Virus record (IMG/VR): IMGVR_UViG_3300021090_000060
Coordinates: 1-40,149 of that record
DNA from: a virus
DNA: 40,149 bases
Reading direction: 5' to 3' (one strand)
Part shown: piece after piece, positions 1 through 40,149 of the stretch
Position numbering within the stretch: position 1 is the first letter of the stretch
Layout: every line of letters begins with the position of its first letter
Made by a program: the position numbers and the translations under genes
The notes under the pieces: model-generated
The model's input: only the letters and a program-made list of their open reading frames with translations
What the model was told of the DNA's origin: nothing
The model's database searches: none

Positions 1-294
1 CAGACCTACTGCAAAAGGTACGCCTTCTGCAACTCCCTCGGCATCCTCACCGGCGACGGTGACGACGACGGCCAGGTCGGCGGCGCCTCTGGTGGCAAGA
101 CCAAAGACGATACGGGGGGCGGCGAACAACAGGACTACCCGAATGACGGGTTCCTCAAGAACCTGCCGAAGTGGAAGAAGCTCATGGAGTCCGGCCAGAA
201 AACCGCCGACCAGATCATCGCCACGGTTGGCTCCAAGTACCACTTCTCCAAGGACCAGCTCACGAAGATCCGCGCCGCCGCGCCGGCGCAATAG
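1..294 (+). CDS. ERF-family single-strand DNA annealing protein, C-terminal part
   Basis: The 5' end is cut off by the window; 97 codons remain in frame 1, ending in TAG. The visible start carries a Tyr-x-Lys-Arg-Tyr-Ala block followed by Leu-Gly-Ile and an acidic Asp-rich stretch with Asp-Asp-Asp-Gly. This is the conserved end of the ERF core domain, whose members anneal complementary single strands during phage recombination. A Gly-rich linker follows, then a Lys-rich tail of about 50 residues that probably contacts DNA or a partner. The exonuclease gene starts 11 bases downstream behind a GGGAGA ribosome site, giving the classic exonuclease plus annealing-protein pair. A RecT-type annealer is the alternative, but the YxKRYA...DDDG pattern fits ERF better. 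Confidence 0.75.
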   Translation, partial: QTYCKRYAFCNSLGILTGDGDDDGQVGGASGGKTKDDTGGGEQQDYPNDGFLKNLPKWKKLMESGQKTADQIIATVGSKYHFSKDQLTKIRAAAPAQ

Positions 295-305
295 GGAGAC
301 ATGTC

Positions 306-1856
306 ATGAAGATTCTCACCGTCGTACAGGGCTCACCGGAATGGCTCGCTGCGCGCGCCCTGCATCTGTGCGCGTCCGACGCCCCCGCGATGATGGGGGC
401 CAGCAACCACATGAAGCGCGACGAACTGCTGCGCCAGAAGGCCACCGGCGACACGCCGGAGATCGACCCAATGACGCAGGCGCTCTTCGACCGCGGGCAC
501 GACACCGAGGCTCGGGCAAGGCCCATCGTCGAGGAAATGATTGGCGAAGAGCTCTACCCCGTCACCGCCTCTGACGACGCCAGTCGCCTACTGGCATCCT
601 TCGACGGCATCACCATGGCTGGCGAGACCGGCTTCGAGCACAAGCTCTGGAATGAGGAACTGGCTGCGGCGATCCGGGCCGGAGAAGTTCCGCCATCCCA
701 CTATTGGCAACTCGAACAGCAAATCCTGATCGGCAACCTCGAGCGCGTCATCTTCGCCTGCTCGGATGGTACGAAGAAGAAGTTCGTGCATACCGAGTAC
801 CTGGCGGTGCCGGGCCGTGCCGAGGCGCTGCTCGCCGGCTGGAAGCAGTTCGAGGAAGACGTGGCCAACTACAAGCACGTCAACGTTCTCCCGGCCCCGA
901 ACGGGCGTGAGATCAAGGAACTGCCCGCCATCAGCGTCGAGCTGATCGGGACGGTACAGAGTTCCAACCTTGCCGCCTACAAGACGCAGGCGCTCGCATT
1001 CATCGAGTCGATCAACACAGAGTTGAAGACCGACCAGGACTTCGCCGACGCCGACAAGAACATCAAGTTCTGCAGCGAGGCCGAAGAGAGGATCGAGAGC
1101 GTGAAAGCGAATGCACTCTCCAAGACCGCGAGCATCGACGAGTTGTTCAAAACCCTCGACTACCTGCGCGATGCGATGCGTGGCAAGCGGCTTGCGCTGA
1201 ACAAGTTGGTCACTGCCAGGAAGGAGTCGATCCGCGCCGACATCCTGCGCGAGGGTCAGACCTCCGTCGCGCAGCACATCATGGACCTGAACAAGCGTCT
1301 GGGCGCGCCCTACATGCCGGTGGTCCCCACGGACTTCGCCGGCCAGATGAAGGGCAAGAAGACCATCACCAGCCTGCGCGATGCGGTGAACACCGAGCTT
1401 TCCAAGGCCAAGATCGCCGCAAACGCCATCGCCGACAAGATCGGCGTGAACCTGAACGTCATGCGCGATCTCGCGGCCGAGCACCAGTTCCTATTCTCCG
1501 ACTTGGCGCAGATCGTCCTGAAAGAGAACGACGACTTCACCGCGCTGGTGAAGATGCGGATTGCCGAGCACCGGGCCAAGGAGGCGGCGCGTCTGGAGTC
1601 CGAGCGCGATCGCATCCGCAAGGAAGAAGAGGTTCGCGCGCAAGCCGCCGTCCAGGTCGCGCCTGTGCCGACAGCGCAACCAGCGCCGAGGCCCATGCCA
1701 TCGAACGTCACTCCGCTGCGCAAGCCCACCGACGACGAGATCATCGGCGCCGTCGCCGCACACTTCAACGTGCCATCGGCCAAGGCCATAGACTGGCTGC
1801 TCGGCGTGAACCTGCAAGCGGCGAAGAAACGCCTCATCGAAGAACCCGTCACCTGA
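306..1856 (+). CDS. YqaJ-type viral recombinase/exonuclease with long C-terminal extension
   Basis: 516 residues from ATG 306; the frame stays open upstream to 171, but 306 sits behind GGGAGA and starts directly in the conserved N-terminus. Residues 1 to about 220 match the lambda-exonuclease/YqaJ fold: QGSPEW near the start, a Gly-x-x-x-Glu helix near 64-72, the catalytic Phe-Asp (100), Glu-x-Lys (111-113) and a Leu-Glu-Gln-Gln motif near 136. The family degrades one strand of double-stranded ends, feeding the annealing protein encoded just upstream. Most YqaJ exonucleases are 200-300 residues. Here about 290 extra residues follow: a helical region resembling DUF1351-like phage recombination-associated segments, a charged coiled coil near 415-450, a Pro/Ala linker, and a small C-terminal helical domain. 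The roles of these extensions are not known to me. Confidence 0.85.
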   Translation: MKILTVVQGSPEWLAARALHLCASDAPAMMGASNHMKRDELLRQKATGDTPEIDPMTQALFDRGHDTEARARPIVEEMIGEELYPVTASDDASRLLASFDGITMAGETGFEHKLWNEELAAAIRAGEVPPSHYWQLEQQILIGNLERVIFACSDGTKKKFVHTEYLAVPGRAEALLAGWKQFEEDVANYKHVNVLPAPNGREIKELPAISVELIGTVQSSNLAAYKTQALAFIESINTELKTDQDFADADKNIKFCSEAEERIESVKANALSKTASIDELFKTLDYLRDAMRGKRLALNKLVTARKESIRADILREGQTSVAQHIMDLNKRLGAPYMPVVPTDFAGQMKGKKTITSLRDAVNTELSKAKIAANAIADKIGVNLNVMRDLAAEHQFLFSDLAQIVLKENDDFTALVKMRIAEHRAKEAARLESERDRIRKEEEVRAQAAVQVAPVPTAQPAPRPMPSNVTPLRKPTDDEIIGAVAAHFNVPSAKAIDWLLGVNLQAAKKRLIEEPVT

Positions 1857-1867
1857 AGGAGACCACC

Positions 1868-2143
1868 ATGGAAAAGACCACCCCGAAGATCAACCTCTGC
1901 CCGTGCGAATCCTCGCTGATACACGCGCACGGCCACGACGCAGCGACCAACACGCTCGAGCTTCAGTTCAAGAGCAAGGGCGCCGGCGGCAAACGGTATC
2001 AGTACGCCAACGTCACGCCGGAGATGTACGCCGAGCTCTGCGGCGCCGAGTCCATCGGCAAGTTCTTCGGCGGGCGTATTAAAGGACAAGAAATTCACCC
2101 ATTCGTGCTGATCGAAGAGCGGAAGGAAGAAGAGTCGGCGTAA
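1868..2143 (+). CDS. KTSC domain protein
   Basis: 91 residues starting 6 bases after an AAGGAGA ribosome site. The order Glu-Ser-Ser-x-Ile, then Asn-Thr-Leu-Glu-Leu-x-Phe-Lys, then Tyr-x-Tyr-x-Asn-Val, then Ala-Glu-Ser-Ile-Gly-Lys-Phe-Phe, then Ile-Lys-Gly is the KTSC signature. This small alpha/beta domain is usually found alone in phages or near recombination and DNA-processing genes, and it is proposed to bind nucleic acid. It lacks the usual Lys-Thr at the core and has a Glu-Ser-Ser in that place. The stop codon overlaps the next start (TAATG), so translation of the HNH gene is probably coupled to it. The specific function is unknown. Confidence 0.7.
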   Translation: MEKTTPKINLCPCESSLIHAHGHDAATNTLELQFKSKGAGGKRYQYANVTPEMYAELCGAESIGKFFGGRIKGQEIHPFVLIEERKEEESA

Positions 2144-2652
2144 TGCTTTGCTCGGCTCTCAACTGCAATCAACAGGCGCACGCGCGCGGGTTCTGCAATA
2201 CCCACTACCGGAGGGTATTGGCTAACGGTAGTGCGGATGACGCTGCGATGCGCCGCGCCCCAAATGGCGACGGCTGGATCGCCAAGGGATACGCGATGGT
2301 CATGGACAACGGGGAGCGCAGGCCGGTGCACGTACTGATTGCGGAACGCGCGATTGGAAGACGGTTGCGGAAGGATCAGCCGGTCCATCACGCCAATCGC
2401 ATCAAGCTCGACAATCGGCCTACCAATCTCGTCGTGTGCCAGGACGAGGCTTACCACGCCCTCCTGCATCGACGCATCAGGGCGCTTGAACAGTGCGGCC
2501 ATGCAGATTGGCGCTCTTGTCAATTCTGCAAAAAGTTCGATGACCCGTCCAACTTAGTTCCACGGAAAAGCTCTCACTACCACAAGCATTGTGCAGCAGC
2601 CTACGAACGCAATCGCTCTCAACTCCGCCATCAGGAGGAACCACATGGCTAG
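2143..2652 (+). CDS. HNH endonuclease, free-standing, with flanking zinc fingers
   Basis: 169 residues. An N-terminal zinc knuckle (Cys3, Cys8, Cys18, His21) precedes a basic linker and an HNH_3-type core: VHVLIAER, then Val-His-His at 81-83, Asn at 86 and 91, and the Asn-Leu-Val-Val strand at 95-98. A second zinc site (Cys126, Cys129, His148, Cys150) closes the protein. Such enzymes cut or nick DNA at specific sites and are common mobile intruders in phage genomes. The gene is wedged between KTSC and ssb. It overlaps the KTSC stop by one base, its last 8 bases overlap the ssb start, and its 3' end contains the ssb ribosome site (AGGAGG), so the host operon stays translationally coupled across the insertion. 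Confidence 0.8.
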
Positions 2653-3118
2653 TTTTCAAAAAATCATCATCCTCGGGCATCTCGGGCAAGACCCGGATAC
2701 GCGGTATCTCCCCGATGGAACCGCCGTCACTAACCTGTCCATCGCCACGTCGGAACAATGGACCGACAAGGCCTCCGGTGAGAAGAAAGAGCGCGTCGAA
2801 TGGTGGCGCGTGGTGTGCTTCGGGCGCCTGGGTGAGATCGCCGGCGAGTACCTGAAGAAAGGCGCTCCGGTGCTGATCGAGGGCCGCGGGCAGACCGAAA
2901 AATGGAAAGATAAAGACGGCGTGGAACGCTACACCTTCAAGGTGCGCGCCGACCAGATTCGATTGCTTGGCAGCCGGGCCGACTCCGGGGGCGGTTCTCC
3001 TCCCTCCTCCGCTCGCGGGGAACCGGCTGCCGAGCATTCAGAAGCCAAGCCAGCAGCGACGAAGCACGCACCTACGGGCAGCAAGTTCGACGATATGGCT
3101 GACGACATCCCCTTTTAG
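2645..3118 (+). CDS. ssb: Single-stranded DNA-binding protein
   Basis: 157 residues from ATG 2645, 6 bases after AGGAGG; the open frame extends upstream but that part is shadow of the HNH gene. Residues 1 to about 110 form an OB fold with hallmark stretches: Gly-x-Leu-Gly-x-Asp-Pro, Thr-x-Leu-Ser-Ile-Ala-Thr, Trp-x-x-Val-Val-x-Phe-Gly-x-Leu, Tyr-Leu-Lys-Lys-Gly and Val-x-Ile-Glu-Gly. A flexible Gly/Ser/Pro/Ala linker of about 40 residues leads to the acidic tip Asp-Asp-Ile-Pro-Phe, the docking peptide bacterial SSB uses to recruit recombination and replication proteins. It protects single strands made by the upstream exonuclease and during phage replication. Confidence 0.95.
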
Positions 3119-3126
3119 GAGGCCGC

Positions 3127-3276
3127 ATGAAGAACGAGATTCCGCGTGGACTCGCCAGTTTCGACGACGAAGAGGACCTGCTCGGACAGTGTGCCGTGAC
3201 CGTAAGCGTGCTGGTGGTCGTCATCGGCGTTCTGGTTGGCATCGGCGTTGGCATCGGCTACCTGATTTGGGGATGA
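3127..3276 (+). CDS. Small single-pass membrane protein, unknown
   Basis: 49 residues starting 8 bases after ssb; a GGAGG-like ribosome site overlaps the end of ssb. The first 20 residues are polar and acidic (DDEED near 13-17), followed by one hydrophobic helix of about 25 residues (Val/Ile/Gly-rich, GxxxG-like spacing) ending at Trp-Gly. The acidic N-terminus followed by a helix and a very short tail suggests an inner-membrane peptide. No family is recognised. Confidence 0.55.
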   Translation: MKNEIPRGLASFDDEEDLLGQCAVTVSVLVVVIGVLVGIGVGIGYLIWG

Positions 3277-3279
3277 CCG

Positions 3280-4347
3280 ATGGCGGCTGACAGCAAGATC
3301 GAGTGGACCGATGCCTCTTGGAATCCCGTGAGAGGTTGCTCCATCGTCTCGCCCGGCTGCACCAACTGCTACGCGATGAAGCAAGCGCACCGCTTCTCCG
3401 GAGTCGGTCAGGCCTACGCCGGCCTCACCAAGCTGACCAAGGGCGGCCCGGTGTGGACCGGCAAGGTGTCGCTGCACCACGAGCTGCTGGACTGGCCGCT
3501 ACGCCGCCGGAAGCCGTCACGCATCTTCGTGAACAGCATGTCCGACCTGTTCCACGATGGCGTGCTGGACGAGTTCATCGACAAGGTGTTCGCTGTGATG
3601 GCGCTGGCGCCGCAGCACACCTTCCAGATCCTGACGAAGCGCGCAGCCCGCATGCAGATGTATCTACGCAACCACGCAGCCCGCGTTTCAGCCCTGCTCC
3701 TGCATTGGGGGGATCGCGGAGGCCGGTGGTGGCCATTCGAGGCCGTAAAAACGCTGCGATGGGAGGAAGTGAATCGCGCCGCCGTTGCCGTGTTCAAGCC
3801 GTTGCCGAACGTCTGGCTCGGCGTCAGCGTCGAGGACCAAGCGCGCGCCGACGAGCGCGTCCAGCTGCTGCTGCAGACGCCGGCAGCGGTGCGCTGGATC
3901 TCGGCAGAGCCGCTGCTCGGGCCGTTGAGTATTGCCGAATATTTGCGCGTAGACGGGTGCCACACATTCGCCGATGGTCAATCCTTTCCTGTGCTCTGCG
4001 TCGCTTGCGGTGGTAAAGGTTCTCCGCGATTAGACTGGGTTGTTGTCGGTGGGGAGAGCGGGCCAGGCGCGCGCCAGTTCGACATTGCTTGGGCGCGTTC
4101 GCTGCGCGACCAGTGTAAAGCGGCCGGCGTGCCGTACTTCCTGAAGCAGATCGGCGGCAACACCATCGGCTGGTGCCTCGGCAATGGCCACGGTGAACCG
4201 GAGTTCTACGTCGATTGCCAGGCGTATGAGGCGAGTGAATGCCGCGAGCCATGTCCGCGTGGTTTTTGCGGGTGCCGCCTCGATCGCAAAGGTGGCGACC
4301 CGGCGGAGTGGCCAGAGGATCTGCGCGTCAGGGAATACCCGGCATGA
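3280..4347 (+). CDS. Phage Gp37/Gp68 family protein (DUF5131)
   Basis: 355 residues. The N-terminus shows Ile-Glu-Trp-Thr-Asp-x-x-Trp-Asn-Pro, then Gly-Cys20, Cys27 and Cys30 in a Gly-Cys-x-Asn-Cys-Tyr-Ala context, the signature of the Gp37/Gp68 family. Further family marks are the Phe-Val-Asn-Ser-Met-Ser-Asp-Leu-Phe-His block near 85, LTKRA near 112, a WLGVSVE strand near 175, and WVVVGGESGPGAR followed by FLKQIGG near the end. The Cys cluster and TIM-barrel-like strands suggest a relation to radical-SAM enzymes, though the Cys spacing is not the classical CxxxCxxC. The substrate is unknown. The gene follows the membrane peptide by 3 bases and overlaps the next gene by ATGA. Confidence 0.85.
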   Translation: MAADSKIEWTDASWNPVRGCSIVSPGCTNCYAMKQAHRFSGVGQAYAGLTKLTKGGPVWTGKVSLHHELLDWPLRRRKPSRIFVNSMSDLFHDGVLDEFIDKVFAVMALAPQHTFQILTKRAARMQMYLRNHAARVSALLLHWGDRGGRWWPFEAVKTLRWEEVNRAAVAVFKPLPNVWLGVSVEDQARADERVQLLLQTPAAVRWISAEPLLGPLSIAEYLRVDGCHTFADGQSFPVLCVACGGKGSPRLDWVVVGGESGPGARQFDIAWARSLRDQCKAAGVPYFLKQIGGNTIGWCLGNGHGEPEFYVDCQAYEASECREPCPRGFCGCRLDRKGGDPAEWPEDLRVREYPA

Positions 4348-4574
4348 ACGTCACCTGCCCCTACTGCCACCGCCCGGCGAAGCTAGTCACCGGTGGACGC
4401 CGCGTCCCTCGAGATGCGGCTGGCGCCCCTGTCTTCGGCAGCAGCGATGACTCCATGTTCGAGGACGTGGAGGACATGGCCGACGATTGGCCCTACTGCG
4501 AATGCGATGAGCAAACCACCGAAGGCGAGGAGATCGACAACCGATGCGCCTGCTGTGGGAAAGCTCTGCGGTGA
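4344..4574 (+). CDS. Small double zinc-ribbon protein, unknown
   Basis: 76 residues from ATG 4344, overlapping the previous stop by 4 bases (ATGA). A Cys-Pro-Tyr-Cys-His knuckle sits at residues 5-9, and near the end Cys-x-Cys and Cys-Ala-Cys-Cys give a second metal-binding group. An acidic stretch separates them. The layout is that of a small zinc-ribbon protein, which could bind nucleic acid or a protein partner. No specific family is recognised. Confidence 0.6.
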   Translation: MNVTCPYCHRPAKLVTGGRRVPRDAAGAPVFGSSDDSMFEDVEDMADDWPYCECDEQTTEGEEIDNRCACCGKALR

Positions 4575-4599
4575 CTAAGGCTGCGAAGCGACACAGCGA

Positions 4600-5043
4600 A
4601 TGAACAGATCAGCAGCGCCGCAGGAAAATAAGGCAGAGGCGGCATCTTCGGGTGCTTACGTTCAAGCTCCCCATGACGGTGCTGGTTTTAAAGCTCCATC
4701 TCTACCGAGTGGGAGTTTGCCGAATAATCCTGCGGTTGCTGCTGTCTTGCTGGAGCAGAAAGGTAGGGCAGTGATGAACGGATACACGCGCATCGAGATT
4801 CACAGTTGGCCTGACGACAAGGGCCGCTATTCACACACGCGCTTTTGGATGACGGACTACAAGCCCGGACATCCAGACGGCGAGTACAAGGTGCGGGAAA
4901 TAGGTCAGGTGTTCTTTGGCCCGTTGCCCGAACAACGCTTTCTAAGTGCCCTGACAAGCCCGCAAGGGCCTCTGGAACTTACGCCGGCAGAAGCAGGGAT
5001 ACATGATCCGGCCCCCGAGTGCGAGGGAGAAAACGCGGCATGA
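4600..5043 (+). CDS. Hypothetical protein, start uncertain
   Basis: 147 residues if read from ATG 4600. The first 58 residues are Ala/Ser/Pro-rich and look like linker, with no convincing ribosome site. ATG 4774 is preceded by AGGTAGGG and would give an 89-residue protein beginning Met-Asn-Gly-Tyr-Thr; that may be the true start. The core has aromatic and charged residues (HSWPDD, RFWMTDYKPG, VFFGPLP) consistent with a small compact domain. The tail is Pro/Glu-rich. No family is recognised. The stop overlaps the next start by ATGA. Confidence 0.5.
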   Translation: MNRSAAPQENKAEAASSGAYVQAPHDGAGFKAPSLPSGSLPNNPAVAAVLLEQKGRAVMNGYTRIEIHSWPDDKGRYSHTRFWMTDYKPGHPDGEYKVREIGQVFFGPLPEQRFLSALTSPQGPLELTPAEAGIHDPAPECEGENAA

Positions 5044-5174
5044 GAACGCCTGGAGCCAGAAGGCCCGCTGATTCGCGGCAAGTGCGGGATGCACAGTACG
5101 GCGTGACAGGGCGGAGAGACGCCCATTTTCGCGCGGACAGCTACACAACGAAGCGGGAGGAACGAGATGTTTAA
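5040..5174 (+). CDS. Very small basic ORF, unknown
   Basis: 44 residues, strongly basic (many Arg), starting in an ATGA overlap with the previous stop and ending 8 bases inside the next gene. Its last codons contain the AGGAACGAG that probably serves as ribosome site for the next gene. It may be translated as a coupling peptide or be a non-coding spacer. No family is recognised. Confidence 0.3.
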   Translation: MRTPGARRPADSRQVRDAQYGVTGRRDAHFRADSYTTKREERDV

Positions 5175-5400
5175 CACCTATCCGACAATCGTATGCGCCA
5201 CGCCAGCAGTGCTTGCGGCAGAAGCCGAGCGCGCTGGCCTCTCCGTCGAGGACTACCGTCTTGGCACCCTGAAGCGGTGCGACGTGGAGATAGCCAACCT
5301 GCTCGATGACGAAACGCTCGACCAGAACTGGCGCGACATCTTCGACCATCTGCTGCGCCAAGTGCGCGTCTCCATCGGCGACAACGCGAGGCTGTCGTGA
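5167..5400 (+). CDS. Hypothetical small protein
   Basis: 77 residues behind GGGAGGAACGAG. The predicted fold is mostly helical: an Ala/Glu helix at 14-24, then a Leu-Gly-Thr-Leu segment and two acidic helices around LLDDETL and WRDIFDHLLRQV. It is acidic overall. The stop overlaps the next gene in a GTGA. No family is recognised; the position suggests an early phage accessory protein. Confidence 0.5.
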   Translation: MFNTYPTIVCATPAVLAAEAERAGLSVEDYRLGTLKRCDVEIANLLDDETLDQNWRDIFDHLLRQVRVSIGDNARLS

Positions 5401-5594
5401 AGCCCTCGTCCAGTACCCCAGATCGGAAAGCGCGTGCAGCAAGGAAAAAGCCGCGCCTGCAAATGGTCGGCTTCCACCCGAAGCCGGACCTGTTCCACAT
5501 CGGCAGGAAGGCCCCGAAGGGCTACGTCGAGTCAGGCCCAGCGATTCACCTGGGGCGCGGCATCTGGCTCCTACCACTGAGGATCGCAAAATGA
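5397..5594 (+). CDS. Hypothetical small basic protein
   Basis: 65 residues from a GTG in a 4-base GTGA overlap. The first 20 residues are Lys/Arg-rich. The rest has short beta-like segments (MVGFHPKPDLFHIG, AIHLGRGIWLLPL) and could be a small DNA-associated domain. The frame ends in an ATGA overlap with the next gene. No family is recognised. Confidence 0.45.
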   Translation: MKPSSSTPDRKARAARKKPRLQMVGFHPKPDLFHIGRKAPKGYVESGPAIHLGRGIWLLPLRIAK

Positions 5595-6499
5595 CCGACG
5601 AGAAGCGGTGCGGTGAGGCACTACAGCAATTGCTGGCCGAGCTTCCGGCCATCCGCAGCTACTACGCAGGTAGCTTGATTAAAACGGTGGAGTCAGACGT
5701 GAACCGCCTGTGCGCAGCCATCGAGCAATTGGTGCTGCAATCTGCCCCCGCAGCCCCGCCCCCGAACGCTCGGGCGGCGGCGGAGAAGTGCTGCGTTACA
5801 GGGGAGCCTTGCTCTGTAGAGCCGTGCGCGAAGTGCCCTTACCATCCAATTATCGAGTTTCACAAGTGGTTGGACACCTACGGGACAAAGCTATCTTATG
5901 ACAGGGGCGACATGGCCGCTTGTTGGTATGCAGCGAGACGTGCCCTCGCCGCCACCCTGCCGGACGCGCCGCAGCCTGCGAGTGCGCCGCAATTGGAGGA
6001 TGCCAACTGTCTCATTGAGGAGGCGTGGATCATGCTGAACGCCCAGGTTGTGCTGCCAGAGGATTACGCGGACTGGGAAACACGGTATAGCGCGTTCAAG
6101 GATCAGCGGGCGAAGGCGCTGCTTTCGGAGAAGCCTGCGACCCAAACGAGCGCGCAGGAGGTGTACGACAATTGGAGCGCCTATCTGCGGCCAGTGGATA
6201 GGGGGGACTTCAAGGCCGCGCTGATCGCATTGGCGCAACCTGAAACGCCGCGAAAAGTGTACGAACCACTCACGGATTCCTACATTCAGACAGTGCCGGA
6301 CAGGTGTGATCGCATCGTCTGGAGGAATCGCTACTACCATTTGCCGCTCTCGGAGACCGCGCCCGGCGGGACGGCGAAGGTGCCGGAGGGGTGGAAGTTG
6401 GTCTGCGAGAAGTGCGGCACGGATTCTGACGGTCCCTGCGGATGGCCGAGCAACTGCCCGACGAAGCGCCACACTGGCAACGAGGAGAAAGGGAAATGA
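5591..6499 (+). CDS. Hypothetical protein with Cys-rich segments
   Basis: 302 residues from ATG 5591 (ATGA overlap); the frame is open upstream to 5306 but that part is shadow. An N-terminal helical region (to about 55) is followed by an Ala/Pro linker, then a Cys-rich patch (CCVTGEPC, EPCAKCPYH, residues 69-86), then a second helical block with Trp and Tyr. Near the C-terminus Cys-Glu-Lys-Cys-Gly and Pro-Cys-Gly-Trp...Cys-Pro form another zinc-ribbon-like cluster. The Pro-rich joints suggest modular assembly from several small domains. No family is recognised. Confidence 0.5.
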   Translation: MTDEKRCGEALQQLLAELPAIRSYYAGSLIKTVESDVNRLCAAIEQLVLQSAPAAPPPNARAAAEKCCVTGEPCSVEPCAKCPYHPIIEFHKWLDTYGTKLSYDRGDMAACWYAARRALAATLPDAPQPASAPQLEDANCLIEEAWIMLNAQVVLPEDYADWETRYSAFKDQRAKALLSEKPATQTSAQEVYDNWSAYLRPVDRGDFKAALIALAQPETPRKVYEPLTDSYIQTVPDRCDRIVWRNRYYHLPLSETAPGGTAKVPEGWKLVCEKCGTDSDGPCGWPSNCPTKRHTGNEEKGK

Positions 6500-6705
6500 G
6501 CTACGACCTGATTTGCAAGGTCGCTCAGGATTTAGGGGCAACACTTCTTCCAGATGAAGTGTTGGCTCCTGGCGACCACTACTTTGCTCATCGCAATGGG
6601 CCAGTAAAACTTCTAACCGTCGATAAGATAAAGGACGGCTACGTTGTTCCAAAGGAAGTGGACTACTGCTACGACCTCTACGAATGTGTAAAGGCTATTT
6701 TATGA
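6496..6705 (+). CDS. Hypothetical small protein
   Basis: 69 residues from ATG 6496, in an ATGA overlap and preceded by a GGAGAAAGGGAA ribosome site. Its codons are more AT-rich than those of its neighbours. It starts with a helix (YDLICKVAQDLGA) and continues with short strands (VLAPGDHYFAH, VKLLTVDKI, GYVVPKE). No family is recognised. Confidence 0.5.
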   Translation: MSYDLICKVAQDLGATLLPDEVLAPGDHYFAHRNGPVKLLTVDKIKDGYVVPKEVDYCYDLYECVKAIL

Positions 6706-6908
6706 CCTCGCCCTCGTCCTCCCCCACCGAATCCCCCGAGCAGCCAAGTGAAGATGCCGAGGTAGAAAGCTCGTGCGGCAAGCCGTGCGACCCGAACCAT
6801 TCTTGTGACGAGTGCGAGCCATATTGGCAGCGCATGATCGCCGAAGGATTGTGGGATAGAGAGCGAAATCGCTGGACTGACAAAGGCTGGAAGGAGATAA
6901 CCAAGTGA
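6702..6908 (+). CDS. Hypothetical small acidic Cys-containing protein
   Basis: 68 residues from ATG 6702 (ATGA overlap). The first 25 residues are Ser/Pro/Glu-rich and disordered-looking. Then comes a possible zinc site with Cys-Gly-Lys-Pro-Cys-Asp and Cys-Asp-Glu-Cys near 26-40, and a C-terminal helix with several Trp residues (WQRMIAEGLWDRERNRW). The stop overlaps the next start (GTGA). No family is recognised. Confidence 0.5.
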   Translation: MTSPSSSPTESPEQPSEDAEVESSCGKPCDPNHSCDECEPYWQRMIAEGLWDRERNRWTDKGWKEITK

Positions 6909-7609
6909 CCGAATCCCCCGAACGCATGCTGCTGCGGGAGGCTGTTGACGGCGAATGGATTTCCGGCGCCGATCTAATGAACCGGGCAGAGGCCCTCTTC
7001 GCGCAGCCGGAGGGACAGAACAATGCAGCGCCGCAGGTATCCATTCTAGATGGCCAGCTTCCAGCTGCGCCTGCGGTGTCTGCTCCACCTTCGCCCTCAG
7101 AGAAGCAGGGGCGCTTTGCGGGCCTGATTTCTCGGTTACGCGACTATCCCACGTTCTTCCTGGAGGGCGCAGCCTGGATGATGAGCGCCAACACGTCGAA
7201 GGCCACAAACGAGGCTGCTGATGCCATCGAGCAGCTTCAGCGGTGGTTGGCAGACACCACGGACAGGCTGGAGGTCTGCGGGAAGATGCTCAACGGTGTA
7301 GCTGACGTGCGCGACAAGCTTAAGCTGGAGTTGGCGGAGTCTGTCGAAGCCGTGCGCCTACTTCGCATAGCAGCGCAGCACCTTGAGCGGGAGTATGTGA
7401 AAGCGGCGCAGTTCGCAACACCAGCGATGCCGGCATGGGTGCTGGACTGGACGCCAGAGATGATGACCGCCTGCGAGAACTACTACACGAAGTGGCAGCG
7501 CGTCGAGGGCTATCACAGCCCGGATAAAGTGAAAGCTGATGCGTGGAGCGCATGGCACGCTTGGCGCGCTGTGTTTGCGGCTGCTCCAGATAAGAGAAAC
7601 AATCCATGA
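6905..7609 (+). CDS. Hypothetical helical protein
   Basis: 234 residues from a GTG in a GTGA overlap. After a linker-like N-terminus of about 75 residues, the middle (about 95-170) is a long Ala/Leu/Glu helix pair with heptad-like spacing (ADAIEQLQRWL, DKLKLELAESVEAVRLLRIAAQHLERE), a coiled coil. The C-terminal 60 residues are Trp-rich (WVLDWTPEMMTACENYY, WSAWHAWRAVF). No family is recognised. Confidence 0.5.
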   Translation: MTESPERMLLREAVDGEWISGADLMNRAEALFAQPEGQNNAAPQVSILDGQLPAAPAVSAPPSPSEKQGRFAGLISRLRDYPTFFLEGAAWMMSANTSKATNEAADAIEQLQRWLADTTDRLEVCGKMLNGVADVRDKLKLELAESVEAVRLLRIAAQHLEREYVKAAQFATPAMPAWVLDWTPEMMTACENYYTKWQRVEGYHSPDKVKADAWSAWHAWRAVFAAAPDKRNNP

Positions 7610-7833
7610 TTGAAATGTGGGATGACAAGACATTAGAACAAAAGGCCTCTGACTTTGAGTCGCGCGCCAGAGAAATTCGCGTCGAGTTACTCAGACGAAA
7701 GGAAAAGCGGATAGGAAGTGGTTGGTACTGCGGCGTATGTAGCGATAAGGCTGGAGAAAGCAGGTATCACGAAGCAAGGCCGTGCCTCCAGACGACCGCA
7801 GATAAAACAGCGAGCGACAAGGGGCAAGGATGA
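7606..7833 (+). CDS. Hypothetical small zinc-finger-like protein
   Basis: 75 residues in an ATGA overlap. An N-terminal charged helix of about 30 residues (KTLEQKASDFESRAREIRVELLRRKEK) precedes Trp-Tyr-Cys-Gly-Val-Cys and a later His...Cys, spacing that suits one zinc ion. The tail is Lys/Asp-rich. No family is recognised. Confidence 0.45.
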   Translation: MIEMWDDKTLEQKASDFESRAREIRVELLRRKEKRIGSGWYCGVCSDKAGESRYHEARPCLQTTADKTASDKGQG

Positions 7834-8015
7834 GCGACCGCCGCAATAGACCGCCGAACAGGTGGGGCTGCAAGCCGACCGAGGATGTGTGCGTGGAGCA
7901 CGACCTACCGCTCGAATGTCCGCATGGCTGCCGTGAGGCGAAGAAGCACAAGTGCGCGTTCATGGAGCAGCCTGGCTACACGCCGAGCGCCCCACCGGAG
8001 AGCAGCAAGACGTGA
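7830..8015 (+). CDS. Hypothetical small Cys/His-rich protein
   Basis: 61 residues in an ATGA overlap. The N-terminus is basic, followed by Cys at 14 and 21, then Cys30-Pro-His-Gly-Cys34 and His-Lys-Cys, a pattern consistent with one or two zinc sites. The C-terminus is Pro/Ser-rich. The stop overlaps the DUF1643 start (GTGA). No family is recognised. Confidence 0.45.
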   Translation: MSDRRNRPPNRWGCKPTEDVCVEHDLPLECPHGCREAKKHKCAFMEQPGYTPSAPPESSKT

Positions 8016-8530
8016 GCGCCATCCTCTCAGCGGATCAGAAATACCGCTACCGCTTGACCCGCGAGCTTGGCATGGTGGGCGGCGGAGCCTGCTGCTTCGT
8101 GATGCTCAACCCGAGTACCGCCGACGCCACGCAGGACGACCCCACCATCAGGCGCTGCATCGGCTTCGCGCGACGGTTCGACTGCGAGCGTCTTGAAGTG
8201 GTCAACCTGTTCGCCTATCGCTCCACGGACCCTGACGCGCTCTACGGCATGAGCAGGGACCACGCAGTAGGGCCAGAGAACAACCGGCACATCGCCGAAG
8301 CCTGCAACGCCTCGCGCATCGTGGTTTGCGCCTGGGGCAACCATGGGGCGCTGTTCGGGAGAGCCGTCGAAGTGCTCCACGTAATACGGGCGCAGCAGGG
8401 CGCGAAACCGCAGGCCCTCAAGATCAACGCCAAGAGCCAGCAGCCAGCGCACCCGCTGTATCTGAAAGCGGACGCGCCACTGATCGACATCGCTGCACTT
8501 TCCACTCAGGCGAGCAGAGAGGAGAAATGA
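8012..8530 (+). CDS. DUF1643 family protein
   Basis: 172 residues from a GTG in a GTGA overlap; an alternative start at 7952 lies in the shadow of the previous gene. The DUF1643 signatures are visible: Phe-Val-Met-Leu-Asn-Pro-Ser-Thr-Ala-Asp followed by Asp-Asp-Pro-Thr-Ile-Arg-Arg-Cys near 30-48, then VVNLFAYRST, then the Ala-Trp-Gly-Asn-His motif near 107 and the His-Pro-Leu-Tyr-Leu end motif. The family is widespread in phages and bacteria, and its fold suggests a nucleotide or nucleic-acid handling role, but the biochemical activity is not established. Confidence 0.85.
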   Translation: MSAILSADQKYRYRLTRELGMVGGGACCFVMLNPSTADATQDDPTIRRCIGFARRFDCERLEVVNLFAYRSTDPDALYGMSRDHAVGPENNRHIAEACNASRIVVCAWGNHGALFGRAVEVLHVIRAQQGAKPQALKINAKSQQPAHPLYLKADAPLIDIAALSTQASREEK

Positions 8531-8531
8531 A

Positions 8532-8783
8532 ATGCCGCTGATATGGTCGTGCGCCTGCAGATTCAAAAACGACACTTTGATCAAGGATACGGAGTGCGGC
8601 TATCACGCAGCCATGAGGAAGCGTTGCGGTGAAGCTGAGGGCGAAGCTAAGTGGCTTGAGCAATACAAGAAGGGGATTTCTGACGGAATCGAATCAGCGG
8701 CCATCGTTTGCGAGAAATCCTATAGTTATGACGCCGCGCATGATGTAGCGAGGAAGATTCGAAGTCTGGATCGCCCAAAATGA
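8532..8783 (+). CDS. Hypothetical small protein
   Basis: 83 residues with a GAGAGGAGAAA ribosome site just upstream, inside the end of the DUF1643 gene. Cys residues at 7, 9 and 22 with His at 25 could bind metal. The rest is helical (CGEAEGEAKWLEQYKKG, AAIVCEKSYSYDAAHDVARKIR). The stop overlaps the next start by ATGA. No family is recognised. Confidence 0.45.
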   Translation: MPLIWSCACRFKNDTLIKDTECGYHAAMRKRCGEAEGEAKWLEQYKKGISDGIESAAIVCEKSYSYDAAHDVARKIRSLDRPK

Positions 8784-9208
8784 AGCGTGAGCCAAACTGC
8801 CCTCACCAATGGCACGAAGGCCGCTGCTTGATTTGCAAATGGAAACCGCAACCTGACTACTGGAGCCAACATGATCGGATTGATGGGAGTGAGCGACAAC
8901 GGAACGCTGTACGCGCCGAACGGAAAGCGACTGCTACGCCTGCCGTTCAGGATGGCGTGTCTAGTGCAGAAAGCGCAGCATTGGCTTGCGCGATTGACGC
9001 ACTGAGGTTCGTCCTTAAATTTGACAAGTTGGGTGCGGTTTCTGCTGGAGTTGTAAGAGATGCCTTACGCAAGGCTGGTTGCACCGACAGAACAGCGACG
9101 GCAAGACTGCATCCGGTAGACGGTAAACCCTGGCGCTGCATGCACGGCTCTACGCTGTGCTGGTGGTGCCATTTTCTGCGCCTGCAGGAGCATCTGCGGC
9201 GCGCATGA
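8780..9208 (+). CDS. Hypothetical small zinc-binding protein
   Basis: 142 residues in an ATGA overlap. The N-terminus has Cys-Pro-His-x-Trp-His-x4-Cys-x2-Cys, a plausible zinc knuckle. The middle is a helical region (AALACAIDALRFVLKF, GVVRDALRKAG). Near the end Trp-x-Cys-x-His-Gly-x4-Cys-Trp-Trp-Cys gives a second Cys/His cluster. No family is recognised. Two tiny ATGA-linked frames follow before the membrane gene. Confidence 0.45.
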   Translation: MKREPNCPHQWHEGRCLICKWKPQPDYWSQHDRIDGSERQRNAVRAERKATATPAVQDGVSSAESAALACAIDALRFVLKFDKLGAVSAGVVRDALRKAGCTDRTATARLHPVDGKPWRCMHGSTLCWWCHFLRLQEHLRRA

Positions 9209-9250
9209 ATTCGCAGCGCGACATAGTGCAGCCCAAATGAAACTACTAGG

Positions 9251-9454
9251 GTGGTCATTCGATCAGTGGGCCGAAGCCAAGGCCAATTACAACCTCTAAT
9301 AGATGGACTACCATTGACCATCGGACTCATTCTCGGCGCCGGGCTCTTCGTCACGGCCGCAGTGCTTGGCGAGCGGCACGCGCTCTATATCCCGGCGGTG
9401 GTTCTGCTCGCCGCGGCTACGGCAAATGTGATTGCTGGCCCACTAATCCCGTAG
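9251..9454 (+). CDS. Small two-helix membrane protein
   Basis: 67 residues if started at GTG 9251; a TTG at 9314 would give a 47-residue product that keeps both hydrophobic segments. The two helices (PLTIGLILGAGLFVTAAVLG and YIPAVVLLAAATANVIAG) are joined by a short charged loop with Glu-Arg-His. Size and topology would fit a small holin, but no lysin is visible nearby and the identity is open. It is the last plus-strand gene of the left arm; its final 12 bases overlap, tail to tail, the end of the giant late gene. Confidence 0.5.
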   Translation: MVIRSVGRSQGQLQPLIDGLPLTIGLILGAGLFVTAAVLGERHALYIPAVVLLAAATANVIAGPLIP

Positions 9455-12400
9455 TTCTCGCCGTACCTGGCCGCGAATTTCCGGTGCAGCAGAACGCACG
9501 AACCGTTGCTCGCGCGACATGCGCGCCTGCCGCACTCGGCTGCGGATTTGCGCGCTGGTTATACGCACTCTGAGCGATGGATTGTCCAGGTTCCAATCGT
9601 GCATCTTCTTCATAGCCGCGCGTACCACGTCCGGTTCTGCGTCAATGATCCCACGCGCCCACTGCTCGGCGATCTCGGACTCCATGCGCTTTTGCATGGC
9701 AATGTCCTGACGTACTTCGCCGATGATCTCGGATTCTCTGGCAACTTTCGCCGGTTGAAGCCCGGCCATCTTGAACACCGCGTCTCCGGGACTGACCTCG
9801 GTGATCTTCTTGCCCTTGGTGTCCCTCGCCTGTCCAGTGGTCAGCATCTCTATGCCCTTGGCGACGTTCTGAACTGCTACCGGCGCGGCCGACTTCACGG
9901 CACCGAACAGGTCGCCCTTGGCGATGCGTTCGATGGCTCTGCCCATCATCGTGCCCTCCACGGGTACGAACTGCCCCACCGGGCCGGCCAACTCTATGAC
10001 ATCGCGTGCCTTGTTCTCTTCCGAGAGTTTCAGCATGCCAGTACCCGGGATGAGGTTCTGGAAGCCCATGCGCACGCTCACGTCCACCGGCATCCACGGG
10101 AGGCCTGAGATGCCGTTCAGGACCACCCGCGCCATGTCAGGGCCCACTTGGGCTGTGACCCACTTGCGCAGCGACTTCTTCGTGTTCGTGGCGAAGCCCA
10201 TCCACTGACCGATGGTGTCGATCAGGTCTTCTGCATCCTCGGAGAACGGCAAGCCTTCAGCACCGGCGGCTGCGAGCAGCATCAGCACCATCAGGGCAAA
10301 GGCTTTGCGGTCCTTCTTGAACATGCGCTGCGCCAGCTCGAGATACGAAATCGAGAACTGTTTGAAAGTCATCACGGTTGCGCCAATAGGACCGCGCCCC
10401 CAATTCGGGCGATTTCCGCGGTTGTAGACGAACTGCGTCTCATGGACCGCATTCGCCGCGAAGGCATAGGGGTTCGGCATGCCCTTCTCCACCGCGATCC
10501 TGTAGGAGGCGATGAAGGTGGTCGAGCGGTTGAACTGCTCCGTGATCGAGTAGATCGATCCCCACAGAAAGCTCAGTTTGCGCAGGGCAAGGTTCTTGGC
10601 GATCGGCAATCCGCCGGTTTCAGCGCGGAGCTGGTGGATCTCTTGTGGGGAAACCACGCCCTCTTGCTTGGCGCGACGGTAGGCGTCACCAATGGCTCCC
10701 GTCAGCCTCTCCGTGCGAGTAGTGGCCGCTTGGGCGAGTTTCGCCGCGGCGTCGGCCGGGCTGGTGTACTGCGTGAGGTAGGGGCCCGTGACCAGGAACG
10801 GCTGCGTCATGTTCACCAGGCCGTGGGCAATAGACCCGCCGAGGAACTGCGCGAAGAGGAACCCGCGCAGGGCATGCGCCTCCTCCATCGGGTCCTGCAG
10901 GTAGCGCACCAGCTTGATGGCTTCGTCCTTCACGTCGCCGGCGCGGATGTCGTTCGACAAGCGCAGCATCTCGGCGCCGTGGTAGGCGCTCGAGGTCGCC
11001 CTGGCACTTGACACCGTGAAGCTCGCCAGCACGCGGGAAAGGTCGTCGGAGTACCCGAGCACGCCCTTCCTGTGGATGTGGCGCTTCAGGGCGCTGCGCT
11101 CGCCAACGGCCGCCTTCAGGAAGCCCTGAACGAGCGGATCCCGCGCGATCGGCTGCCCGTCCTCGTCGGTGATGTACTCGGCGAAGGTCTCCAGGGCGTC
11201 AAGGGACAGGCCTTGGAAGAGCCGCGCCTGCTCCACCGACAGGACCCCGCGCTCGAGCCGGGCTTCGGGGAACTCCTTGGCGAGCTCGCGGGCGGCCAGA
11301 TTCGCCTTGGTCTGGCTCTCGAAGGTGCCGAAGTAGCGTTGGTCCACACCACCGCCTGCACGATCCTGTACGACATGGATGGCGAAACGGCCAAAGCGCA
11401 TGGCCGGGAAGTACCCGTGCTCCTGAAGACCCTTGGTCTTCTCCACAACGTCGTGGACGGCCACCCTGGTGTCCTGCAGGGTAGCTATCTCCCGGCGGAC
11501 CTTGGCCACGCCAGCCTCGTCCTGGGCCTCCTGGGCGCGTTCCAGCTCTAGGGAGAGATCCACCACCGCGTCGTCGATCTTCTCGTCCACCACGGCTACA
11601 ACGTCGTCCAGGCTCATGCCGCGGTCAAAGCCAATGCCGTGGACCCTGACAAGCCGGTGGATGATAGACTTTCCCATCTCGTCCAGCGACTTCGTCACCG
11701 AGGCGAGGGTCTGGCGGTAGATGCCAGCCTGGCGGTCGTTCAGGCCAGTGAACACGGGAATGGTCACGTTGCCGTCCCGGGCCCGCCCGGTGCGAAGCTC
11801 CTCGTCCGACCACACTCGCCCGGTCAGGGGACTGCCGTTGCCCCACAAGGTCCCGGCATAGAGCGCCTTGGTCGTCGCCTCGATGTCGTCCTTGGAGGCG
11901 GATTTGCGCCCGAAGTCTGCGAACGAGTCGATCTTCGGCAGGAGGTCGCGCGCCATGTCAGCGGCTTCATTGGCGTACTTGGAAACGTCGGTGAGGAAGG
12001 CCTGGGACTCGTCGTACACGCGCCGAAAGTCGGCATTCGACAGAGCCTTGTGCTGCTGCGTCCCGATGGTTCTGTGCCACCAGTTGAACTTCTCGTCGGA
12101 GTGCAGCATGTCGCGCACGAACGACTGCGCATTGGCGGCGAGGCTGTCGCGCTCGTCGCCGGTGGTCTGACTGCCAGCGATGGGCGGTTGCCCGTATGGT
12201 GCCGCCGGCTGCCGGAGGATGTTCGCGTCGCTCTGTTGTTGCGTATAAGTCACATCGTAGGGTGCCTTGTTCTGCTCCAAGATGCCCGGTACCTTTGGCT
12301 GGAAAGGGTCATCCCCCCACTGTGCCGCACGATCGGCCTTGACAATTTCCGCGTCAGTCAGGACAATGCTATCTGCGCTCCGCGCTGGCAACTTCCCGGG

Positions 12401-15400
12401 GAATTGGACCCCGGATAATCTCTGCCACTCGGAGCGTTTTTCATTGTTGACGTACCGCAAGCCATCCTGAACCCATCGCACGATTGATCGTTGCGCGTTG
12501 TCCTTCGGATACACGCTCGCCACCACATTAGCGGCCACGCGGGCAAGTTCGCCGCCAGGATGAATCCCAACGATAACTGGGCGTCCATCTGATTTCACCA
12601 AATCCGTCACCACGACCAAAGAGCCAGCGGGGGCTATGGTGGACTCCGAATTCACAACGAAAACCGGATCGGCTATAGCGTCTGCGAGCACCTTCATTTC
12701 GCGCGAAATGACACCGTGATCGAACATGGCCTTGTCGGCGGTGGATTCGTCCATGCCGACAGGCAACTTTGGCATCCCAAGGCGAGTGAGAACGGCCGGC
12801 GTTTCCCCGAGGTAAATTGGTGCGCGACTGGATTCACCCCTCAAAATGGCGTCAATGCGGTCGGCAAGCGTAGCCTGTTGCGGCCACTGCATCTGCTCGG
12901 CGCGCAAGATTCCTGTCTTCGGCGTGAGGTCGGCGGTGGCTTTGACGCCGAGGGATGCGCGCGAAATCTCAGGGCGGCCGAATGGGTCAGCGGGGTCGCG
13001 GAAGCCAGTGACATCGGTTGCGAGATGGTTCTCGATCAGAAAGTCCAGCGATGCCGGGTTCTTGGAGATGACGAAGACGCCGTTGGGCGATCCGGTCATT
13101 CTGGCGAACCTGCGCACGCGGGCCATCGCGCGCATCTGAAGGGATTTTGTCGCCCCGCTCAGGGCTACCTCTGGAATCTCGGCGAGCGCCATGACCTGAC
13201 CACGGCCGCTGGTGCTAACCATGACGGCAAAACCTTCCTTCGCTTTCAGGGTGGAAGCTACCCGCGCGAGGGCCCCAGGGCCGTCGATGGTCTGCGAGAG
13301 CGCGTCGTGCCGCAGTTCCGGTTCTCCTCGAGGAGAACCGTGCCTGGTGACGCGGTGCATGGTATCGCCGCCAGCGTCGATGATCGAATACTCGTCCTGG
13401 TCGATGACGACGTGGCCGCGGAATCCGGCGAGATTGTCGGCGAACCGCTTTGTGATGCGGATGTCGGCCGAGCTCGGGGTAGAGGAGCCTGATGGATGGT
13501 TGTGCAGCACCCAGTACCCATCAGCCTCTAGGGAGTCCATCATCGCCTTGATGCCGGCAAGCGTCTCTTTCAGGGCTTTGAGGCCAAGGGCTTCCTGCTC
13601 ATCCTTCGGGGCGTTGCTCTTCACGGACTCGCGGAATTCCTTGGAGGACGTGAACGCCACGGCGCCGGGAAGTCTCGACGTGACTGCGGTATGGCCCACC
13701 ACGGCATCGCCCTTCGTGAAGAAGAAGCGCAGGGTCTCGAAACGCGGATCGCGCAGGATTTGCGCGAGGAGGGCGAGATCCTCAGCGGATGCGACTTGTT
13801 GGCCAATAAGTTCGGCGCCCTGGTGCTCGGTGAAGTCTTTCCAAAGCGCAGACGCAAGAAGGCTGGCCCCTTGTGCTCTGTCCCTAGAAAGAATGCCCTG
13901 TGCCGCGAGCGGTGCTATACTGTTTTTTTGACCAGTATGCTCACCGTTCACTGCTCCCATTGCGGCGCCGCGCTTAGTCGGAACCCCTACAGGGTTCTGC
14001 ATCACAGACGGCACTTTTGCAACAAACGATGCTATGGAGACTACCAAATCTCCAAGGGGGGCAAAACCTACGTGCACTCTACCAACCCTACCACTGGTAA
14101 GGGCTTGGACAAACATCGGTGCGTCATGCAGGAACATCTCGGGAGAAAGCTTCTCAAGTCTGAGCATGTTCACCACATCAACGGGAATGTGCGGGACAAC
14201 AGACTTGAGAACCTCGTCGTTCTCAGCCGCGGCGAACACCAGATCGCGCACAGCCGCCTGAAGTGGGACATCGAGGCCGCCCAAACCATGCTCCCTAAAA
14301 GCATCTGTGTGAACCGCATCGCTAAGAATCTCGGCGTCGCGGCCTGGAGCGTGCGAAGTGCGCTTCGCGCTCGTGGACTGATCGGTGCCAGTAAGGGCCC
14401 TGCTGCCCTTACTTGGGACATCGAGGCCGCCAAGAAGATGCGCGGCCTGGGCTTGAGTTTCTACAGAATCGGAAAGCTGCTCGGTATTGATGGCCCCACG
14501 GTTCACTCCGCCTTTAAGGTTCGCGGTTTGCACACCGTCCGCGGCACCTTGTAGGGCGCTTTCGTCTCCACGATTCCGATTGAATAAGGACTTGAGCGCG
14601 GCAATTCCGAGGGACTTCTGCTCTTCAGTGGTGCCGGGACGAGTTTCAACTTGGTCATAGGCGAGATCGAGTTGGGAGGGATTGTACGCCGCTTTTGGCT
14701 GGAATAGGGCCATGCCTTGCATGGCGCGATCACGGAGGCTGGGGGTGATGTCAAAGCCCGGCTGATTCTTCGTCGGTTCGCGCTCTGGCGTGTGTCCAGC
14801 CTCAAGAACTTCGAGCATGTCGAACGCCGTCACCCGCCCGCCGCCGAGCTTCTTGAGCACGTCGTTCGCGACATTCGGGACGATGGTGTCATAGAAGGCG
14901 AGCATCCCCCCCCCGCCTATCTTCAAGTCAAGGCCTGAGAGTCCGTAGTAGGCGAAATCTCCGGTGCCTTTCTTGGTCTTCGTGCGGAGCAGTTTGTCAG
15001 CGGCATCTTTGCCGATGAAGTCGGCTAGATTTTCGCGTGCCACTTCGCGCTGAATGACCGGGATGTTGTCCTTGATGGCGATGAGTTTCTGCGTCGCGGG
15101 GTAATACTGCACGGAGTCAATGCGCTTCGACAGATCGTAGCGGTCAACTTGTTGGGCGCCGGTGGTCCACGAAATACGCTCGAAGCCGTGTTCAGCTCCA
15201 TACGCGATCATGCGCTTCAGGGCCAGCGACAACCACGCTTCCGTTTTCTGAACGAAGGGGGCGCGCGGCACGGCGATTGCATCTCTCTTGTTCTCGCGGT
15301 CGGCCCACGCCTGAGCTTCGGTGCGCGTAGAGAATCCGCCTTCACCGCCACCGCCATCGTCCGCCGCTGACCATGTTCCGTCCTTCTGCTGCTCCACCTT

Positions 15401-18400
15401 GTAGTTTTGCGACTCGCCTTGGAAACCGTCGCGTCGGCCCTTGGCCGACCAATCCGATTGCCACTCTTCGATGAAAAGGACCTTGCGGCCTTCTGCATCC
15501 ACTCGCTCGTTGAAGCGAACATGGGCGAGGACATTCGGCTGGTCGAAGTGGGGGGAGCGGAATCGCTGTACGGGGTCGTTCTTGCCTTCGCTGCGACGCA
15601 CGATTGACTCCGGCAGCGTCAGCAGCAACTCGCGGTAATTCTTCCCGCCAGGCAGGGTGTAGGTCTCGAACTTCGTTCTGGCGCCAGCGTCCTTAAGGAC
15701 CTTGCGGGCTTCCTCTGCGCGAATATACTCCTCACGAACTTTGCCGTAGGCACGCAACTTTTCGATCTGCTCATCGTTCAGGCCAACGGCCCGCGCTTTC
15801 TCCTCCGCCTCCTTTGCCCCATACGCAGATGGGTCGTGCATCTCATGCGCCCACCACGGAAGATTCATGCGGTCAACGCCACGGATGGGTGGTATGGTCA
15901 CATCAATCTCGCGCCACATTACCGCTTGCTGCTCGCTGAGAGTCGCTGCCTTACGCGCCGCAGCGTCATACTCGGCAGCGGACTCCCCACCAAGCACCGT
16001 CTCCTCCACCCGCACGCCGTTCTCGGCGAGGAAGTCGAGCAGCGCGGATTTCTCCACCTTCCCGGTTTGGAGCGCGAGCCATTCGTTCACGCCAGACCAT
16101 TCAACTTCATCCTTTTTCACCCCCGGCAGTTGGGCGATAATGGCCTTCCACTCTTGCGCGGTGCCGGAAGCGCGCTTCAGGTCTTCGAGCTTGCGTGTCA
16201 GGTCGGAATACCAAGGGGACGCGACTTCGTAGGGTGCCTTGTCCTGTTCTGCAGTTGTCGCCGGGCCGCTTGGTTCTGCTGGCGTTGTCGTAGCCTCGCT
16301 ACGATTCGTCGGCTCTTGCGCGGAAGTGCCGACGTTTTGTACCGGCTTCGCCGCCTTCTCGATGGTGTCGGCAGCGGTGCGAAGTGCGTTCGCGGCCGTG
16401 GCGAGGAGGTCCTGCTGGCCCTTCGCGGCAGCTTGGTCGGCCGCACGGTCGGACCCGGCGAGTTTGAATTCCTCGGCCGGCGGCGCGGCCTCGCGGCGGC
16501 GCTTCTCTTCTTCGGCCTTGGTGCGCTCTGTTTCTTTGCGCTGGACTTCTTCCTCAGTCTCGCCGGCGAGGGCGAGGGCGGGGCTACCCTCCAATTCGCG
16601 CTTTGGAGGGGCGGCTGGCGCGGGGCGGTTTACTTCCGGCCTGTTTTGTTCAGTCTGAGTGAGCTTTTCAGCGGACGCTGAAACTACTTCTTCTCGGTCT
16701 TCTCCGGGTTCGCGCTCGCCTGCGGGTTCGGCTTCTGCTTCGCTTGCCGGTCCCACCGCTCCTGCGTCAGCTTCCGCGCCAGTTTTCGCACCGGCAGGGA
16801 CGCGCGTGTCTTCGCCGAAGAGCTTGTCAAGGTGGTCATCCTTCTCTTCCTCCGTCATTGTACGCCACGAATCTGGTACTTCCCCGGCTTCCGCCGAGAG
16901 CGCTTCTGCCTGGCTCAGGTTCTCCCTGGTCGCTTTCACTTCGGCCAGCATCGCCTTCACGATGTCCTTCTGCTTCGCCCCAAGTGGCTTTCCGGCGATT
17001 GCCTTCTCGACGGCCGCTTTCACGTCCTCTGGCGTAGCGCTGAAGCCCTTGGCCCACTCAGGTTGCCCGGCAAACACGGTTCGCCAGGCACCTTCCGCGT
17101 TCATCTCGCTACGCGAGCGAATGCCCTGCTGCTCATCGAATGCAGTACCGGCGCCAACAGCACGTCCGCCGCGCTCCAGGTGGCCGGCGTTCGCGGCCAT
17201 CGTGCGCAGCATTTCGTGCGTGTCCTCTGGAACCGTGATCTTGGCTTCCGCGGCCTTCGCCGCGGCGCGTGCGCGACGTTCGGCTGGCAACAGTCTGCCT
17301 ACGGCTTCCTTCCCGAGACCGGCTTCTGCCCCGGCTTGCGCCGCGCGTTGAAGATCCGCGTCGCCTTCGACTGCGCCTCGTTGTACGCCGGGCTGTCCTT
17401 CTTCGCTCCCTTGGCGAATTTGTTCCTCATTGCCTCGTACTGTTTCGGCATTTGGTGCTCCTTTCGTGATTGCTGCTGTACGCATTTCGAGTGCGTTTGT
17501 ACGAGTTTCGGCTACAGTCGTTGCTATGCCAGCAACGGGCGCTTTCAGCTCACCGCCCTTCGGTCCCCTCTCGCTCTTGTCGAACGCCCACGCCTTGAAC
17601 TGCGGGCTCGGCATGGAAACTATCGAGCCGATGCGCTTCTCAGCTTTTGCACGGTTGTCGTAGTTGCGCAGGTAGGCTTCGCGCGCCTCCTCCTCTGATG
17701 CGTACCCAGCCATTGGCTTGTGCTCGTCGAAGGCTCCGTCGTCGCGGTTCTGGTTGACCACGAAGTAGGTGCCGGTCCATTCCTTCGGCGTGCCCTTCTT
17801 GACGAACACGTCCAGGTGGTCCTTATCGAAGCCCTGCGTGCCGCGCAAATAGCCGTAGTGAACGTCCTGCATCTCCACGGACCACAGAGGCGGGTCGTTT
17901 TTCTTGTCGGTGCGCGTGGACCCCGCCGGGTTCTCGATCGACACGTCCATACCGTCCACCGTCGGGTGGCCGAGCTTGGCGTTGTTGGCTGCGATCTGCG
18001 GGGTCGTGGGCTCCGGGCGTTCGTTCTCCGGACTGCTCGCCGCCTCGTGAGCGGCGGCATCGACGGTCTCGCCGCTCAGTACATCGGCTTGCGGCGCGGC
18101 GGTGACTTCTTGGGTGCCTGCTGCGGACGCTTCTTGAGTCCCGGTTGCATTTGCCGGGGCATTGACGATCGGTTCATTGCCATCTGCGGTTCCTTTTTTG
18201 GTGGCGCCGACAGCCTCGGCGCGGGCCTTCACTTCCTTCACCGTGCGCTCGGCCTGCTGGCGCGCGGTCTCCTCTTTCATCTGGCGAGCGAGTTCACGCA
18301 TCTTGCTCAGGGAGCCGTTCGGGTCCTCGGTTTCTGGCCGGCCGCCAACGTGCGCGGCACCGCCGAATACACCACCTGTCAGGCCACCAATGGCGCCGCC

Positions 18401-19342
18401 GGTGAGCGTTTGGCCGACAACATCCTTCGAGGGATCCACCGACTTGTCGATGAAATCGCGGCGGGCGGCGCCGGAGATGTAGGCTTCCCCACCGGACTGC
18501 GGGGCTTCCTGCATGGTTTCCGTCAGCGCGCCGCGGCCAATGCCCTTCACCACTTCCTTCAGGCCGAAGCGCGCGCCGGGCTTGACCAACTCACCAAGGG
18601 CACCACCGCCGGTGAGTAGCGACACCCCGCCAGTCCATGGTGCGGTGCGCAAGAAGACCTGATTCGAGCCTTCGGCGGCAAGCAATTCCAGGGCGGTATC
18701 TGGGTCGTGCTCGGCGAGGAGTGCGCGGAAACGCGGGGAAGTTGAGGCGAGCTTTGCGATCTTGGCTGGATCGCCTCTGTTGGATTCGATCTCGGTCTGG
18801 AAGTCTGCGGCGTTCAGGGCGCCGGATTGGATACCCTCGGCAACGCCGAAACCGATACCACCCGGCGCGTTGCGCGCCAGCAGGCCTGTGAGGCCCGTGG
18901 CGGCTTGTGCGGCTTTGGGGATGACCTTGGCTACCCCGGCGGCCAAGGGACCGCCTACGGGCGCCATCATCACCGTGGAGGGCAAAGAACGGGCAGCGCC
19001 CATCAGGAGCGACTGGCCCCACTTGTCGGCAACCTTGAGGTCTGACAACCCTCCATCGAACATCGGCGTGGTCGCCGCGCGGCGCCCACCGGGGGTCATG
19101 CTTGTCAGTAACTCTTGCTCGAGCCAGTCCCCGGCCTTACGCATCCGGGTTCCGTAGTCAATGCCAGCCTTCTCGGCCACCCACCCGAGGCCCTTGGCAG
19201 TGTCGCTTACAAAGCCGGTCCCGACCTGCTTCAGGTAGTCGAGAGCGGAAGGGGACTTGGCACGCTCCTCGTCGGTGTCGCCGGAGTAAGGCTCTGCCTC
19301 GGGCAACTCGTCCAGGGCGCCCCTGAACTCGGTGACGGCCAT
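9443..19342 (-). CDS. Giant polyvalent PLxRFG-type protein, probably ejected with the DNA
   Basis: 3299 residues, starting directly after the previous stop. Domains read along the chain: Gly/Ala-rich amphipathic segments (about 110-350); an inorganic-pyrophosphatase-like domain (about 460-570; IENPAGSTR, HYGY, DHLDVFV, DEHKPM); a long charged coil (about 570-1060); a phage domain with FIEEWQSDW and SWTTGAQQ (about 1100-1560) ending in ALFQPK; a RadC/JAB metalloprotease-like domain with His-Asn-His-Pro-Ser-Gly near 1946; a MuF-C/PBECR-like domain with PVFVVNSES near 2230; the PLxRFG motif (here PAMRFGRF) near 2644; and a helical C-terminus with a hydrophobic stretch near 3010-3030. Such polyvalent proteins travel inside the capsid and enter the host at infection. 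Residues about 1597-1802 are antisense to a complete HNH gene and are probably not native. It is the last gene of the late arm. Confidence 0.9.
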   Translation of the reverse strand: MAVTEFRGALDELPEAEPYSGDTDEERAKSPSALDYLKQVGTGFVSDTAKGLGWVAEKAGIDYGTRMRKAGDWLEQELLTSMTPGGRRAATTPMFDGGLSDLKVADKWGQSLLMGAARSLPSTVMMAPVGGPLAAGVAKVIPKAAQAATGLTGLLARNAPGGIGFGVAEGIQSGALNAADFQTEIESNRGDPAKIAKLASTSPRFRALLAEHDPDTALELLAAEGSNQVFLRTAPWTGGVSLLTGGGALGELVKPGARFGLKEVVKGIGRGALTETMQEAPQSGGEAYISGAARRDFIDKSVDPSKDVVGQTLTGGAIGGLTGGVFGGAAHVGGRPETEDPNGSLSKMRELARQMKEETARQQAERTVKEVKARAEAVGATKKGTADGNEPIVNAPANATGTQEASAAGTQEVTAAPQADVLSGETVDAAAHEAASSPENERPEPTTPQIAANNAKLGHPTVDGMDVSIENPAGSTRTDKKNDPPLWSVEMQDVHYGYLRGTQGFDKDHLDVFVKKGTPKEWTGTYFVVNQNRDDGAFDEHKPMAGYASEEEAREAYLRNYDNRAKAEKRIGSIVSMPSPQFKAWAFDKSERGPKGGELKAPVAGIATTVAETRTNALEMRTAAITKGAPNAETVRGNEEQIRQGSEEGQPGVQRGAVEGDADLQRAAQAGAEAGLGKEAVGRLLPAERRARAAAKAAEAKITVPEDTHEMLRTMAANAGHLERGGRAVGAGTAFDEQQGIRSRSEMNAEGAWRTVFAGQPEWAKGFSATPEDVKAAVEKAIAGKPLGAKQKDIVKAMLAEVKATRENLSQAEALSAEAGEVPDSWRTMTEEEKDDHLDKLFGEDTRVPAGAKTGAEADAGAVGPASEAEAEPAGEREPGEDREEVVSASAEKLTQTEQNRPEVNRPAPAAPPKRELEGSPALALAGETEEEVQRKETERTKAEEEKRRREAAPPAEEFKLAGSDRAADQAAAKGQQDLLATAANALRTAADTIEKAAKPVQNVGTSAQEPTNRSEATTTPAEPSGPATTAEQDKAPYEVASPWYSDLTRKLEDLKRASGTAQEWKAIIAQLPGVKKDEVEWSGVNEWLALQTGKVEKSALLDFLAENGVRVEETVLGGESAAEYDAAARKAATLSEQQAVMWREIDVTIPPIRGVDRMNLPWWAHEMHDPSAYGAKEAEEKARAVGLNDEQIEKLRAYGKVREEYIRAEEARKVLKDAGARTKFETYTLPGGKNYRELLLTLPESIVRRSEGKNDPVQRFRSPHFDQPNVLAHVRFNERVDAEGRKVLFIEEWQSDWSAKGRRDGFQGESQNYKVEQQKDGTWSAADDGGGGEGGFSTRTEAQAWADRENKRDAIAVPRAPFVQKTEAWLSLALKRMIAYGAEHGFERISWTTGAQQVDRYDLSKRIDSVQYYPATQKLIAIKDNIPVIQREVARENLADFIGKDAADKLLRTKTKKGTGDFAYYGLSGLDLKIGGGGMLAFYDTIVPNVANDVLKKLGGGRVTAFDMLEVLEAGHTPEREPTKNQPGFDITPSLRDRAMQGMALFQPKAAYNPSQLDLAYDQVETRPGTTEEQKSLGIAALKSLFNRNRGDESALQGAADGVQTANLKGGVNRGAINTEQLSDSVETQAQAAHLLGGLDVPSKGSRALTGTDQSTSAKRTSHAPGRDAEILSDAVHTDAFREHGLGGLDVPLQAAVRDLVFAAAENDEVLKSVVPHIPVDVVNMLRLEKLSPEMFLHDAPMFVQALTSGRVGRVHVGFAPLGDLVVSIASFVAKVPSVMQNPVGVPTKRGAAMGAVNGEHTGQKNSIAPLAAQGILSRDRAQGASLLASALWKDFTEHQGAELIGQQVASAEDLALLAQILRDPRFETLRFFFTKGDAVVGHTAVTSRLPGAVAFTSSKEFRESVKSNAPKDEQEALGLKALKETLAGIKAMMDSLEADGYWVLHNHPSGSSTPSSADIRITKRFADNLAGFRGHVVIDQDEYSIIDAGGDTMHRVTRHGSPRGEPELRHDALSQTIDGPGALARVASTLKAKEGFAVMVSTSGRGQVMALAEIPEVALSGATKSLQMRAMARVRRFARMTGSPNGVFVISKNPASLDFLIENHLATDVTGFRDPADPFGRPEISRASLGVKATADLTPKTGILRAEQMQWPQQATLADRIDAILRGESSRAPIYLGETPAVLTRLGMPKLPVGMDESTADKAMFDHGVISREMKVLADAIADPVFVVNSESTIAPAGSLVVVTDLVKSDGRPVIVGIHPGGELARVAANVVASVYPKDNAQRSIVRWVQDGLRYVNNEKRSEWQRLSGVQFPGKLPARSADSIVLTDAEIVKADRAAQWGDDPFQPKVPGILEQNKAPYDVTYTQQQSDANILRQPAAPYGQPPIAGSQTTGDERDSLAANAQSFVRDMLHSDEKFNWWHRTIGTQQHKALSNADFRRVYDESQAFLTDVSKYANEAADMARDLLPKIDSFADFGRKSASKDDIEATTKALYAGTLWGNGSPLTGRVWSDEELRTGRARDGNVTIPVFTGLNDRQAGIYRQTLASVTKSLDEMGKSIIHRLVRVHGIGFDRGMSLDDVVAVVDEKIDDAVVDLSLELERAQEAQDEAGVAKVRREIATLQDTRVAVHDVVEKTKGLQEHGYFPAMRFGRFAIHVVQDRAGGGVDQRYFGTFESQTKANLAARELAKEFPEARLERGVLSVEQARLFQGLSLDALETFAEYITDEDGQPIARDPLVQGFLKAAVGERSALKRHIHRKGVLGYSDDLSRVLASFTVSSARATSSAYHGAEMLRLSNDIRAGDVKDEAIKLVRYLQDPMEEAHALRGFLFAQFLGGSIAHGLVNMTQPFLVTGPYLTQYTSPADAAAKLAQAATTRTERLTGAIGDAYRRAKQEGVVSPQEIHQLRAETGGLPIAKNLALRKLSFLWGSIYSITEQFNRSTTFIASYRIAVEKGMPNPYAFAANAVHETQFVYNRGNRPNWGRGPIGATVMTFKQFSISYLELAQRMFKKDRKAFALMVLMLLAAAGAEGLPFSEDAEDLIDTIGQWMGFATNTKKSLRKWVTAQVGPDMARVVLNGISGLPWMPVDVSVRMGFQNLIPGTGMLKLSEENKARDVIELAGPVGQFVPVEGTMMGRAIERIAKGDLFGAVKSAAPVAVQNVAKGIEMLTTGQARDTKGKKITEVSPGDAVFKMAGLQPAKVARESEIIGEVRQDIAMQKRMESEIAEQWARGIIDAEPDVVRAAMKKMHDWNLDNPSLRVRITSAQIRSRVRQARMSREQRFVRSAAPEIRGQVRRELRD
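13913..13921 (+). promoter_or_regulatory. Extended -10 promoter candidate for the nested HNH gene
   Basis: TGCTATACT gives an extended TG motif plus TATACT, one base off the sigma70 consensus. It lies 15 bases before the HNH start codon, followed by a run of seven T. No -35 match is seen at the right distance. It would let the nested gene be expressed independently of the opposing late transcript. Confidence 0.4.
13937..14554 (+). CDS. HNH endonuclease nested antisense in the giant gene
   Basis: 205 residues from ATG 13937; the frame continues upstream but that part is shadow. An N-terminal zinc ribbon (Cys6, Cys9, Cys28, Cys32) precedes an HNH_3-type core: Lys-His-Arg-Cys-Val-Met-Gln-Glu-His near 59-67, His-Val-His-His at 77-80, Asn82, Asn88 and Glu-Asn-Leu-Val-Val at 91-95. 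Two tandem helix-turn-helix repeats follow (about 110-147 and 160-197), each beginning Trp-Asp-Ile-Glu-Ala-Ala and ending in Arg-Gly-Leu; they probably read the target site. No ribosome site is clear, but an extended -10 lies just upstream. It runs opposite to the giant late gene and lies wholly inside it, in exact codon register, with no TTA, CTA or TCA codon to stop the other strand. Confidence 0.85.
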   Translation: MLTVHCSHCGAALSRNPYRVLHHRRHFCNKRCYGDYQISKGGKTYVHSTNPTTGKGLDKHRCVMQEHLGRKLLKSEHVHHINGNVRDNRLENLVVLSRGEHQIAHSRLKWDIEAAQTMLPKSICVNRIAKNLGVAAWSVRSALRARGLIGASKGPAALTWDIEAAKKMRGLGLSFYRIGKLLGIDGPTVHSAFKVRGLHTVRGTL

Positions 19343-20731
19343 CTATTCGACCTTGTAGCGCTTGCCGTTGGGGGCTTCGTACACGGGTTTCCCGTCCTTG
19401 GTGCCGACCTGCTTCGAGCCCGGCGGCACGCCAGGGGGGAGTTGCGTACGACTACCGCCGCGCGCCAAATCGAGACCGCTGCGCATTTCTTCGACAGCGG
19501 TGGGCATGGTTTGTTTCCCTTCGAGATCGGAGGTCACGCGATCCACGGCAGCTTTGAACACGGTCATGGTGTCGTCTTTCTCGCCGCGCCCGAGCGTCTT
19601 CAGCGCGCGCTCGCGCTGGTCCGTGGGAAGTTTTTCGAGGTACTGGATCAGCTCGATGTTCGCGTTGCCGCTCTCGGCGTTCTTCGGGAACTTGATCTTC
19701 GTGTCCTTGGATCCGCCAGTTGCGGCGTCGAGGACGACGTAGGTGCCGGTGGCGGCGTTCTTCTGCACGCTGACCTTGCCGGCCTGGATCTGCTTTTCGA
19801 GCAACTTGAGTTTGCGGTCCTCGGAGAGATCGCCGCGGCGGTTGTCCTCGTCCTTGTCCCCGAACCCGATCTCGCGGAAGATGTCCTCGCGCTGCTGAGT
19901 ACGCGCAGCGGCGGCCTTCGCTTGAGCCTTCTCGCTGTCGGAGCGCATGCCGGCGGAGGTATCAAGTCCTGCAGCGGCAGCGTTCTGCAGGAATGTCGAG
20001 CCGCCTTTGTTGCGGGCGAGCATGTTGAGGAAGAATTCGAGTTTGCGCTGCTTCTTGTCCTGCTCGCTCACCTTGCCTTCGGCTGGCGCGAGGGCAGCGG
20101 TTTTCTCCCTGAACTGCGCCATCAGGGATGGGCGCGGCGCTTCTGCGGGCGGATTTTCCAGGGCGCCGCGCTGAATCTGCGGTGTCACCGGGACGCCGGG
20201 TGCTTGCAGCGGTGGGCGCTGAGGCATCGTGGGCATTGGGGGCCGCGGCGCTTGGCGCGCGGGACCAGGAGATGCCGGAGCTCCGGCCCGAAGCTCGGCG
20301 TCCATCCCGCCGAGAGCTGTGTTCATCGGTGGAACCTGATCGGTACGTACAGGCACCTTACCGGCGGCGATTTCCTTGTTGCGCAGACCCTCAAACGCAT
20401 TCGTTATGCCGCCGCGCATCGCCTCGATTCCAGACCTCACTGGGGCCATGGTGTTATCCACGTCATTGGACAGCGCACCCATCACATTACGGGTGTCCGC
20501 CCCAGCGTTCGGATCCTCAAGATCCAGGGCCCCGTGATAGAGATCGCTCGCCTTGTCAGCGACGTAGGTCCCTGGCAGACTCAAGGCGTTATTCAGGGCC
20601 CTAAATCCTGAATTGGTCGCGTTCCCAACGGATCGAAACGGCGCGAGTACGGCAGCAAGCCGCTCCTCCCAACTCGGAGCTTGAGGCGTACCGACCTGAA
20701 ATGCACCGGCGCTGTTTGAGCGATCGTCCAT
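19343..20731 (-). CDS. Putative internal virion/ejection-associated protein
   Basis: 462 residues, acidic and basic patches mixed, low in aromatic residues. The N-terminal 130 residues look helical and amphipathic (SVGNATNSGFRALNNALSLPG, GIEAMRGGITNAFEGLRN). A Pro-rich linker (about 155-195) follows, then a charged helical region with QDKKQRKLEFFLNMLARNKGG. The C-terminus ends in Pro-Pro-Gly-Ser-Lys-Gln-Val-Gly-Thr...Gly-Lys-Pro-Val-Tyr...Pro-Asn-Gly-Lys-x-Tyr, a short module often found at the end of podoviral virion proteins. It sits directly before the giant polyvalent gene with no gap, so it is probably an internal-core or ejection partner of that protein. No named family is assigned. Confidence 0.55.
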   Translation of the reverse strand: MDDRSNSAGAFQVGTPQAPSWEERLAAVLAPFRSVGNATNSGFRALNNALSLPGTYVADKASDLYHGALDLEDPNAGADTRNVMGALSNDVDNTMAPVRSGIEAMRGGITNAFEGLRNKEIAAGKVPVRTDQVPPMNTALGGMDAELRAGAPASPGPARQAPRPPMPTMPQRPPLQAPGVPVTPQIQRGALENPPAEAPRPSLMAQFREKTAALAPAEGKVSEQDKKQRKLEFFLNMLARNKGGSTFLQNAAAAGLDTSAGMRSDSEKAQAKAAAARTQQREDIFREIGFGDKDEDNRRGDLSEDRKLKLLEKQIQAGKVSVQKNAATGTYVVLDAATGGSKDTKIKFPKNAESGNANIELIQYLEKLPTDQRERALKTLGRGEKDDTMTVFKAAVDRVTSDLEGKQTMPTAVEEMRSGLDLARGGSRTQLPPGVPPGSKQVGTKDGKPVYEAPNGKRYKVE

Positions 20732-20740
20732 TGTCTTCTC

Positions 20741-22789
20741 CTAGTACAGCCCGAGTTCCTTGGCAGACTGCAACGTGCCAAGGGCGCCTGTTACGTTCGT
20801 GAGGGTGCTTGGTTGCGCGGCGGCGGCAAGCGCCCCCTGATTGCCATGAACGACTCCGGTGTAGAGCTTCGAGGCGTCCGATGCTTGCGTGCGCGCGTCT
20901 TCGAGAGGCTGACGCTCCAAGGCACCAGCGGAGGTCAGGCCGGCCACATCTGCCGCACCAAGAGCGCCGGCGGACTTGCCGAGCCCACCGTAGATGTTGC
21001 TGGAACTCAGGCTGCGGTCGAGATCCTGCCCGGCCAGGCCGGTCGCGGTGTTAAAGCTCTCGGCCCGGAGTTTTCCTGAAACATCCCCGACGCTGCGCAG
21101 GGTCTCGCGGTCGAGCAGCGAGTCCTCGACATTGAAGCGGTTCGGGTCAGTGGACGGGGTTCTGAGGTCGTTGCCGCTCATCGACGTGACCGCGCGAAGC
21201 TGCTCGCGGCGGCGCGCGGCGGATTCTTCGATGTCGCGGATCGCTGGATCGAGGACGCCTTGCAGGTATGGGTTCGTGTAGCGGTCGATTTGCTCCTGCG
21301 TGATACCTCCAGCGGCGGTGTCGGCCAGTGCCCCGGACTTGTCCAGGTACGGCTGCCACTTCCCGACGTTTTCCTTGGCGAGCGAGATCGCCTGCTCTTG
21401 GGCTGGCGTGAGACCGATGGGGCCGAGCGCGGCGAACTTGTCGGCCTGACCGATGGCTTTCTTCGCCGCATCCACGATAGGCTCGAGCAGCGGATTGTTC
21501 GGCTTCTCGAAGAGCCCGGCGATGGTGGCGATGGGCAGGCCGAGCTTCATCAACTTTGTCAGCGCCTCGCCAGCGCTTCCAAGGCCGAGTTGGGCGAGCA
21601 GTCCTTGCGTAGCAGGCGGCATCGAGTTGAGGTATTGGTCGATAGAGCCGGTGCCAAGCGCATCCGCTTCCATGGCGGCACCATACGTGCCGGTCGTGCC
21701 GGACTCCACCATCGCGGCCTTTTCCTCTTGACTCAAAGCGCCCTTCACCGCTTCACTGGCGGCGGCGTTCGTGAGCGCCTGAAGAGCGCCGCCAGCAGGA
21801 ACGCTAGTCAGCGCTGGCAACGCGGCGCCCATTCCCTGCGCTGTGCCAGGAGCAAGCGCGCCCACAGTGACGTTGCTTCCTGTCGTTGCGGGAATGAAAC
21901 TTTCTCCCGCACCAGCTACAGGCGCGGCACTGCCCAATGCGGGGGCCGCAACAGAAGCGGCCCCAGTACCCAACGCAGCAGCCTCGGCAGACGTAAGGCC
22001 CAATCCACTGGCCCCGCCGATATTACTTGCGAGGGCCGCGCTTTCTCCAGTGAGGGCTCCACCACCAGCGCCCAACTCTCCAGCAGCAGCACCGCCACCC
22101 GCGAGCAAAGCCCCGCCAGCCATAAAAGAACCGAGTGTTACGGCCGCGTTTTGATCGAATTTTCTACTCGCAGTTCTGATCGCATCCTGCTGCTGCGCCC
22201 TGATGGCCTCCCCTTGATTCCAGAACGGAGTGCCGGGAACGGTTTGATTGGCCATCTCCTGCAATTGCGGATAATCGGACAGAGCCGCCTGTACGGCAGC
22301 GGTAACAGGATGCGCGTAGTTCGACGCTTGGGCATCGTAGTATTGCCCGAATTTGTTGTAATGATCCATCGCGGCTTGCGCGAGGTACGGGGTCCAATCG
22401 AAACCGGATGGCAGCCCCGCATTCGCAGCGATCTGCGCCAAATTGGCGTCGATCCAATTCTTTCCGACGTTGTACTGTGGTTGTCCGCCAGGGCCCATGA
22501 ATCCGCCATACAAGACCATTCCTAGACTCTGATCCCCGAAAGGCAGAAACTCCGCCTTACTTTGTGCCCACTGCATGGCTGGAGTGCCAGTAAATGTTGC
22601 TTTCTGTCGCAACTCATCCATACCGGGGCTGTACGGTTGCGGAAGCGCAGTATCCCCAACAGCGCCTGTGTAACCGCCGCCTTGAGGATCTACTGGCGCG
22701 TCATAGGGCTGCCCGGTCTGCGGGTCTATCGGATACCCGCTGGCAGGTTGTACCTGCTGTTGTGCCCACAGTTCCGCTAGTGTCGCCAT
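20741..22789 (-). CDS. Putative DNA ejection/internal virion protein, Ala/Gly-rich
   Basis: 682 residues from ATG 22789, chosen because GGAGAC lies upstream and an earlier ATG at 22804 falls inside the preceding gene. The N-terminus is Pro/Gln-rich. The middle (about 220-330) is an extended Ala/Gly-rich hydrophobic segment that could insert into membrane. The second half is helical and contains Gln-Ile-Asp-Arg-Tyr-Thr-Asn-Pro-Tyr-Leu followed by LDPAIRDIEESAARRREQL, a recurring motif of phage DNA-transfer or pilot proteins. Position between the tail proteins and the giant polyvalent gene fits an ejection protein. The call rests on composition, the Tyr-x-Asn-Pro-Tyr motif and context. Confidence 0.55.
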   Translation of the reverse strand: MATLAELWAQQQVQPASGYPIDPQTGQPYDAPVDPQGGGYTGAVGDTALPQPYSPGMDELRQKATFTGTPAMQWAQSKAEFLPFGDQSLGMVLYGGFMGPGGQPQYNVGKNWIDANLAQIAANAGLPSGFDWTPYLAQAAMDHYNKFGQYYDAQASNYAHPVTAAVQAALSDYPQLQEMANQTVPGTPFWNQGEAIRAQQQDAIRTASRKFDQNAAVTLGSFMAGGALLAGGGAAAGELGAGGGALTGESAALASNIGGASGLGLTSAEAAALGTGAASVAAPALGSAAPVAGAGESFIPATTGSNVTVGALAPGTAQGMGAALPALTSVPAGGALQALTNAAASEAVKGALSQEEKAAMVESGTTGTYGAAMEADALGTGSIDQYLNSMPPATQGLLAQLGLGSAGEALTKLMKLGLPIATIAGLFEKPNNPLLEPIVDAAKKAIGQADKFAALGPIGLTPAQEQAISLAKENVGKWQPYLDKSGALADTAAGGITQEQIDRYTNPYLQGVLDPAIRDIEESAARRREQLRAVTSMSGNDLRTPSTDPNRFNVEDSLLDRETLRSVGDVSGKLRAESFNTATGLAGQDLDRSLSSSNIYGGLGKSAGALGAADVAGLTSAGALERQPLEDARTQASDASKLYTGVVHGNQGALAAAAQPSTLTNVTGALGTLQSAKELGLY

Positions 22790-22791
22790 TT

Positions 22792-23175
22792 TCAATGTCT
22801 CCAAATGTTGAAGCGGTAGAGACCGCCAGCACCATCAGGGTCAGCCGGCGCACCGGAGACCTGTATCCAAACCACTTTCAAAGTACCCGCGGCCGACACG
22901 TAGCCGAGCGGCGGAAGGAATCCAGCAGGCACCGCAACAGGGGAACCCACGACAACGGTGTCGCCCAACTCCACGCCTTCGACGGTCACGGTCTGCTCTG
23001 TGATGCCCGGCACGGCACCGGGCGCCGCGAAGTTCAGCGTCTTCTCGTACACCAAGCGCACATTGTCTGGAATCCTCGAGAACGACAGCTCGATGTCGCG
23101 CATGACCCGGCGAAGTCTCTGGACAAGCGCCGTTCCTTCCATCCGATCACCAAGCGTGCCGAGGCTGATGTTCAT
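22792..23175 (-). CDS. Hypothetical small virion protein
   Basis: 127 residues. A short helical N-terminus (LGDRMEGTALVQRLRRVMRDIELSF) leads to a beta-rich remainder (TEQTVTVEGVELGDTVVVGSP, GTLKVVWIQVSG) typical of small phage surface or neck proteins in which Leu-Gly-Asp-Thr-Val-Val-Val precedes a Pro-rich turn. It starts immediately after the stop of the beta-propeller gene. No named family is assigned. Confidence 0.5.
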   Translation of the reverse strand: MNISLGTLGDRMEGTALVQRLRRVMRDIELSFSRIPDNVRLVYEKTLNFAAPGAVPGITEQTVTVEGVELGDTVVVGSPVAVPAGFLPPLGYVSAAGTLKVVWIQVSGAPADPDGAGGLYRFNIWRH

Positions 23176-24963
23176 TTACTTTTTGCCATAGGCCTTGAGC
23201 CCAATCCTGTTCGTTCCCATGCGCCAGGCATCTCCCACCGCATCGGACGTGATCGAGAGCGTGACCTGCCGCCCCTTCACACGGGGATTGATGAACTCGG
23301 TGGCAGATGTCACTGCAAGAGCACCGCTGTCGCTGTCGTAACTCGAACTGTGCGGGTACTTCTTAGCCTTCAGGCGCATGTCCACGCTGCCGGTAAGCGT
23401 CTCGAAGTCGGGGATCAGGCTGGTGACGATCATCAGCATCCCGCCTTCCTGAATCTCCACGTCACCGCTCTCCAGCGTCGCGGTGATCGCGCTGGCATCG
23501 GAGTCAGTTCCGGTTTCGTGGTCGTAGAGGTAGCCATCCGTTCCGGTGGCGTAGGGCACCAGGAAGATGTCGCTGTCGCCCACAAAAGCCGTGCGCGCAA
23601 GCGTGCCGAAGCTCCACAGCTTCTCCTCGACGTTGTACGTCACGTAGCGATCCACTTCCGTTGCCTCGGCAGAGCAGTAGAACCACCAGATTTCCCCGAA
23701 GTCCCGGTTGTAGCCCGCATACGTCTTCGCGCGCTGGATGAAGTTGCTGTTCCCGAACACGGTGGGGTGCACTTCGCACGCCAGGATGTGAATGGCGCCG
23801 TCGTAGTAGTGGAAGTCTTTCTCGCCCATCCAGTAGACGACGCCATTGACCTCGATCATCGCGTTCGGCCCGCGAATCGCCCCATTCAACCCCAATGGTT
23901 CCCATGCGAATGTGTTCGGCGGCCCGATGAACGTCATGCTCCACAAGTGCGAGTTCGTGAAGACGAGGATTTCCTTCCTCGTCTTGAGTCCGCCCACGAT
24001 CTCGTGTCCGGTGTTCAGCCGCTTCTGGCCGGCGCTGTTCGTGGAACTCGGCGTCCAGCCAGTGTAGTCCTCGCTGGTTGCCCACCGAATGAGCAGCGGA
24101 TCTAAAGCGACCCCGTTGTGGGCACCAAGAGCGATCAAGTGCTGGTTCTCCTGCGAGACCATGATCTGCTTCGCCTCGGCAGGGGCTCCAGAGATAATCG
24201 TCGCCCTCGTTCCAGTACCGGTGCTCGTATCCCACACGTAGATACCGCCGTCTCTCGGACAGGCGATCATGTCCTCGCCCCAGGTGTCCAACGACCAGAT
24301 ACGCGCGGCCGTGAGAAAGCTCGACAGCGTTCGCGGAGTGCCCCACGTCGATTCGCTCCAGGAGCCCGCTCCCCACCCTAGTCCCGCAACGGAATCCGCT
24401 TCCCCGACATCGATCTCGTAGGAGTAGGTCACAACAGCACCACCGCCGGTCGCCGTGGACGTCGCCGCAGCGGAATGCGTGATGGTGTAGTTGTCCACGT
24501 CCAGGACTTCCGTGACCGTGTACTCGCCGTCAATGGTGATGCCGCCGACTGCAGCCGCCCCGCCGAACGTAACGTAGGTCCCATCGTTATCAATGCCGTG
24601 GGCAGTGTGGCTGATGTTCACCACCGCAGAACCGTTGGTCGTGTCGATAGGATTGAGAGCAAGCGTGCCGCTGGCGCGGATCGGCGTGATGTTGTAGTAC
24701 GTCCCGCCCTTCCAGACGTAGAGCTTGAGATGCGTCCCCAAGCCGATGAACTTCTCGAAGGAGAGCGATTGCCAGTCGATCAGCTTGCGGCACATGCCGA
24801 GGAACGTGGTGATGCCAGACTTTAACCAGCCTCCAATTTTTTCTGGCAGGCCGTGCCGGAAGCGCACATGATCGGCGTTTTTCCAGCGCCCGGCCGAGCC
24901 GCGGTCAGTAGAGATTGTATAAAGTCCGGGGGCGACCTTGAGGGGGGATGGGTCCAAAGCCAT
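23176..24963 (-). CDS. Tail nozzle/stabilisation-type beta-propeller protein
   Basis: 595 residues, strongly beta-rich. The N-terminus (PLKVAPGLYTISTDRGSAGRWKNADHVRFRHG) followed by Gly-Gly-Trp matches the start of podoviral tail proteins that close the tail tube and stabilise packaged DNA. Repeated blade-like units follow: WGTPRTLSSFLTAARIWSLD, WGEDMIACPRDGGIYVWD, HLIALGAHNG, ILVFTNSHLWSMTFIG, YWMGEKDFHYYDG, WWFYCSAEATEVDRYVTYN, with many Trp and Tyr at blade positions. The start codon overlaps the preceding stop by one base. It could be a T7 gp12-like nozzle or a P22 gp10-like hub; the sequence does not decide. Confidence 0.65.
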   Translation of the reverse strand: MALDPSPLKVAPGLYTISTDRGSAGRWKNADHVRFRHGLPEKIGGWLKSGITTFLGMCRKLIDWQSLSFEKFIGLGTHLKLYVWKGGTYYNITPIRASGTLALNPIDTTNGSAVVNISHTAHGIDNDGTYVTFGGAAAVGGITIDGEYTVTEVLDVDNYTITHSAAATSTATGGGAVVTYSYEIDVGEADSVAGLGWGAGSWSESTWGTPRTLSSFLTAARIWSLDTWGEDMIACPRDGGIYVWDTSTGTGTRATIISGAPAEAKQIMVSQENQHLIALGAHNGVALDPLLIRWATSEDYTGWTPSSTNSAGQKRLNTGHEIVGGLKTRKEILVFTNSHLWSMTFIGPPNTFAWEPLGLNGAIRGPNAMIEVNGVVYWMGEKDFHYYDGAIHILACEVHPTVFGNSNFIQRAKTYAGYNRDFGEIWWFYCSAEATEVDRYVTYNVEEKLWSFGTLARTAFVGDSDIFLVPYATGTDGYLYDHETGTDSDASAITATLESGDVEIQEGGMLMIVTSLIPDFETLTGSVDMRLKAKKYPHSSSYDSDSGALAVTSATEFINPRVKGRQVTLSITSDAVGDAWRMGTNRIGLKAYGKK

Positions 24964-25373
24964 CAGGCGGCCTTCTTGTCCTCGACCGGCGCTTCGATGA
25001 TGAAATCCAAATCACTCAGCACGGCCGGGGACAGGGCCAGGTGCTCGATGTCGGAAAAGGCGATGCGCGCGCAGCCCTCAAGCTCGACCTCGGAATCGAG
25101 GAGCGCCTGAATCTCGGCGTTGAAGGCCGCCACGTTTTCCGGCGTGACCTCAGTGACCTCGCGCTCGACCTCTTGACCGGGGAGTTTCTTCATCATCTTG
25201 ACCCCGTACTTCAAGATGGCCTTGTTGCGCGCGCCCTCGAACTCCCGGTATTCGCTGGAGAGCTTCTTGACGAGTTTGCTGATGCGGTAGGCCGCCTTCG
25301 CTGGCAGCTCCCGCTGCGCGAAGACGGAGATGGCGGGTTGAGCGTCGATGATGACGGACATCTTGACGAACAC
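24963..25373 (-). CDS. Hypothetical helical virion-cluster protein
   Basis: 136 residues from GTG 25373, which lies 5 bases after a strong AGGAGG; the in-frame ATG 12 bases later is too far from it, and the open frame upstream to 25439 is spacer. Two long basic helices (about 22-55, KAAYRISKLVKKLSSEYREFEGARNKA) precede an acidic second half (EVEREVTEVTPENVAAFNAE, LLDSEVELEGC). It overlaps the beta-propeller start by one base and is probably co-translated with it. A small chaperone or tail component is possible. The promoter region is shared, divergently, with the regulator gene at 25425. Confidence 0.55.
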   Translation of the reverse strand: MFVKMSVIIDAQPAISVFAQRELPAKAAYRISKLVKKLSSEYREFEGARNKAILKYGVKMMKKLPGQEVEREVTEVTPENVAAFNAEIQALLDSEVELEGCARIAFSDIEHLALSPAVLSDLDFIIEAPVEDKKAA

Positions 25374-25388
25374 GATTACCTCCTGGGG

Positions 25389-25420
25389 TTGACAAATATG
25401 GTCATTTGTGTGCCTAATAG
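25389..25420 (+). promoter_or_regulatory. Promoter with operator-like inverted repeat before the cargo operon
   Basis: A perfect -35 hexamer TTGACA (25389-25394) overlaps an inverted repeat, ACAAAT (25392-25397), six bases, ATTTGT (25404-25409). A TAATAG -10 candidate lies at 25415-25420; the 20-base spacing is longer than ideal. The start codon of the ribbon-helix-helix gene follows within 5 bases, so the transcript may be nearly leaderless. Placement of the repeat over the promoter suggests autorepression by that regulator. Confidence 0.5.
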
Positions 25421-25424
25421 GGGC

Positions 25425-25580
25425 ATGAAGCGCACACACGTTTTCTTGCCGGAACCTTTGCTAAAAGAACTTAGGGCCCTCGCAAAGCGTACCGACATCT
25501 CCGTTGCAGAACACATGCGGCGAGCAATCGAGGAATACCTGAAGTGCCGCCGCGAAAACCATGAAAGGAACCGCACATGA
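25425..25580 (+). CDS. Ribbon-helix-helix (Arc/CopG-like) regulator
   Basis: 51 residues from ATG 25425; the longer open frame is shadow. The chain is a single ribbon-helix-helix domain: a short N-terminal strand (Lys-Arg-Thr-His-Val-Phe-Leu), helix A (PLLKELRALAKRTD), and helix B (ISVAEHMRRAIEEYLKC) with the usual Ser-Val-Ala-Glu-His turn, then a basic tail. Proteins of this type dimerise and insert the strand into the DNA major groove. The inverted repeat in the promoter directly upstream is the likely operator. The stop overlaps the start of the beta-barrel gene (ATGA), so both form a two-gene unit on the strand opposite to all surrounding virion genes. Confidence 0.8.
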   Translation: MKRTHVFLPEPLLKELRALAKRTDISVAEHMRRAIEEYLKCRRENHERNRT

Positions 25581-26188
25581 AACGCACCCTGCTGGTTGTA
25601 GTACTCGCGACAGCTTTTTCGGCTCACGCGGGGCCGTATATTTCCACCGGACTCTCCAACAATTCGGCTGGTGACTCGGCCATGGCGGCAGAGATCGCGG
25701 TGGGTTACACCTTCGGCAAGTTCTCGCTCGAAGCCGGGACGTTTGCGGTCGGGACCATCAAGAAAGAGGAAGCTGGCTTTGTCGGCACGCTCACGTCCGG
25801 CCGGACGCAGGCGAAGTGGGACTTGGGCGGCTTTCGCCTCACGGGCAAATTGGCGTTCCAGATCAACGACCGCTGGTCCGCGTTCGGGACTGCGAGCGCC
25901 TACCGCATCCAGTACGGCTACAATACCGCGGTGGACACCTTCATATACGACTCCGACCCGCTTGGCGATCCTGCGGGCAATATCATCGACGCCAAGCACA
26001 CAGGTACGTCGTCTACCGTTCGCGAGTGGACTCCGGCCATTGGGATCGGGATGGAGTTCTCCCCCAAGGCGTGTTGCAGTGTGTACGCCACGCTCGAGCG
26101 AATCAGGCTGAAGTCCGGGGCGTTCGGCTCGGGAAACGACCTGCCGAGCATGACCTCCGGTCACATCGGCTTCAAGTTCACCTTTTAG
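25577..26188 (+). CDS. Secreted outer-membrane beta-barrel protein (phage cargo)
   Basis: 203 residues with a signal peptide (Met-Lys-Arg-Thr, hydrophobic core LLVVVLATAFSA, Ala-His-Ala cleavage near 18). The mature part alternates hydrophobic and polar residues in about eight strands with Gly/Aromatic ends (AAEIAVGYTFGKFSLEAGTF, FRLTGKLAFQIN, WSAFGTASAYRIQYGY, WTPAIGIGMEFSP, CCSVYATLERIRLKS) and ends in Phe-Lys-Phe-Thr-Phe, the C-terminal aromatic signal for barrel insertion. The Pro-x-Ile-Gly-Ile-Gly-Met-Glu and Gly-x-Ile-Gly-Phe-Lys-Phe segments resemble OmpA/OmpW-like small porins. A secreted barrel inside a virion cluster is typical of lysogenic-conversion or superinfection-exclusion cargo (moron). 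Confidence 0.75.
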   Translation: MKRTLLVVVLATAFSAHAGPYISTGLSNNSAGDSAMAAEIAVGYTFGKFSLEAGTFAVGTIKKEEAGFVGTLTSGRTQAKWDLGGFRLTGKLAFQINDRWSAFGTASAYRIQYGYNTAVDTFIYDSDPLGDPAGNIIDAKHTGTSSTVREWTPAIGIGMEFSPKACCSVYATLERIRLKSGAFGSGNDLPSMTSGHIGFKFTF

Positions 26189-26212
26189 GTGCATGCGCAG
26201 CATTGCCTAGTG

Positions 26213-26230
26213 GCGGTTCGCTTTAACCGC
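26213..26230. terminator. Weak hairpin after the cargo operon
   Basis: GCGGTT (26213-26218) and AACCGC (26225-26230) form a 6-base stem around a 6-base loop, 25 bases past the beta-barrel stop. No convincing T-run follows on either strand. It also contains the stop codon of the minus-strand adhesin gene, so it may lie between two convergent transcripts. Its function as terminator is uncertain. Confidence 0.3.
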
Positions 26231-26984
26231 TTCTAGTTCCGGTGATCGTTCCCACGACGACGAAGTTGATCTTCGAATCGCCGAGAGTTGCCGCACCAGC
26301 TGCGGCGCCGGCATTGTACGGAGCCCCATTGGCGAGGCCAGTACCACCGGTGGCTCCGAAATCGCCGCCGCCACCACCAGTATCGTTTTGTGCAGATCCG
26401 CCTAGCCCACCGGCACCAGGCACGGCCGAAGTACCGGAGCCTCCTGGCGACCCCGGAAAATTGTTGGAACTGCCACTCGCAGGCCCGCCTGGCCCGCCTG
26501 CAGTGGTCGCTTTCCCTCTTCCGCTGCCGCCGCCACCACCGCCCCAGGAACTAGCGCTCGGCACACAACCGGCTCCACCAAAGCCACCGCCGCCGCCACC
26601 ACCAGCGATGGTGCCGTTGTTCGTGAATTTCACCATGCCGGCAGCAGGCAGCCCGGTCGCGTCGATCGCCGGGCCGCCAGCCGTAGGACTGACGCCCGCG
26701 ATCGGTGTGCAGACACTCGCACCTTCGCCAGTGCCACCTTGGCCACCCTTGCCCATGATGGTGCCGTTGCAGATCACCTCGATCTTCGCGCCGATGTGCC
26801 ATCCGCTGCCAAAAATAAAACCGGCGGTCGAGGTACTCGTACTGCCGATCTCTGCACCGGACGCGATTTTCACAACTACGCGCACCGGGCCGCTTGGCGA
26901 TCCTGCGGCCGTGAAGACGTTGTAATCGTCCACCAAACTCACGTTGAGCACGAGGCGAGGAAAGAGCGGCGCGGGCATGAACAT
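26223..26984 (-). CDS. Glycine-rich tail adhesin-like protein
   Basis: 253 residues from ATG 26984, overlapping the micro-ORF stop (TGATG); the frame is open to 27029. The N-terminal 100 residues are beta-rich and resemble a fibre-attachment domain (LVLNVSLVDDYNV, GPVRVVVKIASGAEI, IGAKIEVICNGTIMGKGGQGG). Two Asn-Gly-Thr-Ile elements introduce glycine runs. The C-terminal half holds several runs of four to seven Gly separated by variable short loops (SASSW, KATTAGG, SSNNFPG, AQNDTGG). Such interleaved Gly-rich motifs occur in receptor-binding tail-tip adhesins like those of T4-type phages, where Gly strands pack into a polyglycine sandwich and the loops contact the receptor. It lies just downstream of the tail fibre. 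Confidence 0.6.
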   Translation of the reverse strand: MFMPAPLFPRLVLNVSLVDDYNVFTAAGSPSGPVRVVVKIASGAEIGSTSTSTAGFIFGSGWHIGAKIEVICNGTIMGKGGQGGTGEGASVCTPIAGVSPTAGGPAIDATGLPAAGMVKFTNNGTIAGGGGGGGFGGAGCVPSASSWGGGGGGSGRGKATTAGGPGGPASGSSNNFPGSPGGSGTSAVPGAGGLGGSAQNDTGGGGGDFGATGGTGLANGAPYNAGAAAGAATLGDSKINFVVVGTITGTRSG

Positions 26985-27091
26985 CAGTGTCTCCAAGTCT
27001 GCACGAAGAACCCGCGTTGCTTGAACCACGAGCGCGGCATGACCACGCTACGCGGCGGCGTCCAGAGCTTGCGGTCGGGCTTCAGGATCAT
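26984..27091 (-). CDS. Micro-ORF between fibre and adhesin, unknown
   Basis: 35 residues starting in an ATGA overlap with the tail-fibre stop and ending in a TGATG overlap with the adhesin start. It is basic, with four Trp/Phe-rich spots (KLWTPPRSVV, SWFKQRGFFVQTW). The double overlap makes translation likely, either as a real small protein or as a ribosome relay to the adhesin gene. No family is recognised. Confidence 0.5.
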   Translation of the reverse strand: MILKPDRKLWTPPRSVVMPRSWFKQRGFFVQTWRH

Positions 27092-28368
27092 TGGAGGGCC
27101 GTCACCGAAAGCAGAGATCCTGCGTTGCCGATGCTGATGTGACACCGAAACTTCTGAGCGTTCGTCGTCGTGAAGGCATCCCCGGTGACGAAGGTGAAGC
27201 CGCTCGTAGTGATCGCACCAGCCGAGGCATCGTTCGTGATGTCCACCAGGATGCTGCCGGCGTTCGCGCTCGGCGCCAGCGTGTGCGCGCCGCCGTTCGT
27301 GTAGTGCTGCAACGGCCGGTCGCCGGGGTCCGGCGTCACGGTGCCGCTCGAGATCGTGCCGAGGGACTTCGAGGTTACGATGACGCCGCCGGTCAACGCT
27401 TGGTCCTCGATATTCAGCGAGGCCACGGTAGCGCTCGACGCCGGGCCGGTCATCGTCACGCCGTTCGGGATGGTCAGCGTCCCCGTGGACGTGGTGACGG
27501 TCAGGCCGTTGATGCTGGTCGCCGTGGCAACGCCCAGGGCTGGCGTGGTCAGCGTGGGGCTGGTCGCCAGCACCAGGCTGCCGGTGCCCGTCTGGTTCGT
27601 CGTGGTGAGGGCAGTACCACCACCAAGGGCAAGCGACGTGCCGGTAGCCGCACCGAGTACAGGCGTCACCAAGGTCGGTGAGGTCGCGCGCACCGGCGCT
27701 CCAGAGCCCGTGGCTGTCGTCCACGCAGGCAGCGCAGCGGCTCCTCCGCCCACCAGAATCTCCGTGGTCGCGCCGGCGGCCAAGGTCTGGTGCGCGCCAG
27801 TCGCCGTGGTGCCAGCGGCCAGAAGGCCGTAAGCCGTGGTGCTAGTGGATCTCCCTGTGCCGCCATCCGCTACCGTAAGATCGGTGATCCCGGTGATGGT
27901 GCCGGAGGTAATCGTCGCCGCGCCGCCAACGGTGAGTGCGCCTCCCACGGTGAGGGCTGAGAGGTAGTCGATCGCCTCCACGACGTTCGTGCCGTCGCAG
28001 ATCAGGACCGTGCTCTTGCCGTTCGGGATTTCAATGCCGGTCCCGGCCGAGGTCTTGAGCGTGGTCGCAAAACCGCCCGTGGTCGCGTTCTTGGCGAAGT
28101 AGAGCTTGCTCGCCGTGGGAACCACCGTGTTGCGCGCCGCGGTGAGCGCCCCACCGATGTTCAGCATCATGTTGCGCGCTTCGTCGGTCGTGGCGTTCGC
28201 CGTGGTGAGCGTGTAGGCCGCCGCGTTGTCGTGCGTGATCGACGCACGGCCTGCAATGGCGTCCTCGATCATCTCGAGGTCTGCGGAGAGCAGCGTGCCC
28301 CAGGAAGAACTGTTCGCACCCACTTCCTGCTGGCGGAGGCGCAAAATATTCGTGAATGAGTCACTCAT
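27088..28368 (-). CDS. Tail fibre protein
   Basis: 426 residues from ATG 28368 (TGATG overlap with the adaptor). The N-terminus (SFTNILRLRQQEVGANSSSWGTLL) followed by LEMIEDAIAG is the start of many podoviral fibre proteins and probably attaches to the tail. From about residue 150 it becomes a Thr/Gly/Ala-rich repetitive beta region, with recurring Ser-Pro-Thr-Leu-x-Thr-Pro-x-Leu-Gly and Thr-Gly-x-Gly-Ser motifs, as in trimeric fibre shafts. The C-terminal 80 residues (GDRPLQHYTNGGAHTLAPSANAG...) are a less repetitive tip. Together with the glycine-rich protein downstream it should form the host-recognition apparatus. Confidence 0.8.
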   Translation of the reverse strand: MSDSFTNILRLRQQEVGANSSSWGTLLSADLEMIEDAIAGRASITHDNAAAYTLTTANATTDEARNMMLNIGGALTAARNTVVPTASKLYFAKNATTGGFATTLKTSAGTGIEIPNGKSTVLICDGTNVVEAIDYLSALTVGGALTVGGAATITSGTITGITDLTVADGGTGRSTSTTAYGLLAAGTTATGAHQTLAAGATTEILVGGGAAALPAWTTATGSGAPVRATSPTLVTPVLGAATGTSLALGGGTALTTTNQTGTGSLVLATSPTLTTPALGVATATSINGLTVTTSTGTLTIPNGVTMTGPASSATVASLNIEDQALTGGVIVTSKSLGTISSGTVTPDPGDRPLQHYTNGGAHTLAPSANAGSILVDITNDASAGAITTSGFTFVTGDAFTTTNAQKFRCHISIGNAGSLLSVTALQ

Positions 28369-28979
28369 CAATGCTCTCCAGGCAGCAAGTCTTTCAAGGT
28401 GGCCCGCGCTGAAGCCAGCAGGGCCGCATACTCCGTTTTCCAGAGGGGCACGCGCTCATCGGCCAGGTTATACTTCTCCACCGAAATCAGGCAGGCGTGC
28501 AGCAGAACGTCGCCCACGTTGTTCGAGAGCCACGTCCCTGTGGTATCCGCCACCAAACTCGCCGGGCGCTTCGTGAACAAGGCCTCTGCAGTCACGGACA
28601 GGTTCGGGTTCGGTGAGATGAGATACGTCGTCGTCGAGTAGTCGTCGGCGAAGTACTTCGGCGCCGCCTGCGTGGTGTTTGGCGCGTAGGCGTTGCAGAA
28701 TTCCTGCGTGCGTTTTCTCAAGAAGTACCTGACGGCGGCACTCACGTAGTACAACTCGCGCGTGACAATGGCCCCAGTGGGCTTGGTGGCCGTCTGCGTT
28801 CCAGCCGTGACGGTCACGTTTCCACGGTCATCGAAGATCGTGAGCGGGAGATCCTTCAGCACGCGGTCCTCGCCGAGTTGGATCAACATGCTCAGGTTGT
28901 CGGAGAGCGGTGTGCCTTCATCGACGACGTGATCTTGGAGCGCAGCCTTCAGAGTAGCGAGCGTGAACGAGCTGGCCAT
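28368..28979 (-). CDS. Adaptor protein, SU10-type neck component
   Basis: 203 residues. A helical N-terminus (FTLATLKAALQDHVVDEG) is followed by Gln-Leu-Gly-Glu-Asp-Arg-Val, a beta section (GNVTVTAGTQTATKPTGAIV), and a C-terminal helical part with the diagnostic Trp-Leu-Ser-Asn-Asn-x-x-Asp-Val-Leu-Leu-x-Ala-Cys-Leu-Ile block and ADERVPLWKTEYAALLA. This pattern is common in phage head-tail adaptors placed under the portal. It overlaps the fibre start (TGATG) and abuts the lectin-like gene upstream. Confidence 0.7.
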   Translation of the reverse strand: MASSFTLATLKAALQDHVVDEGTPLSDNLSMLIQLGEDRVLKDLPLTIFDDRGNVTVTAGTQTATKPTGAIVTRELYYVSAAVRYFLRKRTQEFCNAYAPNTTQAAPKYFADDYSTTTYLISPNPNLSVTAEALFTKRPASLVADTTGTWLSNNVGDVLLHACLISVEKYNLADERVPLWKTEYAALLASARATLKDLLPGEH

Positions 28980-30121
28980 TACGTTGCGCCTCCGAAGCTG
29001 TTGGTGAATCCCATGGCCTCGGCCAGGGTGTCTGGTACGGTGACGGTGTACTCGGTGGTGGCATTGGGTATGCCAGCTATCAACTCAGCGGCCGGGCTAC
29101 CGCTCTGGTTGATCGTCCAGACTTCGCCAGTCGAAGACGTGAATGAGGTATCTGACGTGCCTCGGTCATTGTTCGGATCGAACTTGGCGACTACGGTGCC
29201 GTCGATGCCGTTGCGGAGTTCGGCGTAGTAGACCTTGCCACTAAACGCACGAGAGTCATACTCCCAGGCCCAGACTCGCAACGCGGCAGTGCTATCGAAA
29301 ATTGAGCCTGCAAAACCGAACATTTGGTCTGTGCCAAGTTGTGTCCAAGTTACTCCGTCCTCACTTGTATAAAACTTCAGCTCAGTAGCACTCCGAGTCA
29401 CCCGGACCCAGTGTGGCGACCCATTCACGAAGCCTGTGGGAACGCTACTACTAAGCACACTTTGGGTAGACCCATCAACTGAGCCATGAAAGGACAATAG
29501 CCCTGGTCCATCAGAACTTACCGTAAGCGCATATGCCCACTGTCCTTGGGCGCCATATTTGCCTACTAGCACATTGGACAGGCTTCCTGGCGTCCAGTCA
29601 TCCATCGCCACTTTCACCCTGATATCGATATCCCCCGTGATCGACACTGCCGCGCTATCCGGCGTGCTGGCGTAGTTGCCGGAAGTGCCGGACAGACTCA
29701 GATACCCGGCGTTCCAGGTTGCGACTTGAGCCACCTTCGTCGATCCGTTGTAGCCCAAGATCGTCCGCGACTGCTCGCTTCCAGCCCCTCCGGTCAGCGC
29801 CAGCGTGCCGTTGATGTAGTCGCTCGCCACGCTCGAAGCATTCGTCGCCAGCGTGAGCGAGTTCGCGCTTCCAGCCTGCGCCGTGCCGCTGTGGTCAACC
29901 GCAGTACCGGGCGAGTCGTCGTCCCGATCCGGTCTCGGGTTCTTCAGCGCGATGCCCTCGTCCAGTCTCACGGGCTTCTCTGCTGGATGCGGTTCGTCCC
30001 TGCAACTCGGATGCACGCGCAACTTCGGGTTGTAGCCGTCGTGGACGAGCAGGCGGTAGGGGTACTGCATACCGCACGCATCGCAGTACGAAAGTGCATT
30101 TTTTCCGCTAGCGAATTTCAA
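28979..30121 (-). CDS. Zinc-ribbon/lectin-like (LamG-type) virion protein
   Basis: 380 residues from TTG 30121, chosen because GAGG lies 7 bases before it and it forms a TTGA overlap with the GIY-YIG stop. The N-terminal 45 residues carry Cys-Asp-Ala-Cys-Gly and His-Pro-Ser-Cys, a zinc ribbon found as a separate small protein in many phages. An acidic linker follows, then a Gly/Ser/Thr segment (SANSLTLATNASSVASDY) and a beta-sandwich region (about 140-340; DIDIRVKVAMDDW, WAYALTVSSDGPGLLSFHGS, HWVRVTRSATELKFYTSEDGVTW) with the strand pattern of concanavalin A/LamG lectins. It probably decorates the virion and may bind sugars. The zinc ribbon plus lectin arrangement looks like a gene fusion. 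Confidence 0.65.
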   Translation of the reverse strand: MKFASGKNALSYCDACGMQYPYRLLVHDGYNPKLRVHPSCRDEPHPAEKPVRLDEGIALKNPRPDRDDDSPGTAVDHSGTAQAGSANSLTLATNASSVASDYINGTLALTGGAGSEQSRTILGYNGSTKVAQVATWNAGYLSLSGTSGNYASTPDSAAVSITGDIDIRVKVAMDDWTPGSLSNVLVGKYGAQGQWAYALTVSSDGPGLLSFHGSVDGSTQSVLSSSVPTGFVNGSPHWVRVTRSATELKFYTSEDGVTWTQLGTDQMFGFAGSIFDSTAALRVWAWEYDSRAFSGKVYYAELRNGIDGTVVAKFDPNNDRGTSDTSFTSSTGEVWTINQSGSPAAELIAGIPNATTEYTVTVPDTLAEAMGFTNSFGGAT

Positions 30122-30759
30122 GCTGCTACCTCATGCGCGTGTTGCGGGTAACGACGCGCATACTCTCCGCGCCAACCGTCTCCGTAGTTGCGCTTCATGT
30201 TCGAGATGCGCGCGGCGCGGCGCCGGTTCTCTGTCTGCGCAGGCGTGCAGCGGTAGCCCTTGCTGTAGGCGTTGCCTTTACGAGCCGCGACTGCGCGCTC
30301 GCGGTAGATGGGATTTGCCCACAGTGCGCGTGCTGCCTCCGATCTCTGCGCGCTGGAAATGGGCACGGAACGTTGCGCGGCAATCATTTTGCTGCGGTGT
30401 TTTTGCCATTTGAGTTTCGACGCTGCACCCACCTTGCGCCTTGTCTCGTCGGTATGCACCATTCCCAAACTGCTGTGGCCACTGGCGCACTTTGTGACGT
30501 TGTAGGTGTATTTGCCGGTATCGAGGTAGCGTTGCTCAGCCTCTCTGTTTCTCGCCGGCTCCACGCATTCGAGCATCATGAATGTGAACGCGCCCTGACC
30601 GTACTCGCGCCACGCTTTCATCAGAGGCTTGCAGTGGTGCCCGCCTGAATGCAGCGACCCGCGGTGCCTGTTCCATCGCTTCGTGATGTTGTGCGAGGCC
30701 CCGACGTACATCTCCCCTGTGACGCGGTTCAGGATGACGTAGACGCCGCTCAAGCGCAT
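30118..30759 (-). CDS. GIY-YIG homing endonuclease with NUMOD3-type repeats
   Basis: 213 residues. The catalytic domain spans about 1-90: Gly-Val-Tyr (5-7) and Tyr-Val-Gly (18-20) stand for the GIY and YIG motifs, with Arg28 and Glu74 (in EAEQRYLD) as the expected catalytic residues. DNA-binding motifs follow: Ser-Ser-Leu-Gly-Met-x-His-Thr-Asp-Glu-Thr-Arg-Arg-Lys-Val near 96-110 fits NUMOD3, and further Arg/Ala-rich repeats extend to the end. The enzyme should make a site-specific cut that drives its own spread between phages. The gene lies between an adaptor and the lectin-like gene with overlaps at both ends (TGATG and TTGA), preserving translational coupling. Confidence 0.85.
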   Translation of the reverse strand: MRLSGVYVILNRVTGEMYVGASHNITKRWNRHRGSLHSGGHHCKPLMKAWREYGQGAFTFMMLECVEPARNREAEQRYLDTGKYTYNVTKCASGHSSLGMVHTDETRRKVGAASKLKWQKHRSKMIAAQRSVPISSAQRSEAARALWANPIYRERAVAARKGNAYSKGYRCTPAQTENRRRAARISNMKRNYGDGWRGEYARRYPQHAHEVAA

Positions 30760-31415
30760 CAGTACGTACCTATCCCGAAAGACGTATCGCTTCTCTCTCT
30801 GTCCTCGCCTTTGGCGAGCTTGAAGGCGCGCTCGGCCTTCAGTTCAAGCTTGTCCTGCCGATCTGCAGCCCACTTCTCGGCAAGGCGGGCAGCAAGACCG
30901 CCAGCAAGCGCGTCCCACCACAGGAACGGCACGTCGGGCGTCTCCTGCCCAGCAGTCGCCGTTTGGATCTGCCGCACGCGGTAAGCACGAAGCACGTCGG
31001 TCGAGTTCTCCGGCACCTGCCAGAGCTTGTACGAGCCAGCCTTGCGGTCATACCAGATGCCGCTCGGCAGCCCCTCGGCGGTCTTGTCGGGGATCATGTG
31101 GTACTGGTCCCGCGTCATGTGGTGCACGGCCGTGTCAACGTCGCTGCGACGGATCACGGCCTCGAGGATGGCCAAGGTTCCGGTGGGCGCCGCGTAGTCC
31201 CCATCGCTCACGGTGAGCGTCTGGGTAAACTCCTCGACCGTGAATAGATGCACGCCGCGGTTGCCCCACTCGACGAACATCAGGTTGATCGAGCGCAGGG
31301 CGGACGTGAAGTGCTGGCGCGTGAGCTTGGCGGGATCCTTCTGGATTTTCTCGAAGGCTTCCTCGACCACGTCACCGTAATCTGGCGCGAAGTTGTATAG
31401 ACCTGATGTGCTCAT
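30759..31415 (-). CDS. Phage head-tail adaptor/completion protein
   Basis: 218 residues. The start (SGLYNFAPDYGDVVEEAFEKIQ) and the block LRSINLMFVEWGNRGVHLFTVEE are strongly conserved in neck adaptor proteins of podovirus-like phages, followed by SDGDYAAPTGTLAILEAVIRR and the Tyr-x-x-Ile-Pro-Asp-Lys-x-x-x-Gly-x-Pro segment near 115. The C-terminal helices (WDALAGGLAARLAEKWAAD, LKAERAFKLAKGEDRERSD) complete the fold. It should sit at the portal-tail junction beside the second adaptor encoded downstream. Start overlaps the NUMOD gene stop by 4 bases (ATGA). Confidence 0.7.
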   Translation of the reverse strand: MSTSGLYNFAPDYGDVVEEAFEKIQKDPAKLTRQHFTSALRSINLMFVEWGNRGVHLFTVEEFTQTLTVSDGDYAAPTGTLAILEAVIRRSDVDTAVHHMTRDQYHMIPDKTAEGLPSGIWYDRKAGSYKLWQVPENSTDVLRAYRVRQIQTATAGQETPDVPFLWWDALAGGLAARLAEKWAADRQDKLELKAERAFKLAKGEDRERSDTSFGIGTY

Positions 31416-32005
31416 GCGTAAACGAACTCCATGCCGCGAATCTGTTTGCGTTGGCCAGCAGCCACCTTTCTAATGCTGGTGATGTGAAAACCTAGATCAA
31501 TAGCTGCCGCTCGACACGACTCATACGAGATGCCCGTCTGCACACACTTGATCGGCTTGCGTCGCTTGGCTGCCGATGCGGCTCCGCTGATCTTCAGTGC
31601 TTCTATGATGTGATCCGGCGGTCTCGGCACACCACGGATCGCTTTTGTTGCATTCGCCTTGGCGGTGGTCGCTGGGTCACGCTTCTTCCCAAGCCAGTAG
31701 CGCGTGGGATTGGCGAGCTTGGCCGCGCGAATTTTCTCCACCGTTCGCGGATCACGCTTCCTTCCCTTCCAGTATCCAACGCGACCCATGAGCTTGCTGC
31801 TAATCAAAGCCAAAGTCTCCGGCGAGTGCCGATACCCCAGAGACCCCTTGTGTGGTCGGTTCTCCGCTTTGCGCATCATGGCGCGCAACTTATTTGCGGC
31901 CCCGATCTTCTCCAACTCCTCGGCGATGACCAGAACGGCCCGGTAGCCGTGCGCGAGAGGCTTGATGGACTCCACGGCCTGTTTCACTTCTGGGCTCATG
32001 CTCAT
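31412..32005 (-). CDS. NUMOD3/NUMOD1 protein lacking a nuclease domain, possible fusion
   Basis: 197 residues. Residues 1-48 (VKQAVESIKPLAHGYRAVLVIAEELEKIG) resemble the helical start of an ordinary phage structural-region protein. From about 50 the character changes: Gly-Tyr-Arg-His-Ser-Pro-Glu-Thr and Gly-Arg-Lys-Arg-Asp-Pro-Arg-Thr-Val-Glu-Lys-Ile are NUMOD3 repeats, and about 150-197 (CVQTGISYESCRAAAIDLGFH...IRKVAAGQRKQIRGMEFVY) is a NUMOD1-type helix-turn-helix module. These parts normally trail a GIY-YIG or HNH nuclease, but no catalytic motif is present. The gene overlaps the micro-ORF upstream by 4 bases (ATGA) and the adaptor downstream likewise. It may be a decayed homing endonuclease joined to the 5' part of a native gene. 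Confidence 0.7.
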   Translation of the reverse strand: MSMSPEVKQAVESIKPLAHGYRAVLVIAEELEKIGAANKLRAMMRKAENRPHKGSLGYRHSPETLALISSKLMGRVGYWKGRKRDPRTVEKIRAAKLANPTRYWLGKKRDPATTAKANATKAIRGVPRPPDHIIEALKISGAASAAKRRKPIKCVQTGISYESCRAAAIDLGFHITSIRKVAAGQRKQIRGMEFVYA

Positions 32006-32097
32006 CTCCTAGCGCGCTTCGCGCATGCGGTGGCGGTGATGTTGGTAGTGCCATCGCCGCCGGTGAGTACGGGTTTGATCGAAGGCGTGAACTCCAT
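32002..32097 (-). CDS. Micro-ORF, unknown
   Basis: 31 residues from ATG 32097, ending in an ATGA overlap with the NUMOD gene; a TTG at 32109 is an alternative start. The first part (TPSIKPVLTGGDGTTNITATA) looks like a beta segment of a virion protein, and the end (CAKRARR) is basic. Without it there would be a gap of about 120 bases between the neighbours, so translation is plausible. Its AGGAGA ribosome site for the next gene lies in its last codons. Confidence 0.4.
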   Translation of the reverse strand: MEFTPSIKPVLTGGDGTTNITATACAKRARR

Positions 32098-32124
32098 GAC
32101 CTGCTTCAAGCCTGCGGACGTGCG

Positions 32125-32352
32125 CTAGATCGCCACCCCGAGCGGGTCGGTCAGCGTCTCGAAGTTGGCGCCGTCGTTCGAGCCATGCAGCGCAATCGTC
32201 GCGGCGAACGTGCCGGTGAACTGCACGGAGCGGTCGCCATACTCCGACATCCCTTCGTAGGGATCGCAGGTGTCGCCCAGCGCAATGCCGCTCCAGGTTA
32301 CGCGCACCGCGTCGTCGTTGAGATGTACTACAACAGGCTTTCTGACGGCCAT
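32125..32352 (-). CDS. Hypothetical small virion protein
   Basis: 75 residues, almost entirely beta-strand in character (PVVVHLNDDAVRVTWSGIAL, SVQFTGTFAATIALHGSNDGANFETL). The Ala-Thr-Ile-x-Leu-x-Gly-Ser-Asn-Asp-Gly-x-Asn-Phe segment occurs in phage proteins that form small beta-sandwiches. Position among capsid and neck genes suggests a minor head or decoration component. A GGAGCTC ribosome site lies 5 bases upstream. Confidence 0.5.
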   Translation of the reverse strand: MAVRKPVVVHLNDDAVRVTWSGIALGDTCDPYEGMSEYGDRSVQFTGTFAATIALHGSNDGANFETLTDPLGVAI

Positions 32353-32362
32353 GATGAGCTCC

Positions 32363-33007
32363 TTATGGGTTCGCCTGCGCGATGTTCATGCCAACGGTGG
32401 CAGTGGCGGTGAACGAATTGCCAACGACCCGGATTGCGCCGGTCGCTTGCGTGTATGCCGTATTGCCGTCCGCCGTCTGCGCGGTAAGTCCGCCAGCGAC
32501 CCAATTTGCCGTCTGCCCGGCAGTCAACCGCTCGAAGCACTTCTGCACCGAGTAGTCGATGGTTCCGCTGATGTCCACCGCAATGCTGGTGTAGGGCGCA
32601 TACAGATCGAGAACGAAGGGGGCGGTAACGAACTCGTCCACCGTGCCGAGGTTGGCATCCGTGGCTATGGTGCCGCTCACTGTGACGCTGGTGACGGTCC
32701 TGAAGTAGCCGAGGCTCTCGACCGTGGTGATGTTCGGGCCGGCCACCACTTCGGATAGCGCCTTGCCCTCGGCGTCCGTTCCGGTGATCGTGAAGTTGAC
32801 ACCCGACAGGTTCCCTGCTGATTGAATGCTGACTTGGTAGCCGACACGCTCGTATTCGCCAGCGGCAGCGAAACTCGCCACGCCAGCGACAGCATCTGCA
32901 CCGTTGATCGTCAGGGCACCGGCACCCACTCTTTGCTGTGCCAGGCAGATGCCGTCCAGATCCGGAGCGTGCGGTGTAAAAAAGATGCGACGGGGCTTTA
33001 TCGACAT
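32363..33007 (-). CDS. Hypothetical beta-rich virion protein
   Basis: 214 residues behind AGGAGA. The chain is beta-rich with few charged helices (RVGYQVSIQSAGNLSGVNFTITGTD, ALSEVVAGPNITTVESLGYFRTVTSVTVSGTI, TSIAVDISGTIDYSVQKCFERL). The Gly-x-Asn-Phe-Thr-Ile-x-Gly-Thr-Asp-x-x-Gly-x-x-Leu-Ser-Glu pattern recurs in phage proteins of unknown name near the head genes. It is probably a head-fibre or minor decoration protein. The HNH gene upstream separates it from the beta-helix gene. Confidence 0.5.
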   Translation of the reverse strand: MSIKPRRIFFTPHAPDLDGICLAQQRVGAGALTINGADAVAGVASFAAAGEYERVGYQVSIQSAGNLSGVNFTITGTDAEGKALSEVVAGPNITTVESLGYFRTVTSVTVSGTIATDANLGTVDEFVTAPFVLDLYAPYTSIAVDISGTIDYSVQKCFERLTAGQTANWVAGGLTAQTADGNTAYTQATGAIRVVGNSFTATATVGMNIAQANP

Positions 33008-33020
33008 GCGACTCTCCTAT

Positions 33021-33584
33021 CTAAAGCAAGAATCCTCTTGCTTGCATGAACTTGATCGGGTCCTTGGCGCCCTTGCTGCAATTGCAGATGGCGCATAGGA
33101 GTTGAAGGTTGTACTTGTCGTTCGTGCCGCCAGCGGCCAATGGGACGATGTGGTCAAGGTGATGACCCCCGGCCAATGGTTCGCGGCACACAGCGCACAA
33201 TCCACGCTGCAAGCCTTTGAGCGCCACGATGTCTGCTTTCTTGTGAGTTCCACCAGCGGCAGACTTCTGAGCGCGGCGCGTCGCCTTGTAGAAGCGCTTC
33301 GCATCCGGGTTGGCTGCGCGCCATTCTTTCTGGTAAGCCAGCCTCCTGGCTTTGTGCGCTTCGTAACGCTTGGCGTCTTTTTGCTTCAACTTCTCAAGAT
33401 TGGCGGCGCGCCACCTTTTTGCAAACGCCTTGACCTTCTCGAGATTAGCTGTTCGCCACGCTGCAGTCGCCATACGAGCCAGTTCCTTATTGGCAGAGAG
33501 GTACTTTGCGGCATGCGCCTTCACTCTCTCTGGATTGGCTGCGCGCCACGCCGCTTCAGCTAGGCGTTTTCTCTTGATATCCAT
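33021..33584 (-). CDS. HNH endonuclease with tandem W-R-x-A-N repeats
   Basis: 187 residues from ATG 33584 behind GGAG; the frame extends to a TTG at 33632. Residues 10-100 hold four spaced copies of a short basic unit built on Trp-Arg-x-Ala-Asn (12-17, 43-47, 58-62, 88-92), probably alpha-helical DNA-binding repeats. The HNH core follows: Cys130-x2-Cys133, Leu-Asp-His-Ile-Val-Pro-Leu at 143-149, Gly-Gly-Thr-Asn, Asn159-Leu-Gln and Cys164-x2-Cys167. This is the classical HNH fold with a structural zinc. It sits between the beta-helix gene and a beta-rich virion gene with short spacers on both sides. Confidence 0.85.
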   Translation of the reverse strand: MDIKRKRLAEAAWRAANPERVKAHAAKYLSANKELARMATAAWRTANLEKVKAFAKRWRAANLEKLKQKDAKRYEAHKARRLAYQKEWRAANPDAKRFYKATRRAQKSAAGGTHKKADIVALKGLQRGLCAVCREPLAGGHHLDHIVPLAAGGTNDKYNLQLLCAICNCSKGAKDPIKFMQARGFLL

Positions 33585-33653
33585 GCCATGCTCCAAGCAT
33601 GAGAAACGCCCCAGGGCCGATTGCAGGCCCAAGGGCGGATCGTGATGCGACTA

Positions 33654-34589
33654 TTACCCGTTAGAGTCAATCGCCGGGAGAACGAAGCCGGAGAGGTTGT
33701 CCACCGAGGTCGAGAGGTTGTCGAACAGCGAGCAACCGAGAGCGTCGATGCCCAGGTCGTGGGTCGTGGTCACGTCGGCGTGTCTCACGCGGTTGTGCGC
33801 GATGACGCCGCTGTTGGTCGAGCCATCGTTGTTCACCAGCAGCTCGTTCGCCGTCATGGCGTGCTGCAGGAAGTTGCCGAGGATCGACGCGCCGCGGAAC
33901 AGGTCGCCCGCAGTGGACTTGATGAGAGCCGAATTGGTGCCGCCCTTCAGGACCACGATGTTGCCGACCACTTCCAGGTCGTCCAAGTGGCCGGTGTGCG
34001 CCAGGAAGTTCAGCGCCGCCGCATCCAGCGAGATCCACTTGTTGCCGTTCAGGGTCATGCCGTCGGCCAAGTTGTCGGTGGCCGAACCGGATGTCACGAT
34101 GCCGAGGAAGTTCTCGGCCGTGATGTTTTCGCTGAAGCCGCAGCCGAACAGGCCGAAGCCATTCGCCTGCACGTTGAAGCATGTCGCAACGTCGGCGTGG
34201 CCAGCCGCGAACTGGATGTTGTGCAGACTCACACCGGCGCCGGTCACGGCTGCCGTGACGGTATTCGCGCCGTCCATCAGGAAGCGCGCGCGCCGCGAGC
34301 GCTGGCCAAGAGCATAGACGCTGAGGCCGGGAACGTCGAAGGTCAGGCCGCCGACGCCGGTGATGGTCTCGGTATGGCCGGGCTTGATGATGACGGTGTC
34401 GTCGGAATCGGCCGCGTCGTTCGCCGCCTGCAGCGTGGTAAAGGGGCGCTTGTACTCGCCCTTGCCTGTCACGCCGCTGGTGGAATCCACCCACAGCACG
34501 TTCTTCGCGTACATGTTGAGAAGCGGCATTCCGCGAACCAGGACGCCGCCGTTGAAGCCGTTCGGGTAGTTGCTCATTGTCGGTTGCAT
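33654..34589 (-). CDS. Parallel beta-helix (pectate-lyase-fold) virion protein
   Basis: 311 residues from ATG 34589, 7 bases after AGAGGAG; the frame is open to 34652 but that part is leader. The N-terminus (QPTMSNYPNGFNGGVLVRGMPLLNMY) followed by VLWVDSTSG and KRPFTTLQAANDAADSDDTVIIKPGHTETI is a known phage pattern: an attachment peptide, then the entry to a right-handed beta-helix. Repeating short strands with Gly/Asn turns continue to the end (SLHNIQFAAGHADVATCF, LEVVGNIVVLKGG, GVIAHNRVRH). No catalytic Asp/Arg set of polysaccharide lyases is evident. Location after the major capsid gene suggests an abundant head-surface or minor structural protein. Confidence 0.65.
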   Translation of the reverse strand: MQPTMSNYPNGFNGGVLVRGMPLLNMYAKNVLWVDSTSGVTGKGEYKRPFTTLQAANDAADSDDTVIIKPGHTETITGVGGLTFDVPGLSVYALGQRSRRARFLMDGANTVTAAVTGAGVSLHNIQFAAGHADVATCFNVQANGFGLFGCGFSENITAENFLGIVTSGSATDNLADGMTLNGNKWISLDAAALNFLAHTGHLDDLEVVGNIVVLKGGTNSALIKSTAGDLFRGASILGNFLQHAMTANELLVNNDGSTNSGVIAHNRVRHADVTTTHDLGIDALGCSLFDNLSTSVDNLSGFVLPAIDSNG

Positions 34590-34605
34590 TGCAAAGCTCC
34601 TCTGA

Positions 34606-34648
34606 ACCCTTTGCGAGGGTCCGTAGAAAACCTCAGAGATGAGGTCAA
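34606..34648 (-). promoter_or_regulatory. Candidate promoter with inverted repeat and leader hairpin before the beta-helix gene
   Basis: On the minus strand TTGACC (34648-34643) and TACGGA (34625-34620) are 17 bases apart, a good -35 with a weak -10. Inside the spacer lies an inverted repeat, ACCTCA (34630-34635), GAGA, TGAGGT (34640-34645). Just after the -10, ACCCT and AGGGT (34606-34620) form a 5-base stem in the leader. It would restart transcription after the terminator at 34653-34673. Confidence 0.35.
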
Positions 34649-34673
34649 ACAAAAGCCGGCTCTAGGCCGGCTT
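34644..34673 (-). terminator. Rho-independent terminator after the EDxHD gene
   Basis: GCCGGCTT and AAGCCGGC form an 8-base GC-rich stem around a 5-base loop (34653-34673), followed on the minus strand by TTTTGTTTG. It lies 30 bases past the homing endonuclease stop. Confidence 0.75.
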
Positions 34674-34702
34674 GATTAACTACGTACTGCAACTGCCTAC
34701 GC

Positions 34703-36229
34703 TTATGGCGAGGGCAGCCTGTTGCTCTTGAATTCGTACTTGCTCGAACCGCAGTCGAAGAGGACGTGGTAGCCAGCCATCGCCGCGAGCTCGATCTGCG
34801 TTTTCGTCACGTCGAAACGCTCTCCGAGCGCCAGCCTGAGCCGCGGCTTCGTGAGCGCGGCGCGATGCTTGGGATGCAGGCGCTTGTCGAACACCATCAT
34901 CCCTGGAGTTCCATCGCCCACCTTCTCGAATCCCGCTGCCTTGTAGGCTCTTCCCGTGAACCAGCGATTGTCCACGTAGGACACCAGCCGCTCTGGCCCG
35001 GCGTGCTTGATGACGGCCGCGAGGAGCCGCGTCAGGCCCCCGACCACCACCGCAGACGTGGCGTAGCGCACCACTTCCAGAACCCCGTGGGCGCGATCCT
35101 TGGCGTCCCCGTAGAACTTCGGCGGCGCCACATGCAATGCGGCCACCGGCGTTCCGTCCAACATCTTCAGCGCGTACACCTTCCCGCCGCGCAGCGCGAA
35201 ACCCTGATGATGGTTCGCGTCGAAGAAGCCCTTGTACTCCGATGGCTCGCCGAGACTCACCACGCACTTCCTGGCGAAGACCCGCGCCCCCACGGATGCG
35301 CCCAAGGCGTGCGAGATCATCCGGTAGACCAGCGCCTCCTTGTGCTCGAACTCCGATTCGAGGACGTGGATCAAGCGAATCCCGACCTCTTGCGCGGCCC
35401 GCTGTTTCTTCGCCAAATGTTGGCGATCCGGGTTCACCTTCACCGAATGCCAGAAGATGCCGTTGTACTCGATCGCCAGAGCTTTCGAGGGCACGTAGAT
35501 GTCGAGCTCGTAGCGCTCCACGACCCCGCGCACCCTGGTCTTCGCATCCGGGCAGGCAGCCAGCACGAACTCGAAGAGCCTCTTCTCGGCCGCCGACATC
35601 TGCTTGGCGCACGTCGGACAGACCTCGCCCTTCAAGTGATTGTTCGGCGACATCCGAAACGGCCCGTGCTTCGGACAGACGATCTCGACCTTGCGGCTCG
35701 ACTTGTCGTACTTCACCGCCGAGTAGTCGAAGCTCTTGCCGTGCTTCGCTTTCGCCTTCTCGATGAAGGTCTGCGCAGCCACGGCTCGCATCCCCTGCCC
35801 GGCACGTCGAGCGACGTAGCACTTCCAGCAGCCCTGTCCCTTCCACAGGCCGAAGATTGATCCTGCGTACGGCCCGTGCTCCTGGCACGTTACCGTGACC
35901 GGCGTGTGTAACTTGACCGGCGTCTCGAGCAAGAGGTCGATGCTCAAGCAACGCTGCTGCAGCGTCTTCTCGATGCGCGCGCGATTCGCATCCCAAGCGT
36001 AGGCGGTCTTCCCGCGCGCACGTAAAGGTCTCGCGCAGGCATCGCACCCGTGCCCCCTGGCGTGGCTGTTCAAGTACTGGAAGAACGAACCGTGCACTGG
36101 GCAGATGATTTCCACCTTCTGCTCCGAATGCAGATAGGCGACGCGCGAGTAGTCGTAGCGCCCGCCATGCACTGCAATGGCCGCCGCCAGCAGTCGCTGC
36201 CCCACTCCACTTCTTTTTTGAACCGTCAC
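34703..36229 (-). CDS. EDxHD-type homing endonuclease with zinc-ribbon repeats
   Basis: 508 residues from GTG 36229. Residues about 12-66 and 155-208 are two clear copies of a zinc-ribbon repeat (His-Gly-x-x-Tyr-Asp-Tyr-Ser, Val-Glu-Ile-x-Cys-Pro-x-His-Gly-x-Phe, Cys-x2-Cys), with a divergent copy near 105-138; this is the DUF723-like module. A Vsr-like nuclease domain follows (about 213-300) with Tyr-Glu-Leu-Asp-Ile-Tyr-Val-Pro, then Ile-Glu-Tyr-Asn-Gly-x-Phe-Trp-His-Ser (253-262) and Arg-Leu-Ile-His-Val-Leu-Glu-Ser-Glu. That is the EDxHD signature of large phage homing endonucleases. The last 200 residues are an extra domain (N-acyltransferase-like strands, role unknown). The gene lies between the capsid terminator and its own terminator. 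A longer overlapping frame (34680-36248) is shadow. Confidence 0.85.
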   Translation of the reverse strand: MTVQKRSGVGQRLLAAAIAVHGGRYDYSRVAYLHSEQKVEIICPVHGSFFQYLNSHARGHGCDACARPLRARGKTAYAWDANRARIEKTLQQRCLSIDLLLETPVKLHTPVTVTCQEHGPYAGSIFGLWKGQGCWKCYVARRAGQGMRAVAAQTFIEKAKAKHGKSFDYSAVKYDKSSRKVEIVCPKHGPFRMSPNNHLKGEVCPTCAKQMSAAEKRLFEFVLAACPDAKTRVRGVVERYELDIYVPSKALAIEYNGIFWHSVKVNPDRQHLAKKQRAAQEVGIRLIHVLESEFEHKEALVYRMISHALGASVGARVFARKCVVSLGEPSEYKGFFDANHHQGFALRGGKVYALKMLDGTPVAALHVAPPKFYGDAKDRAHGVLEVVRYATSAVVVGGLTRLLAAVIKHAGPERLVSYVDNRWFTGRAYKAAGFEKVGDGTPGMMVFDKRLHPKHRAALTKPRLRLALGERFDVTKTQIELAAMAGYHVLFDCGSSKYEFKSNRLPSP

Positions 36230-36265
36230 GCATTTTATTGTACAGCATATTTCCCGTAGCGGCTC

Positions 36266-36299
36266 AAAAAAGGAGCCTCAGCCTTTCAACCGAGGCCCC
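36266..36299 (-). terminator. Rho-independent terminator after the major capsid gene
   Basis: On the minus strand GGGGCCTC (36299-36292) pairs with GAGGCTCC (36279-36272) in an 8-base stem with one G-U pair, and six T follow. It lies 29 bases past the capsid stop. Confidence 0.8.
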
Positions 36300-36327
36300 C
36301 GTCTTTACTTCAAACGGCTCTCAATCC

Positions 36328-37239
36328 TCAGCCGTTGCCTGACGATCCTACGGCTCCTCGCCAGTTCGACCAGCCATTGATGTACCGCTCGCGCTTCCGA
36401 AACCGCATGTTGCCGGTCTCGAAATCGCCCTCCACCTTTCCGTGGATGGCCTTGCGAACGATGTGCTTCAGGCCGTCATCGGAGTCGGTGGCGATGAACC
36501 AGGAGTCCGGGTCGGTGAGGTTCTTGTCCACCACCGGAGCGTTCTGGAGCATGTTCAGCTCCTTGAAGGCGTTGAGGTCGTTCTCCGCGGTGCCCGAACG
36601 CAGCGGCGACCTGAAGAGCCTTGCCGCCGTGAACATCAGGGCGCTCGGAATGACGAGCGTTTTCGCCGACAGGTTGCACGGGATGCCCCGGTCGTCCTCC
36701 ATGTCGTGGATGAGGATCAGTATGTCCTCGGCCGACGTTTCCGAAAGATCCGCTGCGGTCGTCAGCTCGTTGGCCATGCTGCCCGACACGGTCGGATGCA
36801 CGAGGGAGAAAAGTTCCACCCCGTCACCGCCTGGGAACGTCGAGTCGAAGCCGTTGTTGAGGATGTTCGCCGCCTTGATGTTCTTGGCATGCTTGAACGC
36901 CCTCGCCATCGACTTCGCCATCTTCGCGCCGATCGAGCCGTAGAGACCGTCTTCTTCCGCCTCCTCGGTGATCGCAAACGCCAGCGCGATCGTCTCGAAC
37001 ACGTACCGCGCGACGTAGCTCTCGCCACCTTCGGTGTACGCGACCGGAGCGCCTTCGATCTTCACGCCCGGAACGTCGCTGCCGTACATCATCACGTCCT
37101 CGACGTAGGCCTTGCGACCTTCGCTCTCGACCGTCATGTACCGGCGCCACGGTTCGTCCAGGCTCTTGTAGGTCAGCCCGAACACCGCGTTGAGGCCTTC
37201 TTGGAGCTGCTTCCTGTTCGTTGCTCTGTTCATTGCCAT
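36328..37239 (-). CDS. Major capsid protein, Mu gpT-like HK97 fold
   Basis: 303 residues. The N-terminus (NRKQLQEGLNAVFGLTYKSLDEPW) followed by MTVESEGRKAYVEDVMMYG and PVAYTEGGESYVARYVFETIALAFAITEEAEEDG is the conserved start of Mu gpT-like major capsid proteins. Later marks are the AANILNNGFDSTFPGGDGVELFS block and its HPTVSG continuation (about 125-150), LVIPSALMFTAARLFRSPLRSGTAEND (about 193-219), and a C-terminal TDSDDGLKHIVR strand. Scaffold and co-chaperonin genes lie upstream, a decoration-like gene directly before it, and a strong terminator directly after it, as expected for the most abundant virion protein. Confidence 0.85.
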   Translation of the reverse strand: MAMNRATNRKQLQEGLNAVFGLTYKSLDEPWRRYMTVESEGRKAYVEDVMMYGSDVPGVKIEGAPVAYTEGGESYVARYVFETIALAFAITEEAEEDGLYGSIGAKMAKSMARAFKHAKNIKAANILNNGFDSTFPGGDGVELFSLVHPTVSGSMANELTTAADLSETSAEDILILIHDMEDDRGIPCNLSAKTLVIPSALMFTAARLFRSPLRSGTAENDLNAFKELNMLQNAPVVDKNLTDPDSWFIATDSDDGLKHIVRKAIHGKVEGDFETGNMRFRKRERYINGWSNWRGAVGSSGNG

Positions 37240-37249
37240 GTCAGCCCCC

Positions 37250-37807
37250 TTATGCCTTCAGGAACGCGGTGTCGATCAGAACCTCGACCTTCGCGTTCAC
37301 GCCAGCGGCGTTGCCCGGCTCGTCGATCAGACCGATGATCTTGATCTGGCCGGTGCCGGTGTCGCCGAGGTCGATCTCCATGCCCGAGAGGCCGGTGATC
37401 GTGCTGCCGGCATGATCGAGCTCGATGTCGTAGGACGTACCCTTGTGGGTCGCGTCCACATACGCGGTGTCGGTGTCGGTCTGCACCTTGTAGGAGATCA
37501 TCGGGTCGTCGTATACGAACGCCTGCGCGGCCTCGCTATTCAGCGTGACCGTGCTGGCCGGCCAGTACGGGGACCACTTGGTCTCGCCGTCGGCCGTTCG
37601 GTACTGGCAGCCGGCGAAGACACCGACGAAGGTGGCGGAATCCTGCGCGCCGATCGCCAGAAAGCCGGAAGTCAGAACCACTGCGTCGCCCCTGAAGAGG
37701 TTGACTGCGTAAGCGGACGAAATCTTGTAGGCCCCGCTTGCACGAATCACTCCCCCTCCAAGGTGGCGATAGGGCTGGAACCCCAGTGGGGCGTCCCTGT
37801 TTGCCAT
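37250..37807 (-). CDS. Capsid decoration-like protein
   Basis: 185 residues behind AAGGAGC. The start (NRDAPLGFQPYRHLGGGVIRASGAYKISSAY) then NLFRGDAVVLTSG and FVGVFAGCQYRTADGETKWSPYWPAS form a pattern I associate with small phage structural proteins encoded next to the major capsid gene. The second half is beta-rich (AQAFVYDDPMISYKVQTD, IKIIGLIDEPGN, AKVEVLIDTAFLKA). A surface decoration or head-stabilising role is likely from position. The region just upstream is a 229-base gene-free leader. Confidence 0.6.
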   Translation of the reverse strand: MANRDAPLGFQPYRHLGGGVIRASGAYKISSAYAVNLFRGDAVVLTSGFLAIGAQDSATFVGVFAGCQYRTADGETKWSPYWPASTVTLNSEAAQAFVYDDPMISYKVQTDTDTAYVDATHKGTSYDIELDHAGSTITGLSGMEIDLGDTGTGQIKIIGLIDEPGNAAGVNAKVEVLIDTAFLKA

Positions 37808-38036
37808 GAGAAGCTCCTTGAATCAGTTGGGAAAGCGTTCGCGCAAGCTGAGCCGCCGAAATGCAGCGGCATGGGTCTCGAATGCGCAATGGCCCCGTTG
37901 GGGCTACGCCTGCACCGGGCTAGGACGCCCCTGCAGTGATGGACGGCACTTGACCGCTGCCGACTACGGACTGGCGGGTGGCCCACGCATCGCGCAGACC
38001 ACCCCCTTGTTTCTGACCGCTACTACGGAACTTAGT
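37808..38036 (-). other. Gene-free leader upstream of the decoration and capsid genes
   Basis: The longest gap in the window (229 bases). It holds the AAGGAGC ribosome site of the downstream gene, a short hairpin GCCCC-GTT-GGGGC (37892-37904) and a GCCGC/GCGGC pair near 37850-37870. No long frame with protein-like composition and no clear promoter is seen. A long, structured 5' leader for the abundant capsid transcript is possible. Confidence 0.4.
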
Positions 38037-38630
38037 TCACAACTCGATGTCGGCCTCGGCCGCTTGGCCTGCACCGGACTGCTCGCGCACAAGTTGCGAG
38101 GTCTCGGCCTTGCGGATCGGCCCGAAACCACCGCCGGCGCCCTTGTTCACGCGCCGGATGTCGTCGTTCACCGCGTTGGTCGCCTTGACGCGCTTGTCCT
38201 TGTAGAAATCCCGGCGCTTCTTGATCTCTCCAAGGGGCTTCTCGCAGAGGATCATGCCCTCCACGCCGATGCACCCGGCGAAGCGCCCGGTGTCGATGCG
38301 CGGCACCTGGAAGTTCTTGGCCACCGTGCTCGACTGCCTTGGCACCCATCCGTCGCGCTGCTTGCGGGCCCAGTTCTTGGCATCCCACCTGCCCTCGACG
38401 CCTGCGTGCACCCACCGCTGGCCGTAGCCTGGTCTTGCTCCGGGGGCCTCGAGCGAGGTCGGCTGCACATAGGGCTTGTCCTCCACCACGCGGTCATGCT
38501 CCACCGCGCGCTCGACCTGCGCCCGAGACTCGCGGGCTCTCGGGTCTACCTGCTTCGCCCTGCCTCTCCCGCGCTTGGTGCTCTTGACGACGCGCTCGGG
38601 TACTTCGGTTCCTGCTGATGCGTTACGCAT
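38037..38630 (-). CDS. Hypothetical basic head-region protein
   Basis: 197 residues, very basic, with Lys/Arg stretches near the start (STKRGRGRAKQVDPRARESR). A middle part, Pro-Gly-Tyr-Gly-Gln-Arg-Trp-Val-His-Ala-Gly followed by Trp-Asp-Ala-Lys-Asn-Trp and a Gly-Trp-Val-Pro-Arg motif, is recurrent in proteins lying between scaffold and capsid genes. Near 118-135 Gly-x-Ile-Gly-Val-Glu-Gly-Met-Ile-Leu-Cys-Glu is a short strand pair, and the C-terminus is helical. It overlaps the scaffold stop by 8 bases. Role unknown; an assembly cofactor is possible. Confidence 0.5.
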   Translation of the reverse strand: MRNASAGTEVPERVVKSTKRGRGRAKQVDPRARESRAQVERAVEHDRVVEDKPYVQPTSLEAPGARPGYGQRWVHAGVEGRWDAKNWARKQRDGWVPRQSSTVAKNFQVPRIDTGRFAGCIGVEGMILCEKPLGEIKKRRDFYKDKRVKATNAVNDDIRRVNKGAGGGFGPIRKAETSQLVREQSGAGQAAEADIEL

Positions 38631-39642
38631 TGTCGCCTCCCATCTTTTGCTGCGCGTACTCTTTCTGGTGCGCCGGGTTCTTCGGGTCCATGCCGAACGT
38701 CCTCATGTTCTCAAGGTCTGCTCGGTTGAGCACCACACGGCCCTTTTTGACGCCGTTGTCGCGTTCGGCTGGCGCACCGCGGCGTACAACCGCACCAGCG
38801 GGATCGCGCCTTTGCGGCTGGCGCTGCTGCTGCCCACCGCTTTGGAAACGCTGCAGTTCCGGCATGCGCCGGCGAATGCGACGATCAAGCTCCGCGTAGT
38901 ACTCGGGATCGTCCGGGTCGAAGCCCGCCGCCTTCACCTGCCGGTCGATGGTCTGCGTCAGCCCCGACTGCTCGCCGTAGCGATCATGCCCGTACCACGG
39001 ATTGCGACGCTTCCAGTCCTGCGCCAACTGGCTCGGGGGGCGAGCGGCCGCCGACTGCTTGACCTTCTCCTCGTCCTCGACGAGCTGGCGCTTCGCGCGC
39101 TCCAGCCCGTCCTTCTGCGCGTGCTGCCTGGCAAGCGTGTTCTGGAGCCTGATCTCGTCGTCGGTCTTGCCGTCTTCCTTGGCCTTCTTCAACTGATCCA
39201 AGGTCGCCGGCATGGCGGCATCCAGCGCCGCCTCCATCGTTTCGAGCGCTTCCTTCTGCACCCTGATGGACCGCTGCTCGGCTTGAATGCGCGCTCCGCG
39301 TTCTGCGTCGGCCTGCGCCCTGGCCTGGCGCGCGATGCGCCGCTCGCGCTCGATGCGCGCGCGCACCGCCTTGGAGTGCTTCTCCTTGGCGTCTTCGGTG
39401 CCGTCGTCATCATCGGTCTCGAGCGCGCCGTCATCCGCTGCTTCGGCGCCTTCCTCGATGACGATCTCGAAACCGGCGTCGTCGTCCTTCCTCGCCTTGG
39501 GCTCCTTGCCGTCACCGTCCCTGTCGTCCTTCTCGGGCAAGTCGCCATCGGTGTTCGTGCCGTCGTCGAGGCTCTCGTCCCCGTCGTCGCCCTGCAGTAG
39601 ACTCGGATCGTTCAGATCGTCGCCGTCTCGTTCACCTGCCAT
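38623..39642 (-). CDS. Capsid scaffolding protein
   Basis: 339 residues. The first 95 residues are extremely acidic (runs of Asp and Glu), followed by a long basic/amphipathic coiled coil (about 96-205; KAVRARIERERRIARQARAQADAERG and onwards) and a Gln/Arg-rich end. An acidic head, a coiled-coil body and a small basic C-terminal region (ERDNGVKKGRVVLNRADLENMRTFG) are typical of podoviral scaffolds, which guide shell assembly and then leave. Position between a co-chaperonin-like gene and the capsid gene agrees. AGGAGG lies just upstream and a perfect 12-base palindrome abuts it. Confidence 0.75.
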   Translation of the reverse strand: MAGERDGDDLNDPSLLQGDDGDESLDDGTNTDGDLPEKDDRDGDGKEPKARKDDDAGFEIVIEEGAEAADDGALETDDDDGTEDAKEKHSKAVRARIERERRIARQARAQADAERGARIQAEQRSIRVQKEALETMEAALDAAMPATLDQLKKAKEDGKTDDEIRLQNTLARQHAQKDGLERAKRQLVEDEEKVKQSAAARPPSQLAQDWKRRNPWYGHDRYGEQSGLTQTIDRQVKAAGFDPDDPEYYAELDRRIRRRMPELQRFQSGGQQQRQPQRRDPAGAVVRRGAPAERDNGVKKGRVVLNRADLENMRTFGMDPKNPAHQKEYAQQKMGGDNA

Positions 39643-39652
39643 GTGAAACCTC

Positions 39653-39664
39653 CGTCAATTGACG
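39653..39664. promoter_or_regulatory. 12-base palindrome abutting the scaffold ribosome site
   Basis: CGTCAATTGACG is a perfect dyad without a loop. It lies directly next to the GGAGG of the scaffold gene, 11 bases before the start codon. It could be a protein-binding site or a regulatory element; no partner is identified. Confidence 0.4.
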
Positions 39665-39751
39665 TGTGTCTCCCGGGAACGCGGAATGCGCCTCGGTGTG
39701 TGCCGGCCTTGCGATTTGACGGAGCCGACTGCCGCCGCGTGTGACGCGGAA

Positions 39752-39988
39752 CTAGAGCTTCGAGCTGTCCGGTACTTCTGCTGGCAGCGCCTTGAGCACG
39801 TCGTCCAAGTGCAGGCACTCCTTGAGGTTCGGGAACGGATCGTTCGGGCTGGTCGGCGCGATGCGTCCGTTGCAGAAGTCGTTGCCCGCCGTCGCGTCGT
39901 AGAGAATGCCGATCACTGGAGAGCCGAAACTCGGGAGCAGCACCACCTTGTCGCCGTTCTTCGCTTCACGTCCGTTCTTGTAGTGCAT
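39752..39988 (-). CDS. Hypothetical small protein
   Basis: 78 residues behind AAGGAGA. The start Met-His-Tyr-Lys-Asn-Gly-Arg-Glu-Ala-Lys-Asn-Gly-Asp-Lys-Val-Val, then a strand pair and Gly-Asn-Asp-x-Cys-Asn-Gly-Arg-Ile-Ala, and later Glu-Cys-Leu-His-Leu-Asp-Asp are a pattern of small beta proteins seen in many phages without an assigned role. It is placed between the co-chaperonin-like gene and the scaffold. Confidence 0.55.
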   Translation of the reverse strand: MHYKNGREAKNGDKVVLLPSFGSPVIGILYDATAGNDFCNGRIAPTSPNDPFPNLKECLHLDDVLKALPAEVPDSSKL

Positions 39989-40006
39989 TCACTTCTCCTT
40001 GAATGA

Positions 40007-40149
40007 TTAGAGGTACACGCGAAAGCCGTCGGCGCTTTCAGCCTTCGCCATGATCGCGTCGTCGTCGATCAGCAGCAGCTTCACGCCCTTGAACTCGAAT
40101 TTCTGCCCCGCATAGCGACCGAAGACCACCCAGTCGCCTGGCTTGATGT
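40007..40149 (-). CDS. GroES-like co-chaperonin, C-terminal part
   Basis: 47 codons are visible before the window edge cuts the 5' part. The residues Ile-Lys-Pro-Gly-Asp-Trp-Val-Val-Phe-Gly-Arg-Tyr-Ala-Gly followed by Lys-Leu-Leu-Leu-Ile-Asp-Asp-Asp-Ala-Ile-Met-Ala match the second half of the Cpn10/GroES fold, where Gly-Asp-x-Val-x-Phe-x-x-Tyr-Ala-Gly and the closing Asp-Ile-Leu-Ala motif are typical. A phage-encoded co-chaperonin could adapt the host GroEL chamber to the capsid protein, as T4 gp31 does. Position at the head of the scaffold-capsid block fits. The mobile loop that docks on GroEL is outside the window. Confidence 0.75.
   Translation of the reverse strand, partial: IKPGDWVVFGRYAGQKFEFKGVKLLLIDDDAIMAKAESADGFRVYL

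Follow-up and report, generated by a model that had tools for sequence, protein, structure and literature searches.

How can a nuclease gene lie inside a protein-coding gene without breaking it? To our knowledge, a mobile gene that sits within a coding gene is assumed to be harmless only where splicing removes it; inteins are removed by protein splicing and introns by RNA splicing. The locus described here raises the question of whether splicing can be dispensed with. In the window, by which we mean the whole 40-kb virus record that was analysed (40,149 nucleotides), an HNH gene lies on the strand opposite to a giant coding gene whose reading frame stays open through it. This nested, antisense arrangement was confirmed as real. 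We propose, with a probability of roughly 0.85, that its HNH gene comes from a free-standing homing lineage able to live within coding sequence by antisense read-through. This explanation was built from sequence comparisons, and no expression, cleavage, homing or proteomic data stand behind it.

The giant host gene and the HNH gene within it

The giant gene (9443..19342, minus strand) has 3299 codons, and its frame is open through the insert. Its product carries InPase, LPD-like, RadC/JAB and MuF_C domains. A polyvalent protein combines several polyvalent-associated domains in one polypeptide, and the presence of InPase, RadC and MuF_C places the giant protein among them. The native RadC/JAB region, which resumes past the insert, occupies 13061..13882 (minus strand; Pfam RadC, E 6.4e-7), and the AlphaFold2 model of the JAB part resembled RadC 2qlc in a Foldseek comparison (TM, target, 0.73). 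No matches were obtained when the giant gene was used as a nucleotide query against phage records, nor when viral contigs were initially scanned at the protein level with the central part of its product.

The HNH gene itself (13937..14554, plus strand) encodes 205 amino acids and runs antisense to the giant gene in exact codon register. The protein matched Pfam HNH_3 (PF13392) with an E value of 3.9e-10 and 39.6 bits, against a gathering cutoff of 24.8. The original prediction, made from the window sequence alone, described a complete plus-strand HNH gene wholly within the giant minus-strand gene, made up of a zinc ribbon, the HNH core and a pair of helix-turn-helix repeats, in exact antisense register and apparently without TTA, CTA or TCA codons. 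The Pfam match and the 3299-codon open frame bear out the first part, all of the named modules were seen in the AlphaFold2 model (mean pLDDT 85), and TTA, CTA and TCA are indeed absent from the 205 codons. The start of the gene, placed at 13913, has to be moved: it is most likely the ATG at 13937.

The zinc ribbon (13952..14032, plus strand) is formed by Cys 6, 9, 28 and 32 of the HNH protein. It is followed by the HNH core, residues 60–103 (EHVHHING...DNRLENL...H; 14114..14245, plus strand), the antisense of which appears as PVDVVNML in the giant protein. Across 28 aligned HNH homologues the four zinc cysteines (C6, C9, C28 and C32) were invariant, as were the catalytic His and Asn residues (H79, H80, N82, N92 and H101). 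Two helix-turn-helix units, at about residues 112–146 and 162–195 (14270..14521, plus strand), correspond to AlphaFold2 helices H112-118/H125-132/H136-145 and H162-170/H175-182/H186-195. A Foldseek search with the HNH model returned no matches at E ≤ 0.001, with I-HmuI matching weakly, and a PDB sequence search with the HNH alignment found no HNH nucleases, its weak matches being designed-repeat, zinc-finger and similar proteins. Upstream of the gene, a weak -10-like hexamer, TATACT, is located at 13916..13921 (plus strand), 15 nt before the ATG; a consensus scan identified no full promoter ahead of the gene, and no clear Shine-Dalgarno sequence was found before its start.

The inserted segment and its empty site

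The size of the insert was determined by ungapped joining of the window against the empty site in L010, a viral contig that is 49% identical to the window over the RadC/JAB region. L010 is continuous across the site (...ALFFRDRNAGASLLASSLWKDF...), whereas the window at the same site reads ...SLFNRNR, then the insert, then AQGASLLASALWKDF.... At every best breakpoint the missing stretch measured exactly 693 bp, which is divisible by three. The inserted segment (13883..14575; 231 codons), the edges of which are uncertain by a few bases, consists of the HNH gene (618 of the 693 bp) together with some 54 bp ahead of the ATG and some 21 bp past the stop. On the other side lies the native left flank (ALFQPK...YDQVETRPGTTEEQKSLGIAALKSLFNRNR; 14576..14711, minus strand), which shares homology with its counterparts in L010 and in Nitrosomonas JAB proteins. 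With L010 empty, the window occupied and a difference of 693 bp, there is a presence/absence polymorphism at one site whose empty form is exact, one criterion for a homing endonuclease gene.

A clean insertion of about 205 non-native residues had been expected between the domain ending in ALFQPK and the RadC/JAB domain, and alignment with relatives lacking the HNH gene had been put forward as the check. The alignment with L010 and other relatives showed a clean in-frame insertion as foreseen, with a size of 231 rather than 205 codons. The insert does lie past the ALFQPK end, by about 40 residues, but it falls within the N-terminal part of the JAB region rather than ahead of it. Relatives that lack the HNH gene and still encode the segment would have refuted the proposal; they were looked for, and the segment was absent from L010 and also from the JAB proteins of Nitrosomonas plasmids and genomes and of other phages.

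AlphaFold2 modelled most of the insert at 25–65 pLDDT, compared with about 80–97 for much of the JAB region. The alignment used for the JAB region with the insert contained no antisense homologues, which limits what the low confidence can be taken to mean. No Rfam family matched the insert at the gathering score, and the two weak matches below threshold belonged to unrelated sRNA families. An intein was excluded because the HNH gene lies on the strand opposite to the host frame.

Codon use in the window and across the nested family

In the exact antisense register, stops arise in the host frame only from TTA, CTA and TCA, which can be avoided by synonymous choice, and only this register allows this freely. 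Reasoning from the genetic code, a free-standing HNH homing gene that landed antisense, in frame and in this register would be nearly harmless provided that it avoided the three codons. Codon usage predicts about 2.1–2.6 of these forbidden codons in the window HNH gene, with a probability of 0.07–0.11 of finding none; within the genes of this phage, 29% of 205-codon stretches are just as open in antisense. Chance is thus not excluded for the window alone (P 0.07–0.29). The original prediction had left selection and high GC side by side as causes of the missing codons. The window by itself indeed cannot decide between them, but the 24 other nested HNH genes described below can, and it is the family-level evidence, not the window, that makes the open frame more than chance.

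A count of TTA, CTA and TCA in the other homing genes of the window had also been suggested as a control. Four further homing-type genes are present, HNH (2143-2652, plus strand), GIY-YIG/homing-like (30118-30759, minus strand), HNH-like (31412-32005, minus strand) and endonuclease VII/HNH-like (33021-33632, minus strand), and they carry one to three of the codons each. Separately, the ORF at 34680-36248 (minus strand) uses CTA for 14 of its 48 Leu codons, unlike other window genes, and has no PHROG match; its strand or gene call may be wrong.

When viral contigs were scanned with the HNH protein, the best matches were nearly all antisense, in exact register and within giant open frames. Further scans and a uniform reanalysis yielded 25 nested HNH genes on 23 viral contigs, the window included, with two contigs carrying two each; 24 nested relatives thus lie on 22 other viral sequences. 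The host frames extend for hundreds of codons beyond the HNH gene, usually on both sides, and the hosts contain ART-PolyVal, InPase, RadC and LPD22 domains. The family was defined by exact register, absence of TTA, CTA and TCA, an open host ORF and polyvalent homology on both sides, all of which the window satisfies.

Forbidden codons were then set against expectations from the codon usage of the same loci. In 26 nested candidates, 112 were expected and none was seen. These candidates include L342, later dropped because its short, Ala/Arg-rich antisense frame at a GC of 0.65 was taken as chance; for the 25 genes retained, about 110 were expected and none was seen. In contrast, 192 other HNH homologues contained 884 forbidden codons against 792 expected, and 15 of them had none, against 13.3 expected. 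Genes in L163, L168, L197, L218, L222 and others, which have zero forbidden codons and no long host frame, were counted as free. The nested loci include some of 45–50% GC, with expected counts of 12.5 (L360), 8.5 (L190), 8.2 (L188) and 8.0 (L387).

There is some circularity in this sum, since an open frame was among the features by which nested genes were recognised. As a control, HNH genes were picked solely by antisense polyvalent homology on both flanks, with the frame ignored. This choice returned 17 genes. None of them contained a forbidden codon, against about 69 expected from the summed per-gene expectations, and in every one the host frame was open. The flank-only choice therefore answers the circularity for 17 of the 25 nested genes; a limit that remains is that the flank library consisted of the nested hosts and three other polyvalent proteins. 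No nested members were found in phage records, plasmids or bacterial genome samples, and for the large bacterial samples these are weak negatives, as no more than eight candidates per genome were scored. All members found so far come from uncultured metagenomic contigs.

Landing sites, constraint and competing explanations

The host flanks of the nested genes fall into at least 15 site classes, a recurrence beyond what the window sequence alone could reveal. Empty-site relatives were found for the window, L333, L248_1408, L360, L336 and L330_7004, and at the ART site shared by L101, L102, L103 and L108 the empty-site relatives have a shorter native loop. In a tree of the HNH proteins the nested genes clustered, with 6 state changes compared with 22 in shuffles; the tree is short and poorly resolved, and three free genes within the nested cluster (L181, L104 and L192) have three forbidden codons each.

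Comparison of nested pairs showed that mismatches are commonest at HNH third positions (e.g. 38/22/62 for L189–L191) and that HNH identity (53–75%) exceeds antisense identity (39–59%) in seven of seven pairs. These results suggest that the nuclease is selected for its sequence, while the antisense reading mainly has to stay open. A relic was also found. This HNH gene (L178:7324-7740), the second within the 2299-aa host frame of the L107/L178 contig, is broken by two stops in its own reading frame, and the host ORF is still open. A host frame that outlives the decay of the nuclease is as expected if selection keeps that frame open.

These comparisons bear directly on the rival idea that both strands encode functional proteins, the antisense segment being a genuine domain of the polyvalent protein that is maintained by selection. 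PVDVVNML and its neighbours form a conserved motif recognisable across members, which speaks for such a domain, but this motif is the exact complement of EHVHHING. Antisense identity below sense identity, changes concentrated at HNH third positions and relatives that do without the segment all weigh against a selected domain, as does the low AlphaFold2 confidence for most of the segment, subject to the alignment used; we consider it very unlikely. Nor do we give much more than nominal weight to the idea that the open antisense frame is merely a by-product of high GC and codon bias, with the host gene unprotected. The probabilities calculated for the window would permit it. Across the family, however, 25 of 25 nested genes are open, several of them at 45–50% GC where 8–12 forbidden codons are expected in each, free HNH homologues show no avoidance, and 17 of 17 frames are open among the genes chosen by their flanks; the codon counts and the flank-only choice refute it for the family.

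It is also conceivable that the giant gene is divided by the HNH gene and yields two polypeptides, or that the HNH gene is carried by an intron. Aeh1 nrdA/mobE and group I introns would be the models, and for phages both kinds of arrangement are well documented (PMC2988022). Yet in none of the 25 cases does a stop separate the two halves, an absence that splitting would not require, no intron match was obtained from Rfam, and the insert holds little besides the HNH gene. We regard a split gene or an intron as scarcely credible.

We therefore return to antisense read-through as the preferred explanation, and the earlier interpretation of the window is supported. The element would land in the host gene antisense and in frame, in exact codon register; its sense codons would avoid TTA, CTA and TCA, leaving no stop in the host frame; and the giant protein would carry some 230 additional residues at a position that tolerates them. 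The HNH protein, expressed from the opposite strand, may then spread the element by cutting giant-gene alleles that lack it in co-infecting relatives, and repair would copy the insert. What the sequences themselves show is a clean in-frame insertion, the exact register, the family-wide absence of the forbidden codons, an intact conserved nuclease, empty sites, many sites and a relic with an open host frame. The remainder is inference: that the nuclease is active, cleaves and homes, that it is expressed from the antisense strand, and that the antisense segment is translated and tolerated. It is probable that this constitutes a third strategy, beside introns and inteins, for life inside conserved coding sequence: a homing gene whose complement is a stop-free, in-frame insert, from a lineage pre-adapted by the loss of TTA, CTA and TCA that moves among many sites in giant polyvalent genes.

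Known systems share parts of this arrangement. The mob genes of T4-like phages are likewise small, intron-less HNH nuclease genes, present or absent among relatives, but the free-standing homing genes of T4 are intergenic or split the gene that they enter (PMC2988022), whereas the window HNH gene lies inside a coding frame that remains open. A nuclease gene is likewise placed in a coding gene, with the host function spared, in the case of inteins and intron-encoded homing endonucleases. They are spliced out, however, while in the window no intron was found, the HNH gene runs on the opposite strand and read-through by the host appears likely. As summarised in PMC6649704, the palindromic elements of Rickettsia are mobile sequences in protein-coding genes that are retained in the host protein without abolishing its activity, as we suppose for the insert; they are palindromic and carry no complete nuclease gene, unlike the insert with its opposite-strand nuclease. 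In Mycobacterium phage Bipolar and relatives, an HNH relative also lies within another gene, a DNA methylase (L247:1743-3749), but on the same strand as the methylase and with one forbidden codon.

The host genes, with their InPase, ART-PolyVal, LPD22 and RadC domains, correspond to the polyvalent proteins of phages and conjugative elements (PMC5512222); a term search of that survey gave nothing for homing or antisense, and HNH once, in another context. We found no description of antisense in-frame homing genes among the open-licence papers searched, subscription papers being outside the search.

The nested family suggests that harmlessness can be reached without splicing, by coding on one strand and remaining readable on the other. 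If so, it would be a natural, recurring example in which one set of codons keeps a reading frame open on either strand, and the loss of three codons would be its measurable signature. Parts of published giant polyvalent proteins may then be antisense nuclease and not protein domains, and gene finders that pick one strand will hide such nested elements.

Some features at the edges of the nested genes were also recorded. A sequence resembling a Shine-Dalgarno site directly precedes the start of about ten nested genes, e.g. GAAGGAGtaacgtcATG in L188. The sequence just upstream of the HNH start is alike in L187, L188, L248 and L360, possibly a leader that is shared and carried with the element. 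L107 has a different left context, yet its short right flank (KIPHPNEY) resembles that of the ART-site members and is possibly a trace of co-conversion.

Follow-up and report, generated by a model that had tools for sequence, protein, structure and literature searches.

A recurrent ribbon-helix-helix header with apparently exchangeable cargo genes in phages, here preceding a predicted outer-membrane barrel

Morons, ribbon-helix-helix (RHH) repressors and phage barrels are all known kinds of genetic element. Autorepression is the known role of the RHH proteins CopG and Arc; the barrels of the Lambda Lom, OmpX and Ail type and the phage porins (e.g., PA-2 Lc) are small, phage- or host-encoded proteins that alter the cell surface, and outer-membrane barrels are also the structures recognised by the Gp38 adhesins of T-even phages. 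To our knowledge, no barrel of the Lom/OmpX/Ail/PA-2 Lc type lies behind an RHH gene. Furthermore, an RHH header shared by phages and followed by swapped cargo is apparently undescribed, since we found no account of it in the literature, the coverage of which was incomplete.

The window, i.e., the whole stretch of DNA analysed in the present work, is a virus record of 40,149 bases without end repeats; it is probably a fragment, which makes the lifestyle of the phage uncertain. Its left part is coded on the plus strand and includes genes for a RecE-like exonuclease and a DUF5131 protein (3280-4347, plus strand; DUF5131/phrog_2045, a strong match with E 1.5e-83, function unknown), while from position 9443 onward the coding strand is the minus one, with the virion genes. 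A 3,299-residue polyvalent-type giant phage protein with inorganic-pyrophosphatase-like, RadC-like and MuF C-terminal domains is encoded at 9443-19342 (minus strand), and three genes for homing-type endonucleases (GIY-YIG/homing, NUMOD3, HNH) are located at 30118-30759 (minus), 31412-32005 (minus) and 2143-2652 (plus). RNA families and tRNAs were not found. The virion block is interrupted by a plus-strand run of two ORFs, flanked by two minus-strand genes (24963-25373 and 26223-27029) that both have PHROG/Pfam hits, as expected from the earlier note on this DNA, according to which the pair runs against the surrounding virion genes. The features of this locus are the following:

25389-25394, plus strand: -35 element TTGACA; a TTGAC is also present ahead of the RHH gene in 14 of the 49 relatives, mainly between -39 and -35
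25392-25397 and 25404-25409, plus strand: inverted repeat ACAAAT-N6-ATTTGT within the promoter spacer, candidate operator
25408-25412, plus strand: GTGTG at -17 to -13, candidate operator, placed where the relatives most often carry the motif
25413-25418, plus strand: -10 element CCTAAT, 6 nt ahead of the ATG, predicted leaderless start
25425-25580, plus strand: gene for a 51-residue RHH (CopG/Arc-type) repressor, from PF01402, PHROG 3180 and a structure model
25577-25580, plus strand: ATGA stop/start overlap (translational coupling), in which the last bases of the RHH gene are the first of the barrel gene
25577-26188, plus strand: gene for a 203-residue predicted outer-membrane barrel of eight strands, from a signal peptide recognised by eye, the C-terminal GFKFTF and a sub-threshold match to PF01389
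26205-26231 (region 26199-26230), no strand assigned: GC hairpin GCGGTT/AACCGC between convergent genes

The 51-residue protein matches the Pfam family PF01402 (RHH_1) with E 1.8e-9 and 37.7 bits against a cut-off of 20.5, as well as PHROG 3180 (Arc-like repressor). The AlphaFold2 model, based on 14 relatives, has two helices and a mean pLDDT of 89, and the Foldseek search carried out with it placed CopG and Arc among the best structures, none of which fell below E 0.001. The earlier description of an RHH gene overlapping a signal-peptide barrel gene by ATGA was confirmed, also by the genome-like codon bias of the barrel gene, and the RHH protein is likely a repressor of its own unit. RHH antitoxins also precede toxins in overlapping operons, and the NCBIfam profile of a RelB-like antitoxin reaches the RHH protein with E 2.1e-5, below its cut-off; the pair might therefore represent a type II toxin-antitoxin system with the RHH protein as antitoxin. 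However, the RHH proteins of this family (42-51 residues) consist of little more than the DNA-binding domain and lack a conserved C-terminal part for toxin binding, their cargo comprises unrelated nucleases, Imm and ligase, and profile searches of the barrel protein retrieved neither a toxin family nor a nuclease. We rejected this reading for the absence of a toxin-binding region and of a known toxin partner, and regard it as the least probable of the alternatives.

A wider search for the RHH protein in viral contigs (IMG/VR) retrieved 80 loci with 67 distinct RHH proteins; 49 distinct relatives from IMG/VR were analysed, and promoter counts refer to these plus the window (n = 50). We use the term header for the promoter together with the RHH gene (about 150 nt). 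In 22 of the 50 upstream regions, exactly 6 nt separate the best -10 match from the ATG, and the similarity to TATAAT peaks at this spacing (mean 3.38 of 6, the runner-up being 2.34), so that a leaderless mRNA is predicted. Moreover, GTGTGTA is present in 17 of the 50 regions against 1.35 expected from simulated sequences. The layout of the window, TTGACA-N18-CCTAAT-AGGGGC-ATG, has the spacing of the family in spite of its weak -10 element; with an upstream profile built from the other 49 sequences, the RHH start ranked third among the 1,045 ATGs of the window. A generic sigma-70 scan reported no promoter at the RHH gene of the window, because the second position of its -10 element is not A. 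The idea that the pair has its own promoter was supported. A terminator role of the 3' hairpin was not: the sequence downstream of the barrel gene does fold, but on the plus strand no better than shuffled sequences (z -0.79), and a U-tract was absent. The minus-strand fold of the same hairpin gave a z of -2.2. The inverted repeat in the spacer is short and may be a chance occurrence.

The gene following the RHH gene begins at an ATGA/GTGA overlap (offset -3) in 33 of the 49 relatives. As for the orientation, 14 of the 28 loci having a long ORF on both flanks carry the unit antisense to its two neighbours; among control genes this was the case for 86 of 761 in the capsid relatives (P 1e-6) and for 14 of 62 in the regions flanking the RHH loci (P 0.014). 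The strand was called from the longest ORF, which is error-prone in GC-rich DNA; L192 counts as mixed here even though it has antisense called ORFs on either side (seen as L157). The window unit shows the family traits, with its -10 element 6 nt from the ATG, its ATGA overlap and its antisense position relative to both neighbours. On the basis of sequence comparison, it is well supported that the RHH gene and its promoter constitute a recurrent header common to many unrelated phages, where it mostly precedes homing endonucleases and TnpB; this aspect was not part of the earlier reading.

The 203-residue protein has a signal peptide (MKRTLLVVVLATAFSAHA, cleavage ...SAHA/GP) and a C-terminal aromatic beta-signal (GHIGFKFTF), both recognised by eye. 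The GC content at the three codon positions of its ORF (0.51/0.52/0.79) resembles that of the real genes of the genome, and its amphipathic strands exceed those of shuffled sequences (P 0.013). The match to PF01389 (E 0.0039, 17.4 bits) is below the cut-off of 21, PF13505 gave no match, and the model obtained from the single sequence has a pLDDT of 30. The outer-membrane product proposed in the earlier note is favoured by the signal peptide, the beta-signal and the strands, together with a profile match that stays under its cut-off; the protein is predicted to be a barrel that would insert into the outer membrane. Relatives of the barrel were not retrieved from phages (to E 10), plasmids, viral contigs (two pattern sets), genome contigs or the PDB; the viral and genome scans used exact patterns of eight residues, which distant relatives could escape. 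Among the collections searched, no other phage contained the RHH/barrel pair.

The capsid gene of the window has IMG/VR relatives of up to 63% identity, which share with the window the gene order capsid, fibre, stabilisation protein. The RHH/barrel pair is absent from the fibre-stabilisation interval in all 13 related phage records, where the interval is empty or harbors other, unrelated ORFs; these data suggested that the site is variable and that the pair is an addition to it. The Gp38-like adhesin and the neighbouring 136-residue gene are also extra in the window, so that the exact empty site is not seen in the relatives. Furthermore, no phage integrase was found in the window record or in 12 related records (13 in total, up to 74.7 kb); this makes a lytic setting likelier than the lysogeny previously considered. 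In turn, the interpretation of the pair as a moron was maintained in part: an antisense two-gene unit with its own promoter and a likely RHH repressor, absent at this site from 13 relatives, corresponds to it; the terminator is unconvincing and a prophage setting the less likely one. The location inside the virion gene cluster might also suggest that the barrel is a late lysis or virion component (e.g., an outer-membrane disruptor), all the more as the relatives DSL-LC04 and ctjtQ328 carry a holin and an M15 peptidase near this position; nevertheless, the barrel gene is antisense, has its own early-type promoter and is missing at this site in the 13 relatives, and we judge such a role very improbable.

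The gene adjoining the barrel gene (26223-27029, minus strand) codes for a glycine-rich protein matching the Pfam family of the Gp38 tail-fibre adhesins (PF05268, E 4.2e-7, above the cut-off). Given that outer-membrane barrels are the targets of T-even Gp38 adhesins, the barrel might be a receptor decoy or swap paired with this adhesin, which would keep the progeny off debris or the same cell, or divert competitors. The adjacency, though, may be due to chance in a variable site, and we consider this explanation improbable.

In the other viral contigs, the relatives of the RHH gene are followed by mobile nucleases (TnpB, GIY-YIG, HNH) and not by barrels. The Pfam analysis of 48 cargo proteins (window barrel included) identified GIY-YIG in nine, TnpB-type nuclease domains in about 8-10 and HNH_3 in one, as well as, once each, DNA ligase, Imm_superinfect, ParB, resolvase, Lar and pentapeptide repeats; the HNH-like labels of L188, L200, L255 and L256 were given by eye, and some of the small cargo ORFs (L160, L203, L215, L239) may not be genes. 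In the phage contigs L181, L184, L185, L186, L198 and L201, TnpB genes lie directly 3' of the RHH header. The RHH-headed cargo of L194, L203, L239, L250 and L252 consists of tiny one-helix membrane proteins, which are candidate exclusion proteins. At L157 (3001-3323) and L192, the header precedes the gene for a 61-residue superinfection-immunity protein (PF14373 Imm_superinfect, E 4.8e-19), and the unit lies antisense among tail genes.

One subgroup (L195, L196, L200, L203, L204, L238) has headers of about 150 nt that are 77-89% identical, upstream flanks sharing short matches only, and a cargo represented by a GIY-YIG protein, a zinc-finger HNH-like protein or a 39-residue membrane ORF. In addition, RHH proteins 82-85% identical occur ahead of both TnpB and ligase, or of both HNH-like cargo and Imm. 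The occurrence of similar headers with differing flanks and cargo argues for recombination of header and cargo and indicates that both are exchanged. In the window, the header has a GC content of 50.5%, within the lowest 0.85% of the stretches of equal length, and the barrel gene a genome-like one of 60.6%. This difference, together with the nuclease cargo of most relatives, the orphan nature of the barrel and the variability of the site among the relatives, might imply that the header derives from a selfish homing/TnpB element which lost its nuclease, and that the barrel is a neutral or host-derived passenger, acquired by recombination and devoid of a phage function. We tentatively keep this explanation as an unlikely but serious one. 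The cargo of the window unit does not match the nuclease of a homing/TnpB element; moreover, the barrel gene has an intact frame, a genome-like codon bias, a signal peptide, a C-terminal Phe and an exact ATGA coupling, which suggests that it has been maintained.

The sequences themselves show the homology of the headers, the geometry of the promoter, the overlap, the antisense position and the exchange of cargo; repression, its timing, outer-membrane insertion and exclusion are what we infer, and we propose the following scenario. A mobile control module of about 150 nt, comprising a leaderless promoter and an RHH autorepressor, would spread across unrelated phages and provide varied cargo with an early pulse of expression followed by shut-down, a proposal to which we assign an even chance. 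Transcription from the header promoter by the polymerase of the host would begin as the phage DNA enters, when RHH protein is still lacking; the RHH protein would then build up, bind its own promoter and turn the unit off, limiting both the toxicity of the cargo and the antisense conflict with the late virion genes. Such early-then-off expression would suit genes whose overexpression does harm or which clash with late antisense genes. The ATGA-coupled cargo gene would be exchangeable and would mostly enter the phage genome in antisense orientation. In the present case, the exported barrel may remodel the cell surface during infection, and it might block the adsorption or the DNA entry of competing phages. 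Since the header already carries exclusion cargo (L157/L192), the barrel is most plausibly a surface exclusion factor in lytic growth, a role based on one Imm example and on general knowledge of phage envelope proteins, most of the known cargo being nucleases. The reading as a whole, i.e., an autorepressed header of mobile type with early expression and shut-off, whose cargo here is an envelope protein most plausibly devoted to superinfection exclusion, appears to us evenly poised between right and wrong.

If this is true, the accessory genes of phages have a common, portable module that starts and regulates their expression, which would explain how genes placed in reverse within late operons come to be expressed early and silenced afterwards. 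Searching behind the header would also be a practical route to new exclusion or anti-competitor genes, the first candidates being the window barrel and the small membrane proteins of the sister cassettes.

As regards the known systems, the window unit resembles a moron in its location between virion genes, antisense orientation, own promoter, accessory product and header of foreign composition; it differs in that the promoter is tied to an RHH repressor, in a header recurring before unrelated cargo, as well as in the unconvincing terminator and the probably lytic nature of the phage. Its RHH protein shares fold and size with CopG and Arc (identity about 20-30%), which act on plasmid copy number or on genes of lysogeny and not on swapped cargo. 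The barrel is similar in kind to Lambda Lom, OmpX, Ail and PA-2 Lc, with no significant sequence match. The RHH-headed TnpB and GIY-YIG/HNH cassettes have a homologous RHH protein, the same promoter geometry and the overlap, but their cargo is a selfish nuclease. Lastly, the Imm_superinfect cassette of L157/L192 (T4 Imm family) has the same type of header, the ATGA overlap, the antisense position and a cargo directed to the envelope, this cargo being a 61-residue inner-membrane protein instead of an outer-membrane barrel.
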